Positions 1 to 64,000 of a DNA stretch of 64,000 nucleotides are shown piece after piece (within the stretch, counting starts at the first letter, position 1; each line of letters starts with the position of its first letter). The position numbers were made by a program, and so were the translations under genes. The DNA is from Branchiostoma lanceolatum (Eukaryota > Chordata > Leptocardii > Amphioxiformes > Branchiostomatidae): assembly GCF_035083965.1 (NCBI RefSeq), contig NC_089723.1:32677193-32741192 (forward strand). Direction: 5' to 3'. A model generated the notes under the pieces. It searched no databases, was not told the DNA's origin, and saw only the letters and a program-made list of their open reading frames with translations.

Positions 1-697
1 TGTGCAAATGTAACGTTACATGTGTATGTAGCAAGATTTTATCGACCATTCCGCCCTGTGCGCGCGTTCCGAAGACCAATCGAGTCAGGTTTTAGTTCTG
101 AAAAACTCTGTTCACATATTGAATGCAGCATCTTTGCCCATATGCCTTACTTGAGTTTTGATGCGAGTACTTTCTTCAGTCCGGTCTCTATTCTTAACTG
201 AATGATATACTATTGAAAGTGTAGTGAACGCAGAAATATAATAATCTCGAGCAAGTGCATGATGTTTTCATTCCCATACCCGCTGCATTCCGTACCTTTG
301 TAATTTCGTTCGGATCCTACATTAAAGCGGGTATCTTACAGGACTGCACCATATTGCGCCAGGCATTCTTAATGTGGGCACAACAGGCGTGTGAGATTCG
401 CGCCTATCTGCTTTTTATATATGTGCGCAAATACATGTATTTTTATTGTGTTGCATGGTTTAGATACTAGAATTGTATTGTATGGACCGTACTTATTTTC
501 ACAAATTTTTAGCAGTTTTATTTTTGTCATCACCAGGCCAAAATGCCTCCGCGCCATAAATTGTATATAATCATTATTTACGCTCACACACCCTTATCGA
601 TGCAACGGTAGATAGGTATTTTACCTGCTGGTCCGTGATGAGGCGATCCGATCCGCGGTCGGACCCGTATCTCGGTAGATACGGCATCATCCTTTTA

Positions 698-919
698 GCC
701 CCTTCACACTTGTGCGTATATACAAGTCCGCATAAGTTGCGTAATAACATGTTTTTGGCATGCAGCCGAAGAAGTCATTTCTTTGGTTCGATAACTAGGC
801 TGCACAACGGTGGGTTAAAGTAGAAAACAACTTCTTTCCCGCAAACTTTACTTAAACCAAGAAAGTTAATGCCCGACTCATAAGCACTTGAATATAAGCA
901 CAAGTGTGATAGGACCCTA
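698..919 (-). mobile_element. TIR MITE family A, copy 1 (inverted orientation)
   Basis: About 220 bp bounded by inverted termini of the type CACACTTGTGCGTATAT. The interior matches copies 2 and 3 in opposite orientation (shared core around the AACCCACCGTTGTGC region). No coding capacity, hence a non-autonomous DNA element. Confidence 0.7.
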
Positions 920-1001
920 CGCTTGTGGTATTCTGTATGAACGGACCACAAAGGACGGCTGGTCACCGCCCTGATATCACAAAAAATTACATGGATCTTA
1001 G

Positions 1002-1234
1002 GGCCCTGTCACACTTGTGCGTATATTCAAGGGCGCGTGAGTTGCGCATTAACATTTTTTTTTGGTTCAAGTAAGGTTTGCGGGGAAAGAGTTGTTTTCT
1101 ACTTTGATCCACCGTTGTGCAGCCTGGTTATCGAACCTAAGAAATCATTTATTCGGCTGCAAACTTAACCTAAACCAAAAACATGTTAATACGCAACTCA
1201 CGCGGACTTGTATATGCTCACAAGTGTGACAGGG
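1002..1234 (+). mobile_element. TIR MITE family A, copy 2
   Basis: About 233 bp. The left end CACACTTGTGCGTATAT is answered by a near-perfect inverted copy at the right end. The interior includes TTGTTTTCTACTTTGA and CCACCGTTGTGC, shared with copies 1 and 3. It ends about 110 bp before the first recognised exon. Confidence 0.75.
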
Positions 1235-1347
1235 GCTATACAGAGTAAATCTTCTCCTCTTGATAATGTTTCATTCGGCTTTCCAAATAATCACAGGGAC
1301 GCTCAAAACCTACTTTTGAATAAAGAAGTTTCAAAATCTCTCTCCAG

Positions 1348-4300
1348 ACTGTGTGCCATCGACCCTGAGCGGACCGACGGGCACCATCACCAGTCCGAAC
1401 TACATCAACGGCGTGTACCCCCGGGGCCTGGACTGCGCCTGGACCATCACGGTGCACATCGAGAAGAAAGTTGAACTGATGTTTGACGTCTTTGACGTCG
1501 AGTACCACGACAACTGTGCGTACGACTACGTCCTACTTGAAGAAAATGGAGAACCAATCAGCGTTGCGGGTAGGTCATTGCTACATTCAGCTTTCGCCAA
1601 ACAGTGAACCGTTGGTTCAGAGTAACTGTTCAAGCAGATCTACACCGGTGCAAAAATCGTATAAGCTAGCCAGAGAAGGTCCGATTTTTGCACCGGTGTA
1701 GAGCTGCTTTGAGATTAAGTAACTATCATACCTCAGATTGACAATGCCTCACGCGTGTTTATTTTATTAACTCTTTCTTGGATTATTGGGGTATAACGGG
1801 TCCCAGATGTTTGTATCCCAGAGAAATGGCATCAGCTGTTCTTGTAATAAGTCAATGGTTTTGACAGTATCGAAGATGTTTGTCATTTCTTTTTTTTGTA
1901 TGAACAAAAGATGACCCATTCATCATTGGAAGTTGGGACATCTTTTACGAGTTCTAGGAAGTTCTTTTTCGACTTCTAGGAATCTTAAATCTTTGGCAAG
2001 GTTCCCTTGTTGACCTGCATTTCAGATTATTGCGAAAAAAACTAAGAACAAGAACAGTAAACTCTTACGGATAAATATAATTTCAGTGTTGTTGTTTTTC
2101 GATCACACAATGGTGCGATAAAAGTTGTGAACAAATTAGCCTCCCTTCCCATGAGCGTTACAAGTACAAAACAAGATGCGTTTTCTGACTTCTAGAAGAA
2201 GATGCGGATTCCGAAATAGATGGCGACCCCGAAGAACATCCCACTGTAAACTTTGTCAAACGAACTCAAGATGGTAAGTCATGAAAAACTTCTCATTAAT
2301 CAACATCCATATGATGGACTAAAACATGCTACAAGATGTAAAAAAAAAGGCAAATCCAAGACGTTAAAACTGTGTTTAGTAACTTAGAATACTATCTATG
2401 TTTCCAAAGGAAGGATAAAGAATTGCAGCTGTTTACATTCTAATTGCTACTTTTAAAAACTTCCATTGGCAAACCTAGCTGGTAGACTTTGCATATAACA
2501 GAAGAGATTATAAGTTATATCACATTGCAATATGATTATCAACTGTTTTCGTTGATCTTGCTGTAGTATGAATATCATATACCATTCTATGTTGAACCAT
2601 TCCTTCCAGGGAAGTTCTGCGGTACGAAACCCGGCAATGTAACATGGGAGAGGAACTACACGTCCGTGAGTAACGTCATGACCGTGAGGTTTAAATCCGA
2701 CGCTTGGGTCGACAAGACGGGATTCCGCGCACATTACTCGGCCATTGACAAAGGTATGTGTCATGTGTCATTATGCCGGACCATCAGAGTCGTTCAGTTT
2801 ATCTAGTTCGGGTGCTTGGATACCTAAGGCCCCCATTCCAGAAGACGGCGATTGCCTTGCGCTCTCGCTGCTATATAATATGGATTTGTCGAAACCTTGA
2901 CTTCACAATATCATGCAAAATGCAAAAGTATGGCTAAAAAGACATCAAAGCACACAAAGCTAAAAAAACAAATTCGTTTTTCATCTATGGAATTCGTTGA
3001 GCACACGTTAAATCTTAGGTTGCAGAGGGCGCACGGCGAGCGCGCGTCCAAGTGGATTGGGGGTATGGGCCCTGCTGCACTTGTGCGTATACATATTCAA
3101 GTACGCGTGAGTTGCGCATTAACATTTTAAGTAAAAGTTTAAGTAAGATTTGCGGGGAGAAAGTTGTTTTCTACTTTGACCCACCGTTGTGCATCCTAGT
3201 GATCGAACCTAAGAAATCACTTTCGGCTGCAAACTTAACCTAAACCAAAAACATGTTAATACGTAAACCATGCGGGCTTAAATATACGCACAAGTGTAAC
3301 CGGTGCTTATAACTAAAACCAGTCCTTGTTGTTCGGCTGTCCAGTGCCGGTGAACTGCACGAGCGTGGAGAAGCTGTGTGACGACCTGCTGGGGTGTGTG
3401 GCTCTCGCCAAGATCTGCGACGGCTCCGACGACTGCCAGGACAAGAGTGACGAACGGAATTGCGGTAAGATAGATTCAATACTCCGTTAAGAATTGATCT
3501 GTTTACCCGCATTCTTCACAGTATACAATATATTGTACAATACCTTTTTCCCTATTTCATACGCTTAAGGACAGTAGAAAAATTCATTTTCTTAATTAAT
3601 ACAACCTTCCATCGAGAAACATATGTTTTATCTCTACTATAACTGACAAGCTAGGAGAAGTTGAATTTATCTAATGATAGTTAGTTTTACTTTTAGTATT
3701 TTGTATCTCTTAATTGTATCTGTTCAACATGTTTTGTTTTGTTGTGACGTGTGCTTAGCCCAGTGTGGCAAAAATGTGCAATAAACGTATTCATTCATTA
3801 CATTCATTCAATATCGGATTTACGGTTGACAACGGCTTCATGATCATGATCCAAATCGCACCTTTATTGAGATATTTGAACGCGTAACAGGCCGAACACA
3901 ATTATCAGCTCAGCCAATAAGAAAGTGGATGCATGTTGCTGCCGCTGTGACACAGTTCTCGGTCAAAACTATTTTCCATATCGAAACCGAGTTGTTGGAG
4001 AGATCATTGGATTTATGGGAAAGGTATACATAGTCCTGACTCGTGATATAGAGAGCGCACCGTTGTACTTTCAATGATTTTCGGAAGAAAAGCTCCCAGT
4101 CTGTTTCAAAAACATTCCTCTTCGTTTTTCCTCAAGAATGTGTAGAGATTCCAACAGAACTGGGCATCTGCAAGGGAGCAATCGACTACGGCAACATGGT
4201 CTACCCCAACCTGTACGGGCATGCGGACAAGACAGAGCTCCTGGGTTCCACCAACTTTACCGCGCTGGAGTCCGTCCGGAACAACACGTGCCACGCGGAC

Positions 4301-7300
4301 GTGTTCGCCATGGTCTGCTCCATGCTTGCTCCAAAATGCGTGGAGGATTCAACCAACACCAGGAGGGGCGAGATCAAACCACCTTGCAGGTACATCCTTG
4401 TTTAAAGTTTGATATGATATATACCTCTTGTGAAAGCCCATTCTCTTCCCACTCTAAAATATATTAGATGGATTAGCCTTATGGAACTGTAATTATGTAC
4501 CAGTAGATGCCATACTTTATACCTTGTACAATTGTTGTGCAATAGAGTTATTATGTATTACTTATCATCTATTATCTATCTGTTTTGAGAAAATATTGTA
4601 TGTGAGGGGGAAAATTCTTTTTTAAAGGCAATTGTCGCTGAAACGTCGTCTATCTAGACGACAGTCACAACTGGCAACTGAGGGGTACACAAAACTTGCA
4701 GTACAGGCGTATGGGAAATGGGTATCTATTGTTGTTCTGTAGGACGTGGTGCCCGGAGATCAGTTCCGCCTGTTCGGATCAGGACCTGGTTCCTGGGGAC
4801 ATCTGTGGAACCCTGCCGTTCTCTGCGGACTGTTTCATCAACCGAGCCGAAGTCACCAACACCCCGCCGACACCAACCGGAGAAGGCGGTATGTAATCGA
4901 TTGCTAGCCTCCGTTGCAGGCTCTGAAGCGGCTTTTTGGGGGGCTAAACAATTTTTGCAGCCACCCCGTAACTATCAACCATCCTGTATACTATGGTTAC
5001 AGGATGGTTGATAGTTACGGGGTGGCTGCAAAAAGTGTATTATTTAGCCCCCCCAAAAAGCCGCTTCAGAGCCTGCAACGGAGGCTAATCGATTGCCAAC
5101 TTTTCACTAGCCTCCATAGCAGGATATCTGGACCTTTCGGCTTATGATAAACCTTTTTGTTGATGACTGTCAAAGCAAAGGTCGTCGAAAACAAATGACT
5201 AGAGAATGAAAATAAACTACCATAATGATAGCGTTAGCGTGTATCGAGCCCTATTCACGCGCGCTTCACAAACTGAGTTTCTATGGACGGACGGAGGGAA
5301 GTAGGTTACGTTAAGAGATGGTCACTGATCGCATCTTCTTCTTTGTTGTCGAAGACGGCTGTGGAGGTCTGCTGCCCGGCAACACGGGAACCTTCAGTTC
5401 GCCAGGCTTCACGGAAGGTCTACACTACAGTGTCAACACGGACTGTGTCTGGTCTCTGCGGGTGCCCCCTACCTTAGTCCCACAGATCACCTTCAACACC
5501 TTCAAGCTGGAGGAGGGGCCCACCCCGGGGGACTGTCCGTTTGACTACGTCAGGGTCTTTGACGGAGAATGGCCGGACGGGAAGTTCACAAGCGCCACGC
5601 GTAGGTCATCTTCCTTAGAACTTCTCTAAACGTTTTTGTCAGACACAGGAGGATTGATATTCTTATTCAGGATTTGCTATTCAGCCATGTATCTTGTGTA
5701 CATCATTCCACGTGCACATTATTAACTAGATATACTAAGTAGCTCCTACACCCCCTGCATTTCTATGCCACATCTCTGAGTTTGATTTATTTTGCATGAA
5801 CGAGTTTATCTGGCAATACTAAGTGTTGTTTTCGGTGTTTAATGGCAAATATCTTCTCTGGCATGAACTTTAACTGTGCTCGTCGGTTTTCATGTTTAAC
5901 GGAATCTCACGATTATGCCTCTTGTTGCTTGGTTTGTTTGTTTATTTCACTTAATGCATCGCTTGAAATTTTGTTATGATCGTTTTCTATGAAAATGTTT
6001 GCATGATAACCAGATATTTTTTTGTTATTACAGTTAGTAGTAGAGGTAAAACCGAAGGTAAACATTCCATGTATATTTGCGTTCTCACAAAATCACTCAC
6101 AATCCACAATGTTTGTGTTTTCTGTCACTAATAGCACTGATTCATGTTCATCATCTACGTAAATCTGATAAATGTAATAAACGTAACACTCCTCTGAAAC
6201 ATCTATTTAACATAATCTAATTGTGTGATTTCCAATCTTGTCTCTAAAACACTACACCCGTACAAGTCTTGCTACAGAAACTGTAGTTGTTTATGGAGAT
6301 GACTTGTGCCTCATCGGACGTTAATCACGAAAGCATGCATATGGAGGCCTCAAGAGTAACTGAACACGCTTTTTTTCTGTACAGATAAGCTGTGTGGGGA
6401 AGTCCCTCCCGGATTCAACGTGACAACTGACAGCTACATCCTGACTATCATCTTCTCCAGTGACAAGGGCACTACCAGGGAAGGCTTCAGTGCCTCCTAC
6501 ACCACAACTGACCGAGGTTCGCAACGTTAAGTCACAAAGCTACCGAAATGTTCAACTGTACGACACCCATGTCTTTGTCAAGGAAGGAAGGAAGGAAACT
6601 GTTGCTCTCATTTCTTGACAAAGACTTCTGTCGTACAATCGAACATATGGGTTAGTCCAAATCGTCTTATTAGAAATTGAACTTTGGATAAACGTAATCT
6701 GTAATAACGAAAACTGTTGAATTCACACCGATGGTTTAGCATGTACATGATCTACAACAACTGTTTGTCGCATGAAATGTCCATGCAGGTTCCCTGGGGT
6801 GTAGCCCCGGTGAAAAACCGTGCGGGGACGGCGCCTTGTGCGTGTCGAGGGCCCGCCGCTGCGACGGAGAGTTCGACTGCTGGGACAAGAGCGACGAGAG
6901 GGACTGCGGTAAGAAGTGTGTCTGTGTGTGTGTCTGTGTGTGTGTGTTTCCGGATTTTCGTAGCCAGCATAACTAAGAAACCGCAGGATGGATTATGATG
7001 ATATTTGGTATATGGGTAGGTGTTGGGAAGACGAAAGTCAAGATCGCCCCTGGTATGTGACCTTAGTACTGCAGCAGAACTTCCATTTTTTTTAAATCTT
7101 TATACCTGGACGTGCTATGGTCTTGATTTTTGGTGGTAGAGAGCTTGTTGCTGACTGTGTTCTGCAGCTCAGTCTTGATACGTCCAGCAGCTGCAATAAC
7201 TTCATGTAGCTACGCTGTGTCTCTCGATTGTAAGTTGCTCATCCTGAAAAGTGGCCTGCAGTTTGTTCTACAGCAAGGGGCTTTGGCCACCAAAATATTC

Positions 7301-10300
7301 ACTCATCACGAAAATGCTAATAACATTTACTATACTGGCCAATGGATAACGTGTAATTACAGTCACATATTTTTAACATGATTCATGCAGATTTATAGAT
7401 TTGATTCTACCAGGTTCCACGAACCAGCATGGTGGCTGTGGGCATATAGTAAGCATAATACAAATGTCCACAACACAGAATGAAAAGACTCTTTTTTACA
7501 AAACCAAGAGATTTATTCCACCGACGTTTCGGTGACCATCTGTCACCTTCTTCAATTACTACAAATGTATGTGAACCAGTCAGAGTTGCCTTGAAGAAGG
7601 TGACAGATGCATAGATGGTCACCGAAACGTCGGTGGAATAAATCTTTTGGTTCTGTAAAAAAGAGTATTTTTATTCAGTGACTTACCAATCTGATGAAAC
7701 TATTCACGGATGTCCACAACACATTTATAAACATTGACTATTGGTTGCGTATATCTATAATGCGTGTCTGTATACATTGTATGTACGTATAGTTCTTTTT
7801 CTTTTGTAAGCCTCAATTGAGACGTAACGAACTCAAACGTGATACATTATTAATGACTCTTTACTGCAATAATGATGGGCTGAGGTGAAAGAATGAATAC
7901 AATTCAGTCTTTCACGCCAAGTCATCAAAATTGCAGTAAAACTTGTACCAGTATCACGTTAACATTTTCTGATTGTAACAAAAGTAATATGATGATGATG
8001 TATCATGTTTCCCGCCTTTTGTTTGACAGTTCGTGTTTTTCATGGATTTTCCTCCAGAATGCGTTCCTCTGGAGGGAGAGCTGCAGAAGCTGTGTGAGAG
8101 TAGGGAGGAGTCAGCAAATTTCATGACCTTCCCCAACCTGATCGGACATGATAGTCCCAGCAGACTGACTACTTCTCCTGAGTTCAGTGGGTAAGGAGTT
8201 TATTATCTAAACACTTGTCCTAAACTCCGGGAGTCTGACTGGCTTCTCTGGAGTGGGTAAGGAGTCTTTTATCTAAACACTCGTCATAAGTTCTGATAGT
8301 CTGGTTGCGTCTCTGAGTTCAGTGGGTAAGACGACTTACATACATAAACTTGTTCTTTAGCCTTTTCAAGAAGTGGTGGATGTGTTCGTGTAGTGCTGAA
8401 CATACACTGTAAGACTGACTCCGACACCGAGGGCCGACGGATGATTTTGACGAAGTCGAAACTTTTGATTGTTTCTGGCTGATGAGTACATAAAGATCAA
8501 ATAAATTGCTATTCAAGAAGGCAGTTTATCAGATGAAAATGCTACTTTTGAAGCTTACTGCTATACATGCTCGAACGTTTATACACCTGTCATATCCTAT
8601 GCAACGTTCAAACAGAGTGACCCAACTGAGATGTTTTGTCTTTGACATTATATAGCGGACCGACAATGCAATATTAGTACCCGAAGTCAGCGTGAACCAA
8701 CTGAGATGTAGACAAGCAACATTCGAATGATACAGTTTCTGGATTGATGTTGAATTTGTCATGCCATTGTCTGAATCTTACGGTTGTTTTTTCTTCAGCC
8801 TGACGATGTTGATGATCAGCTCCTGTCACGTGGACATCGCGGAGTTTGTGTGTGAGATGATGGCCCCGAGGTGCGACCGCAGCACGACCAGGATCATGGC
8901 GCCGAGCAGATCATGGTGCGAGGAAGTCAGGTCAGTCAACTTGAGCACGTATTCAGAACGTAATGCGCCTGCCTGCTATTCAAACCTATTACAACTGCCA
9001 AATCTCTTTTGTTCTCTTTGGTCAACGTTGCATCGGAATAACAGCCGTTTAATAAGATATGTCTGGACAAAACAGTATTTGTGACACACCTTAAACCGGA
9101 CAGACTTAAGAGAAGTGTAAATGCTTACAGTATGTGGCATTCAAAATAGTCAATTTTGTCACAAGATATGCGCTGAATCGTAAGTACACGTAACATATCA
9201 ACAAGTGTGTTACCCGTCAAACATGTAGGACATGTAGTAAAATGAAGGTGAGTCAAAAAGTAATGCAAGTGGTTTTATAACAGGCTCATTTTCTATGGAA
9301 TGAGTTGAAAATTGGCACAGAGGTAAACAAATAATAAAGAAGACCTTTATTGTACATTCGTGCCCCGAGGGGCTAAATACAGGTCGTTTAAGATAACTAA
9401 CATGTAACCAACAGTAAGTGACATACACAGCGAACCTGTAATAAAACCACTTGCATTACTTTTCAACTCACCCTCGTGCACGCACATGCCTCTTGTTAAA
9501 GTACTATCTTGCCGACACGCCATTGCGTCATGCATGTATGCTCTCCAGGTCATCCTGTATAGATGAGGACCAGTGGCCTTCAAACTTCCCACCATGCGAC
9601 GTCATCAGTGAAAACCCTGAAGGCATCGAAGGTCTGCAAGGAACGACAGACAGTGAGTTTATCTGAGATGTCATTCATTGGAAACGGATTTGACTTGCAA
9701 TCCAACGTACAGTACAGTACGTAGTTACTATCGATGTTTTACCCTGGACTTGTGAAAGTATGCGAAACAACAGGTGCCCGCCAGCAGACATTTATCCGTG
9801 TAAATTTTAAGAAAAGAAAACTACCCCCAAAAACCACCTGGCCTCATTAGTCAATATGTTTTACGTTTAGGCTGCTATTCTAGTTTTCAATATCTGTGGG
9901 AAATATTCGTATTGAAGGATCTGGATTTTGCTATGTCCAGATGAATGCTACCACGGTAAGGGTACCAACTACAGGGGCGACCACACGGTGACTGAGACTG
10001 GGCGGACCTGCACGGCCTGGGCAGACCATGTGTACGAGACCAACGCCTTCAGGTGGGCTAATCTGGACAACAACTACTGCCGGAACCCCGGTAACGTAGC
10101 GGAGCGGCCGTGGTGTTACGTGGGTGACCAGTGGGAGTTTTGCAGCGTCCCGCCTTGTAGCGGTGAGTCACGCATATCTTTTCCTATCACTTGTACATCA
10201 TTGGTAAACACATCACAGGTACTGTATGCAAGGGGCAGTTTGAGATACTTGTTTGAAAAATTGATAATCTGAAACTTTTAATCATTGCATTGAAAAACGA

Positions 10301-13300
10301 AGGTCTCTATTTCTTCTCATGTAGGTTTGGTCTGCTCTGACAGAGGCCAGCCCCGGTCAGTGACAGTCGGACCGCGGAAGCAGTCCTACTGGCCAGGGGA
10401 CAAGGTGACTTACCAGTGTGACCCCGGGTACTCCCTGCAGGGCTCTGCAGTCATCAAGTGTCTGGCCAACGCCACCTGGGACAACGACCTTCCGACATGT
10501 ATCGGTAAATAACGATTTCTTTTTCAAATTCATTTTCTTAGGCGAGTCAGGTAGACTCATATCTTGGTCTTGAGATTGTTATAGTATCCAGGCTAGTAAA
10601 TGATATGTTCTTTTAGCTATATCCTTAAAGTTGATGGATGACAACGTTTGCTGTACTGTTTTATAAGATATGACTCGTTAAGAATGTGTGGTTCCTCTTT
10701 CATTTCGTCTTGGTCGTGCCGAGTGTACCGATAGCTTTGCCATTCCTGGATATTTCATTATCAAACCAGGTATTACGTTAAAGCCATCAAATGGCACAAG
10801 CCTCCGCCATCAAGTATGAATGTATAACGTAGCATATTGCCAAGAAGACTTCATATACATCAGTACGTATCCCGACTCCCTTGCCTCTAACATTCACACA
10901 TCTGGAACTTGATTCCTTGCCTCAGTGGATGAGCGCCTAGGGTTGAGGAGCGATCTCTTCGACTTCTACAGCAAAGACCTATCGCCCTCTGACGAACGTG
11001 TCCCTATTGTGTTCTCTGGACAAGTTATCAACGTAGTCTCGCTGGTAGGATCATTTGCGTACTCTTTGTCGTCCTGCACAGGAAAGTGATAAAAATTGAA
11101 AATTCGAAGCAGGCTTTTATGATATAATATCAATCGTCTAAGAACTGCACAATTATTGAAGTTAGTATTGGTAGGAAGACCAAAGTTGATTTTGTTTCTT
11201 TTGTATCTGTATTTTAAGGATGAGAAAGGGCCAGAGGTTCTGACTGACATCGTCCTGGAATTGGTGAGTTACAGAAAACAGTTGCCGGAGCATGTCCCCA
11301 TATCATGGAGGTGCGAGGTATGCGAGAAATAGAAGCAATGTTAAGAACGCGCAAATTGATACAAATAGCTGATACAAATGTTAACCTACAAATAGTTGTT
11401 AAGGCAAATATGGATGATTTTCAGACTTTTAACTTAAAGAGAAATTGCGGTATCCTTACTTTTTAGCGCTGGCGTGACCATAGGCTGACTTGGTCACCGG
11501 CAACTTACGGAGGCTTGGACATCCTGCGAGTGTCCTATGACGACGTCTGGACTCCAACAGTAGTTCTGCAAAATAAGTGAGTAACCCACAGAGTTCTTTT
11601 CCGTACACTATCATATTACACTCCTTTTGACGTCTACTCTGTCTCGAATATCACTTGGTCAACATTCGTAAAGTGTAGATGTATCGTAAATGGTATTGAT
11701 TACTTACTACGAAGGACATATCATTCATTCATCCTTTACATCATATCCCTCTCTCTCTATATATCCCTATGTACATATAGCTTCTCGCAATCGCCAATCT
11801 TTTATCTACGACCCTCTGTGGTCTGTTGTAAAAAGAGTTAATGCGGCTGACTCATCATGTACAAGATATTTCTACATAGTCATCTCTTTTACCTTCCAAT
11901 TACGTCTTCTCAGTGCTGATAGAAGCTTCACCAACTTCCCAACCGTGGACGTGACCATCACATCCGGAGGGGAGGTCATCTGGCTGGTTCAGACCCTGGT
12001 CACCACCACCTGCAACCTTGACCAGTACCTCTTCCCCTTTGACTCCATGGCGTGCCCCGTGTGTGTGAAGACCGACCGGAAAGGTAAAGAACTTAGTGTC
12101 TAACATCCGTGAATAATTTCATCATGTTTGTGAATGACTGAATAGCAAGGTTCTTTTATTCACAACCAAGTATTAAAAAGAGCCGACGTTTCGATGACTG
12201 TCATCTTCATCAGGGCAATATTCAGTATAATGTATAGATGTCATACAATGGGTATTGCCCTGATGAAGATGACAGACATTCATCGAAACGCCGGCTCTTT
12301 TTAAATACTTGGCTGTGAATAAAAGAATCTTGCTATTCAACTTAGTGTCTAGTTCTAAAGTTGAGGGGGAAATCATAACAGCAGGAACTTCAACTACATG
12401 TGCAACGTACTGACCTGTTATCTACCACTTCAGATACAGCTGAGTAAAATGCTTTCTCAGTGACTGACAGTTAACTTGATGGATCACGTAATCTTAGGAC
12501 ACTTCGGGGAATTTGGGATTTCTAGGTTGGAACTGAAATCGAAATGTAATGATGGTTTAACGGCTGGAATTCTACATGTACCGCGGAAACAGTAAAATCT
12601 GCATGTTCTGTGGATGCCAGAAAAGGGCAGAAAAACAAAAACAAGCTTATAGATTGGAAAATAGAAAACAGATAGATGGCACATTAGGGTATTGGCTATT
12701 AGATTTGCTACTGGAGGTGTTTTCTTACATTGATGCGGTACGTTTTCTATACATGGCAGAGGAAAAGATGAACTGCCCCCTACCAGAGAACATCACGGCC
12801 GAAAACAACTTGAACTGCAACAGCTCCGCGAGTCTGGTCACCGGGGAGTGGTCCATCGCCATCTCGGCTGGCGTCAGCAGCAGCGACATGGGCTGCCTGA
12901 ACCTGAACCTGCAGCGGAACCCCACCTACCACATGTGCACCACGATCGCTCCGACCATCGTGCTGGCCGTGCTCATGTGCGTCACGTTCCTGCTCCCAAT
13001 CGACAAGGTAAGCACTCATCACACCCCACAACGATAAAATGCTGTTTAGCGTTTCCCCGCACATGGTTTGGGCAGTACTGTTTCGGTTGTTCAGTAGAAG
13101 AAGCGGCGAGCTCGAGGTCCTAAAAAAACAGGCGAGCTCGGTAATTGTCAAGTCTAATGTTTTCTTAAGGCTACGTTGTAAAAAAATGTATGTTGTAGAA
13201 AAAAATGTCATTTGAAGCCTGAAGATATTCTCAAACAGGAAAATACAAAGTAGTTGATGCAGGGGCCGTCCAACGCTATAAGAGGACAGGTTGGTACGTA

Positions 13301-14902
13301 TTCTTAAAAAGAATTTGCCTCGTGTCTTCCTACAGGGAGATCGCCTGTCCTACGGGATGGCCATTCTACTGGCTATGGTGGTGTCACTTGTCGTCATCAC
13401 TGACTTCCTGCCACGGTCTACCATTATCCCATTCATCGGTGAGTCACGGCAGAACACCACCATTGTCCTGATTGAATTATCATCGTTTAACTTATTAACA
13501 AGCTCTTTCTTAGAGTCGATTACGCATGTGCTGTGTCAACGGTGAAAACCCCTGGCTTGTTAGCAGTTCTTGTCTCCACATTGTCTCGAATTGGATAACA
13601 ATGCCCAGACGGGTTTTGTTTGCGTCTCAGGGGCCTTCACCTTTGACACTGCACATGTTTACTCGAATCTACGAAAGCTCTTATTACACCACATTTTCTC
13701 ATACCGATGTTGTCAGGTCAATGGTCAAAGGCAACAAAACACACAAAACGTAACTCGTGTATAGATATACACTTTATAATTTTGTTTGGTTTCCGCAAAC
13801 AACCCTAGCCTGAGTGTCATCCTGTTTCAGTTCCAGGCCAAGGTAGAGCCTGGAACTGAAACAGGATTACACTCAGGCTAAAACAACCCGACCGGTTTGG
13901 AAATATGACATCGACATTAATTGGGGCTTAAACATTTGTTGATTATCTACTGTCATTATGATAAACATCGCATTAATTAGAGGCCCCGTGTTGATTCTCT
14001 GTTTGTTTCATTGCCTTGCAGGAACGTTCGTGGTGGTATCCATGTCGCTCATGGCAGTCTTCATGCTGGCAACCGTCGGTATCATCAACGTCTCGTGCAA
14101 GCAGGGCAAGGTCCCCTCCTGGGTCCGAAATGTGTTCCTCAGGTCAGCTCATATGTTATTACATCTGCTTGGGTCTGGGCCATAAAGACAGTCTAGATCC
14201 ATTAACAACATTACATGAGATGTTACATTTCCCACTATCTTGTGTTGAACAATTGTAAGGAGCTGTGGCTACAAACAGATCACATACCAAGTTGCACATC
14301 CAACGAAAAGGTTAATGTGCCACACTTCACACCTTTTCCCTAGCCTACACAATTAAGTCGTTTCATCAGGACACACAGTCAAGCAAACAGCTGGGTAGCA
14401 ATACGTTTCAGTATGGTTAATGTAAGTGCAGCGATAGAATCCAAAAAGAGATAGATATATCCTATCACGTATCTTGGCGTGACAACAAATCTGCTTCTGG
14501 TCCACCAGGTGCATGGCCCGGTGTCTCCTGATGGGTAACATGGCTAAGGAGACCGACAAACCCGAGGCCGTCCCCAACAAAGTCTACGTCGAGGAGGCTG
14601 GCAACGACAACGGCGCCTTTGCAACCTTTGGCGAAGAGCAGGTGCTGTGGGACAAGTTCAAGTCCACGGGCGACCCTCCGCCAGACGTCCCGGCCATGAT
14701 GCCCGGCATGAAGGTGATGATCTACGCCATCAGGAAGAGCCTGGACCGCCTGAACGTCACCATCGAAGGCCTCCGTCCGGACGAGGAGGAGGAGAGCGAG
14801 TGGATGCGCCTGTCCTACGTGCTGGACCGCCTGTGCCTGTTCCTGTACATCATCGGCCTGATTGCCGCCGTGCCCCTGTCCCTGTTCCTCGGACGCTCTT
14901 AG
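1348..14902 (+). CDS. Chimeric CUB/LDLa/Frizzled/kringle/sushi pentameric ligand-gated ion channel (5' incomplete)
   Basis: Predicted plasma-membrane receptor-channel. Exons: 1348-1569, 2196-2273, 2610-2753, 3345-3464, 4137-4389, 4743-4888, 5355-5600, 6034-6057, 6385-6516, 6789-6908, 8058-8190, 8799-8930, 9549-9652, 9941-10162, 10325-10504, 10926-11044, 11219-11263, 11467-11576, 11914-12083, 12760-13007, 13336-13438, 14022-14142, 14509-14902. Every junction is GT..AG and all phases join without a break (1187 codons plus TAG). Approximate residues: CUB1 1-147, LDLa1 148-187, FZ1 188-320, CUB2 321-454, LDLa2 455-494, FZ2 495-617, kringle 618-691, sushi 692-751, Cys-loop ligand-binding domain 752-950, four membrane segments 951-1187. 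Ectodomain exons are mostly phase 1-1, the class that allows domain shuffling. The first exon begins in phase 1, so at least one upstream exon, probably with the signal peptide, is missing. Two separate genes are possible but unlikely: the sushi-to-channel junction is phase-compatible, and I see no stop, start codon or signal peptide between them. Confidence 0.85.
1633..1708. repeat. Small hairpin (inverted repeat)
   Basis: Arms 1633-1659 and 1682-1708 are nearly perfect reverse complements centred on the palindrome ACACCGGTG, with a 22-nt loop. It lies in the intron after CUB exon 1. Probably a foldback element relic. Confidence 0.7.
3069..3305 (+). mobile_element. TIR MITE family A, copy 3 (intronic)
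   Basis: About 237 bp in the intron before the LDLa1 exon, ending some 40 bp upstream of its acceptor. Same orientation, termini and interior as copy 2, with scattered substitutions and small indels, so it is not a recent direct duplicate. Confidence 0.72.
4496..4557 (+). repeat. Dispersed 3'-tail repeat, copy 1
   Basis: Contains TTGTACAATTGTTGTGCAAT followed by an AATAAA-like tail. Closely similar sequence recurs at 26937-27003. The form resembles the 3' end of a dispersed retroelement; the family was not identified. Confidence 0.5.
4896..5095. mobile_element. Foldback MITE, about 200 bp near-perfect hairpin
   Basis: Two arms of roughly 95 bp (4896-4993 and 5000-5095), almost perfect reverse complements with a loop of only a few bases. 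The outer part contains CCTCCGTTGCAGGCTCTGAA and its complement. It starts seven bases after the donor of the FZ1 exon ending at 4888. Such near identity implies recent insertion or arm homogenisation. Confidence 0.8.
6549..6645. repeat. Intronic hairpin
   Basis: Arms 6549-6582 and 6613-6645 pair imperfectly (CTTTGTCAAG with CTTGACAAAG, GTACGACA with TGTCGTAC). The loop holds a short GGAA tandem run. Confidence 0.65.
6915..6950 (+). repeat. (TG)n microsatellite
   Basis: Interrupted TG/CTG run directly after the donor of the LDLa2 exon (donor at 6909). Confidence 0.85.
7487..7667. mobile_element. Foldback MITE with CGACGTTTCG core, copy 1
   Basis: Arms 7487-7554 and 7591-7667 are near-perfect reverse complements containing CCGACGTTTCGGTGACC and the inverse. 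It lies in the 1.1-kb intron before FZ2. The element at 12141-12338 has the same internal order (CGACGTTTCG, GACTGTCATCTTCATCA-type stretch), suggesting one family. Confidence 0.75.
9247..9472. mobile_element. Mariner-like MITE
   Basis: Terminal inverted repeats of about 39 bp (9247-9285 and 9433-9472) with the core AAAGTAATGCAAGTGG. The pattern resembles the TIRs of mariner-derived MITEs (known family feature). Total about 226 bp, with no transposase remnant. Confidence 0.6.
9941..10504 (+). other. Kringle and sushi (CCP) domains of the chimeric channel
   Basis: Two phase 1-1 exons. 9941-10162 (74 codons) is a full kringle, beginning ECYHGKGTNYRG and containing NYCRNPG, RPWCYV and the final cysteine pair. 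10325-10504 (60 codons) is a sushi/CCP domain with its four cysteines, VTYQCDPGY and the tryptophan before the last cysteine (ATWDNDLPTC). They lie between the second Frizzled domain and the channel. Both are protein-binding folds common in clotting, complement and receptor-clustering proteins. Confidence 0.92.
12141..12338. mobile_element. Foldback MITE with CGACGTTTCG core, copy 2
   Basis: Arms 12141-12220 and 12253-12338 match as reverse complements, including AGCCGACGTTTCGATGA and the inverse. It lies in the intron between the Cys-loop exon and the M1 exon. Confidence 0.75.
13806..13880. repeat. Perfect short hairpin
   Basis: Arms 13806-13838 and 13847-13880 (TAGCCTGAGTGT and inverse, CAGTTCCAGGC and inverse), with a loop of under ten bases. 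Intron between the M2 and M3 exons. Confidence 0.75.
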
Positions 14903-15575
14903 ATGGAGGAACTAGTGGATGACTTGGATACAATTGTTTCATGTTTTAATATCTAGTCCTTCAGGACTATGTTGTCAGAGAGATTGTTTCATACATAGAT
15001 CAAAGGTTTTAAAATATCAAATGTATAATCAAGATATGTGTGCGATTTTGTGTGTGTTTTTGAAATACTTTTTCTGGAATATATTGTTATTTAGATGGTT
15101 TGCAAACTCAAACTGTGAGGTTGTTATGACCTGTGATCCCTGTCAGACAAGTGAAATCTTTAGACACACAAGGTAAATTTCTTTTATATTTCAATATCTA
15201 ATCGATCAATACTATGTTGTTAACGAAGATCGTTAATAATTCGTCAATATCCAATGCATAATCAAGATTTTGTGTACTTCTCGTGGGCACGCAGTTTACT
15301 GCTGTACATATATACTGTCATCTTCATGAAAAGGGTGTATATTGATGGTTTATATAAGAGGTAATGTTTTACTAGCTGAATCACTGTCAGATTTAATTGA
15401 TAACTGACTTTGTACGAGACTAGTGAATGATGACATAGCAATAGCTGTTCTTGATACCATTGTGGAAACCAATGCCTGTATATCTGCATCCTGCTCTTAC
15501 TAAAATGTATACTGACCTAACCATGTGATCAAGTGTCAACTACTGTGTTATCTCTATATTGTGTTATTAAAACAA
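14903..15575 (+). other. Probable 3' UTR of the chimeric channel gene
   Basis: AT-rich, non-coding sequence after the TAG. A candidate poly(A) signal ATTAAA occurs near 15564, followed by an (AAAC)n run. No other feature seen. Confidence 0.45.
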
Positions 15576-17435
15576 ACAAACAAACAAACTGTAGAATTTA
15601 TGCTAGGCTATCAGTGAATGTGTGACCCTTTAATCATATTACGGTATTTGTTGTAAACATATGACAAAAACAAAACAAAACAAAAGGTTGGCGCTGAATA
15701 GGAAGGAATGGAACAGTAAATGATTTCACTTAATGATACTGATGAAGCAATTCAAATGTGTGAGTAGAGTCATATTTGTTTGTAATTCATGGCTCCACGT
15801 CTGAAAACGTGTGTAGCAGGCCGATGGCAAAACATCTGATGTGATAAGTTGATGCTGTGATGTTGCAATTCCTCGCACTGGCGATAGGGGTAAAGCCTCA
15901 CATTGTGAATAAAATGTTGACTGCAATACTTCTTGTCCAGTACATGATATGTCTTTTGTAGTCCATATACACGATGGTAGGTAGCTTGACACATATGAAG
16001 GATTTCTCCCCCGGCCCCGTATGTTTTCATATGGACGATGTGATAAAGACGTACAGAGGGCGTCATCAAGCGCACCTACGTACACGTTGCACCTTTATAG
16101 CTACCTTTCTATTGAGTATTGGGGAGTCAACCAGTAAAGGTTACCAACACACGTTTTTGTCTCCATTGCCATTGTAAGCATGTCAAATTGTCAACCGAGA
16201 ATCCAAATCAATGAGCTTTCCGCAGATTAAAACTCCAAATAAACAAATATGCGATAATACACCCAAGGTAAATATAAAATCATTTAACCGCGGCACAAAA
16301 AGTACGCCCACTCGTGACGAACACCCAACGTTCCCAGATCGTGAGAACAGATCATGTCGAGGAAACTATTCTTCAAATAAACAATGAAGATACTTCAAGG
16401 CAATTGTTTCATTGGAAGAAGATAAGAATATATTCCATGTCGCCACTATCTGCTATTCGGAAAAACTCACTGGATAAAGTACAATATCGTTGACTCTTCT
16501 ACACAAGCCGATGTTAATTCCCCTTCTTACATATAGTGTAGTGTTGCAGACTTGCAGTCCTTAAATGTAACGTTAATGTTGGCAAGGCTCTAGGGTTTAG
16601 TCCACGACTCCACGGTAATGTCAAAATTGTTTCTATTCCATATATGCAATTGTAAGATATGCACTGCATCCTGGCGTTAAGAGAGCTATCTTACGTCTAT
16701 TCTTTTATGCACCGTTTACTTTAAATAGAATCCCACTATATTTTGGACATATGGTGACTTGCGGTTCAAATGTGTAATCAGGTTTGTAAACTTTGACCTT
16801 TCGTCTAATCCCGCGGTTTGCTTTTTCCGCCATAATTGACCCAAATTATAACACGAGGAGTACCCTCTCTTTCTAGCCTTTACACGACTGTCATCATCGA
16901 TGTATTACTCGGGAAACATCAGAAACGCAGAGGTAAGATGTTTTGTTTGCACTACGAGCCCACTGGTTCATGCTCCGATGCTACTGCGAGCTAAAACCAT
17001 GACCTTTTGGGGGAGGGCGCGCGCTGCTAAAGACTGCGGGGATCAGTCCGAAACGAATTTAGCAAGTTCGTTGGTTGATATTTTTATGATAGTTTTTCCA
17101 GTCAGTGATAAACGTGCACAATAAACAAAGTATTGCAAAAACGTAACGTCACTCAATACAAATTGTTGATATGCGGGAGGACGCGCACGCCATCATGCTG
17201 ATCACTCCCCCCCCCCTTCTCCAATTCAAGGCACCACGCTGAGAATGAGATTTCCATCATGTCAAGCACTCAAATGTCACACAGACTACTACAGATATTC
17301 GTGTTGTACCCTTACAATGAGTAAGAGTGGAATCCCACAGGCCTAGCTACCTCAGTAATTTGTTGTTGTCTATTATATCGCTAGACGTGGTCTCTTGGTG
17401 CTGGGTGACGCTTGGTTCAGTTATGAGTCAATTGT
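15576..17435. other. Intergenic; no gene recognised
   Basis: No recognisable coding domain on either strand. At about 16932 there is a good donor (AG followed by GTAAGATG) that could end a non-coding first exon of the zinc-finger gene downstream; this cannot be settled without transcripts. Confidence 0.4.
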
Positions 17436-18397
17436 CTTAGAGACCCCTCTAGGGTTTGCGGATTCGATGGGGTGGTCTACAGGGGTGGGCTAGTGGGGCG
17501 GGCTACCTCAGCATCTACCCTTTCTGGACCTCAAGGCTGTGCATGGGGGTTTGGCCTCTTACGGAATTTCCTTGAAGAGGATCTGGGTCAAGCTGTGGGT
17601 GGGCTAGAGGGAAGGTAACAGCTGATCATATGGCAGGTGGGGGGGGGGGGTACATGTAGGTGCACCAAGACTGGTAGAAAATCCATTTATCATAAACAAA
17701 CTTCTAAGTACTCAGTATACAATGAGGATTTTAGGGAAGAGGTACAAGGGGAAATAAACTGGAAGTTGCATAGGACAGCTAGGGAATGAGAGAGCCTTTG
17801 TTTGACAAAATTCAAAACATATGTCTCACATTTAGACTAGAATATACCTGAATGCATGTGCTTGCATACAATGTACAATGTATTTGTGGTTATGTGTGTC
17901 AGTGTGCATGAGCGTGGGTTGGAATGTTTTAAGTGTGTGTGTTTGTACAATGTATAGTGTTGCTTTTGTTGCTCATTTCTTTTTTGTAGCCACAATGCTA
18001 CTGTCCTGTTGGCCTGACTGAGCAGTATATAAAGGAACAGGGAACATAGTCCTACATGTTTAAAAATCTAAAACTGGGGATAACAAACTCCTGCACGATG
18101 TAAATGTATGCAGTATGCTCATTGCCCACCTCCACCCCCCACTGTAGCATCCCCAAAGCAATATGATCCTTCAGCAAAATAAAGCATTCTTTCCGGCCCT
18201 CCCACAGAGTGACCCATCTTTTCCTCAAGGAAATTCCATTCAATGCTAAACCCCCATGCACAGCCTTGAGGTCCAGAAAGGGTAGATGCTGAGGTAGCCC
18301 ACCCCACTAGCCCACCCCTGTAGACCACCCCATCGAATCCGCAAACCGCCCACCCCTGTAGACCACCCCATCGAATCCGCAAACCCGTCTCTCTAGG
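17436..18397. mobile_element. Large foldback element with about 200-280 bp inverted arms
   Basis: Left arm about 17436-17640 and right arm about 18120-18397 are clearly related reverse complements (GGATTCGATGGGGTGGTCTA and inverse, CTTTCTGGACCTCAAGGCTG and inverse). The unpaired centre is about 480 bp. The right arm holds a tandem duplication of about 40 bp missing from the left arm. No transposase-like reading frame. A foldback or long-TIR DNA element is likely. Confidence 0.7.
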
Positions 18398-19453
18398 TAT
18401 TTAACTCTTGGTGACTTCAATTTGCAGGCTCGCACAGTTAAGGAATTAGTATAGTATCATGTTACAGGGGTACTTGACGTTCATCATGATTTACCTACAC
18501 ATTTTACTGGTACAGATAAAGTTACATTGTATTGCTACTAGTAGCTCTATTCAGATAATTTGGATTATATATAACTATCTCTTTATGCAAGGTTTTTTAA
18601 TCAGTCAGAAGACTTCACAACCCCCTGACATCTGCTTGGAGATTAGTCCAGTACGCTAATATTTGATTGATAGATAGATGCACTTAACATTGACGTCTAT
18701 GATGTTAACATTTCAAATCTCTGTAAATGTAGGCTTTAAGAAGAATTTTGAAATGTTTATGCATGGAGCACTCCTGTGCCCTGGGTTATGGAATATCTGT
18801 GGATAAATGCAAAGATATGACACAGGCAGTGGGCTGCATTTAGTTTTGTTGAAATGATGCTGTTACCATGTTGACTGTCCACTAAAAGATTCCTAATAAG
18901 TGATCATCATACATTCTTGGTGTACTTGGTCTCCTAAATCATACTCTTATATGTATAAACTTGTATATTATAGTTTATATGTAGTTGCACTGTGTGGCTC
19001 TACTAAAACAAGATTCCAAAGAATACAAACGAATACTGATGAAAGCACACAAAGAATGCCATGAAAGAAACAGCTTATTATATGTGTGTTGCACGGACTA
19101 TGTACCATTTCAAGAAAAGCTTTAAGAGAACAGTACATGCTTGATGTATGAACTATGAATAGTCTATGATTATTGAGAATCTTCTTTCAATAGGCCAATA
19201 TGTACAGTTGTTTAATGTAAGCAACAGAGATTTCAACAAAAAGTTGGTGGCCTATTGCCTACTAATATGGTGGCCTATGGATTATGAACAAAATTTCATT
19301 CCAGTCAGTTTCAAATTTGTGAACCCAGTTTGTTCATGAAAACCAGCAATTAAGGCTTCCTCTTGTTTTTCAGAGCCTAAAATAGTTTTCCTATGAACTG
19401 AACCAACATCGAAGCATTACAGAAGGAACACAAATCTTCAGGACAAATGGAAG
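18398..19453 (+). other. Upstream region of the zinc-finger gene
   Basis: AT-rich with no coding signal. A good splice acceptor (TTGTTTTTCAG) ends at about 19373 and would place a 5' UTR exon from there to the ATG at 19454. Confidence 0.4.
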
Positions 19454-22228
19454 ATGGAACAAACCCCAGTTGAAAAGCATGGTGAGGACCCTTTGCCGTC
19501 CATACCTGATGAAAACCAGAGGCCTTTTACCTGGGAAGAATGTGAAAACCAAGCAGAAGTTAGATCTGATCTTCTTGTTCACAGTAGGATGCTTACTGAC
19601 GAAAATGCAGTCCAGTGCAAGATGCCTGATTCTGTATCGACCTCGACCCAGAATGGCAGCTTGCAGCAACAAGATATCAAACTCAGAGATGACAAACTCT
19701 ACAGATGTCAGAAGTGTGATTACAGTACTGCTGACAAATTCAGCCTTTCAAAACATCTAAGAATCCATGCAGCAGTAAAACCCCACAAGTGCAACCAGTG
19801 CAACTATGCAACAATCAGAGAATCCAACCTGAAGGAACACGTGCTTAAACACACTGGTCAGAAACCCTACATGTGTGGAGAGTGTGGCTTCAGGTCAGCT
19901 TTCAGGTCCAACCTGACTGCGCACATGAAGAGGCATACAGGAGAAAAACCTCACAAGTGCAACCAGTGTGACTATGCTACCCTAAGGAAATACAACCTGG
20001 TCTTACACATGGCAAAACACACCGGTGAGAGATGCTATGAGTGTGAGACATGTGGACATAAAACATTTACCTCTGTAGATCTGTCAAAACATCAAAAGAT
20101 ACATAGTAAAGAGAAGCCATACAAATGTAACCAGTGTGATTATGCTACAGTCTTAAGTGCAAACCTGGCTCAGCACATGCTTAAACACACTGGTGAGAAA
20201 CCCTACATGTGCGGAGAGTGTGGCTTAAGGACAGCTTACAAGTCCAACCTGGTGGCACACATGAAGAGGCATATAGGAGAAAAACCTCACAAATGTAACC
20301 AGTGTGACTATGCTGCTCTGAGGAAAGCCCGCCTACTAGAACACATGCTTAAGCACAGTGGTAAAAAATCCTGGAAGTGTGAGGTATGCGGATTACATAT
20401 GTCCACCAGGATAGCCATGTTACAACATCTCAAAAGACATGAAGTAGGTCTAGAGAAACCAGGCGAATGTGGCCAGGGTGAGAACGCAGCAAGTTATTCT
20501 GCTTCTGCTGTTTACATGGTTGAAGCAACTTTTGAAACACTCGCCGTGTGTGGTGAGAGTGAGACAGCTACAAGTACAACATCTTCCTCTTCCCTACATG
20601 GTGTAGGAAAACCTCACGAGTGTAATGATAGTGATAATGCTACAGTTGAAGGGGCCAACCTAGAGTCACAGATGCAAGAATTCAAATACACTGGTGAGAA
20701 ACCCTATAGCTACCTGTGTGATGACCATGACGTCTCTACATCTGACAATTCCAGCCTGTCCTCACATACAGTAGAACCCCACAAGTGTAGACTGTGTGAC
20801 TTCGCTGCAGTAGAAAAAGTTGACTTGGACTTGCACATGGTTGAACACACTGCTGAGAAAACCAACCTGTCTGAAACAGGCGGATATATGGCATTTGCCA
20901 GGGTAGCCCAGTCAAAACCGGTTAGAATACACAGTGACAAAGAGCTTTACAAATGCAGCCACTGTGAGTTTGCTACAGTCTATAGAGGTAGTCTGGACCA
21001 ACACATGCTTAAGCACACTGGTGAGAAACCCTACATGTGTGGAGAGTGTGAATTCCGTACAGCTTACAAGGGCAACCTGTCAGCACATATGAAGAGTCAT
21101 AGAGGAGAAAAAGCTCACAAGTGTGACCAGTGTGACTATGCCACTCTAAGAAAATCCCACCTGAACTTACACATGGCAACACACAGTGATGAAAAACCCT
21201 ATCAATGTGAAATATGTGGACATAGGGCATCTTCTAGGTATCGCCTGTTGGATCATGTGAAAATACACAACAAAGAAAAGCCACACAAATGCAACCAATG
21301 TGACTATGCTACTGTCTTTAAAAAAAATCTGGCTCAGCACATGCTTAAACACACTGGCGAGAAACCCTACATGTGCGGAGAGTGTGGCTTCAGGTCAGCT
21401 TCCTCGTCCAACCTGTATGTACATATGAAGAAGCATACAGGAGAAAAAACTCACAATTTCTACCAGTGTGACTATGCTGCTACTCTAACGGAGGCCAAAC
21501 TGGACTCACACATGGCAACACACACTGCTGAAAAACCCTATTTGTGTGAACTTTGTGGACATAGGGTATGTACTAAGGATGGCCTGTTCCAACATCTGAA
21601 AACACACAACAACGAAAAGCCACACAAGTGCAACCAGTGTGAATATACTACAGTTTATAGGGGTAGTATGGAACGACACATGCTTAAACACACTGGTGAG
21701 AAACCCTACATGTGCGGAGAGTGTGGCCTTAGGACAGCTTTAAGGTCCAACCTGACTGCACACATGAAGAGGCATAGAGGAGAAAAACCTCACAAATGTA
21801 ACCAGTGTGACTATGTCACTGTAAGGAAATCTCATCTAGACGTACACATGGCAAAGCACAGTGTTGAGAAACCCTATCAATGTGAAACATGTGGACATAG
21901 ATCATGTACCTCAGCAGCCCTTACAAAACATCAAAAGGTACATAGTAAAGAGAAGCCATACAAATGTAACCAGTGTGATTATGCTACAGTCTTAAGTGCA
22001 AACCTGGCTCAGCACATGCTTAAACACACTGGTGAGAAACCCTACATGTGCGGAGAGTGTGGCTTCAGGACAGCTTACAAGTCCAACCTGGTTGCACATA
22101 TGAAGAGTCATAGAGGAGAAAAACCTCACAAATGTGACCAGTGTGACTATGCCGCTCTACGAAAAGCCCACCTAGATGTGCACATGCTTAAACACAGTGA
22201 TAAAAGATCCTGGAACTTGGAAGTGTGA
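19454..22228 (+). CDS. C2H2 zinc-finger protein, about 24 fingers
   Basis: One uninterrupted frame of 924 codons. An N-terminal region of about 75 residues without fingers precedes some 24 intact C2H2 fingers of form C-x2-C-x12-H-x3-H, joined by TGEKPY/TGEKPH-type linkers. The fingers alternate in a repeating order (KCNQCDYAT, then MCGECGFRT, then KCNQCDYA, then CExCGH), showing growth by duplication of multi-finger blocks. Residues about 335-440 and 475-500 hold decayed fingers with lost cysteines or histidines, and one finger near 21460 has lost its first cysteine. Presumably a nuclear DNA-binding protein; target unknown. No KRAB, SET or BTB domain is visible. The start at 19454 is the first ATG in this frame; an earlier ATG at 19447 is out of frame. 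The C-terminus is truncated by a frameshift (see the following relic). Confidence 0.9.
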   Translation: MEQTPVEKHGEDPLPSIPDENQRPFTWEECENQAEVRSDLLVHSRMLTDENAVQCKMPDSVSTSTQNGSLQQQDIKLRDDKLYRCQKCDYSTADKFSLSKHLRIHAAVKPHKCNQCNYATIRESNLKEHVLKHTGQKPYMCGECGFRSAFRSNLTAHMKRHTGEKPHKCNQCDYATLRKYNLVLHMAKHTGERCYECETCGHKTFTSVDLSKHQKIHSKEKPYKCNQCDYATVLSANLAQHMLKHTGEKPYMCGECGLRTAYKSNLVAHMKRHIGEKPHKCNQCDYAALRKARLLEHMLKHSGKKSWKCEVCGLHMSTRIAMLQHLKRHEVGLEKPGECGQGENAASYSASAVYMVEATFETLAVCGESETATSTTSSSSLHGVGKPHECNDSDNATVEGANLESQMQEFKYTGEKPYSYLCDDHDVSTSDNSSLSSHTVEPHKCRLCDFAAVEKVDLDLHMVEHTAEKTNLSETGGYMAFARVAQSKPVRIHSDKELYKCSHCEFATVYRGSLDQHMLKHTGEKPYMCGECEFRTAYKGNLSAHMKSHRGEKAHKCDQCDYATLRKSHLNLHMATHSDEKPYQCEICGHRASSRYRLLDHVKIHNKEKPHKCNQCDYATVFKKNLAQHMLKHTGEKPYMCGECGFRSASSSNLYVHMKKHTGEKTHNFYQCDYAATLTEAKLDSHMATHTAEKPYLCELCGHRVCTKDGLFQHLKTHNNEKPHKCNQCEYTTVYRGSMERHMLKHTGEKPYMCGECGLRTALRSNLTAHMKRHRGEKPHKCNQCDYVTVRKSHLDVHMAKHSVEKPYQCETCGHRSCTSAALTKHQKVHSKEKPYKCNQCDYATVLSANLAQHMLKHTGEKPYMCGECGFRTAYKSNLVAHMKSHRGEKPHKCDQCDYAALRKAHLDVHMLKHSDKRSWNLEV

Positions 22229-22560
22229 AGTATGCGGGTTACATGTTTCTGTGAGGACGGCTCTGTTACATCATCGCAAAAGACATGAAGTAGAGAAACC
22301 AACGGAATGTGGCCAGGGTTAGAACACAGCAAGTAATTCCGCTTCTGCAGTTTACATAGTTGAACCAACTGATAAAACACTCTCCATGTGTGGAGGATGA
22401 GACAGTGAACCCATCTTCCTTATCCTTACATAGGAAAACCTCACAAGTGTAATGATAATGATTATGCTACAGTTGAAGGAGCCAACCTAGAGTCACACAT
22501 GCAAGAATAGACTGGTGAGAAATCCTACCTGTGTGATAACCCTGCCTTCTCTACATGGTG
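22215..22560 (+). pseudogene. Decayed former 3' part of the zinc-finger gene
   Basis: Sequence after the stop continues the homology to the internal block 20360-20740 (the last canonical finger of that block and its degenerate linker). A 7-bp insertion (CTTGGAA, at about 22215-22221) relative to the internal copy shifts the frame and creates the stop at 22226. Further stops follow (for instance in AGGGTTAGAA and GCAAGAATAG), so the segment is no longer coding. Confidence 0.8.
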
Positions 22561-22800
22561 AACAGACAATAGACACTATCCAAATGCAGTGTGGTGTACA
22601 ATTGTGAATATTAATCCACTACTAACATCCAAGAAAGATAAGATTTACTGATGTCATGAGCCAAGAGGTAAGAGAGGTAGGATTGTTGTATCTAGAAACA
22701 AATTTAGGGAGTAGATGATACTACTTCAGCTCATGTACAACTGTTAAGTATTTATACAAAAACTTCAACTAAAACTCTTTTAACTCAAGTGTTTATTTAT

Positions 22801-22911
22801 TGTTTTCTGTCTGCCACAGTAGGCTGGCATAGTTTACTTATAAAAAACAACTAACACTATAAAGTTAATGGCTTATTTCTACAATTGTTTATTCTAATGC
22901 CACAGTCTATA
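22801..22911 (+). repeat. Flanking direct repeat, left copy
   Basis: Shares ATGGCTTATTTCTACAATTG and neighbouring sequence with 24279-24362. The two copies bracket the tandem array 22919-24243. Confidence 0.65.
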
Positions 22912-22918
22912 GCTATTT

Positions 22919-24243
22919 ATATTCCCCTTCCAGTGGGAAGGGGGATATACTGTTTTTGCTTGCCTGTTCTTCTTCTTCTTCTTCTTCTTCTTCTTCTTCT
23001 TCTTCTTTCTTCTTCTGCCAAAAACCAAGTAGATGTGCGGTGGTAGCTCTACTAATGGTATTGCAGCAAGTTATATGTACCTTATGTTACAATGTACGGA
23101 TGTTATATTAGAGATGTAGGTACCTATAGGAAAGGTGAATACACCTGACAATAAATTATGCTAATGAGGACATCATTTGCATAATTTATACAAAAACTTG
23201 TATTGCGTTTACAGTAAAAGCTGCAGATGTCATATTTGAGATGTAGATAAATTTAGGAAAGGTAAACACACCTGACCATGAATTATGCTAATGAGGACCT
23301 CATTTGCATAATTTATGCAGAAACTTGTATTTCCCTTACCGTAAAAGCTACAGATGTCATATTTGAGATGTAGGTATCTGTAGGAAAGGTGAACACACCT
23401 GGACATTAATTATGCTAATGAGGACCTCATTTGCATAATTTATGCAAAAACTTGTATTGCGTTCACAGTAAAAGCTGCAGATGTCATATTTGAGAAGTAG
23501 ATAAATTTAGGAAAGGTAAACACACCTGGCCATGAATTATGCTAATGAGGACCTCATTTGCATAATTTAGGCAGAAACTTGTATTTCCCTTACCGTAAAA
23601 GCTACAGATGTCATATTTGAGATGTAGGTATATTTAGGAAAGGTGAACACACCTGGACATAAATTATGCTAATGAGGACCTCATTTGCATAATGTATGTA
23701 TATCCCTTACCGTAAAGACTATGGATGGCATATTTCAGATGTAGGTACCTTTAAGAGAGGTGAACACACCTGTACATAAATTATGCTAATGCGGACCTCA
23801 TTTGCATAATGTATGTATATCCCTTACCGTAAAGACTACGGATGGCATATATCAGATGTAGGTACCTTTAGGAGAGGTGAACACACCTGTACATAAATTA
23901 TGCTAATGCGGACCTCATTTGCATAATTTATGCATAAACTTGTTTTTCCCCTACTGTAAAGGCTACGGATGAGATGCAGGTACCTTTAGGAAAGGTCAGA
24001 AAACCTGGCCATAAATTATGCTAATGAGTGCATTATGCATAATTTATGCATATCCCTAACCATAAAAGCTACGGATGTCATATTTGAGATGTAGGTACCT
24101 TTAGGAAAGGCCGAACATACCTGGCCATAAATTATGCTAATGCCGACCTCCTTTGCATAATTTATGCAGAAACTTCGTCATATCCTTACAGTCAATGCTA
24201 AGGATGTCATATTTGAGGTGTAGGTAATGGGAGGGGAATATTC
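22919..24243. repeat. Tandem array, about nine units of 116-128 bp, within short inverted ends
   Basis: Nine copies of a unit whose most constant part is TTATGCTAATGAGG followed by ACCTCATTTGCATAATT. This block recurs at about 23155, 23281, 23409, 23535, 23662, 23779, 23897, 24013 and 24130. The first units are spaced about 126 bp and the later ones about 117 bp. Copies 1 and 3 resemble each other more than they resemble 2 and 4. Both octamer-type sequences ATGCTAAT and ATTTGCAT occur in each unit. The whole block opens with ATATTCCCCTTCC and closes with the inverse-like GGAGGGGAATAT. Confidence 0.85.
22967..23016 (+). repeat. (CTT)n microsatellite
   Basis: About 50 bp of nearly pure TTC/CTT repeat inside the left end of the tandem-array element. 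Confidence 0.95.
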
Positions 24244-24278
24244 TGCATTTTCCCGAAAATGTTGCCATTCTAGTTATT

Positions 24279-24362
24279 GTTTTCCATCTGCCACAATAGG
24301 CTTAAAAAACAACTAACACTTAATGTTTATGGCTTATTTCTACAATTGACTATTCCAATGTC
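24279..24362 (+). repeat. Flanking direct repeat, right copy
   Basis: Second copy of the sequence at 22801-22911 (CTGCCACAATAGGCT, ATGGCTTATTTCTACAATTG), just right of the tandem array. Confidence 0.65.
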
Positions 24363-24879
24363 TCCAAGGAGTCAATTATTGTCAAAATAATGAACTATAT
24401 TAAACAAATGGAATTTTCCAAGCTCTTACTGGTCTTGAAATGTTATTTAGCCACCTCAGTTGGCAAATCGTGGCACTGCCAAGCTTTTGTGATTATCTGT
24501 ATTTCCCCCTTCTTTCTGTGCTTTTGGTGTCGTCTAGATCTTGCTCACATGCAGTTACTACTTCTCTTTGGATGGTAGTGCAATTAAATCTTTGATAACT
24601 TTCAAAAGTTTCAGTATGTGCCCGCATCACACTTCGTAGCTGATAAGCTGGGGTCTTATAGTTGCAAAGGTTAAAAATACTTTTTCATTGTTCTGTTTCA
24701 CCCCAAACTTCCATAATAAGCCCAGGAGAGAACAATGAGGTCCACACCCTCTCACTCTTTTTTTCACCCACCCATTTTCGGCGAGGACCCCTAAGCGTCC
24801 GTTTAACCCCAAATCGAGTTGATAGTGTCTATTCGTTTTGTTTATTTCTTTAACAATGCGAAGTGCTACTTTCCATGGC
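24363..24879. other. No gene seen
   Basis: Ordinary AT-rich sequence, no recognisable domain, RNA or repeat. Confidence 0.4.
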
Positions 24880-25290
24880 ATGCATTAAACATGAAATAAA
24901 GCTTGGGTTTCTGTCACCCCAACTGCAGTGGCCCCTTCTCTCTGAAAGGAGGAGGAACGCCCGCCTCACCTTCTTCTACAAACTTGTTAATAACCACATT
25001 AATATAGACACAGTTTGCTGAAACCAGCCCAGGGGCGCACCCGGGGGAGCCACGACCTCAAGTTTCACACCATCCACGCTAGAAACGACACATATAAACA
25101 CTCTTTCTTTCCCCGGACCATCCCACAATGGAATACCCTGCCTGGCACGGTTGCGGCGGCTCCCACCGTTGAGTCGTTCCGTGCCAGGCTGGAGGCCTGC
25201 CCGCCTTAGCCCGGGACCTCAACTCCCCCCCCCCTACTTTGCCCCTGAAGGGGCTATTTGGGGGTATGACATGTAGATGTAGATGTAGAA
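24880..25290 (+). mobile_element. 3' remnant of a non-LTR retrotransposon (LINE)
   Basis: Translation gives the typical C-terminal end of a LINE reverse-transcriptase ORF: ERRRNARLTFFYKLVN, then after a frame change ARNDTYKHSFFPRTIPQWN and a closing SFRARL segment ending at about 25209. A short 3' UTR (GCCCCTGAAGGGGCTATTTG) and an (ATGTAG)n tail to about 25290 follow. The frame is broken and the 5' part is missing, so this is a dead, 5'-truncated copy. Confidence 0.8.
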
Positions 25291-25694
25291 CTGCCACAAT
25301 CATCTCAGAGTGGTGGCCAATCCGTAATGGAGTTCAAAACTTTATTTTTTTGTTTGTTTTGGTGTTGCATAAAGAAGTACAGTCGTTAACTATTTACATA
25401 CCCTACAAATACAATAAGGTTCCACCGAGATTCAGACTCGGATCGCTCGTGTCCAGAGTGCCAACCATTACAACATGGAATCTGTCTATTTGAAAAGATA
25501 CAAACATTGATTGCCCAAAGGGGTTCTATTTATTTGTTATTTGTTTCAGGCATCCTGCCCAAATAAAAGAAATACAATATCTACAAGTTTAGTTACATAG
25601 ACATGTAAATACATGCGACTAGAAAGTCAGAGGAATCAATGTTTACATAAATATGGAGTTGTCCAATGAGATTCTAACAATGCGAAGTCCATAT
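25291..25694. other. No gene seen; probable 3' flank of the ROCO gene
   Basis: No coding signal. May contain the 3' UTR of the reverse-strand gene that ends at 25695. Around 25640-25705 there is a weak inverted repeat (TTTACATAAATATGGA and inverse). Confidence 0.35.
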
Positions 25695-28600
25695 TTATGT
25701 AAATGCAACTGGTTCCATGTCCTGCCCATCCCCTGATGTTCTTACACTGACAAACGATCCGTCACCCGCCGTTACCACTGTGTTTTCATCGCCTTCCACT
25801 ACTGTTCTCTGCGCAGTTGGTGACATAGGTTCAGCATATTGCCTGTCAGTTGTCATTGCTGTGAATACTTCATCCTGCCAGTCTCGTGAGCCTGCAACGC
25901 TGTCGTCATTGGCGGCACTGGATCCGGACATGCTGACGCCAGCGGCACCTGACAAATTGACGGAAGCGCCTGCTCCTGCAACCACAATCACGTTGTCTCT
26001 CCCCATCACTCCGATGCTAGTTGGAGACCCGGATTGGCTGCTTGTCATTGAGATTCCTCTTAGATCCCTACCAGGTATCGGTACAGAATCACTGACACGA
26101 GATGGACCCCTGTGTCTACTGGTCTTGCACATTACGTCGATCACCTTCTCCGAGTACCCACCTGCACGATTCACTAACGAGACGCTTTCAGCTTTGGCCA
26201 CTTTGACTTCCTCTGCTGTGTAGGCATACTTGAGAAGGTTGTCCCTGTGTTCTTTCAGTGCCCGTGCACTGAGGATGAGCTGAGTGGCATCTGTTCCAGG
26301 GCTGCTCTCCTGCAGAACTCCAACCACCAACTTCTCCAGGATGTGCATCATGTGATGACACCGCTCTCTGTCACCTTCAACGCTACGGGTACAGATGTAC
26401 ACTGTCCGCCCTTCGCCAGTCATCTGGACAAGTGCTTCGACATCACTGAAAGAAAACATACCGAATATCACTCAGTGACAATTAGATTTTAAGTTATGAC
26501 ATTTTGGATGTTCTAAGCAATTCTGGTTAGACTTAGAGCCTAGAATGTTTGCTAAACCTCAACTGTTTGATGTCTGATTGCTAATCTTTACCTGTCAAAG
26601 CACTTGGCTCCGCCCTTCCACAGTATTGGCCGGTTGGACATCTTTGTCATGAGAAGTGTCTGCACTCGCGGGAAGAAGTCTGAGGAGAACATGTCGGTCA
26701 GGTCTCTACACCGCCAAGCTTTGCCAAAGTACAGCGTCGTTGGATCTCCAGTTGACAGCCACGCATCTGTAGGCATTTCCTTTGAAGAAAACCAGTTTTG
26801 TTAGAATTTGAACTTAGACGAGATATACTTTTGTCAGATTTGTTAAGTCAGATTACAACATGGTAAAGAGGTAGTCCGAAAATAGTGTATATGATATGAT
26901 ATGTATTAGATAGATTGGTTAGCCTGATAGAATGTTATCTATGTACCAGTGAATGCCATACTTTGTACCTTGTACAATTGTTGTGCAATAAAGTTATCTA
27001 TGATAATAGCATTTCTTCCACGCCTTTGAAGGTTTTCAAGGGGGTTCCTTTAACGCAACCCCATTACATATGGATGCTTTGGATAAGCGATTTCCCTTGA
27101 GAGAAAATCAGAATATGAGAATGATAAGCAGGTGGCTTACTTGTGTCAGCAGGCTTGGGAAGATGAATTCCTTGCCATTGTAGGAATGACACAGTTGGAA
27201 TTTTTGCAGCAAGGTTATGACCAGCTCAGGATCTGACTTGCCCTGGAACACCCGGCAGATCTCATCTTTCAGTACCAGATCTTCTGCAGTTCTTGTAAGT
27301 CGTTCGGGGAAGTTCTCCGGTGCAAGTGTCGGGCCGAAGACGTCTTTGCCCAGCCAAGAAGGCTTGAGGATGACGATGCTGTCGGAGCTTGAGCCACCGG
27401 TGCGAACCAAAATGACCTTTAAGGAATAAATAAGAAATATGAAAATGAATCATGTAATACGCTGTCACAGGGAGTAGTTTTAAATTTCGTATTCTACATT
27501 ATTTTATATTATTTTATCTTGTTATTGAAGCGCTTCAGTCATCTTATACTGATAGAGAGGTTGCTGCCGCAGTGTGATATAATTAATAATGGAAGGTCAT
27601 GTGTGAAATATGTTTAACAAGTTGCTTGATGACCTTACTTGACAACCATGCTTCAAATTCCAGCAACAGTTACGTTTAGAATATCATTACCTCCGCCTGA
27701 TCATGAAGATGTTCTGTTGACTTCTGTATGAAATTCTCTTCTACAGCAGGGTAGAACTCCTTCACCGCATGTCTGTAGGTATCCCAGTCCATTACAGGGC
27801 TTTTCGGGCTGCATTTATGTTTGCACCAATCTGGCACGCGCTTGATGATCTCAGCACACAACATGGGCATGTCTTGCTGCTTCTGTTCAAAAGTGTATGC
27901 AGTTCAAAGTTATTGGCTGCAATGCAGATTGTCGTTTTTGAAGGTAGTACATATGTTATGACGGCACGTTACAGAACATCAACAAATGGTCATGTCTAAT
28001 GATGTTTTTTTTTAGTCCTATAATGAAAGTAGGCAAATTTAGACTCACTTGCAGCAGAGCCCCGTGCAGATTATGGAGGCACTTTTTCAACTGTGTCATC
28101 TCAGAGGTTTTGGACTTCCGGCAATCCATGACGATGACTTCATCAGCTATGTTCAGGTGAGTCTTAAACATGCCGCTCATTTCCCGGAGAAAGTTCTCAG
28201 CTCTTCTTCTGCCTGTAGAAAATAGAATTCTTCATCCGTAAAGGTCAAAATTGATAGCGGTTAGGGTAAGAATTGTTTTCCTGACATTTCCTTACACTGA
28301 CTTCTACTTAATTTTTTCCAAAGTTTTAATGTAAGGAGGAAGTGTAAACAAGCCATTGCCAAAAGGGTCTACAAACCTCCGTCCTTGTCCCTGATCATGT
28401 CGCCGTGACTCGCCACGAGGACCACGTCTGGGTAGTTGTTTGGGTCGGCATTGCAGGCTTTGATGCTGCACAGCCACTGGTGGACCTTCGGAAGAGATAA
28501 CTCACATGTGCATGAGGGACGACACAGTTTCCAGAACACTGACACTGGAGTCGTGCCGTGGTATACATAAGCACATCTGCGAAACCATTGTCTTCATAGT

Positions 28601-31212
28601 TTCTTTCTTAATCCAATGGTGATGTGTTTACAGGATTGTTGAAATAACACAAAACTAACTACAACAGCATAGATACAATACCTGTCCTTTCTGCACATTG
28701 GGCTCATCCGTGCTTTTGTAGTTTACAATGTAGATGGTGTTCTTTGCGTCCAGTAGCATGGCGTGCGTGACGTAGAACTGGGTCTGTCCGGCGAAGTCCC
28801 ACACACTTGCCTCCCCCACCCCCGGGATCCTCACAATCTCGACTTCTATCCCGGGGGTGGGGACATACGGCTGTGTCACATCTCTCTTCAAAAGCTCCTT
28901 CAAAGGTAGTATCTAACAAAAATTTGGAGGGGAAGACAAAACAGTTTAGCATAGACGTGGCATGTGCTCCTTGTGTAACCTTAACCGCACCTTTCTCACT
29001 TCAGATCTATATACTTGAAGGAGCACTCCAGAAGGGAGTGTCATTTTCCAGTAGATTGTGTATCAATGAATACATAAGCAGCTGGCTTTTTGCAGAATTC
29101 CACTTGTGGTGAATTACGCGACGTGTGTTTTGTAAAACAAAATGATACTCACTAATCCTATGCAGACACTATCCTTGTATTCCCTGTACCATAGTATACG
29201 TATAGATTCATCGTAACTATTTTCGGCATAAGTGGGTACTTTATCGCACACGGTAAGTTGTATGCATTTTTACTTCCGAAAATTATTATCTATTGGAAAA
29301 TAGCACCCCCTTCTGAAGTTTAGTGCTCCTTTATGTTAGTGTTTAATTCTTTTGCTTTGATTATTTTACAATTGCATCTCAATCTACTTTCATGGTAGCT
29401 AGCTTGATGTATGATTTTGACATGGAAGAACCGCTTATATATTTGTGTTTCAATCAATATTTCAAAAAGGGCTACTTCATTCCATGTTAGTTAATGCGCG
29501 AGCTCACATATATATTCATGTCCCTTAAAAACGTTTAAACAAGAAATATACGAAGAACGTACATGCATCTGTTTGTTCTATCTTATAAACTACGCATACC
29601 TATATATACATGCATCATCAAATGTATTCTGAGCTCACCCTCTCTAGAGCTTTAATCAGTGTTGTCTTGCCGACCTTGCCGTGACCGACCACGAACACTT
29701 TGATTCTTCTCTTCATCTTCACCCCTCCTGTTTTTGCCATCAACTCACTTTGCCTCTGATCCTGTTGTCGTTTCTAAAACAAACAAACAAACAAACAAAC
29801 AAACAATATTGTAAAAAATCAGATCTAAGATCATCACTTTAGAGACTGTACCAACTAAATCTAGTGGAATGGTGTTTCTACCATTGAATCAGTGATGTTG
29901 AAATTACGTTGTATGTGGAAGCTTAGGAGTTGGATATAAATTGAAGCAAGCAATATCAGATGATTATAAGGGTTGGTTGTGTCCTGTACCTGCAATACTC
30001 TTCGGATCATCTGATCTGTCCCTGACAGCTCCAACGCAGTTTTCCCGTCCTAGAAAGACGATAATAGGGTCACATAATAAGGTTTTACCAGTACCCAAGG
30101 AAGCATTGTGACCTCAGTGACACAAGCACGCAGGTCAAGCAAGACATGCGAATGTAATTAGTTCACCAAAGAATTTGCCTGACTCGTATTTTCTACTATG
30201 TATTGCTGATTTTTCTTCATGTAACAACTTCGTTAAGCTATAGGTGAAACTGCAAACTTATACAGTATGTCAGCTGAGAATGTCCACGTCTACCTGAACA
30301 GTTCAGCTATATATACAGACTACACTTGAACACAATATGTCGCATGTATTTTCTATAAATTTCAATGCTCTTTTGTTGCAGCGCGTGCACCTACTTCATT
30401 CTTTGCTAACGCGTCCACCCCTGCTGTTGAGGCAAGCAGTTGGACCATGGGATACCCTCCTTGAGAAGCAGCAATGTGTAGCGGCGTCTCACAAGTCTGC
30501 ACAACAAATGTTAAAATTTAATGGGCAACGTATGCTTCGCGATTCAGTGATGAAGATGGGTTTAGCAACTTTGAGTTAGTGTCCAACTTGCATTCATGCC
30601 ACCGACACACTCAGCCGTTTAATAGCAACAGCATTCTCTCTCTACGCATGTATCGTTAACAAATATGGCGACATTGTAATATATGAAAAAAGGTATCATC
30701 TTACGTCATCTTTTGTGTTGACAGCCGCTTTTTTGGCAATGAGAAGCTTTGCTATGTGGACGTGTCCTCCTTCTGCTGCCATGTGGAGGGCCGTGCGCCC
30801 CTGATGAAATATAGAAGTAGCGAAGGACTAGTTTTTCATAAAGCCTCTACTGTGATAGAAACCTTGTGACTACGGTAGTATATATATATCAGTCGATATC
30901 AACAACATTAAACATGTGTTCCGATCGAACCCTTTGACTGTCTCTGGTGCTGGACGTATTTCCATCTAGATGTATATTTCTGAACACCTTATTTTTCTGC
31001 CATCAAGTGACCAATAGCTACAGCAAATATCAGATAAAGGTTATAGTTACACGACGATAACCTACCCATGACGAAGTGCTTGTTGCATTCACGTCCACAC
31101 CCTTATCTAGACATTCTTTCACGCGTTCTTCGTCGCCGTCGTCGGCAGCTTTGAAGAACTTTTCCTCCAAGTCAGCAGTAACGGACGGCCCCCTGTTCTT
31201 CCTTCCTGACAT
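25695..31212 (-). CDS. ANK-Roc-COR protein (ROCO family GTPase), 816 aa
   Basis: Twelve exons in reverse order: 31066-31212, 30705-30800, 30395-30496, 29990-30049, 29639-29773, 28682-28912, 28377-28485, 28049-28212, 27691-27882, 27141-27416, 26592-26779, 25695-26445. All junctions are GT..AG and phase-consistent (2451 nt). Residues 1-135 hold ankyrin repeats (GRTALHMAAEGGHVHIAKLL, TPLHIAASQGG). Residues about 150-345 are a Roc GTPase with P-loop GHGKVGKT, G3 motif DFAGQ and Roc-type G4 ASHGD. The COR domain covers about 345-565 (VPDWCK, ILKPSWLGKDVFG, EFIFPSLL). The C-terminal 250 residues are Ser/Gly-rich. ROCO proteins are GTP-regulated dimeric signalling proteins; this one has no LRR, kinase or death domain that I can see. 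ATG 31212 starts the first ankyrin-containing frame with no earlier in-frame candidate examined in an upstream exon. Confidence 0.92.
26937..27003 (+). repeat. Dispersed 3'-tail repeat, copy 2
   Basis: Matches 4496-4557, including TTGTACAATTGTTGTGCAAT and AATAAAGTTAT. Lies in an intron of the ROCO gene, antisense to it. Confidence 0.5.
29776..29804 (+). repeat. (AAAC)n microsatellite
   Basis: Short AAAC tandem run immediately beside the acceptor of the P-loop exon of the ROCO gene. Confidence 0.85.
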
Positions 31213-33790
31213 TCTAGGCCATTTCTGATGCAGGCGATAAACGGTATCATTTTATGACGCGCACATTAAGTTAGTACATGCATTTGAATCAACCAGAACC
31301 AAACTGTACATCTTCACTTGGCCATGAAGACAGAATGTTTCCGCCGGTCGAATTGACCAAGCACTCAACGACTTTCATCGCCAAAAAAAAACGAATCTTT
31401 TAAAGCTTTGTGTGTTTTGTTGTCTTTTTGGTCATGCTTGTACGTTTGAATGATATTCCCATTATAAAGTCAAGGGTAACACAAATCCAGTTTAGGACGC
31501 AGCGACGCCGCCAGTCCAGTGAGAGGGGGGCTTAAGGAAGGCGATTGTGACAGGTGCATGTAGATAGTTGAACTGCCTGTCATTTTGACGTGCACATTGC
31601 ACGTGTGATTTTCACAGTACGGGTCAGTCACCTTGGTAGGAGGTAGGGACAAGTCGCTAAAGCAGGGGGGGTAAGCATGTTATAAAGGTTATGTTGGCCG
31701 TCAGTAATGTGTGCCGTCAGAAATCACAACCCCTAATGATGTTTACCTGCTGCCTACCGACATGTGCAGGTAAATTGTAGGCCAAAAGTTATAAAGACAT
31801 TCTTTGAAAGAAGTCATGTGTAGTATGCGTGAGGAACAATTTCTGTTGCACCGTATACACCGACTACATTACACCTCTTGACCCTCATTGATTGCACCTT
31901 AGTCTATAAAGGTAGATGATACTAAAGGCTTAAAAGACGATTTGTCTTCAAAATAACTATCATAAAACGGTAGCATTACATTACTTTGTTGTCATGCCAC
32001 AAAGAAAAGAACGGTAGCTCGATATGTGCTTTTTACGGCTCTAAGTGCAAAGAAACATGTTTACACCACTTGTAACGTGAGAAGGGTGTTGACTCTAAAA
32101 TCAATTGGCAGCGACTTTGTACCCTGAGGCATTTCCGCCATCGCCAACTCTAACATTCTCACGTCTATCACAAAATGGCGTGTTGTTGTTAGTTTAAGTT
32201 CACTGAACTGAAACATCAGTGTTTTCCAGTCTTTTGTTGACGTTTACTTCCTCAACCACTATTTCTTACTCACATACTGTATGTACAGGACGTACAGAAC
32301 CTACCTTGACTTTGATGGCCAGGTGTTGTTTGCACACATGTTATGCTGTACAAACAGCCATGGTTTCTTAAGACTTGAAAACAAGAGGCCCTGTCAGCTC
32401 AAGGTACACTAACAGGTGAGGGTATGTGTTTTACCTGACTGGTCTAAGAACTGAACAGAAACAAGTTCGTGGTTTAAGGCGTTGAGACACGTAAACTGTA
32501 TGAGGAAGATGAATAGCGAAATAAGGTCAAACCAACCTTTACAAAGAGTTCTGGTGTCAAATCTGTCACCAAAGTCGGGTCACTTCCACGCTTTGCGGTA
32601 GTTGTCTAGTATTTCCGGGAGGTCAATATGGGGTTTTCCAATACTCGTTGCCGACGTCTTTGACATCTCCTTTGTAGTTCACGACGCCAGCACACGTTAC
32701 AAAAAGAGTCCCCAAAGATTCAAATAAGTTGCCATAATTTTGGCCAGGTAGATCTTGGCAGTCATAAAATGGAATACCACAGTACCCTAGGAAGGACCCC
32801 AAATCCCAAACTTGTTGGACGAGTATTACCAAAAGGCACGTGCCGGGTTACTTAAATTCACACTTAGAATGTTAACTTTTCTGTCGTTTGTAGAGTACAT
32901 ATCGACGCTGAGGTAAGGTACATGTTTCGGAATACGGAAGGTTTGTCTCGCATTATCAAATCTCAGAACTGACAAAAGCATCTGTTTGCGTAGCGTGCGT
33001 ATACAGGGGTTAGTGACCCTGCACACTACTGGTAAGGGTTACAGTCCTTAGGACGGGACTTTAAGCCGTGGTCCACTGTTCATTGTACTTGTCTAAAAGG
33101 AAAGCTCCTCATGGAGACAACACGTCACATACTGGCCTTGTGATAAGACGAAAACTAGCATAATCTACAGATAGCGACAGTGTATGGTGATAAACACAAC
33201 ACAGTCTGATGTTTCACACTTTCGGGATCACTCAAAGTCGGCTACCTGAGTACTAGTAGTCTATGGTGGTCAGTTAGGAGAGATGCATAAGTCGCAACAA
33301 ACTTTATATAGCTTTAGAATGAAATGTCATAACTAATTATTTTTACTTACTTAACATCCACCTAGTAAAACACAATGGATGATAACTTCTTTTCATAATT
33401 TCATCATACATAGAGAACAATGAAGTGGTGATAACAAAGACTACGAAATGGTCTCGGATAGGTGTTTTTGCAGGTGGAATATCGACAACTTTAAGTATAC
33501 AATGTTGCTAGGGCAGAAATCAAGATGCCCATATATATCCAGACTTGTTTGTTTGCATAACATTTGTTTGGAATATGTAGACCTACATGAATGAATGAAT
33601 GAAAACTTTATTACCGTGCCTTGCGCCATTACCGGGTCTTTGTAGAGTGTAGACCTACATGTGTGCCGCACTTGGTGCTTTTATACACATTTTGCCCAAT
33701 ATGTCACATCTTTACACCTATGCTTCTGGATGCAAAAAGTTAAAAGAAAGTTTATGAAGGAACTGTTTGTGCTTTCGCATTCTCCTAAAG
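31213..33790. other. Intergenic between ROCO and sialyltransferase genes; no gene accepted
   Basis: Includes the promoter side of the ROCO gene. A reverse-strand frame at 32623-32832 was considered and not accepted. No RNA gene or recognisable element seen. Confidence 0.4.
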
Positions 33791-33792
33791 CA

Positions 33793-33849
33793 GAGCTGAA
33801 TCTGTGTCGTAGAAACTCAGGCCTAGTTTCTACGACGCGGATTCAGCTC
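33793..33849. repeat. Short perfect hairpin
   Basis: GAGCTGAATC and TCGTAGAAAC pair with GTTTCTACGA and GATTCAGCTC around an 8-10 nt loop. Directly abuts the large hairpin that follows. Confidence 0.75.
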
Positions 33850-34314
33850 TCCTACAAGGACACCCCGACCAATCGAATCACGTGAATCGCATTGAAACTC
33901 AGATTCGTATCAGCCATTTCCGACAAATTCCTTTCTAAGTTGCGTTAACGACTACATCTGACAAAATAGACTAGCCAGTGAGACGCTGGAAGGTGTCAGC
34001 TTTCCAGAGATGTTTTCAGATTGGCAATTTTGGCACTTTGGAAGTAAAAGAAAGTGGCCGCGATTTAACGTTTAAAGAAACGTAGTAGAAACTATTTTTG
34101 TGTAAACGTTAAATCGCTATTACTTCCAAAGTGCCAAAATTGCCAATCTGAAAACATCTCTGGAAAGCTGACACCTTCCAGCGTCTCACTGGCTAGTCTA
34201 TTTTGTCAGATGTAGTCGTTAACGCAACTTAGAAAGGAATTTGTCGGAAATGGCTGATACGAATCTGAGTTTCAATGCGATTCACGTAATTCGATTGGTC
34301 GGGGTGAAGGAGAA
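33847..34314. mobile_element. Long hairpin element, arms about 210 bp
   Basis: Left arm about 33847-34077 and right arm about 34104-34314 are near-perfect reverse complements (CCGACCAATCGAAT and inverse, CTAGCCAGTGAGACGCTGG and inverse). The main difference is a few extra bases near the centre; the loop is about 26 nt. No coding frame. Lies just downstream of the sialyltransferase stop codon, so it could fall in that gene's 3' UTR. Confidence 0.8.
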
Positions 34315-34369
34315 TGTGCTTTCGGTACCGCGGACTTCTACATATCATTGAACGCATTGTTGCCCTCCT

Positions 34370-35885
34370 TCAGTCAGAATGACACTTGCCTATAACGTGT
34401 CTGATGACTCCTTGATTATGGAAGTCCTGAAACATGGCGAACTCTTGCTCCATCTTGTGCCAGCGACCGTAGCCTCCCTGATCATAGTAGTGGTATGAGA
34501 CGGTCCTGTTGTTGTAGGTGGGCAGGGGGTAGTAGCCGTACATGGAGATCCGGTCACAGAACGTCGAGGCCAGGGCGAAGGTGTTCAGGCCGGTTGACGG
34601 GACTCTCCAACGTTTCCCAGCAAGTTTGCTGTACAAACTGGAAGAGAATGACGTGAAGAATAGTCAGCAATTGCAGTTGAAAGGATATAAAAGCCAGATG
34701 TTCAGCTGTAGTACACTAGAGAGCTAATGAACTTTACCTTCGTTTTCCTGACCCCAACCCACCTACCAAATTAAATATCATAAGGATCCATCCACAACTT
34801 CTCGAGTTATACCATCCGGCAAACACTATGCGCATCTTGGAAAATAATAACTGGCCATGAATTAGTGGCAATATCCATCCTAACACATGTGCAAAATGCA
34901 GTCCATTCTTTTAAACGACTTACGCTTTGTTGCCCATTGCAGACTGGTGCGAAAACGCTGTTGTGACGGGGATTTTGTTCTCTCTGATGACTCGATCTAT
35001 GGCCCTGAGTTTACTCTGTCCAGGGGAGCCCACAGTGGAGAGGGAATAACTGAATATCATCCCTGGCGACTCGCTCAGACGGGTAAGGGTAGCTCTTCTC
35101 GCGGTCTTATTCTTTGGCCCTAAGTCAGTGCAGACCGCCCACAGTTTCGCGTGGTTTATCGTGGTGAGGTTAGTCTTCCTCCCCACATCCTTGGCGTACG
35201 GAACAGTTGGCGGGAGGTTGTTCCGAATGACGAACTCGTGAGCGTCTATCTCCGCACCGCAGCCGCTGTCCAGCAGTATTCCCCCGTTCCCTACCACTGC
35301 GCATGTCCGGTAGTGTTTGACGCGCGTGTGCGTGACGTCACATGGCTCCTCTGTAGACTCTAGAAGTGTGAATTTTGCTGGGTTGCACTTCTTCAAAAAG
35401 ATGTCGATGTCCTCGAAATTAATGATGTTCCGTTTTGGGTCAAAATATTCTCGGGTGATGTTTCTGTGTGGGAACAGTTTTGCTTTAGACAAGGATGATA
35501 CTGGCAAAGATTGGCAATCTTGGTTAAATATGTCAAAATCATTGTATTTACTTAACACTTGTGCATCTATAGTTGTAGGAGACATTTCGGAAAGTCCGGG
35601 GCCCTCCCTTTACTTTGCTGTGTCAATAAAGTGCTTTACAATTGTAACTTACTGGATTTGGTGTATTCGTTCCATGTTGAAATGGTCCAGAATCCCGTCC
35701 GTGGGTTGTTCATGAGAGAGCGCGAACCTGTCAGTCGGAGACCCTGTGTGTGTGTGGCTGTGCCTGTGAGCCACCATCGTGGGGAGATGGAACATACTTG
35801 TCCGTCTGTCGAACAGACTGACCACCAGTAGCATGGTCGTGACACCTAACGCCAGACACAGGGTGAATTCTCTGTTCGTGATCAT
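34370..35885 (-). CDS. Sialyltransferase, ST8Sia (alpha-2,8) type, 394 aa
   Basis: Type II Golgi glycosyltransferase that would transfer sialic acid from CMP-sialic acid to glycans. Three exons in reverse order: 35653-35885, 34924-35607, 34370-34637 (1185 nt, phases 2 and 2). Residues about 5-25 form the signal anchor ([19 protein letters not shown]). Sialylmotif L is [20 protein letters not shown], followed by [12 protein letters not shown]. Motif S is [20 protein letters not shown]. Motif III is YHYYD, and the very-small motif has its H and E in HKMEQEF. The cysteines of motifs L and S, expected to form the family disulfide, are present. Fine specificity (mono- versus polysialyl, lipid versus protein) cannot be read. 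The first intron is unusually short in this model (45 nt); an alternative joins a donor near 35813 to the acceptor near 35570. Confidence 0.88.
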
Positions 35886-37968
35886 TACTATTCAGCAGTC
35901 TGAGAGGAAACAAAAACGTCGTATCGCGTGTGAGCCCTGCATCTTGTTAACATATCTGGTTTCAATCAATTTTGTGAAAAAAAAGTTAAAGGTTACTAGG
36001 GAACGATAACAACCCCTGCGTCCTGCGACCGACCCTGTACTACAATAATGCAACCCTGCATTGTACGTGACCTCAGACAACCAAGGAGGTTGTATGGTGA
36101 ATAACCTTGAGACAATGCACTAAATGAAAACGTTAATGATTAACGTTCACTCTTAACTAGAGAAGGGTTGAGCCCACAGCTCTTTATAAAAGATCGGATT
36201 GAAGGCTAAAAATGTGTGGTATTTAATAACGTGCCACCGAGGCACTACCAATCAGTACATTACCCTAGCGTTATGTTTTACATTTAGTTCTCGTCTGGTC
36301 ACAATACACGTTTCTGCCCTCAAAACTGTCGTGGTATCTAAAAGCACAACCGGATTGACCTTTCATACTTTGATCCTTTTTATCTGTGGACAATATCTTC
36401 TGATGCAATTCCGACGCAGCACGTCTCTTTTATGATAAATGAATATTATGAACTCCAACATTTAGGATGGAAAATATACAACAAAATGACGACGTATTCA
36501 AGTGTGAGGATCGGTACCGAGCAACCGAACGATATATAACAGCTAGAAGTGTGGACTCTGGAAGTACAACACACAAATCTACAGACAGAATAACAAACAA
36601 TATATAACATATGGGAGCTGCAGAACATAGCAGTGACTTCCAGCACTGCGTTTTTTTGTGGTCTAATAGCAGCAACGTTGTCAGGCAGGCCCTTATAGCA
36701 CGTTTTACGTATACTTCCTCAATACGATGTGAACCTTAGCTATCATGTTAGCTATCATGGGCAATACAAATATTGTACGTACGTATATACTCAAATGTAC
36801 CTATTCCCAATCGTGGAAAATAGCTAGGGCTACTTACTCTAGCATGTCACTCGAAGAGTGAACCGTCAGTGCCCCTCCATGTGGCATTTATAATATTAAA
36901 ACTTCCACACGTTCTGATCACTGAGTACTGAGAACAGCAGGCTCGCCCCTCTTTTGTGATATAGGAAAGTGGGTTAATCATTGCAATATCTGTTGAATAA
37001 TTGACACATAAACAAGGCGGTGACACGCTCAAGCTATGAATGCTACAATAACAAACAAACAAAACAGCTACAACAAGAAATTGAATATCTCATACCTCCA
37101 TGAAATATTTTGGGGGTTATTGTCTTATTGCGAGTTTTTCCTTATTCATTATGAGATTTACTTCCAAATCTATATCGTTTTTGTATTTTGATGAAATATT
37201 TTTATAAATTTCTTGCTCTGTCTTTCCGCTGATCGTGCAAATTATGCCCAAATCTATATCGTCTACGTATGGAGATGGTAACCTTAAGTTAGCTTACCAC
37301 TTAGTCATTTACCACTAAGGAATAAATATACATTATGCTAATGATGATTCATTATGCAAATGAGCTACCTATTTACATAGTTGATATGCAATCAGTAATG
37401 TTATGCCCACCCTGCATTCTTATGTCATACGTATCGAATCCCTATAACTCCTGAACTGCGGAAACACAGAAAGACAAACAGATAGACAGACAGACAGACA
37501 AATAGAAGGACAGACAGGCACAACAATACTTCCCTTCAGCGGAGGTGATTACTGCATAAACCGTTGATATCGCCAGGGGGCATCATTAGCTTCACAGAGA
37601 GCTCTCGTTCAAAGTCCAGCCCTCTCACGTCACATGACATCACAACCTTGACCTGACCTGAGCAACTCGAGCTCGCTACTTAAACGTATGTTCATGAAGT
37701 TTGGGATATATACATGTTCAACTGTACGTTACATGACCATATGACGAGCTCAACATTGGGCTATTGCAAGAATCTATAGCTAGTGCTATTTCTTACCTAG
37801 ATTTGTAGAACATTCACTTTCTTTGGTCACGTTAGGATTGGTGTTAATGTTGTTTGAGGTACATATATGAAACAATATGGCGCAAGGACGGAATGGGGTA
37901 TATGTGTTGAGAGTCCTGAAATAACTTGTCATTGTTTAACGTCCTGTCATTTCCCTTTTCCGTTGCAG
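35886..37968. other. Shared upstream region of divergent sialyltransferase and SLC46-like genes
   Basis: About 2.1 kb without a gene. Near 37290-37400 lies a dispersed AT-rich repeat (ATTTACCACTAAGGAAT, TTATGCAAATGAG). At 37480-37515 there is a (CAGA)n-like run. A 3' splice acceptor (TTTTCCGTTGCAG) ends at 37968, so the SLC46-like gene probably has a 5' non-coding exon in here. Confidence 0.5.
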
Positions 37969-38003
37969 AACCATTCCGTTTATCCATTATATATTGATTG
38001 ACG

Positions 38004-40452
38004 ATGGCGGCTCTAAAGGACGAGACACAAACATTAAATCACAGCACAGGCGTGTACTCAGAAACACGCCCCCTACTGGAGAGAGACAGTAATGACAACC
38101 GATCTGGCAGACGGGGAGCCCCGGTAGAGCCCCTCACCATACTTGTTCTACTCGCCGGATTCTTTCAGGATAACGTGTATGACCAATACTTCTACTACTT
38201 CCAGTGCAGGAGGTATAATGTGACGTTCTCATTTGATTCAAATGCCTCTAAGTGCGACAACACAACAACTCCGGAGCATGAGAATCAGATACTAGCACAA
38301 TCACAGGCAGCCAGAATGTCACTATATCACGATGTGGCACTCTACTCGACCGTGTGCCTCTCCTCCATTTTACTCGGAGTGTTGAGCGATCGGAGCCGGC
38401 GGAGAAAGATCGCCATCGTGCCTTCAGTCTTCGCAGGCATGGTGAAGGCCGCCGTGTATCTGCTTTTCATATCGCTCAATCTTCCATTTTACGCATTTCT
38501 GCTTCCCGGTGTTGTCCTCTCTGGCTCATTGTGCTACACGTTTTCTGCTATTGTTGGTATATACGCCTACATGGCCGACACGACCTGCCCACACCAGCGC
38601 ACGTACCGTCTCGCGGTACTGTACATGTGCGAGGGGATAGGCGCAGGTGCCGCGTACTTTCTCTCCGGGTACTGGCTTGATCGGCAAAGATCCTTTACCA
38701 ATCCGATCTGGCTCTCCCTGGGGTTGTTCGGTCTCTGCTTCTTTTATTCCGCTTTCTTAGTTCGCGATAACCCCCATGAGGAAGAAAATCCGCCTTTCTG
38801 TGTCCATTTCCGTAAAATTGGGGGTTTGTTCAAAGCAAGGTCTGACTCTGACGACAAGCGGTGGAGACTGTGGTGCTACTATATTGGTCACCTCCTCGAC
38901 ATGTTTTCACAAGGCGGATTTTCGGTCATCTCCACCCTCTACATGATGGACTCGCCCTTCTGTTGGGACCCCACAGCCGTTGGGACGTTCCATGCCAGTC
39001 TAAATGTGGGGACCACCTTCTTCAGTGTCGTCGGAATTCGACTTTTCAGGCGCTGGATGGACGACCATTGGATAGCACAGATAGGGATGGCCTCTCATGT
39101 ACTGGGATGTTCCTTGATGGCATTTGCTCCCTATCTCCCTAACAGAAACATAATTCTCTATTTTGGTGAGTAGCCCCTTGTAACCGATCGTGTTTTAGTA
39201 TACATGTCTGTTGACAGCGTTATGCAGACATTTATATTGGTCGAGACACCATGCAGGTTTTGATATCAATGATGACTTTTTTTCTCTGTGCAAGCGTGAG
39301 ATACCTGTTGTTAATAAATGTACTTAGAACGCGTTATCTTTTCATATGAAGACGTCACCGATTTGTAAGTCCTTTCAAATTGTTATAAAGAAATTTTGAT
39401 GTGGCTAAAAGGAATATGCGTCCACGGTTGCACAGTACATTTTCTTTATACGCAGCCCGCTACGTTTCACCCTTTTCTCCAGTGCCTTGTGCCATGATAC
39501 TGAACAAGATGCAGACATCTGTACTGAGAGCCCGGATGTCACTGTTGGTGGATCAGGATCAACAAGGTCCGTGACAATATATCATTTGCCTGTCATCATG
39601 AATCGATTGCTCGATTCTGTTTACAATCGGTATATTTTGCTAACTGCGCATGCAAAAAGAGTTGAAAAGTGACTGATTAGCGGTCACCCTTAAAACTATA
39701 GCGTTCTCATTTGGCATGCTATGGATGAAGTCATGAAGAGAAGTTCCAAGGAAAAAATTGAATGGAGGCCATGTCCTGCAATGGATGTGCCTCTATTTCA
39801 TCAATCCTTTCATCTCTACGGTATCGGCCTCTCCTGTGTTTTAGTGAATGAGCTTACCGTTAAGCACAAAAAGTGTAAACCTCAGTTCATCTGTACATCT
39901 ATTACGCATAAGTTTATGCAAACAACTTAATCCCATCTCTGTTTCGCATAATACGCATAAGCATATCAAAACAAGTTAATCTCTGTTTCCAGGGTTGATA
40001 TTCGCGTTGAGTTCTAGTGTGGCAGGTTTCCTCATCCTGCTCCAGTCGGTAGTGTTCCTGTCCGTGTACCGGGCCACCCTGCACTGGTTCCCGGGGTTCG
40101 GCTTCCTCCTAGCCGCCGCGGTGGACGTCTTGGTTGCCGCCATGGTCGCGTAAGTATATCTATATGTATTTTTTTCGCACCATACATATTAATCTAAGTG
40201 ATAGCATTTCTCCGCGTTGCATTATTCGGTGGCATTCTTACTGTCATACCAGGCAGTTTTCATTGGAGGGAAATTTAAGAAAGAAAAAAGCTTTTAACTT
40301 TCATGGCCATGGTTGAAGTAACAAAGTCCGGGTATAAACGGATTGGACAATTGTCATAATGACGTTTCCTTATTTGTATTTCATCTAGATTCCTACATTG
40401 TCATGTGAGGGCGTCCGGCGAGGCCAGTGTCAACGAGGCAAAGATCAACTGA
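38004..40452 (+). CDS. SLC46-family major facilitator transporter, 460 aa
   Basis: Predicted plasma-membrane or lysosomal proton-coupled solute carrier of the group that includes the folate transporter SLC46A1. Exons 38004-39165, 39993-40149 and 40389-40452, phases 1 and 2, 1383 nt including TGA. The length of 460 aa matches the family (about 450-460). The protein has a cytoplasmic N-terminus with an LLER stretch and a first membrane segment (LTILVLLAGFF). A glycosylatable loop with several N-x-S/T sites (NVT, NAS, NTT) sits between segments 1 and 2. The MFS loop motif GVLSDRSRRRK follows, then about ten more hydrophobic segments. The ATG at 38004 (GACGATGGCG) is the first in-frame ATG after a splice acceptor at 37968. 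Substrate not deducible. Confidence 0.88.
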
Positions 40453-41784
40453 GGACATAGCTGAAGAAATTAAATGAAAATCGTATCTCTCGAAACAAAC
40501 TAGGGTTCAGCGTTTGCCCCCTAGCGACAAATACAGACATGTGTGTAACTTGTTGCCCTCAACTTGATAAAGGAGACAACAATAGCCTCATTAACCCAGA
40601 TAGGGTCAAAGCACACAGTTTCCCACGGTTCCTTAATTATATAATTTCGTTTTAGTTCAAAGCCAATTCAAAACAGTCACTTGGTTCATGGCGACCATAG
40701 TGGTCATTCAGCTCATGGCCATCCATGAGTTCAATGAGCCTTCTTTTAAGTCGTTAAACGGTGGCTCAACGGCCGTCGACCTAGCGAAAAGGGGTACATG
40801 TATAAGCTTATGTTCGGTTCAGCTGAATAAACATACAAGGTGCACCGACTGCAGTTGACAATCTGGTCACGTCCATTGCTTACCCAACCATGTTCACAGC
40901 GACAGAAGACACCTTGTTAAAATATCTAAAATGTTTACCGTAAATATCGTCCTATCTGTGTGACAAAGTGAACGACAATGACCAATAGGTACTGTGACGT
41001 TAAAGGGGAACCATCATCAGATGTAGTTCAAAGTTATAACCTCCTAAAACGTCATTGTCTTAAAGTGTCTATGTAGCCACCAGAGGGCCTGCCTGAAACC
41101 TTCCCACTAATCATCGAAGACGTCGAAATGATATCTTTTTAAACATTGTTCATTGCGACAGAAGAAAGCTTCCTCAAAGATCTAGAATTGGCACAGTAGA
41201 TATGTTCCCACCTGTAAGATAAGATAGATGACAGCGTTAGGTATCTTAGCTTGCAGTGCTGGTCCGTCACGGAGTCACTTCTGCTCGGAATGCCACCTAA
41301 CCAGTCTGTTCGTTTCTTGTAATGTGAACGATCAAAGGTCAAAGGAAAAAAAACATGCGTGAAGTCAGATAACAAAGTTTTTTTTATTCAAAACGAAGAC
41401 ATACGATCACAGCCAGCCGACGGTTGTGAATAATGAACCTTGTTAGTCCAGCGATTCTCCAACCTGATGAAATCATTTACGGATGCCTGAAGTGCGTAAA
41501 CATCACGTGTACATGTAAGTACGAATGGATACCTCTTTACACACTTATATGTAAACCCGAATGGTCATAAGAAACTAAACGTCAGAAGGACAAATAATGC
41601 CGTACCTTGCAGCTGTCATTGGAACGAAACTTTAATAAAATCATGATGGAAATGTACCAAAGTAAATGACTGGTAAAAAAAAGTAGTAAGTTTTAAACAT
41701 GGATGAAGTAAGGGCGTCAGTGTATGAACGGATTGACGTGGGACAATTCTCATAATAACGTTTCCTTTTTTCCAATTCATCCAG
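40453..41784. other. SLC46-like 3' UTR or downstream region
   Basis: Non-coding. A degenerate local duplication is visible between about 40893-40990 and 41150-41240 (CGACAGAAGA, then ATCTA and CCTGT stretches). No other feature seen. Confidence 0.4.
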
Positions 41785-41860
41785 ATTTCTACACTGTCAT
41801 GTGAAGGCGTCCGGTGATAGCAGTGTCAAAGACTCAAAGGTCAACAGAGGACATATCTAA
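41785..41860 (+). other. Duplicated terminal exon of the SLC46-like gene
   Basis: Copy of the last exon (40389-40452) with its acceptor retained (TTCATCCAG). It reads in the same phase as FLHCHVKASGDSSVKD and onward to a TAA at 41858, against FLHCHVRASGEASVNE in the original. Amino-acid changes are mostly conservative. The original TGA is replaced by AGA, lengthening the tail by four residues. Flanking intron sequence is also duplicated (about 41695-41890 against 40305-40500). Could be an alternative last exon or a relic of tandem duplication. Confidence 0.75.
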
Positions 41861-43610
41861 AATATGAAAGTCGCTTAAAGCAAATAAGGAAGTTCAAATG
41901 TCTTCCGCAAATAGGCTACGTATCAAAGTTTGTAAAGTTGAATGCAAGTGCTGCACACGCTTTCCTTTGGAATATAAATTGTACTGAAGCTAGCTTCCGT
42001 TGATTTTTTCTCTTTTGTCGCTCCTCTTGTATTGCACGTCAATGTACCCGGTAAACAAATAGGTGTGTGTTTGACATCATAACAATGATTAGTGACAGGG
42101 ATCTTACTACTTCGCAACTTCGTGAAATGATGCGAGCATGTAAGGAACAACAGTTAATGTTTCCTTCGAAAAAAGAACAAGATGGGCAACATAAAAAGAT
42201 GTTGCCATGGCGACGGTGGTCTCTGTTAACGTTTTCGTTTTTAGCCCACATGCAAATAAGGACCTCGCATAATAAATTGCATAAATCATATCAGTCGATC
42301 ATCTTCTCTACCAAAATAACACATGTTGTCCAATGTATGAAAATCTTGTTTTCACAAAAAAAGATATCGTACCATTTCCTCATAAATTATGTAAATGAGG
42401 CCCTCTATGCAAGATTTGTGTCTAATAGTGGCCACATTTACTTAACTTCCAAATGGTGCAAAAATGAAATCCCCATCATTTACCACTATGGATTTATAGT
42501 ATTTGTCATTGATTATGCAAATTAAGTATCAATTTGCATAATTGATATCTATCGATATTTATCTCTTTCTCAGTTACATACTAGTATGTCATGTGTTTGA
42601 GAGTCCTATAATAGAATGCAGCTGATTAATTAACTGTCCTCATTAATTATGCAAATCAGATATTGATTTGCATAATTGGCATATGATTATGTAAATTATC
42701 ACTTAAGCTATCTACACACCAAAAATTATGATGATCCGTCATCCCCTTCTTGCGTTATTGTCTTTCAAAGTTTGAGTCAAAATCAGCTCCTGCAGTTCCA
42801 AAAAAAGCCGCTAGGGGGTCCACATCTACAGGACATATTTTGCTAACAAAGAGCTATCCACTACTTAAAAATCATGACTATAGCATGTTCAGAAGACGAG
42901 ATTTGAAAAGTGAAAGTTCCCCTGCAGTACCATAGAAAGTCGCTAGTGGGCCCAAAATCCAATCATTACAAGGTCTCCCACAGACCTACCTACCTACAAA
43001 ATATGAAGACAATACATCCAGGCATTCTTGAGTTATCGTCCCATGGACTTTCACATGCCTGTACAATTCCTAGAATTCTTGCAATCTGCACACAATAAAG
43101 TAAAAATTTGGCTCGCCCCTGAGGCGTCGCCAAAAAGTCACAACGAGATGACTTAATCTCCGCTCTTTTATATTTCTTTGAAAGTGTGCGGGAGCACGGC
43201 CAGTGATGTGTTCTGTATGAATATCAACGAATTTGTCGTCCCTCGTCGACTAGAGAAGCATCGGTCTCATTTTATAGGACCATGAGACTGTCTCAATCGT
43301 TTCCTCATGCCTGTGTACACCAGGTGAGTACAATATCCAGGTGACCCGGCCTCCTACCTCACCTGGCTGCTACCTTGGTTACCTTTATTGTTTGCGCGTA
43401 CATTGAAACCATAGGTACACCGCTGCAAAACGGAATCGGTTTCAAATTCACTTTAAACATTTTGTTCTCATTACATAACAGTTGCTAGGCGTGGTTTCTA
43501 ATCATTGTATTATTTGCATGATTTCTAAGGTGACAAATAGACATTTTAGTCTGTTATGATAGCTTAGCTAGACCTTTATTTGCGTTTGGATGTTGTTGAG
43601 AAAAACAAAG
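41861..43610. other. Intergenic repeats between SLC46-like and RIIAD1-like genes
   Basis: 42230-42700 is a dispersed AT-rich repeat with recurring TTATGCAAAT/ATTTGCATAA and ATTTACCACTA, similar to 37290-37400 and 54480-54630. 42750-43130 is another dispersed repeat: two related halves (CTCCTGCAGTTCC and CCCCTGCAGTACC, each followed by GCCGCTAG or a like sequence) with a tail CTCGCCCCTGAGG that recurs near 58683. No gene seen. Confidence 0.5.
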
Positions 43611-45548
43611 ATGGCGGAAGGTGTGGCGAAACCGCAGCGGGACCCTCCTCAGGGGATGGAACCGTTCGATCGAGGCGCCCTCAGCGAGGAACAACAGGCC
43701 AAGCTCAACCAGTTTAAGGTAGGGGATCTTATAAAGCTCTGTGGCGAGTGAGGTGTCACAGAGAGGCCATGTGTACCGACCATCTTCTGTCTAGAACTTG
43801 TGCTATAAATCAGATTCCATCATGCATTTTGCCCCCCCCCCCTTCTACTACTACCTAATTCTCAAGACAAACTCCACTATATTATCCGATGCCCCTCTCT
43901 TTACTGTGTACTTTGTGCGGGGATCTTTTCTTAAGGGGAGAAACAACCATTTTAAGTGTATGACTTGTTGTTGTTGTTGTTGTTGTTGAGTCACTTGTTG
44001 TATGAGTGACTCCGTGTTGGTCCTGGCCCCCTATAGAATATCCATTCTTCTAGTAGTTGTACGTTCGTCTGTATTTTTGTGGGTCAGCTGTTGCCAGCGA
44101 GAGCTACCTTGGCCGACGTCACCAGTGTAATGAATTGGTGTTAGTGTTGGAAGAAAGTTTAGCATTGTATTATAGTGTAATGAATTGTTTCATTGCTAAT
44201 AGATACAAATGAAAATACAACTTTCAACCAAGCAGGTTTTATGACCCAACATATGATATGTGTAAATGAAATTGTGAATAGTGGCATGCTACAATCCCTC
44301 ATGCCATTGATATCCTAGTCTCTACCACACTAACTACGTCGGCTATGGGGAAATATTTGCCAGGGTTTTATTTGCAGGCTCCTACGCGGGCGAAATGTGA
44401 TCTTCACCGTGGACTGACTCTACTGACTAATTATTCCTTCTTCTGCCGAATGCTATGATCCATACACCCGTAGGAGGGCCTGATGGAAGCTATTGATATC
44501 CAGTGTAACAGATGTTGATGGTTGTTGAATGAAAATGTCTCTTTCTTGCCCTGCAGGTGCAGACCAGGTTAGGGAATGAGCGTTATCTCAGGGAGCATCC
44601 TGAAGTCTCCTGTATGGTGTCTGGCTTCCTCGGGTACGAACTGACAAAAACATGTTGTCTATCTTGTCTTTCTTTGTCTTGTGGCTGTTGTATCTTTGTG
44701 TTGTAATCAGTAATGTTCATTGCATAGCCTTTCAGGCTCTGCAAGGTAGATCATAGTTCATACTCAAGCTATTCATTGCTGTGACTCAGTGGTTTTCTTG
44801 AATCACTGAATGGTCACCTTGATATGTAGTGGTACAAATCATTGGTTTATTGGTAATTTGGTAGAGTATTTCAAATATGACAGCTTGGGCAGGTAAATCA
44901 ATATTAGTAAGGTTACATTATACTACGTTGTCACAATTTGATATCACTTTGAAGTTTCTGAATTGTGCATTGTAAAACACTGATAATGACAATTTGTTTT
45001 CATTTTCCACAGTGATGTTTTAGCAAAGAAACCAGAAAATATCAGGGAGTTTGCTGCAGGTGAGTAGATTTCTTGCAGCCATTGTTTGACTTTATAGATG
45101 ATGCCCTATCATGCATTGATTTGTCAGAACGTTCATATAATTCAGCTCCTGCAACCTGATGGTTTCATACCACAGTTTTTCTTGAGTGTATTATGATCCA
45201 TTGCTCGACAGCTATTTTATGTAGATCATCCTGTAGTGAGAATGTGAGATACTGTATGTTAGATACTGTTATACCGGGTATATGCCATTTTGAAGGTAAA
45301 GAATTGACTTTATACTGTGCCTTCCAGTTGGTTTAAGTTAAGTTAAACACACAACACACACTGTAAATCCAAGAATTACAGTAAGTATTCACTTGGTAAC
45401 AGGATGAATAGAGAATAACCATCCCTTTTTTTCTTATTTTGTTTCAGAATACTTCAGGAACCCAGAGTTGCCTGACCAAGTCAGGAAAGAAGTTGCGGCA
45501 CAAGAGGAGAAGAATAGGATAGCAGCACAGGCTAAGAAGAGATTGTGA
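43611..45548 (+). CDS. RIIAD1: RIIa domain-containing protein 1-like, 110 aa
   Basis: Small protein with a dimerisation/docking domain of the PKA regulatory-subunit type, which binds amphipathic helices of anchoring proteins. Exons 43611-43718, 44557-44633, 45013-45059 and 45448-45548 are all phase-consistent (333 nt). The N-terminus is basic/Pro-rich (PQRDPPQGMEPFDRGALS). The RIIa core covers about residues 25-80, with FKVQTRLGNERYLREHPEVS, then GFL and RPENI-like KKPENIREF, then AAEYF. The C-terminus is a charged helix (VAAQEEKNRIAAQAKKRL). Length and layout fit vertebrate RIIAD1 (about 90 aa). Similar small R2D2 proteins serve in cilia and sperm tails; this is family knowledge, not shown here. 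ATG 43611 in AAAGATGGCG context. Confidence 0.85.
43965..43989 (+). repeat. (TTG)n microsatellite
   Basis: Eight or so TTG units in the first intron of the RIIAD1-like gene. Confidence 0.9.
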
Positions 45549-48500
45549 AATGCAGTGTCATGATGCTACTTCTGGACTTGGTACATAGCAATGCCATCTT
45601 GGTTGTTTCGTGCCTACTGTCTTATTCTATTTCATCTAAAATGTGTACATATTTAGTGTCTGTGAGTAAGTATTTACTTAACCACATGTACGATAGTAAC
45701 TAGTCCAAAGATAGTCTACAGAAAATGCTAAGTTTTGCTATCTGTAAGCATTATCTTTTAGGAGAATTTGGTATTTCTAAAAGTTGGGAACTTTGTTTGC
45801 CAGTGGGCAAGGGGACTCATTTTTTTTATTGCTTGTTCTCAATCAGGAACCTTTAACACATTCCAGTAATTGTACATACCATGACATGTGTTTTTGTAAC
45901 TTTTGAAATGTTGTTTGTTTGGAGTGAACCTCGTGCAGTCCATGTTACACAAGTCATGAGAATTCGAAATCTCAATTGTTAATAGTAATCTGTCAGATAT
46001 ATGCTGGGCAGATAGAAGTGCTATACTTATGATATTGAGTCTCACATCTATTTTTCTGTTCAACATTCTGACATATTCCATATGGCTTACCAAGTATGGA
46101 AATGGACAGCCAGAAAACATTTGCTTTATTCCTCTCCAATATCTACTGGAGAATGAGGAAGTATCACTAAGCAAAGCCATATCAACCCACTGAAAGATGC
46201 AAAGCTGGAGGTATATTTTCTCATGTACCTACATGTATTCTGTAGCCATTTTATTTAGTTTACTGGGCTCACAGATGGCACCCAGGCTATGTATTCTGTA
46301 CATTTTAGCACTAAAAGTAACCTTCATTGCAGAGAATGGAGTCTAAATTGAAGGCTTTCAAGAACTTAGGAGTTAATGATTTTAGTTGGTGAAGGGAAAG
46401 TCTATGTTTCTTAACGAAAACTTCATACATTTCTTGGACTGTTTTCAAATGTATATATAATTGTAACTAAACTGAATACAGATGTAATTGTGTTTCAACC
46501 ATGTGTAATTGTGTTACAACGAGAGCAGTAAATTTCACCAACTACGTGAATCAATCCTGTTTGATTTTCTTAACTTCCTGCAACTGATTTCTCAAATTCA
46601 ATAGCACACGCACACACAAAAGGAGGCCCACCACAGAAAAGATGGAAACCACCCAGACTTGTAGCCAAATATGAAGACAGTGGGATGAAATGGGAGACCA
46701 GAAGTAAACTAAGGATTGGGAACTAAGAAACTGCTGTTTAATTTTAATTGGCCTTGCAGCATATGTAGTCTGTAAATGCTACAAAAGAAGTAGGATTGTT
46801 TTTTACATTGTGAAAAGGGAACATTTTATCCAGTAATTGCTTGAAGTGTAGTTTGCTTTCATTACTTTTGTTAAGTGGGAGCTATTTTTAGACATGCATG
46901 AAAATAACTGGACAGTTTTTATCTAGGATAAATAACAACAGGAAAGTAGAGGTAGATTGGGTTGATTTTTTAATCTTAAATTGGAAGTAGTGCATTGGAA
47001 GAAGGGTTTCCAAAATTAAGTAGATATTTTTAGCAAAGATACACCGTTCAGAGATGTCAGAATTGTCGACTTTTGACAAGAATTGTTTGTATATACCCTG
47101 CTCACTGTACTTTGTAATGTTACATGATAGAGATCTGAGCATCTGGTAATATTATACAGTATGTATGGTACTGTATATGGGAAGTTATGTTTGCCATTAT
47201 TTTGCTGGGAACAGCGCAACTTGGTCTTTTACCCTCCTCTTCCATTATTACATTAACATATTGTGCAATAGTCAACAAATTAAGTGTGGATGTTTTTACT
47301 TTTTTTTAAGTAGAAATGTCATCTGAGGCTGTCAATGAAGGGATAACAAAGCACAGACACAGATGTTGTTTTCACAGGCAAACTACATAATCTTCCTTTA
47401 ACATTGTGTCTGGTTTTCTTGAAGTGCGTCACACAGTAATGTGTTTTGACTGCACCATTAGCTTCTCAGGGTGTACTCCAGAGAGGTCTGGAAAAGAACT
47501 TGTGTTTGGGGAAGTGTGCATTTTGTACTGTGGTTATGAACATGCATAGAGATAGGAAAATCTGTGAACATCTGAAGGGTTAGGCTAGGCCCCCTCAAAA
47601 AGCACACAGCCTTGCTGTCAGGACAAGAACGTTTTATCACAGTACCTGTCTGTTCTTCCTAGTTTAGCAGGTTCTCCATGAAGCTTCAGAGCCAATGACT
47701 GTCTCTGTGGTCCTTGTGCATCTTTTGGACTACAAAAATCCTTTTCTTGTGACTACATTATTTGCCATAGCACTGTCCTTGGTGCTGATTGGCCACTACA
47801 AGCCTCAACTGTAAATCTGATTAGTTGCTAACTTGCTACAAGCCAAAACCATCTGAGTGCTGGGAGCCTATGCTTGATATAGCCTGTGCTCGCTGGTTTA
47901 TCATGTGTTGATTTATGATTGATACCAGTTTTCTGATGGCTGCTGGGGTCTACTGGCTTGCCATGTTAAGGAGGCTGCTTCTTGTTTTCGGTTGGTTCAA
48001 GCCCCAATCTTCATGCTGATCGGTCACTAGTAGTAAGCTCTTTAATGTTACACTAAAAGCAAAGAAAACGCCCCTTCTGATTTGTTGGTGCATTGACAGA
48101 GCCACCACTAGAATGCAATGACTTACTGTGCTGGATCAGTTAGGCCTATGTGAAGTTTGACCAAAGATTAGAAAAAGCTAAGATTTTTGTAGGCTTGTTA
48201 CTCATTAGATTGCAATGCTGAAAGGAGGTAAAAGCTATGGCATTGCTGGGTCTGTGAGAAAAGGACATTTCAAATGGCAAATTACTGGCCCAGTTCCCAC
48301 TGTGATGACTATTACTGTATTACTGAAGTATAGAGGGTTTTTTAAACTAGAGATAGCAAAAAAGAGTTTGTGCAATGCTAACTTTACATGTAAGGTTATT
48401 GGTTGTTTTGTATGGTAGCTACTGGATATTTCTGTGTAAATATCATGATTTGAAAAATTAATTTTTAAGCATTCTCCTTTGACAATGCAATATCTGAAGA

Positions 48501-50003
48501 CGTAAAACATTTATGGAGTAGCACATTAACGGTGTTGTAGTAGTGTATACACTAAACATGTTTGAAAGTTTTTATTGCAATGTAGATGTTGCAAGGGTTC
48601 AGGGAATGTGCTAATGAGTCTTGTACATCTGTTGGTGAATATCGTACAATAATGAACACATGGTATTGAGTCATGTGTAATACGCAGTACCAAATTTACT
48701 TTCTGTTTGTACCCTGTACCACCAAGTGCCTGTTTCTAAAATCTGTGATTTTGGAGGCTAAACAGATGTATGAAATGGTAGTGCTTTCACTAAACACCAT
48801 ACAGTCATGTTAAACTAATGTATTTGTGATCGAATGGAGGGAAGTTTAAGTTCAGATGGGAGGTCTTGAGAGAAGTTATCAAATGTCTCTAGTGGAAATG
48901 TGTTGATGACAGGAGCACTATTCAATAACAAATAATGTGCTACCCGGTATAACATAACTGTATCAATATCAATCAAAGTAGAGATGTAAAGAACCAAAGT
49001 TACGGACAACCTGACCTTGTACAGGCATAAGAGATCTTGACTGAATGCTTGGTAAAAAGTTCAATATGTGGAATGTAGAGAATAAGGCAGTACGGTCAAT
49101 GGGAGTTTTGTAGATTAATCAACTCACTCCTGACTTCTGCTGTAATCAATATAAAGTTAGAAACATGGATGCGGTCACAGCAAGGGAGAGGTTAAACAGT
49201 TGAGATGTGATATAGGAATAAAGACGCAGATGGTGAAGAGTGGTGATATAGTGTATACTTATAGACGAAAAAGAAGTACATATTGAACAAAAATGTATGA
49301 GATGATCCTATCATGACCAGCGGTCCGGTGGTTTATTCCATTCATTCATTTGATATTCAAAAGTGACTGGAAGAGTCAAGGAGGCCATATTCTTCCTATT
49401 ACCCCCTTGGAGGGGCGTTTAACAGAGTATGGAAAACAAGAGGTGTCAAGCTACAAACTTGCCATTGAACTAACAGAGGGTGATCCGGTGATGACTGTCA
49501 TGTATGCCTCATTTGCTTCAAGATTACTTATTTCAAATGCAGGGAAAAGTTCAAGTGTGTCTGTATTAGTCCTGATAATTAAAAGCAATAATGTGAGATT
49601 GGTGTGTTGCTTGTATTGAAGTTTGTAAAGTATTGGTGTGTTGCTTGTATAGAAGTTTCTTTGATCTTAATTCATCCATCGACAACTGAAAGATGACATC
49701 ATAATAAACGGAAATAGCTCACAACAGCCTACCGTAGATAAAGTATGCATCACTCAACAAGTAGGAAGATGTTTTATATCCTATAAAGGTCAAGAAACTA
49801 GAGTGAAGTCTCATTCATCCAAGCTGTAGTGTTCATCATTTGGTTTCGTGTACATCAGCTAAGGCTAAGGAAGTAGCATGCATATTTAAAGAGAGTATGT
49901 CCACACAGTTATATACTTGTGTAGCAGATAATGTTGACAAAAGATGTTGGAAGGCGTTACCATGGAGCCATACCAAGTCGTACCCTTGGTGGTGCCATGT
50001 GGT
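45549..50003. other. Long non-coding stretch downstream of the RIIAD1-like gene
   Basis: About 4.4 kb. The left part is probably 3' UTR. No coding domain, RNA gene or clear mobile element was recognised on either strand; the reading frames present are short and have no homology I know. Confidence 0.4.
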
Positions 50004-53000
50004 TTACTGACACATGTTCTTCCGCACCCTGTCGCTGTTAAACCTGGCGATCATGTTGTACGGGTAGGTTGGATCCATCTGACTGACAGTGTCGAGCTCT
50101 GCCATCTGGGACACGAAGAGTAACATGGTAAAAATTAACGTTTCTAGTCTTTCCTACTGATGCATGTCTGAGCGAATTCTTAACAACTAGTACTTACATG
50201 CCTACGCTCATCAGCACCTTGACGATGAGGGGATGTGCCCATTAGCAGATGTGTCATTAGAAGATCTATGCAAGTTTGTTTTTTCTTGGCGAGTAAAGTC
50301 ATGTAATGTAGTCATCACTGATGTCTTAGAAAAGACTTCTGCAGATCCTTCAAGGCATGTAATCGTTCAGCTTTAGAAGTTGCAAGTAACCGGAGGGCAT
50401 ATAAAACTTGACCTGCGATGGAATACTTCATATGATATACTGTCACATTGACCTGGTTTGCAGTAGTTATCTTCAGAATAACAACATTAGGAGTACAGAA
50501 GCCCATAGCGACACAGCGAAACCATCCGCTCGGCTCTTGCGTGGTGTCGCTTTCGTATTGGAGAGTGTTAGCATCGATGACTCCCTTACCTGTTCCTCGG
50601 TGAGCTCCCAGCCAGCGGAGGCGCCCATGTTGTCCTCCAGCTGCTGCACGGTTTTCGCGCCAATGATGACAGACGACACCGCGTCCTTCTGTAGCAGCCA
50701 GCGGATTGCAACCTGCGCCGGGGTCTTACATGAAAGGGATAAAGACACAGTATAACTCCCATGCCAATGACGACATGTTTCATTATGACTCCTTGTAATA
50801 CTTACTTGGGGTATCCGCCTCGTCAGCAGCAGGATACACTTTGCACTAACCTTTGCGCACTACCAATGGCAGACGATACTCGTGGGTAATCGTTAGCGGG
50901 TAATCGTTAGCTGGTGTGTTACGCCGAAGGGCAGTTATACCGTCTATAAAGATACAGATACAGAACTTACCATGAGCCTCAGCCGCGTTCTTCGTGACAT
51001 CAATGATCTTCCAGGTCTTGTCATCTTTCTTGATCCTCTCAAAACCTGGGCACAACTCGTCGTCCTTTCCCTTCTTTATGCCGTCCGAAATCCTGGTTCT
51101 CTCGGGCGGGTCACCTTCTCTTTTGTACTTCCCAGTCAGCAGACCTCTGATTAAAGATAAAATGTATAGCGATAAAAGATGGGTGCAGTTGGCAGGTGTC
51201 ATCCGAATTCGCCAACTGATGAAATTCAAGATGAAATAACCAATCGGTAAGATAAACAATTAACTAAACGATGAAACATTACCGCACCCTGTGAGCGGGC
51301 TCCACGGGATGATACCGATGCCCTCCTCCCTGCAGACGTCAGTCAGCTCCCACTCTATCCCGCGGGACAGCAGGTTGTAATTCGCCTGAAATTGTTCCGA
51401 CGGTACTTTTGAAATGTAGAAAATTTTGTGACAATTTCCAAATAGTGGCAATGAATTGCAATTTTCTCCATTAGATGTTGCAGCTTTGGTGCTAGTGCCG
51501 ACTGATAAACACCTTACAGATGTACGCCAAAAATAGCTACTCAAGCAACTAGATAAATTTTCAAACAGTCAGACGTTTCAGACAGCATCCGCTGTCTTTC
51601 GTCAGTGACTAAAGATAGATATGTTAATGAGGTTAAGACAATTTATGATTACATGTTACAGATGTAATGTCTTCTCTATTGACAGTATTGCAACATGATA
51701 TGGAGACTGCACAGTGCACACTGTAAAAAAAGCCATACCTGAAGAGAGATCCACTTGTTGAGCCCCATGGACTTGCTGAGATCAACAATCTTCTGCAGCT
51801 GCCAGCCGGTGACGTTACTGGCGCCCAGGTAACGCACCTTCCCTGCGCGCACCAGATCATTCAGAGCTGACAGGGTCTCTTCGATGGGGACAGCCTTATC
51901 CCAGAGGTGGATCTAGAATGGTGACACACACGATGGGTTTGTAAATAAATACGTCATAACCAACAGCTCTACCGTTTGAAACCATGGAGCTCCGGGGGGT
52001 ATTTACAGGAGCATCATATGCAATCATTCGGTGCCTAATGTCAAACTGGTCGTTTTCGATTTCGGAGCTAGAATAGGATGGTCGTTTGACAGATATGAGG
52101 GCCTGCATTGGGAGGGGGGTGTGGTTTCAGGGGGTCTGCATACATGTGATTACATGAAGATGTCACAGATGATATAAGCCAAAAGAAGCCGATTGACCGA
52201 TGGTATGGTGTGTAATTTACACTAACTGCATCACATACAGTCCCTATACATGTATATGTAGCATCAACTTTGAGCATAGCGCATTTTGTAACTAGTGAAT
52301 AATTGAGCACACAAGTCCGTTAAAGCGCACAATTCACATCATTATTCTAATCAGCGCTGAATCCGTTGTTATGTGACTTTGCCGGAAAATCAGTTCAATG
52401 TGTTCTCACGCCGACAGTCGGTGACTTGGGGCCTCACAATGCGTCACAAGATCGTCACCCAGGACAAGCGTGGACTTGGTCATTTTTCCCTCCATTTTTG
52501 TACGCGAGAGTTTCCTTTTGGTGTGAAATGTTGGCTTGACTCGATAAATCTCACCTTCGTCGGGATCTGTTCCTCCCGTAGCGCGCGACCACACTATTAG
52601 ATACAGATGTATGGAACAAAGTCGAAGCGACGACTCAAATGCGCTTGGTTTGAGCAAGGAGGTTTAATAGAGGTTTGAGTTCATGACATTTACATACGAC
52701 CAGGGATATTTTAAAATAAACCACAACTCGGCCGTCATGACGTTCGGTGACCAACTGGCAGCCATATGATTGGACCTTGCTAGAAAAGTACTGCCTGTCA
52801 TATAGTGTACAATTATGAAGCAAACAACTGTGCTGTTTTAAAAACACTGGAGTGGAATGAAGACGAACAAGTCTACCCACCTGGTACAGGTCCACATAGT
52901 CCGTACGGAGCCTGCGCAGACTGTCGTCTATGGACTGCATGATGTGATGGCGGCTGAGCCCCACGCGGTTGATGCCCTTGCCGGTGGTGGACCTGACCTT

Positions 53001-53864
53001 GGTGGCCACAACAAGCTTCTCTCTCTCCTGCCTGGAATATTTAACGTATTCTCCCAACAAGTGATCTTTCCGACAACTTCAAGGAACACTCGGTCTCATA
53101 TATTATCCTGTGAACCCTGGACGATTTGGAATATTAATGATCATGTTCAACGTATCCCCCGATACTCCTAAGTTTGTTTGGACAGACCTGTCGGACTGCC
53201 CTTGTTATCATTTTTGATGAAATGTTTTTTATTCATTTTTTTTGGCTAAGCGTTCTTCTTCTGTCATCAAACAGTACTACAAAATCAAACTTTTCATAAA
53301 AAGATACTTACTTTGCCAACCAGGTCCCTACGATTTCTTCAGACTTGCCTCCTGCATAAACGTCTGCTGTATCGATGAAGTTTCCTCCCAGCTCCACGTA
53401 GCGATCCAAGATGGCGTGAGAGGCCGCCTCGTCGCACTGGCCGGAAAAAAGCGCCTAACATAACCAACACAGTCCATGTCTTCATCAACACGTTCGGTTT
53501 ATTTTCGCACGTATCCTCAAACTTTAGGGACCAAGCAACTACACACTAAAAATAGCGCGGGGAGAGTTCCTATTATCAACGGGTTTACGGTAGGTTTTTG
53601 TAGATATATGTATATCTGCTCGATCAGTTCTGAAGGCTGATATGATCGCAGAGGAACTTTGCGAAGGTATGACTAGGTATAGTTTAGAAGCCCCCCTCCT
53701 ACAAACACAGCGACACAAACAAACACAGAGACACGAACACAGTATGGTCCACCGTGATCCCCGCGCTCACCCATTCTCCAAACAAACGTCATGGCGCCCA
53801 GGCAGATGCTGGACACCTTCAAACCGCTGCCGCCCAGGAATCGGTACTCAGTCGTGTCGGCCAT
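50004..53864 (-). CDS. Aldo-keto reductase, possibly inactivated in this haplotype
   Basis: Predicted cytosolic NAD(P)H-dependent aldo-keto reductase, TIM-barrel fold, about 358 aa. Exons in reverse order: 53771-53864, 53312-53454, 52881-53031, 51739-51912, 51283-51385, 50971-51144, 50590-50729 (or -50724), 50004-50105. The catalytic tetrad is visible: D and Y in [12 protein letters not shown] in LVVATKV, H in IHLWD at the start of exon 4. Further family motifs are [25 protein letters not shown] and [11 protein letters not shown]. Two problems are evident. Exon 1 ends in phase 1 while exon 2 needs phase 0, explained by a tandem TTTG (TTTGTTTG) near 53782-53790. The acceptor that would keep frame before [11 protein letters not shown] reads AT instead of AG (50730-50731). 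Either the locus is decaying, this is a null allele, or the assembly has errors. The remaining exons are intact. Confidence 0.8.
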
Positions 53865-56800
53865 CTTGACTACTGGTAGGTACGGCTATACTTTCCTGCA
53901 GAGCTAGCTTATTTGCAATGCCTTTGGACCTTTGAAGTTGTACTTGGACCCGGCGGGCGCTACGTCAATACCCGTGATCACCGGAGCATTGTCTTCTAAC
54001 ACCAGGGGCAAAAGCACACAGGTCACGGATCTCAAATCAATCATTAATGGGGTATTCCAACGGCAGGATTACAGTATTCTAAAAATCTACCTCACACTTG
54101 TCAGTTTGTCACCCTCACTACCAGTATCTGACTCCTATTATGGCGTTGGAATCGCATGCAATGCTAGTATTGTTAACCACTCACGCTATATTTTTACTCA
54201 AAGGGCCGGGCACCGGTACTCGTTGAGGCACTTGTCCGGCTAACTTCAACTTGTCATTCCTGGTCGATTTCTGGGCGCGTGTGAATAACACAAAGGAAAC
54301 AGCTAATGTTATGATAGTTCGCATGTGAGTAGGTCTTGACAAAATGAAGGTCATGCTCGATTTTGATAACGAGCGGTGGAATATGCGGGTTTGCGTCTTC
54401 TATTCGTAACATCATATGGTCACAAGTCATGACGTCTGGCTGGCAGGTAGGTTCCGTACACATGTTTACATTTATTATAGATTATGGAAATGACTCATTT
54501 ACAAAATTTATGTTTGGCGATCTCACATAAGTCACAATTATGAAACTCCAATCATTTACCACTAAGGAATTATGGCAATTTTACATGCAGATTAGGCGCT
54601 TGTTTGCATAAGTGGTATCTGCAAATGTTCCACCTGCCACATTTTACATACGTTACATATACCTGTATTAAAGGCAACCAAAGCAATATCAAGGCCCCAA
54701 AAATGGAAATAGAAAAAATGCTGAAATCTTTATGGTAGTGACATCTACTAACATTGTTTAGCACATTTGCGTAATAACTTCATACTTTTAGCATTTCAAA
54801 ACCGCGTAAAATCGTGCTGTACGATGATCCCCTTAGTTTCGCGAGCCTACAAAAACTCATGAGCTTCAACCATAGGCCTGCACTTAAAATCGATCTTTTT
54901 ATGTCAACATGTGCCTTGAAAAGTCTTAGATATCATTCTAAATGTATTAAGGTTTCTGGACCTGTTTTGTAGAGTTTCCACTGACTTGAAACCTAATGTC
55001 TCGTATATTTCCCCATTCTTAAAATGCTGAAGTATATACCCTTTCAGAGCCTAACCTGGAGTACCGCTCGCGGCCGTGGCGAGAAAAGTTTTAAAGACGA
55101 CCGTCAAATTGCCAAATTTCGCTCTTTTCGGGAATGGGAAATCGTAAAAGGCTCGCAAAGGGGTTCGATTTTTGAGGCTTACTCAACCTTGATCACGATA
55201 TTTAAGACATTTACAAACAAAACAATGGGATACGAGATATTTCCTTCGCATTTTACCAGCAGAAGTGGCCGAGTATATATTTCCTGCAAATTGTCACTTT
55301 CTGAAGAGTTACCGCATCCAAATTGTGGCTTTATTTCATGAAACAATAGTACATTGGACAAACGCAACGGTGTTTTTGTTATTTTGTCTATGAAAACATT
55401 TCTTTTCAATGTTCTGTTGGTATACTATAAGTATAACGATGCAACATAACCCTAGGTGCTGGGGGAAGCCACTTGATGGAATGAATTTTAGACGTCATAA
55501 TTCCGGATGAATTATCAAACAGACTGTAAGGAGTTGAATGAACAGCATAACTTCATCAGTCATAATCAGAAGTAACGGTAAAGTTGACATTATTTATTGT
55601 TGTGCCTCATATCATCATCATCATTATTATATTATTTTTCACTCACTGCTATCATTTCTGGTTTGCATAAGATCCCCTTAACAATGTGGATAAACAAACA
55701 ATTCAAATCATTCCGCCAACGTTTTTCACGATTTTCAAGCAATTTATTGAAACTTGCTGAAAGTTGATGACTTAACGATTTCTAACTTCCAACAATTATT
55801 TCTTCCAATTAGAAAAATAATCCAACCAAGCTAATGACGAATTTGTGCATTGTTGTTATCATGGCAAATAGTACCAAAGATACGTAATCAAATATTCAGA
55901 AGGGTTGCAACTGTCGGCTTCACTGCCAAAATATGAATGTATCTATAGCTAGAAAAAATGAACAAAGGAAACATTGAACCCAGATCCGATACATTTATTG
56001 TATTTGACATGTACCAAACGTGTGATTGAAAGAGTGACAAGAATAACGTGTAAATATACGTATGAAAAACCAGTCATCACGTGTGTTGTAAAGTTGTGAA
56101 TAGACACAAGTAACAAAGAAATGTATATGTGTTGCTTTTGTGTAGTAAACATTGCACATCTTCCTACAAACACTAGGAAAAGTGTACACATACAACCAAA
56201 GATCAATTTAAAAGTTATCATTTTTCTTGCATCACTCATCTATAAAAGTAGAATCTACTATAGAAGTAAGGTCATTTCATCAGCATGTGAAAATAACCTG
56301 CTATCACATATACATCATTGTATTTGGCTCCTCATACAATAGGGCTACCAGCATGCTCAATGTCAACTGTACTACGTGTACAACACAGACAGATGGGAAT
56401 GGCTGAGGTTCTTTGCTTTGATGTTACGAATCCGATGTTCTTCTCTGCCAGTCGTGAGTACATATTCAACTTTAATCGTAACCTGTCAATCACTTCTCGT
56501 TGAGCACTGCTCATCTTTCTCCAGCATTGCCAACGAGACGGGCACACTTTATTTGCATATTCCTATCGTCATCCACGACATATTGTCCAGCCTAGAAGGA
56601 ATCAACTATGATAGGTTATCTCGAGAATTTCTCCATTGTAGACCAGTTTGCAGCGTCCCCTACCATTTACCAACGTGCTGCAGTTCCTATTACGAATAGA
56701 TGTGATCTAGATACTAGTACTTTTAGAACATCACCAGCTATCATAAATGTACACCATGCTGGGTTATCTAGCTAGCCCATTCTGATATTCCATTACAAAC

Positions 56801-57289
56801 ATTAATGAGTTTTTTTAAACATTGTAATATAAATGTTATTCAAATATATGAGTAAATAAAAAAAGGTCGAGCCAAGCCCTCTCTTCAGCAGCAGTTAAGT
56901 GCAGGTCACCGAGGATGGAACATTCTGTCCATCGTAACGAAGGGTAAACTTTTATAACAACGTTGCATTTCAAGGTGATGGGCCGGGGGACATGGTATCT
57001 GTTTTAACTTTGGGAGAGGGAGCAAATTCCGTCACTACTTTTCCGCTCAATCTTTTCCCCACAATATATTTGGATTCCCGCCCTTCACTCAAATTCACAG
57101 ACGTTCAAAAGTTGACTGTGCTTAAGTGTCATCACTGTTCTAACAAAACAATTTCTTTTCAAAAAAACTTTATCATAAATTTTATCACGAATGACTTTTC
57201 ATTTCGCTGCTCATTTGGGGTGTGTGTGTTCTATTTAGTGATTAAGGACGACATTGCTGTCCACTTTGCTTGTCGGTTAACGTTTGCTA
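53865..57289. other. Intergenic; no gene recognised
   Basis: Includes the promoter side of the aldo-keto reductase gene. 54480-54630 carries another copy of the AT-rich dispersed repeat (ATCATTTACCACTAAGGAAT). No coding signal between about 54700 and 57289 on either strand. Confidence 0.4.
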
Positions 57290-60200
57290 TTACACAGAAC
57301 TAGACACCATGTGATCTAGCCTCTTCTTGACGGTGAGCCTCTCGGAGGTCCAGTCCGGCGCGATGATGAAGTGACTGCGGTGTGGCGGGCGGACATGCTG
57401 GAAGAAGCTGACGTTACAGGTGTAGTCCAGCGACTTCTTCGGCTGGTTCCGGTACCACCGCGGGGGGTTGGCGGGCAGGCGGGCTATGGTCACGTTGCTC
57501 CTACCTTTCTCCACTTGGCTGTAAGAAATAGGATATTTCATCATGAGTCTCATGAGTTGTCCCTACAATCCAGTCATGGATTTTTTTCATTGGTTGTCCT
57601 GTCTACAAAACAATAGCAATCCAGCAACCAATTGGAAACAAAAAGAAATCTGGAAAGCAACGCCACCAAAAACGTATCTTTGTCGAAGATAATAAAGGGC
57701 CTGAAAAAGCACATAAAATGCACCACAGAGGTCCCTTCTGGAAAACGCCCCCTTGCGGTTAGCATGATCAGGACCACGCCTAACGTCGTTAGTTACATGA
57801 CGTCACCGCGACTTACCGCTCGCCCTTACTGCCGGAACTCTTGAAGATTTCTGACAGGTATTCCTTTCTGTATGCAGAGCAGAGCAGAGAAGCATAAGTG
57901 ACCAGCTAGCTATAGCAAGGGTAAAGCTTTTGTGGCAAGCCCACCGACTGAAACTCTCCATGTAATATCCTCCTTTCTTAGTCCTTACTATGGACTATTG
58001 ACGCCTCCATCACCTTCAATGATGTGGTCGACGACTGTTTGAAGATAGTTTTTGGCCGAAGTACATTCGAATTACATTCGGTGAAAACAATTCGAGAGCA
58101 AATAAGACATTTTGCAGTGAAAATTCCAGAAATCATTGCTTGCTCTGGCACGTCAGTTTTTCTACTCTCCAAGCAGAAGTTGGTAGGGAAGATTGTCACC
58201 TTTTTATCCCGTGTCCAGTTTTCTGTCCGCTCTCCCCACCTCTCTGGTAGGGAGAGCCGACAGAAAACTGGGCACAGGATAAAAAGGTGACAATCTTCCC
58301 CACCAACTTCTGCTTGGAGAGTAAGTTTGTCAGCTTTACAGGAAACTTACTCTTCCAGGTCTTCCATGTAGTCCTTCAGGATCTGCTCTTCGCGGGGGTT
58401 CCCGTCCACTCTGCCGTCGATCCCGTCCAGCCTGTAGGCCGGGGGCGGTCCGTTGTTGGCGCCGGTGGGGGCCAGCTTGCGCCGCTGTCGCGCAGGCGCA
58501 GAACGGGTGGCTCTGTTCTGGGACGCTGCAATTCACAGAAAAAGGCAGACGTTTTTTACCAGTGTGATTCTTAACATGTATTCATCTTAAGTAACATGTA
58601 TACTTCCATCGCTATTGATTGCATTTCAAAAACTGCCATCCTGTTCGTGATGACATTATCATACTGTTGAACAGTAAAGAGTTCGCCCCTGAGGTGTAAC
58701 CAAAAATTACATACATGTGATACACTTTCTTTCCTACCTGACTTTTCCAGACGTACGGGGGAAGTTCCACGTGTGGCCACATGTACCCGCATGGAGCTCG
58801 GCTGGGACCGCTCAGGCCCGGCTGACTTCCCGCCGTTTAGACTCTTCAACATGTCGTAAACGATCTGTTTCTCTGTGAAACGCCGGGAGGAAAAACTAAG
58901 TCATGATAGAATACTGGCGGCCATTAGCAACGAAGGCATGCCCAAGAATGCGAAGCAGTATTACTCAGTTTCTATAGGTATTGTCCAGTTCTTTATGACA
59001 CCGCTTTTTCTAAAAATATTTTTACGAAGAGAGATTGGACAGTGACAATGCGGTAGTACATGATCGGTTCTCCATTTTGTACATGCATGGTGCCTGGAGA
59101 GAGATTCTTGGTTGAATCATTATCGCTTTATCACTTGTCTCCTTTCAAGTAAGATGCAAATGTTTTTCCATCAACGAGTAGGTTAGCCGCACACAGAACC
59201 CATACACAGAGCTTGCTAATGAAATGGAGCTGCCTCGGAAATTACATTAAAACAAACCAATTTACTTCGCCTCCTGCCGAACCATTCACTATTGAGAGGA
59301 CTTTGACTTAATAAAGGTTTTGACAAAGAGCCAATGTTCTTCAGAACTCTCTAGGCGACATCGGGCATGTTAAGTTAATTACGTAGTACTGTGTGTTGTA
59401 AGATTAGTGTCCCTCCTGTCAATTAAATTTGTGCTGACCAAAAAGGTTTATTCACACCATTATAACGTCTAAAATGCCATTCTCAAAATTACTTCCAAAA
59501 TCTATTCAATGCGTTGAACCCATAACAAAAGCGACTAAATTTTTAGCTAATATGAAAGGCCACAACTACAATGAATAATAACCATAGGTAGCAATACCAG
59601 AGGATTCTAATATTGTCACGTGTTCACCAAGGGTGTGGGGGAGATACGAAGAGATTTTAGGACCAGATCGATTTAAGTCGCTTCTTTGTAATCGTCTTAC
59701 CGTAGTCGTCAGCGTTCTGGGCCCAGGACTTGAACTTGCCCACCTGACCACCTGTCGTCATAGCACTCACCTGGCAGGTCAGAATAAAACAACAGGCTTA
59801 CAATCAAAGTCATGATCAATAACAACACAAACATGCTTTAGTTTCCTCAATGGCAATGCCCTATACATAGATGCACGCCATTGTCTCCACTGATTTTAAA
59901 ACTTTGCACTTTCTTCTAAGCATTTTTCACATTAGCTGGGACGTTCTATTGATATTGGAACGTATCTGACGCTGCCAAATTCTTCTTTTGGTGTTACTTG
60001 CGTGACTTAATCTTATACATTCATCTGAAGTACAGCCAGTAGGTACCCATATGAGCAGTGAGACTTTTGTAGTAACTTTTTATGTGCTCGAGGCACCTCC
60101 TCGATCACGGGACCCCAATTTTACGTCTTTTCGCAAAGACGAATGCAGCTCCAACCAGGATGCCCTTCCCAGGATTGAACCGGGCTCTCCCACTAATTGG

Positions 60201-63200
60201 AACCAGGAGCTCAACTGTGAGGCTGCTGCCAGTTGAGCTACATGATCTGTAGCACACTTACCGGCCTGTTATCAGGCGGCGGGATGGGCTGGTGCGACTG
60301 CGGGTAGGCCGTGTAGCCCGTCATGGCGTGGGGCGGGGTTTTCACCGTGCGGTACGTCGTCCACTCCTGCTCTTCCTCTCTGAAGTCGCCAGGCGGAGCC
60401 GTCTTTGGTCTGCTCGGAACAGAGTTCACGTGGCGCTGGGCAAGGGAACCAATGTTAAGATGTCATTTTACTAAAAAATGAGGATGCAATATACACTGTG
60501 TGTATACATCCAGTGTGTATGGTATTTCATATGTGTCTACAGGAATGGATTTTAATTTCTATCTCAGCAGATCAGAGCTTGATGAGTTTTATACTGATGA
60601 CGCCACGCCATGTGTCCAAAACAGCTCTCATATCACGTGCACTAAATATTGCCAAATGTATACGTTATTTCGTCTCATAAACGTATCTTAATTCAAAATA
60701 TATCATTCATTATCATTTACACCGAGGTTGCATATATGCGTCACTTTCATTTAAAACTGAGTCTGTCTGAGAGATGTCATCCCCCAGCTATGAGTACATC
60801 ATACCGTGAGTGGGGGACGTTACATTTGAGATTTTTTTCAGGGTGGTGGATATATGTGACCTGGCGGAATTGTGTTAGTAGACGTGACCTTATTTCTTAG
60901 AATTCATGAGTGTGTGATCATGACGTTGTGTTACCTGCGGCGCTGTAGGAGGGTGGAAGGGTGTCCGTGTGTTCCAGGTTGACCAGTGGGGCTGGTCCTC
61001 CGGTGCTGTTGGGGGACCCTTGTTGACCACTACCCACTTCTCTCTAGGTTTGTACTGAGGTAGGCGAGCCTGGGCAGCTACTCGCGGTACCTCAGGGTCT
61101 AAAGAAATAAGAAAACAACAACAGGGGCACCATGAGCAGAAGCGGACGGCGGTTCAACAAAATGGAAAGAAACTTCTGTATCCTAACCCGTCTGAATGCT
61201 GCGTTTGTTGACTTTATTGATTGGATTGCTGCTGCTCGCATACTTTAATATGGCAACGGAACACACACCCATAACAACACACCAATACGTTCTCTATGCG
61301 ATGGGTCCCCACCCCGATATAGTAGCCTGTGTTGCACAATCCTTCGCTGTCAGTGGCTGATTGTGCCTCTTCCCTGAGACCAGTTGAAGAGCAGCTAGAC
61401 CTTGATTTAGTCAGGCTACTCAATATAGCAGTCCCTACGTAAAAATAAAGGCAATGTCAACGACACCTTTCGTAGCATACCACTGTGGATAGTGAGGGGA
61501 AACAACTATGTATAATATTTGTCAGTCCCATTGATTATGCAAAACTAGATGACACGATATGATCACTACGCTGCAAAATGCTGAGGAGACTTAATTCCCT
61601 AGGGATTGTCTGTTGTCTAAACACGATGACACCTAAAGATAAGATTCACATGTAGGCACCTAATAGAGACACCATACACATGTACTTGTAAGACAAGATA
61701 TCCGTTACCGAAGATCTATGGAACCATCTCCCTATTTTTTGCTTGACATAACCACAAACTATAAGTACATGCCTTTTACTACCTTACACAATGTTACTAC
61801 AGTATCTACATGTACCATTTTTCTCTCTCCAATAGTAACAGTCAGCTCTCTCGTGTGGAAGCAATGCTCTAATTTTTTTCAACTAGGCCGACAAACAAAC
61901 AAATATTACTGAGGATCAAACGTTAACCCAACTCTAGCTCAGTAGTGGAAGGCAAGCACCGGTTTACACCTTAAGCGGATACGAAAAGTACTGTGCAGTT
62001 TCCAGCACTTGCTATTCTCTAAAGGAAGCAGAAACAATGTCCAAATTATGTGCCCGGTATCGAGGTTAGTTCTCCCAAAAGAAGCCCTTTGTAAAGGTGC
62101 GTGTTTTCATTGTAATTCATTACGCACACGGAGAATGGGTAGGCGCTGAACAGGTTGTTTTAGTATATCCTACATCCCATCGGGCGGCTTAGTTCCTACT
62201 GTGTGCCGGCACAGTGTGTTAGATCCTATGTTTACGCGGAAGATCCGCTTACAGGTTGCTGTACAGACTATAGCACGTCGACTTTTTGTGTGTCGATGGC
62301 GTCTGTATAACCAAAGCACACTCAAAACCAGCCACGGCCTTAAAAATTCAGCCAGCTTCTCTTCGAACAAAATACTGTACAAGTTCACAGCGAAAATATA
62401 CAACAATTTCATAGTCTATGCTCTGGTGGTAGACCATAGTTCTGTTGATTTTCCTGAGCGACGTTGAACTGTTGTGCTGTGAACGTTAGGTACTAAATAC
62501 GCCGCTGTTTATGTATACACAACCAACCTGTTTTAGACCTGGTGGATTTACGTAGATCATGTGGACAAAACTAGCCCCTTTCCCGACCTTTCAGTTTTCA
62601 AACAATGTCATGGTGCGAGTGAACATGAGAGATACACACATAGTCTGTAGGCACATGGGTGACTTCTTGAATGTCATAGGATAGTCACATTTCACTATAA
62701 CATTGAAAGACTGCAGATATTTGAGAGAATAAATGTAAAAATGGCTGCACAATTGAGCAAATACGCCCCAAATTCCTCTAGCTACGTTGACGAAGCTTAC
62801 TTTGTGTGTTACGCTTCGACTTCGACCTGCTTTACGATTCAATTCGTGTATAATCTTACAAAGCACGTGTTAGAATCACTGACCAAGTGTCTTGAGCAAA
62901 AAGAAGGTCACGCTAAGAAATTCTGTCAACACCAGACAAGCTAAAACCTCACCTGTCAAAAGAAAGACGTCAAAATTCCAACACGGCTCTCGTTGGAGAG
63001 ATTTACGCCAAGCGCGACCAGGCTGCCACAAGGCCCTTTAGTCTGAACTCAGACCGTGACTGTCTGACTATTGTTAGTTCTACAGGGCGGCAGCAGACAC
63101 CTCCAGGTGATATAATAGCCCGGCAGGTACGGCAGAAAAGCGTCCTTGGCAACCGCGCCGGAGTGTCGTATGACTTATGACCCCTGGTTGGAGTGTGCGT

Positions 63201-63977
63201 AGAAGAGGCTTCTCGTGCAAAAAGATACTCGACCCTGGTGTAATTTTCAGTTCACGCGTGAAGTTGGCACAGACGTCACGATCGTGTCCTTGCCCTTACT
63301 ACGTGCAGCATAATAGACGCGAATGTACCTGTACCCGAGAATGAAACCTCATTGATGCACGGACGCTACTTTAAAAGTTCGGGGTGCTTCGATACAATAA
63401 TTGGCCTATAACATATCTAGAGCTAGATTATCGTCTTCAGCATAAGGAGGAGGAAATCTTCATGACTATCAACAAAGTAGAAATTTTGTTCGTAGAAGCA
63501 ATGTTTGGAACGAGATCTCTGACTCTGAAGGGAGGGGCTTGCAAAAAGTCCCCTAGAAAAGACTGAGTGCACGATATGAGACCCTATAGCCACCATCTCG
63601 AATGTCTCTTCCAAATTCCATTATCTTCCCTCCCTGCGCGCATTACGACAGATACATGACGATCACGTTTACAATTTCTTTTAATGACGGCCCTGTCTAA
63701 AATCAACGGCAAGCCATCTCTCTATCTGATAACCGTAGATTTGTGCCATCGAGTAGCGCCCCCTATCGTCCATAACAGGCTCTGCGGACATCAAAGCACG
63801 TATTGAGGGAAGGTCAATGTTATCTACCTGTAGGATCATGGCATGACATCAAGGGTTAAAACTTCTATAGTACAGCCTTACCTTGAGGTTGTTGGTACTG
63901 TTGTTGTTGTTGTTGCTTCAGGTATTGCAACGACGGCCTGACAAATTTCTTGACCACATGGTCTCCCGTGTTCGGCA
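57290..63977 (-). CDS. Proline-rich protein of unknown function (5' end beyond window)
   Basis: Seven phase-consistent exons in reverse order: 63882-63977, 60935-61098, 60262-60435, 59701-59770, 58738-58872, 58351-58525, 57290-57518 (346 codons plus stop). The first listed exon starts in phase 1, so the gene continues past the right edge. Visible features are a glutamine run encoded by CAA repeats (63905-63925), KPREKWVVVNKGPP, repeated PHW/PFHPP segments, SRPKTAPPGDF, a basic stretch RQRRKL, an acidic helix EEQILKDYMEDLEE, and a C-terminal region with PPRWYRNQPKK and HFIIAPDW. There are no membrane segments or catalytic domain. I do not recognise the family. Its composition resembles filamentous microtubule- or cilium-associated proteins, which is only a guess. 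Confidence 0.78.
58165..58321. mobile_element. Foldback MITE, arms about 70 bp
   Basis: Arms 58165-58235 and 58251-58321 are near-perfect reverse complements (CTCCAAGCAGAAGTTGGT and inverse, GTCACCTTTTTATCC and inverse). Loop about 15 nt. Sits 30 bp from the donor of exon 58351-58525 of the proline-rich gene. Confidence 0.8.
60084..60250 (-). mobile_element. tRNA-derived SINE
   Basis: On the reverse strand a Pol III A box (TAGCTCAACTGG, about 60240-60229) is followed by a B box (GGTTCAATCC, about 60182-60173). A tRNA-unrelated body with the self-complementary CTCGAGGAGGTGCCTCGAGCA follows. The A-B spacing is that of a tRNA with a long variable region. It lies in an intron of the proline-rich gene, about 12 bp from the donor of exon 60262-60435. 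Confidence 0.75.
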
Positions 63978-64000
63978 CTGGGGAAACAAAACGGCGCATT

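Follow-up and report, generated by a model that had tools for sequence, protein, structure and literature searches.

The locus examined here raises the question of whether a Cys-loop ion channel and a long row of extracellular modules, lying one after the other on the same strand, are the product of one gene and, if so, what such a channel might do. The window, by which we mean the whole stretch of 64,000 nucleotides analyzed from Branchiostoma lanceolatum contig NC_089723.1, was read from 1 to 20000 for the gene model, with exon ends set by phase. Twenty-three exons were placed on the forward strand between 1348 and 14902, and the spliced chain stayed open over 1187 codons up to a terminal TAG. 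Acceptor AG was present at 23 of 23 exons and donor GT at 22 of 22, phases agreed at every join, and each of the 22 introns would add 3 to 16 stops if retained. The 23 consecutive, phase-compatible exons of a preliminary description were all present, and the positions it gave for the two ends (1348 and 14902), the end of the sushi exon (10504), and the start of the channel (10926) matched exactly. The features are as follows.

1348..1569, forward strand: exon 1 of the visible exons, first part of CUB1, phase 1 in and 1 out (Pfam CUB)
2196..2273, forward strand: exon 2, acidic linker within CUB1 (gene model)
2610..2753, forward strand: exon 3, second part of CUB1 (gene model, Pfam)
3345..3464, forward strand: exon 4, LDLa1, 6 Cys, CDGSDDCQDKSDERNC (gene model, Pfam, Cys count)
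4137..4389, forward strand: exon 5, first part of Frizzled CRD 1 (gene model, Pfam)
4743..4888, forward strand: exon 6, second part of Frizzled CRD 1, 10 Cys in the whole CRD (Pfam, Cys count)
5355..5600, forward strand: exon 7, first part of CUB2 (gene model, Pfam)
6034..6057, forward strand: exon 8, 24-nt mini-exon in CUB2, placed like exon 2 in CUB1 (gene model)
6385..6516, forward strand: exon 9, last part of CUB2, its donor GAG/gttcgc the weakest of 22 (gene model, donor score)
6789..6908, forward strand: exon 10, LDLa2, 6 Cys (gene model, Pfam, Cys count)
8058..8190, forward strand: exon 11, part 1 of Frizzled CRD 2 (gene model, Pfam)
8799..8930, forward strand: exon 12, part 2 of Frizzled CRD 2 (gene model, Pfam)
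9549..9652, forward strand: exon 13, part 3 of Frizzled CRD 2, 8 Cys in the whole CRD (gene model, Cys count)
9941..10162, forward strand: exon 14, kringle, 6 Cys, NPGNV (Pfam, Cys count, alignment to plasminogen kringles)
10325..10504, forward strand: exon 15, sushi/CCP, 4 Cys (gene model, Pfam, Cys count)
10505..10925, forward strand: sushi-to-channel intron, 421 bp (splice, start, and poly(A) scans)
10926..11044, forward strand: exon 16, start of Neur_chan_LBD, phase 1 in and 0 out (gene model, Pfam, alignment)
11219..11263, forward strand: exon 17, LBD, 45 nt (gene model)
11467..11576, forward strand: exon 18, LBD, 110 nt (gene model)
11914..12083, forward strand: exon 19, LBD including the Cys-loop (C-x13-C) (gene model, alignment)
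12760..13007, forward strand: exon 20, end of LBD and M1 (gene model, Pfam, hydropathy)
13336..13438, forward strand: exon 21, M2 pore helix (GDRLSYGMAILLAMVVSLVVITDFLP) (gene model, alignment)
14022..14142, forward strand: exon 22, M3 (gene model, hydropathy)
14509..14902, forward strand: exon 23, M3-M4 loop, M4, and stop TAG (gene model, hydropathy, membrane-part match)

Exons 2 (78 nt, acidic) and 8 (24 nt), both of phase 1-1 and in the middle of a CUB, are possible splice variants.

The spliced protein was submitted to Pfam in three pieces, and the counted matches were all above the gathering score; M02D8_5, the third CUB model in piece 1, fell below the cut-off and was left uncounted. The domain order was CUB-LDLa-Fz-CUB-LDLa-Fz-kringle-sushi-Neur_chan_LBD-Neur_chan_memb, with E-values of 1.5e-19 and 4.7e-15 (CUB), 4.9e-07 and 2e-08 (LDLa), 1.3e-12 and 2e-10 (Fz), 6.8e-17 (kringle), 2.4e-11 (sushi), 6.6e-31 (LBD), and 2.8e-22 (membrane part), which bears out the two CUB-LDLa-FZ cassettes, kringle, sushi, and complete Cys-loop channel described earlier. 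At least eight modules, a tower of 751 amino acids, stand ahead of the LBD. The two cassettes are identical to each other at 101 of 293 positions (34%), which marks them as an internal duplication; from this identity, and from the short middle exon similarly placed in both CUBs, we conclude that one cassette was derived from the other. Sequons (NxS/T) are concentrated in the first 920 residues (9 of 11), that is, in the tower and LBD. As read from the sequence, both LDLa1 and LDLa2 carry a DCxDxSDE motif, which we take to be the calcium-cage motif.

In chain order, the modules contain 4, 6, 10, 4, 6, 8, 6, and 4 cysteines. Fz domains normally contain 10 cysteines, and seven of the eight modules have what we take to be the usual number, the second Frizzled domain (FZ2) being two short. 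The loss of two cysteines from FZ2 could indicate a pseudogene, or an assembly artifact in which two unrelated pieces were fused. However, the 1187 codons are free of stops and frameshifts, the other seven modules keep their presumed cysteine number, and a misjoin inside 10505-10925 would need to have preserved both strand and phase, so that we consider this explanation highly improbable.

The preliminary description had also raised Wnt sensing. Against solved structures, the first Frizzled domain (FZ1) matched sizzled best (1.3e-7), followed by Frizzled-10 and -8 (~1e-4), and MuSK and ROR were not named among its 39 matches. The sizzled structure entry is titled as an Xwnt8 inhibitor, and sizzled is a tolloid inhibitor; Wnt sensing therefore does not follow from FZ1. 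Compared to the ten cysteines conserved in Wnt-binding Frizzled CRDs, FZ1 has 10 and FZ2 has 8, and the suggestion was not upheld. The kringle matched the ROR1 kringle at 3.7e-14, with plasminogen and apolipoprotein(a) slightly better among the best 60 of 120 matches. In lysine-binding kringles, the lysine site is an Asp-x-Asp; here, NPGNVAE stands opposite NPDNDPQ in plasminogen kringle 1 and NPDGDVG in kringle 5, and by this alignment the Asp-x-Asp that marks a lysine-binding kringle is absent. Cubilin was the best structural match of CUB1, and Neto-2 and enteropeptidase were among the 42 matches of the CUB1-LDLa1 piece.

Whether tower and channel belong to one gene turns on the joint between them (10505-10925). 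Upstream, an in-frame TGA at 10910 closes the channel frame, which has no Met before residue 136, within the Cys-loop; a separate channel gene would therefore require an upstream first exon. A scan for ATG exons of at least 8 codons followed by a phase-1 GT, scored by best 10-residue hydropathy as the sole measure and run without a positive control, returned two candidates in the joint, with hydropathy of 0.3 and -0.12, neither of them signal-like. When the scan also admitted GTG or CTG as a start and GC as a donor, seven candidates in the joint reached a hydropathy of at least 1.5, all GTG-led and the most hydrophobic (2.45) at 10686-10776; a GTG start would be unusual. Under a stricter filter (donor at least 4 bits, hydropathy at least 2.0), positions 1-10925 yielded two overlapping ATG candidates (6995/6998 to 7052) that by eye are unlike a signal peptide; the reverse strand of that interval yielded none, and 15001-64000 gave 2.9 for every 10925 bases. 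No AATAAA or ATTAAA was found in 10505-10925; a variant poly(A) hexamer, AGTAAA, is located at 10595. With splice-score matrices built from the tested gene itself, leaving out the scored site, the sushi donor reached 7.83 bits, a score that places it within the top 1.5% of the 4207 GT sites in the window, and the LBD1 acceptor at 10926 reached 1.33 bits, the second weakest of 23 and a value equaled or exceeded by 24% of 3688 AG sites. Read-through past the sushi donor gives CIGK and then a stop, two codons past the exon. Considering this stop and the AGTAAA, a secreted short form ending after the sushi exon is possible.

The same stop and hexamer, the GTG-led hydrophobic candidates (best at 10686-10776), and the weak acceptor would also fit two adjacent genes on the same strand, a secreted CUB-LDLa-FZ-kringle-sushi protein followed by an ordinary Cys-loop channel that starts from a first exon of its own, and TrEMBL is described in an excerpt of PMC3927609 as heavily contaminated by chimeric and truncated sequences. 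Nevertheless, a 3' end, promoter, 5' untranslated region, signal exon, and intron would all need to fit into 421 bp in which the ATG candidates reach a hydropathy of 0.3 at best and neither AATAAA nor ATTAAA occurs. The candidates at 6995/6998-7052 do not resemble a signal peptide, and the sushi donor is both strong and of the correct phase. We regard two genes as improbable. Judged from its sequence, the joint looks like an intron, which disfavors transcripts that start or end within 10504-10926, and the single gene model proposed earlier, with its consistent phases and stop-free reading, is sustained to that extent. Summing by judgment the odds of the one-gene explanations, we consider it very probable that one gene covers tower and channel, and we infer that the whole chain is carried by a single transcript.

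No transcription start or signal peptide was found in the window, and the chain is open at its N terminus. Among 20 ATG/phase-1-donor candidates in 1-1347, only 638-809 pairs a hydrophobic stretch (1.9) with a strong donor, and it lies mostly within inverted-repeat arms; none of the 20 passes the stricter filter. Since none of them is a convincing signal exon, the gene start is probably beyond the window. A diverged MITE-like repeat occurs at 699-1237 and 3137-3307, with inverted arms of 60-104 nt that are 82-88% complementary and direct copies that are 86 and 90% identical. Another hairpin, whose arms are 93% complementary, occupies 7474-7680; it overlaps a sequence repeated in inverted orientation at 12103-12169 (78%).

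The exon phases bear on how the two parts may have come together. Each of the eight modules has phase 1 at both boundaries and a length that is a multiple of 3, and exon 16 is entered in phase 1. Intron 1 of nAChR genes lies between signal peptide and LBD and is also in phase 1. Exon 16 presumably corresponds to nAChR exon 2, and we take exons 17 and 18 (45 and 110 nt) to be sized as nAChR exons 3 and 4. Because class 1-1 modules meet a phase-1 entry at exon 16, they probably entered a channel gene through its signal-peptide intron. An excerpt of PMC6354393 states that all vertebrate nAChR genes have their first three introns in common. Alignment of the channel to nAChR subunits sets in at about their residue 7-8, and seven residues separate the last sushi cysteine from the start of most nAChR alignments; with this spacing, the tower should rise stiffly atop each subunit.

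With phase 1-1 boundaries and lengths divisible by 3, any module, or the whole block, could be skipped in frame. Alternative splicing might then produce both tower-less, ordinary subunits and tower-bearing forms. However, such phase symmetry is typical of extracellular modules of these kinds and hence is not evidence of skipping, and we find this explanation rather unlikely.

As for the channel itself, Neur_chan_LBD (6.6e-31) and Neur_chan_memb (2.8e-22) occur in one chain, as in a Cys-loop receptor. The C-x13-C of the Cys-loop is kept, both of its cysteines aligning with C128 and C142 of the AChR alpha subunit, and hydropathy reveals four hydrophobic stretches, M1 to M4, at residues 956-984, 984-1013, 1010-1043, and 1158-1187 of the spliced protein. 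Compared to solved structures, the whole channel matched nAChR beta first (4.3e-41; best 60 of 323 matches), the LBD alone matched nAChR beta and epsilon first (best 60 of 286), and the membrane part matched 5-HT3A (1.1e-20) ahead of nAChR alpha (6.6e-16; best 60 of 90). Since LBD and membrane part match different families best, the channel does not file cleanly under nAChR or 5-HT3. Cation selectivity goes with an acidic residue at -1' of M2 and no Pro-Ala insertion; here the M2 start, GDR, aligns gap-free with the nAChR GEK and has no Pro-Ala insertion, so that a cation-selective type is predicted. On these alignments, we assign the channel as a divergent Cys-loop subunit of cation type. A search for relatives in viral contigs gave three pattern matches, none of them related.

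The binding face is another matter. None of the six alpha-face acetylcholine residues is kept in the whole-channel alignment, in which loops B and C are poorly aligned: Y93 is replaced by Q, W149 by D, C192 and C193 by S, and Y198 by C, and Y190 falls in a gap. For a complementary-face role, which was also considered, the column of residue 55 in the AChR alpha row, which by our numbering is presumably the loop D Trp (W55) of gamma and delta subunits, holds Val here and Arg in alpha. An acetylcholine-binding alpha-type nAChR subunit was considered and rejected, as the vicinal cysteines C192-C193 and the aromatic box are absent (0 of 6, with loops B and C weakly aligned). With none of these six residues kept, "ligand-gated," as the chain had been labeled, is doubtful in its usual sense. 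The stretch from the Cys-loop to M1 (11914-13007) has four extra cysteines, next to the altered loops B and C. It is possible that these cysteines and the altered loops reflect a rebuilt binding site.

We consider it about an even chance that the one gene encodes an accessory or orphan subunit of cation type with a built-in tower for anchoring or clustering. In such an arrangement, class 1-1 extracellular modules would have lengthened the N terminus of a cation-type Cys-loop subunit, and the subunit would either join a heteropentamer, an assembly that we infer, as its accessory partner or be an orphan receptor. These two roles appear most likely given the loss of the classical transmitter-contact residues. 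By analogy with its module kinds, the tower (CUB, LDLa, Fz, kringle, and sushi) might bind matrix or neighboring-cell proteins, and this binding would anchor or cluster the channel in cis.

Alternatively, the tower may be a sensor, a view that we find doubtful: the channel's own transmitter site would be dead, and gating or modulation would come from a protein that binds the CUB, Fz, or sushi modules. The nonconserved transmitter-contact residues, the four extra LBD cysteines, and the seven residues from sushi to aligned LBD would suit it, and gating kinetics are influenced by the N-terminal domain of DeCLIC, as excerpts of PMC9897478 report. The 8 cysteines of FZ2 speak against it. Moreover, accessory nAChR subunits also lack the transmitter-contact residues, yet they are not protein sensors. 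That adhesion to matrix or a neighboring cell, or a protein ligand from either, opens or tunes the pore while the subunit's own transmitter site has decayed is, in our estimate, unlikely; if the tower does act as a sensor, the channel would be gated by cell contact or by an extracellular protein.

Other open frames were observed in the window beyond this gene. A stop-free frame at 19397-22228 (943 amino acids) is rich in C2H2 zinc fingers, with 20 zf-H2C2_2 stretches in Pfam. Further frames matched a family-29 sialyltransferase (34920-35609, reverse strand), an MFS transporter (37998-39173, forward strand), and an aldo/keto reductase split over two pieces (50473-53078, reverse strand). A frame at 27108-27449 (reverse strand) matched the Roc-COR COR-A domain weakly, scoring under the curated cut-off.

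Among known channels, the accessory or orphan subunit that we favor would be most readily set beside non-alpha nAChR subunits and 5-HT3A, with which it shares a complete LBD with Cys-loop, M1 to M4, and a GDR/GEK-type M2 start. In comparison, the gene described here adds at least eight modules (751 amino acids) and four LBD cysteines, and its alpha-face residues are changed. DeCLIC and other prokaryotic channels likewise carry extra domains N-terminal to the pentameric core, but the domains are different and the channels are bacterial or archaeal; the DeCLIC authors describe N-terminal domains of this sort, in excerpts of their paper, as "not found in eukaryotic relatives" (PMC9897478). If the chain is a single transcript, it would break this printed rule.

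The nearest precedent in animals appears to be a set of mollusc nAChR gene predictions with added GAIN or dynamin domains, reported in excerpts of PMC6896357. At the level of gene models, these are an exception to the printed rule; their domains are other ones, and the main text of that paper does not mention CUB or sushi. According to excerpts of PMC4795631, terminal sequence parts were removed before analysis there, and channel fusions with other domains are evidenced at the genome level only. No eukaryotic channel with this layout was among the matches listed by a literature search that covers few subscription papers, in agreement with the earlier statement that no family of this kind has been described. 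In the literature searched, there was no joint mention of Cys-loop with kringle or of acetylcholine receptor with kringle and amphioxus, and the sole co-mention of Cys-loop and CUB domain was a sodium-channel paper with the terms in unrelated passages.

The modules themselves are familiar from separate proteins that cluster receptors, as had been pointed out for this locus and as the excerpts of PMC9083331 and PMC3927609 bear out. LEV-10 and Neto combine LDLa and CUB, and LEV-9 has CCP (sushi) modules; LEV-9 and LEV-10 cluster AChRs, and Neto does the same for glutamate receptors (iGluRs), as given in excerpts of PMC9083331. The CUB and LDLa of LEV-10 and Neto and the sushi of LEV-9 all recur here, with the CUB-plus-LDLa ectodomain detected by Pfam on the channel chain itself; LEV-10, LEV-9, and Neto are separate proteins that act on a channel, whereas here the modules are fused to a predicted one. 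Provided that the transcript is single, the channel would carry in cis the kinds of module that elsewhere anchor receptors as separate proteins, and it would offer a natural test of co-evolution between clustering proteins and receptors. ROR has Fz and then kringle, and the order in MFRP is CUB-LDLa-Fz. Both arrangements recur in the tower, although ROR, MFRP, and MuSK are kinases or single-pass proteins with no channel; MuSK shares the Fz and, in fish, amphibians, and birds, the kringle (excerpts of PMC3927609). Finally, amphioxus adhesion GPCRs have been reported with kringle, CUB, and LDLa (excerpts of PMC2246102). There too, similar modules were recruited onto membrane receptors, which differ from the present chain in being seven-helix receptors, and a single transcript at this locus would extend that recruitment to ion channels.
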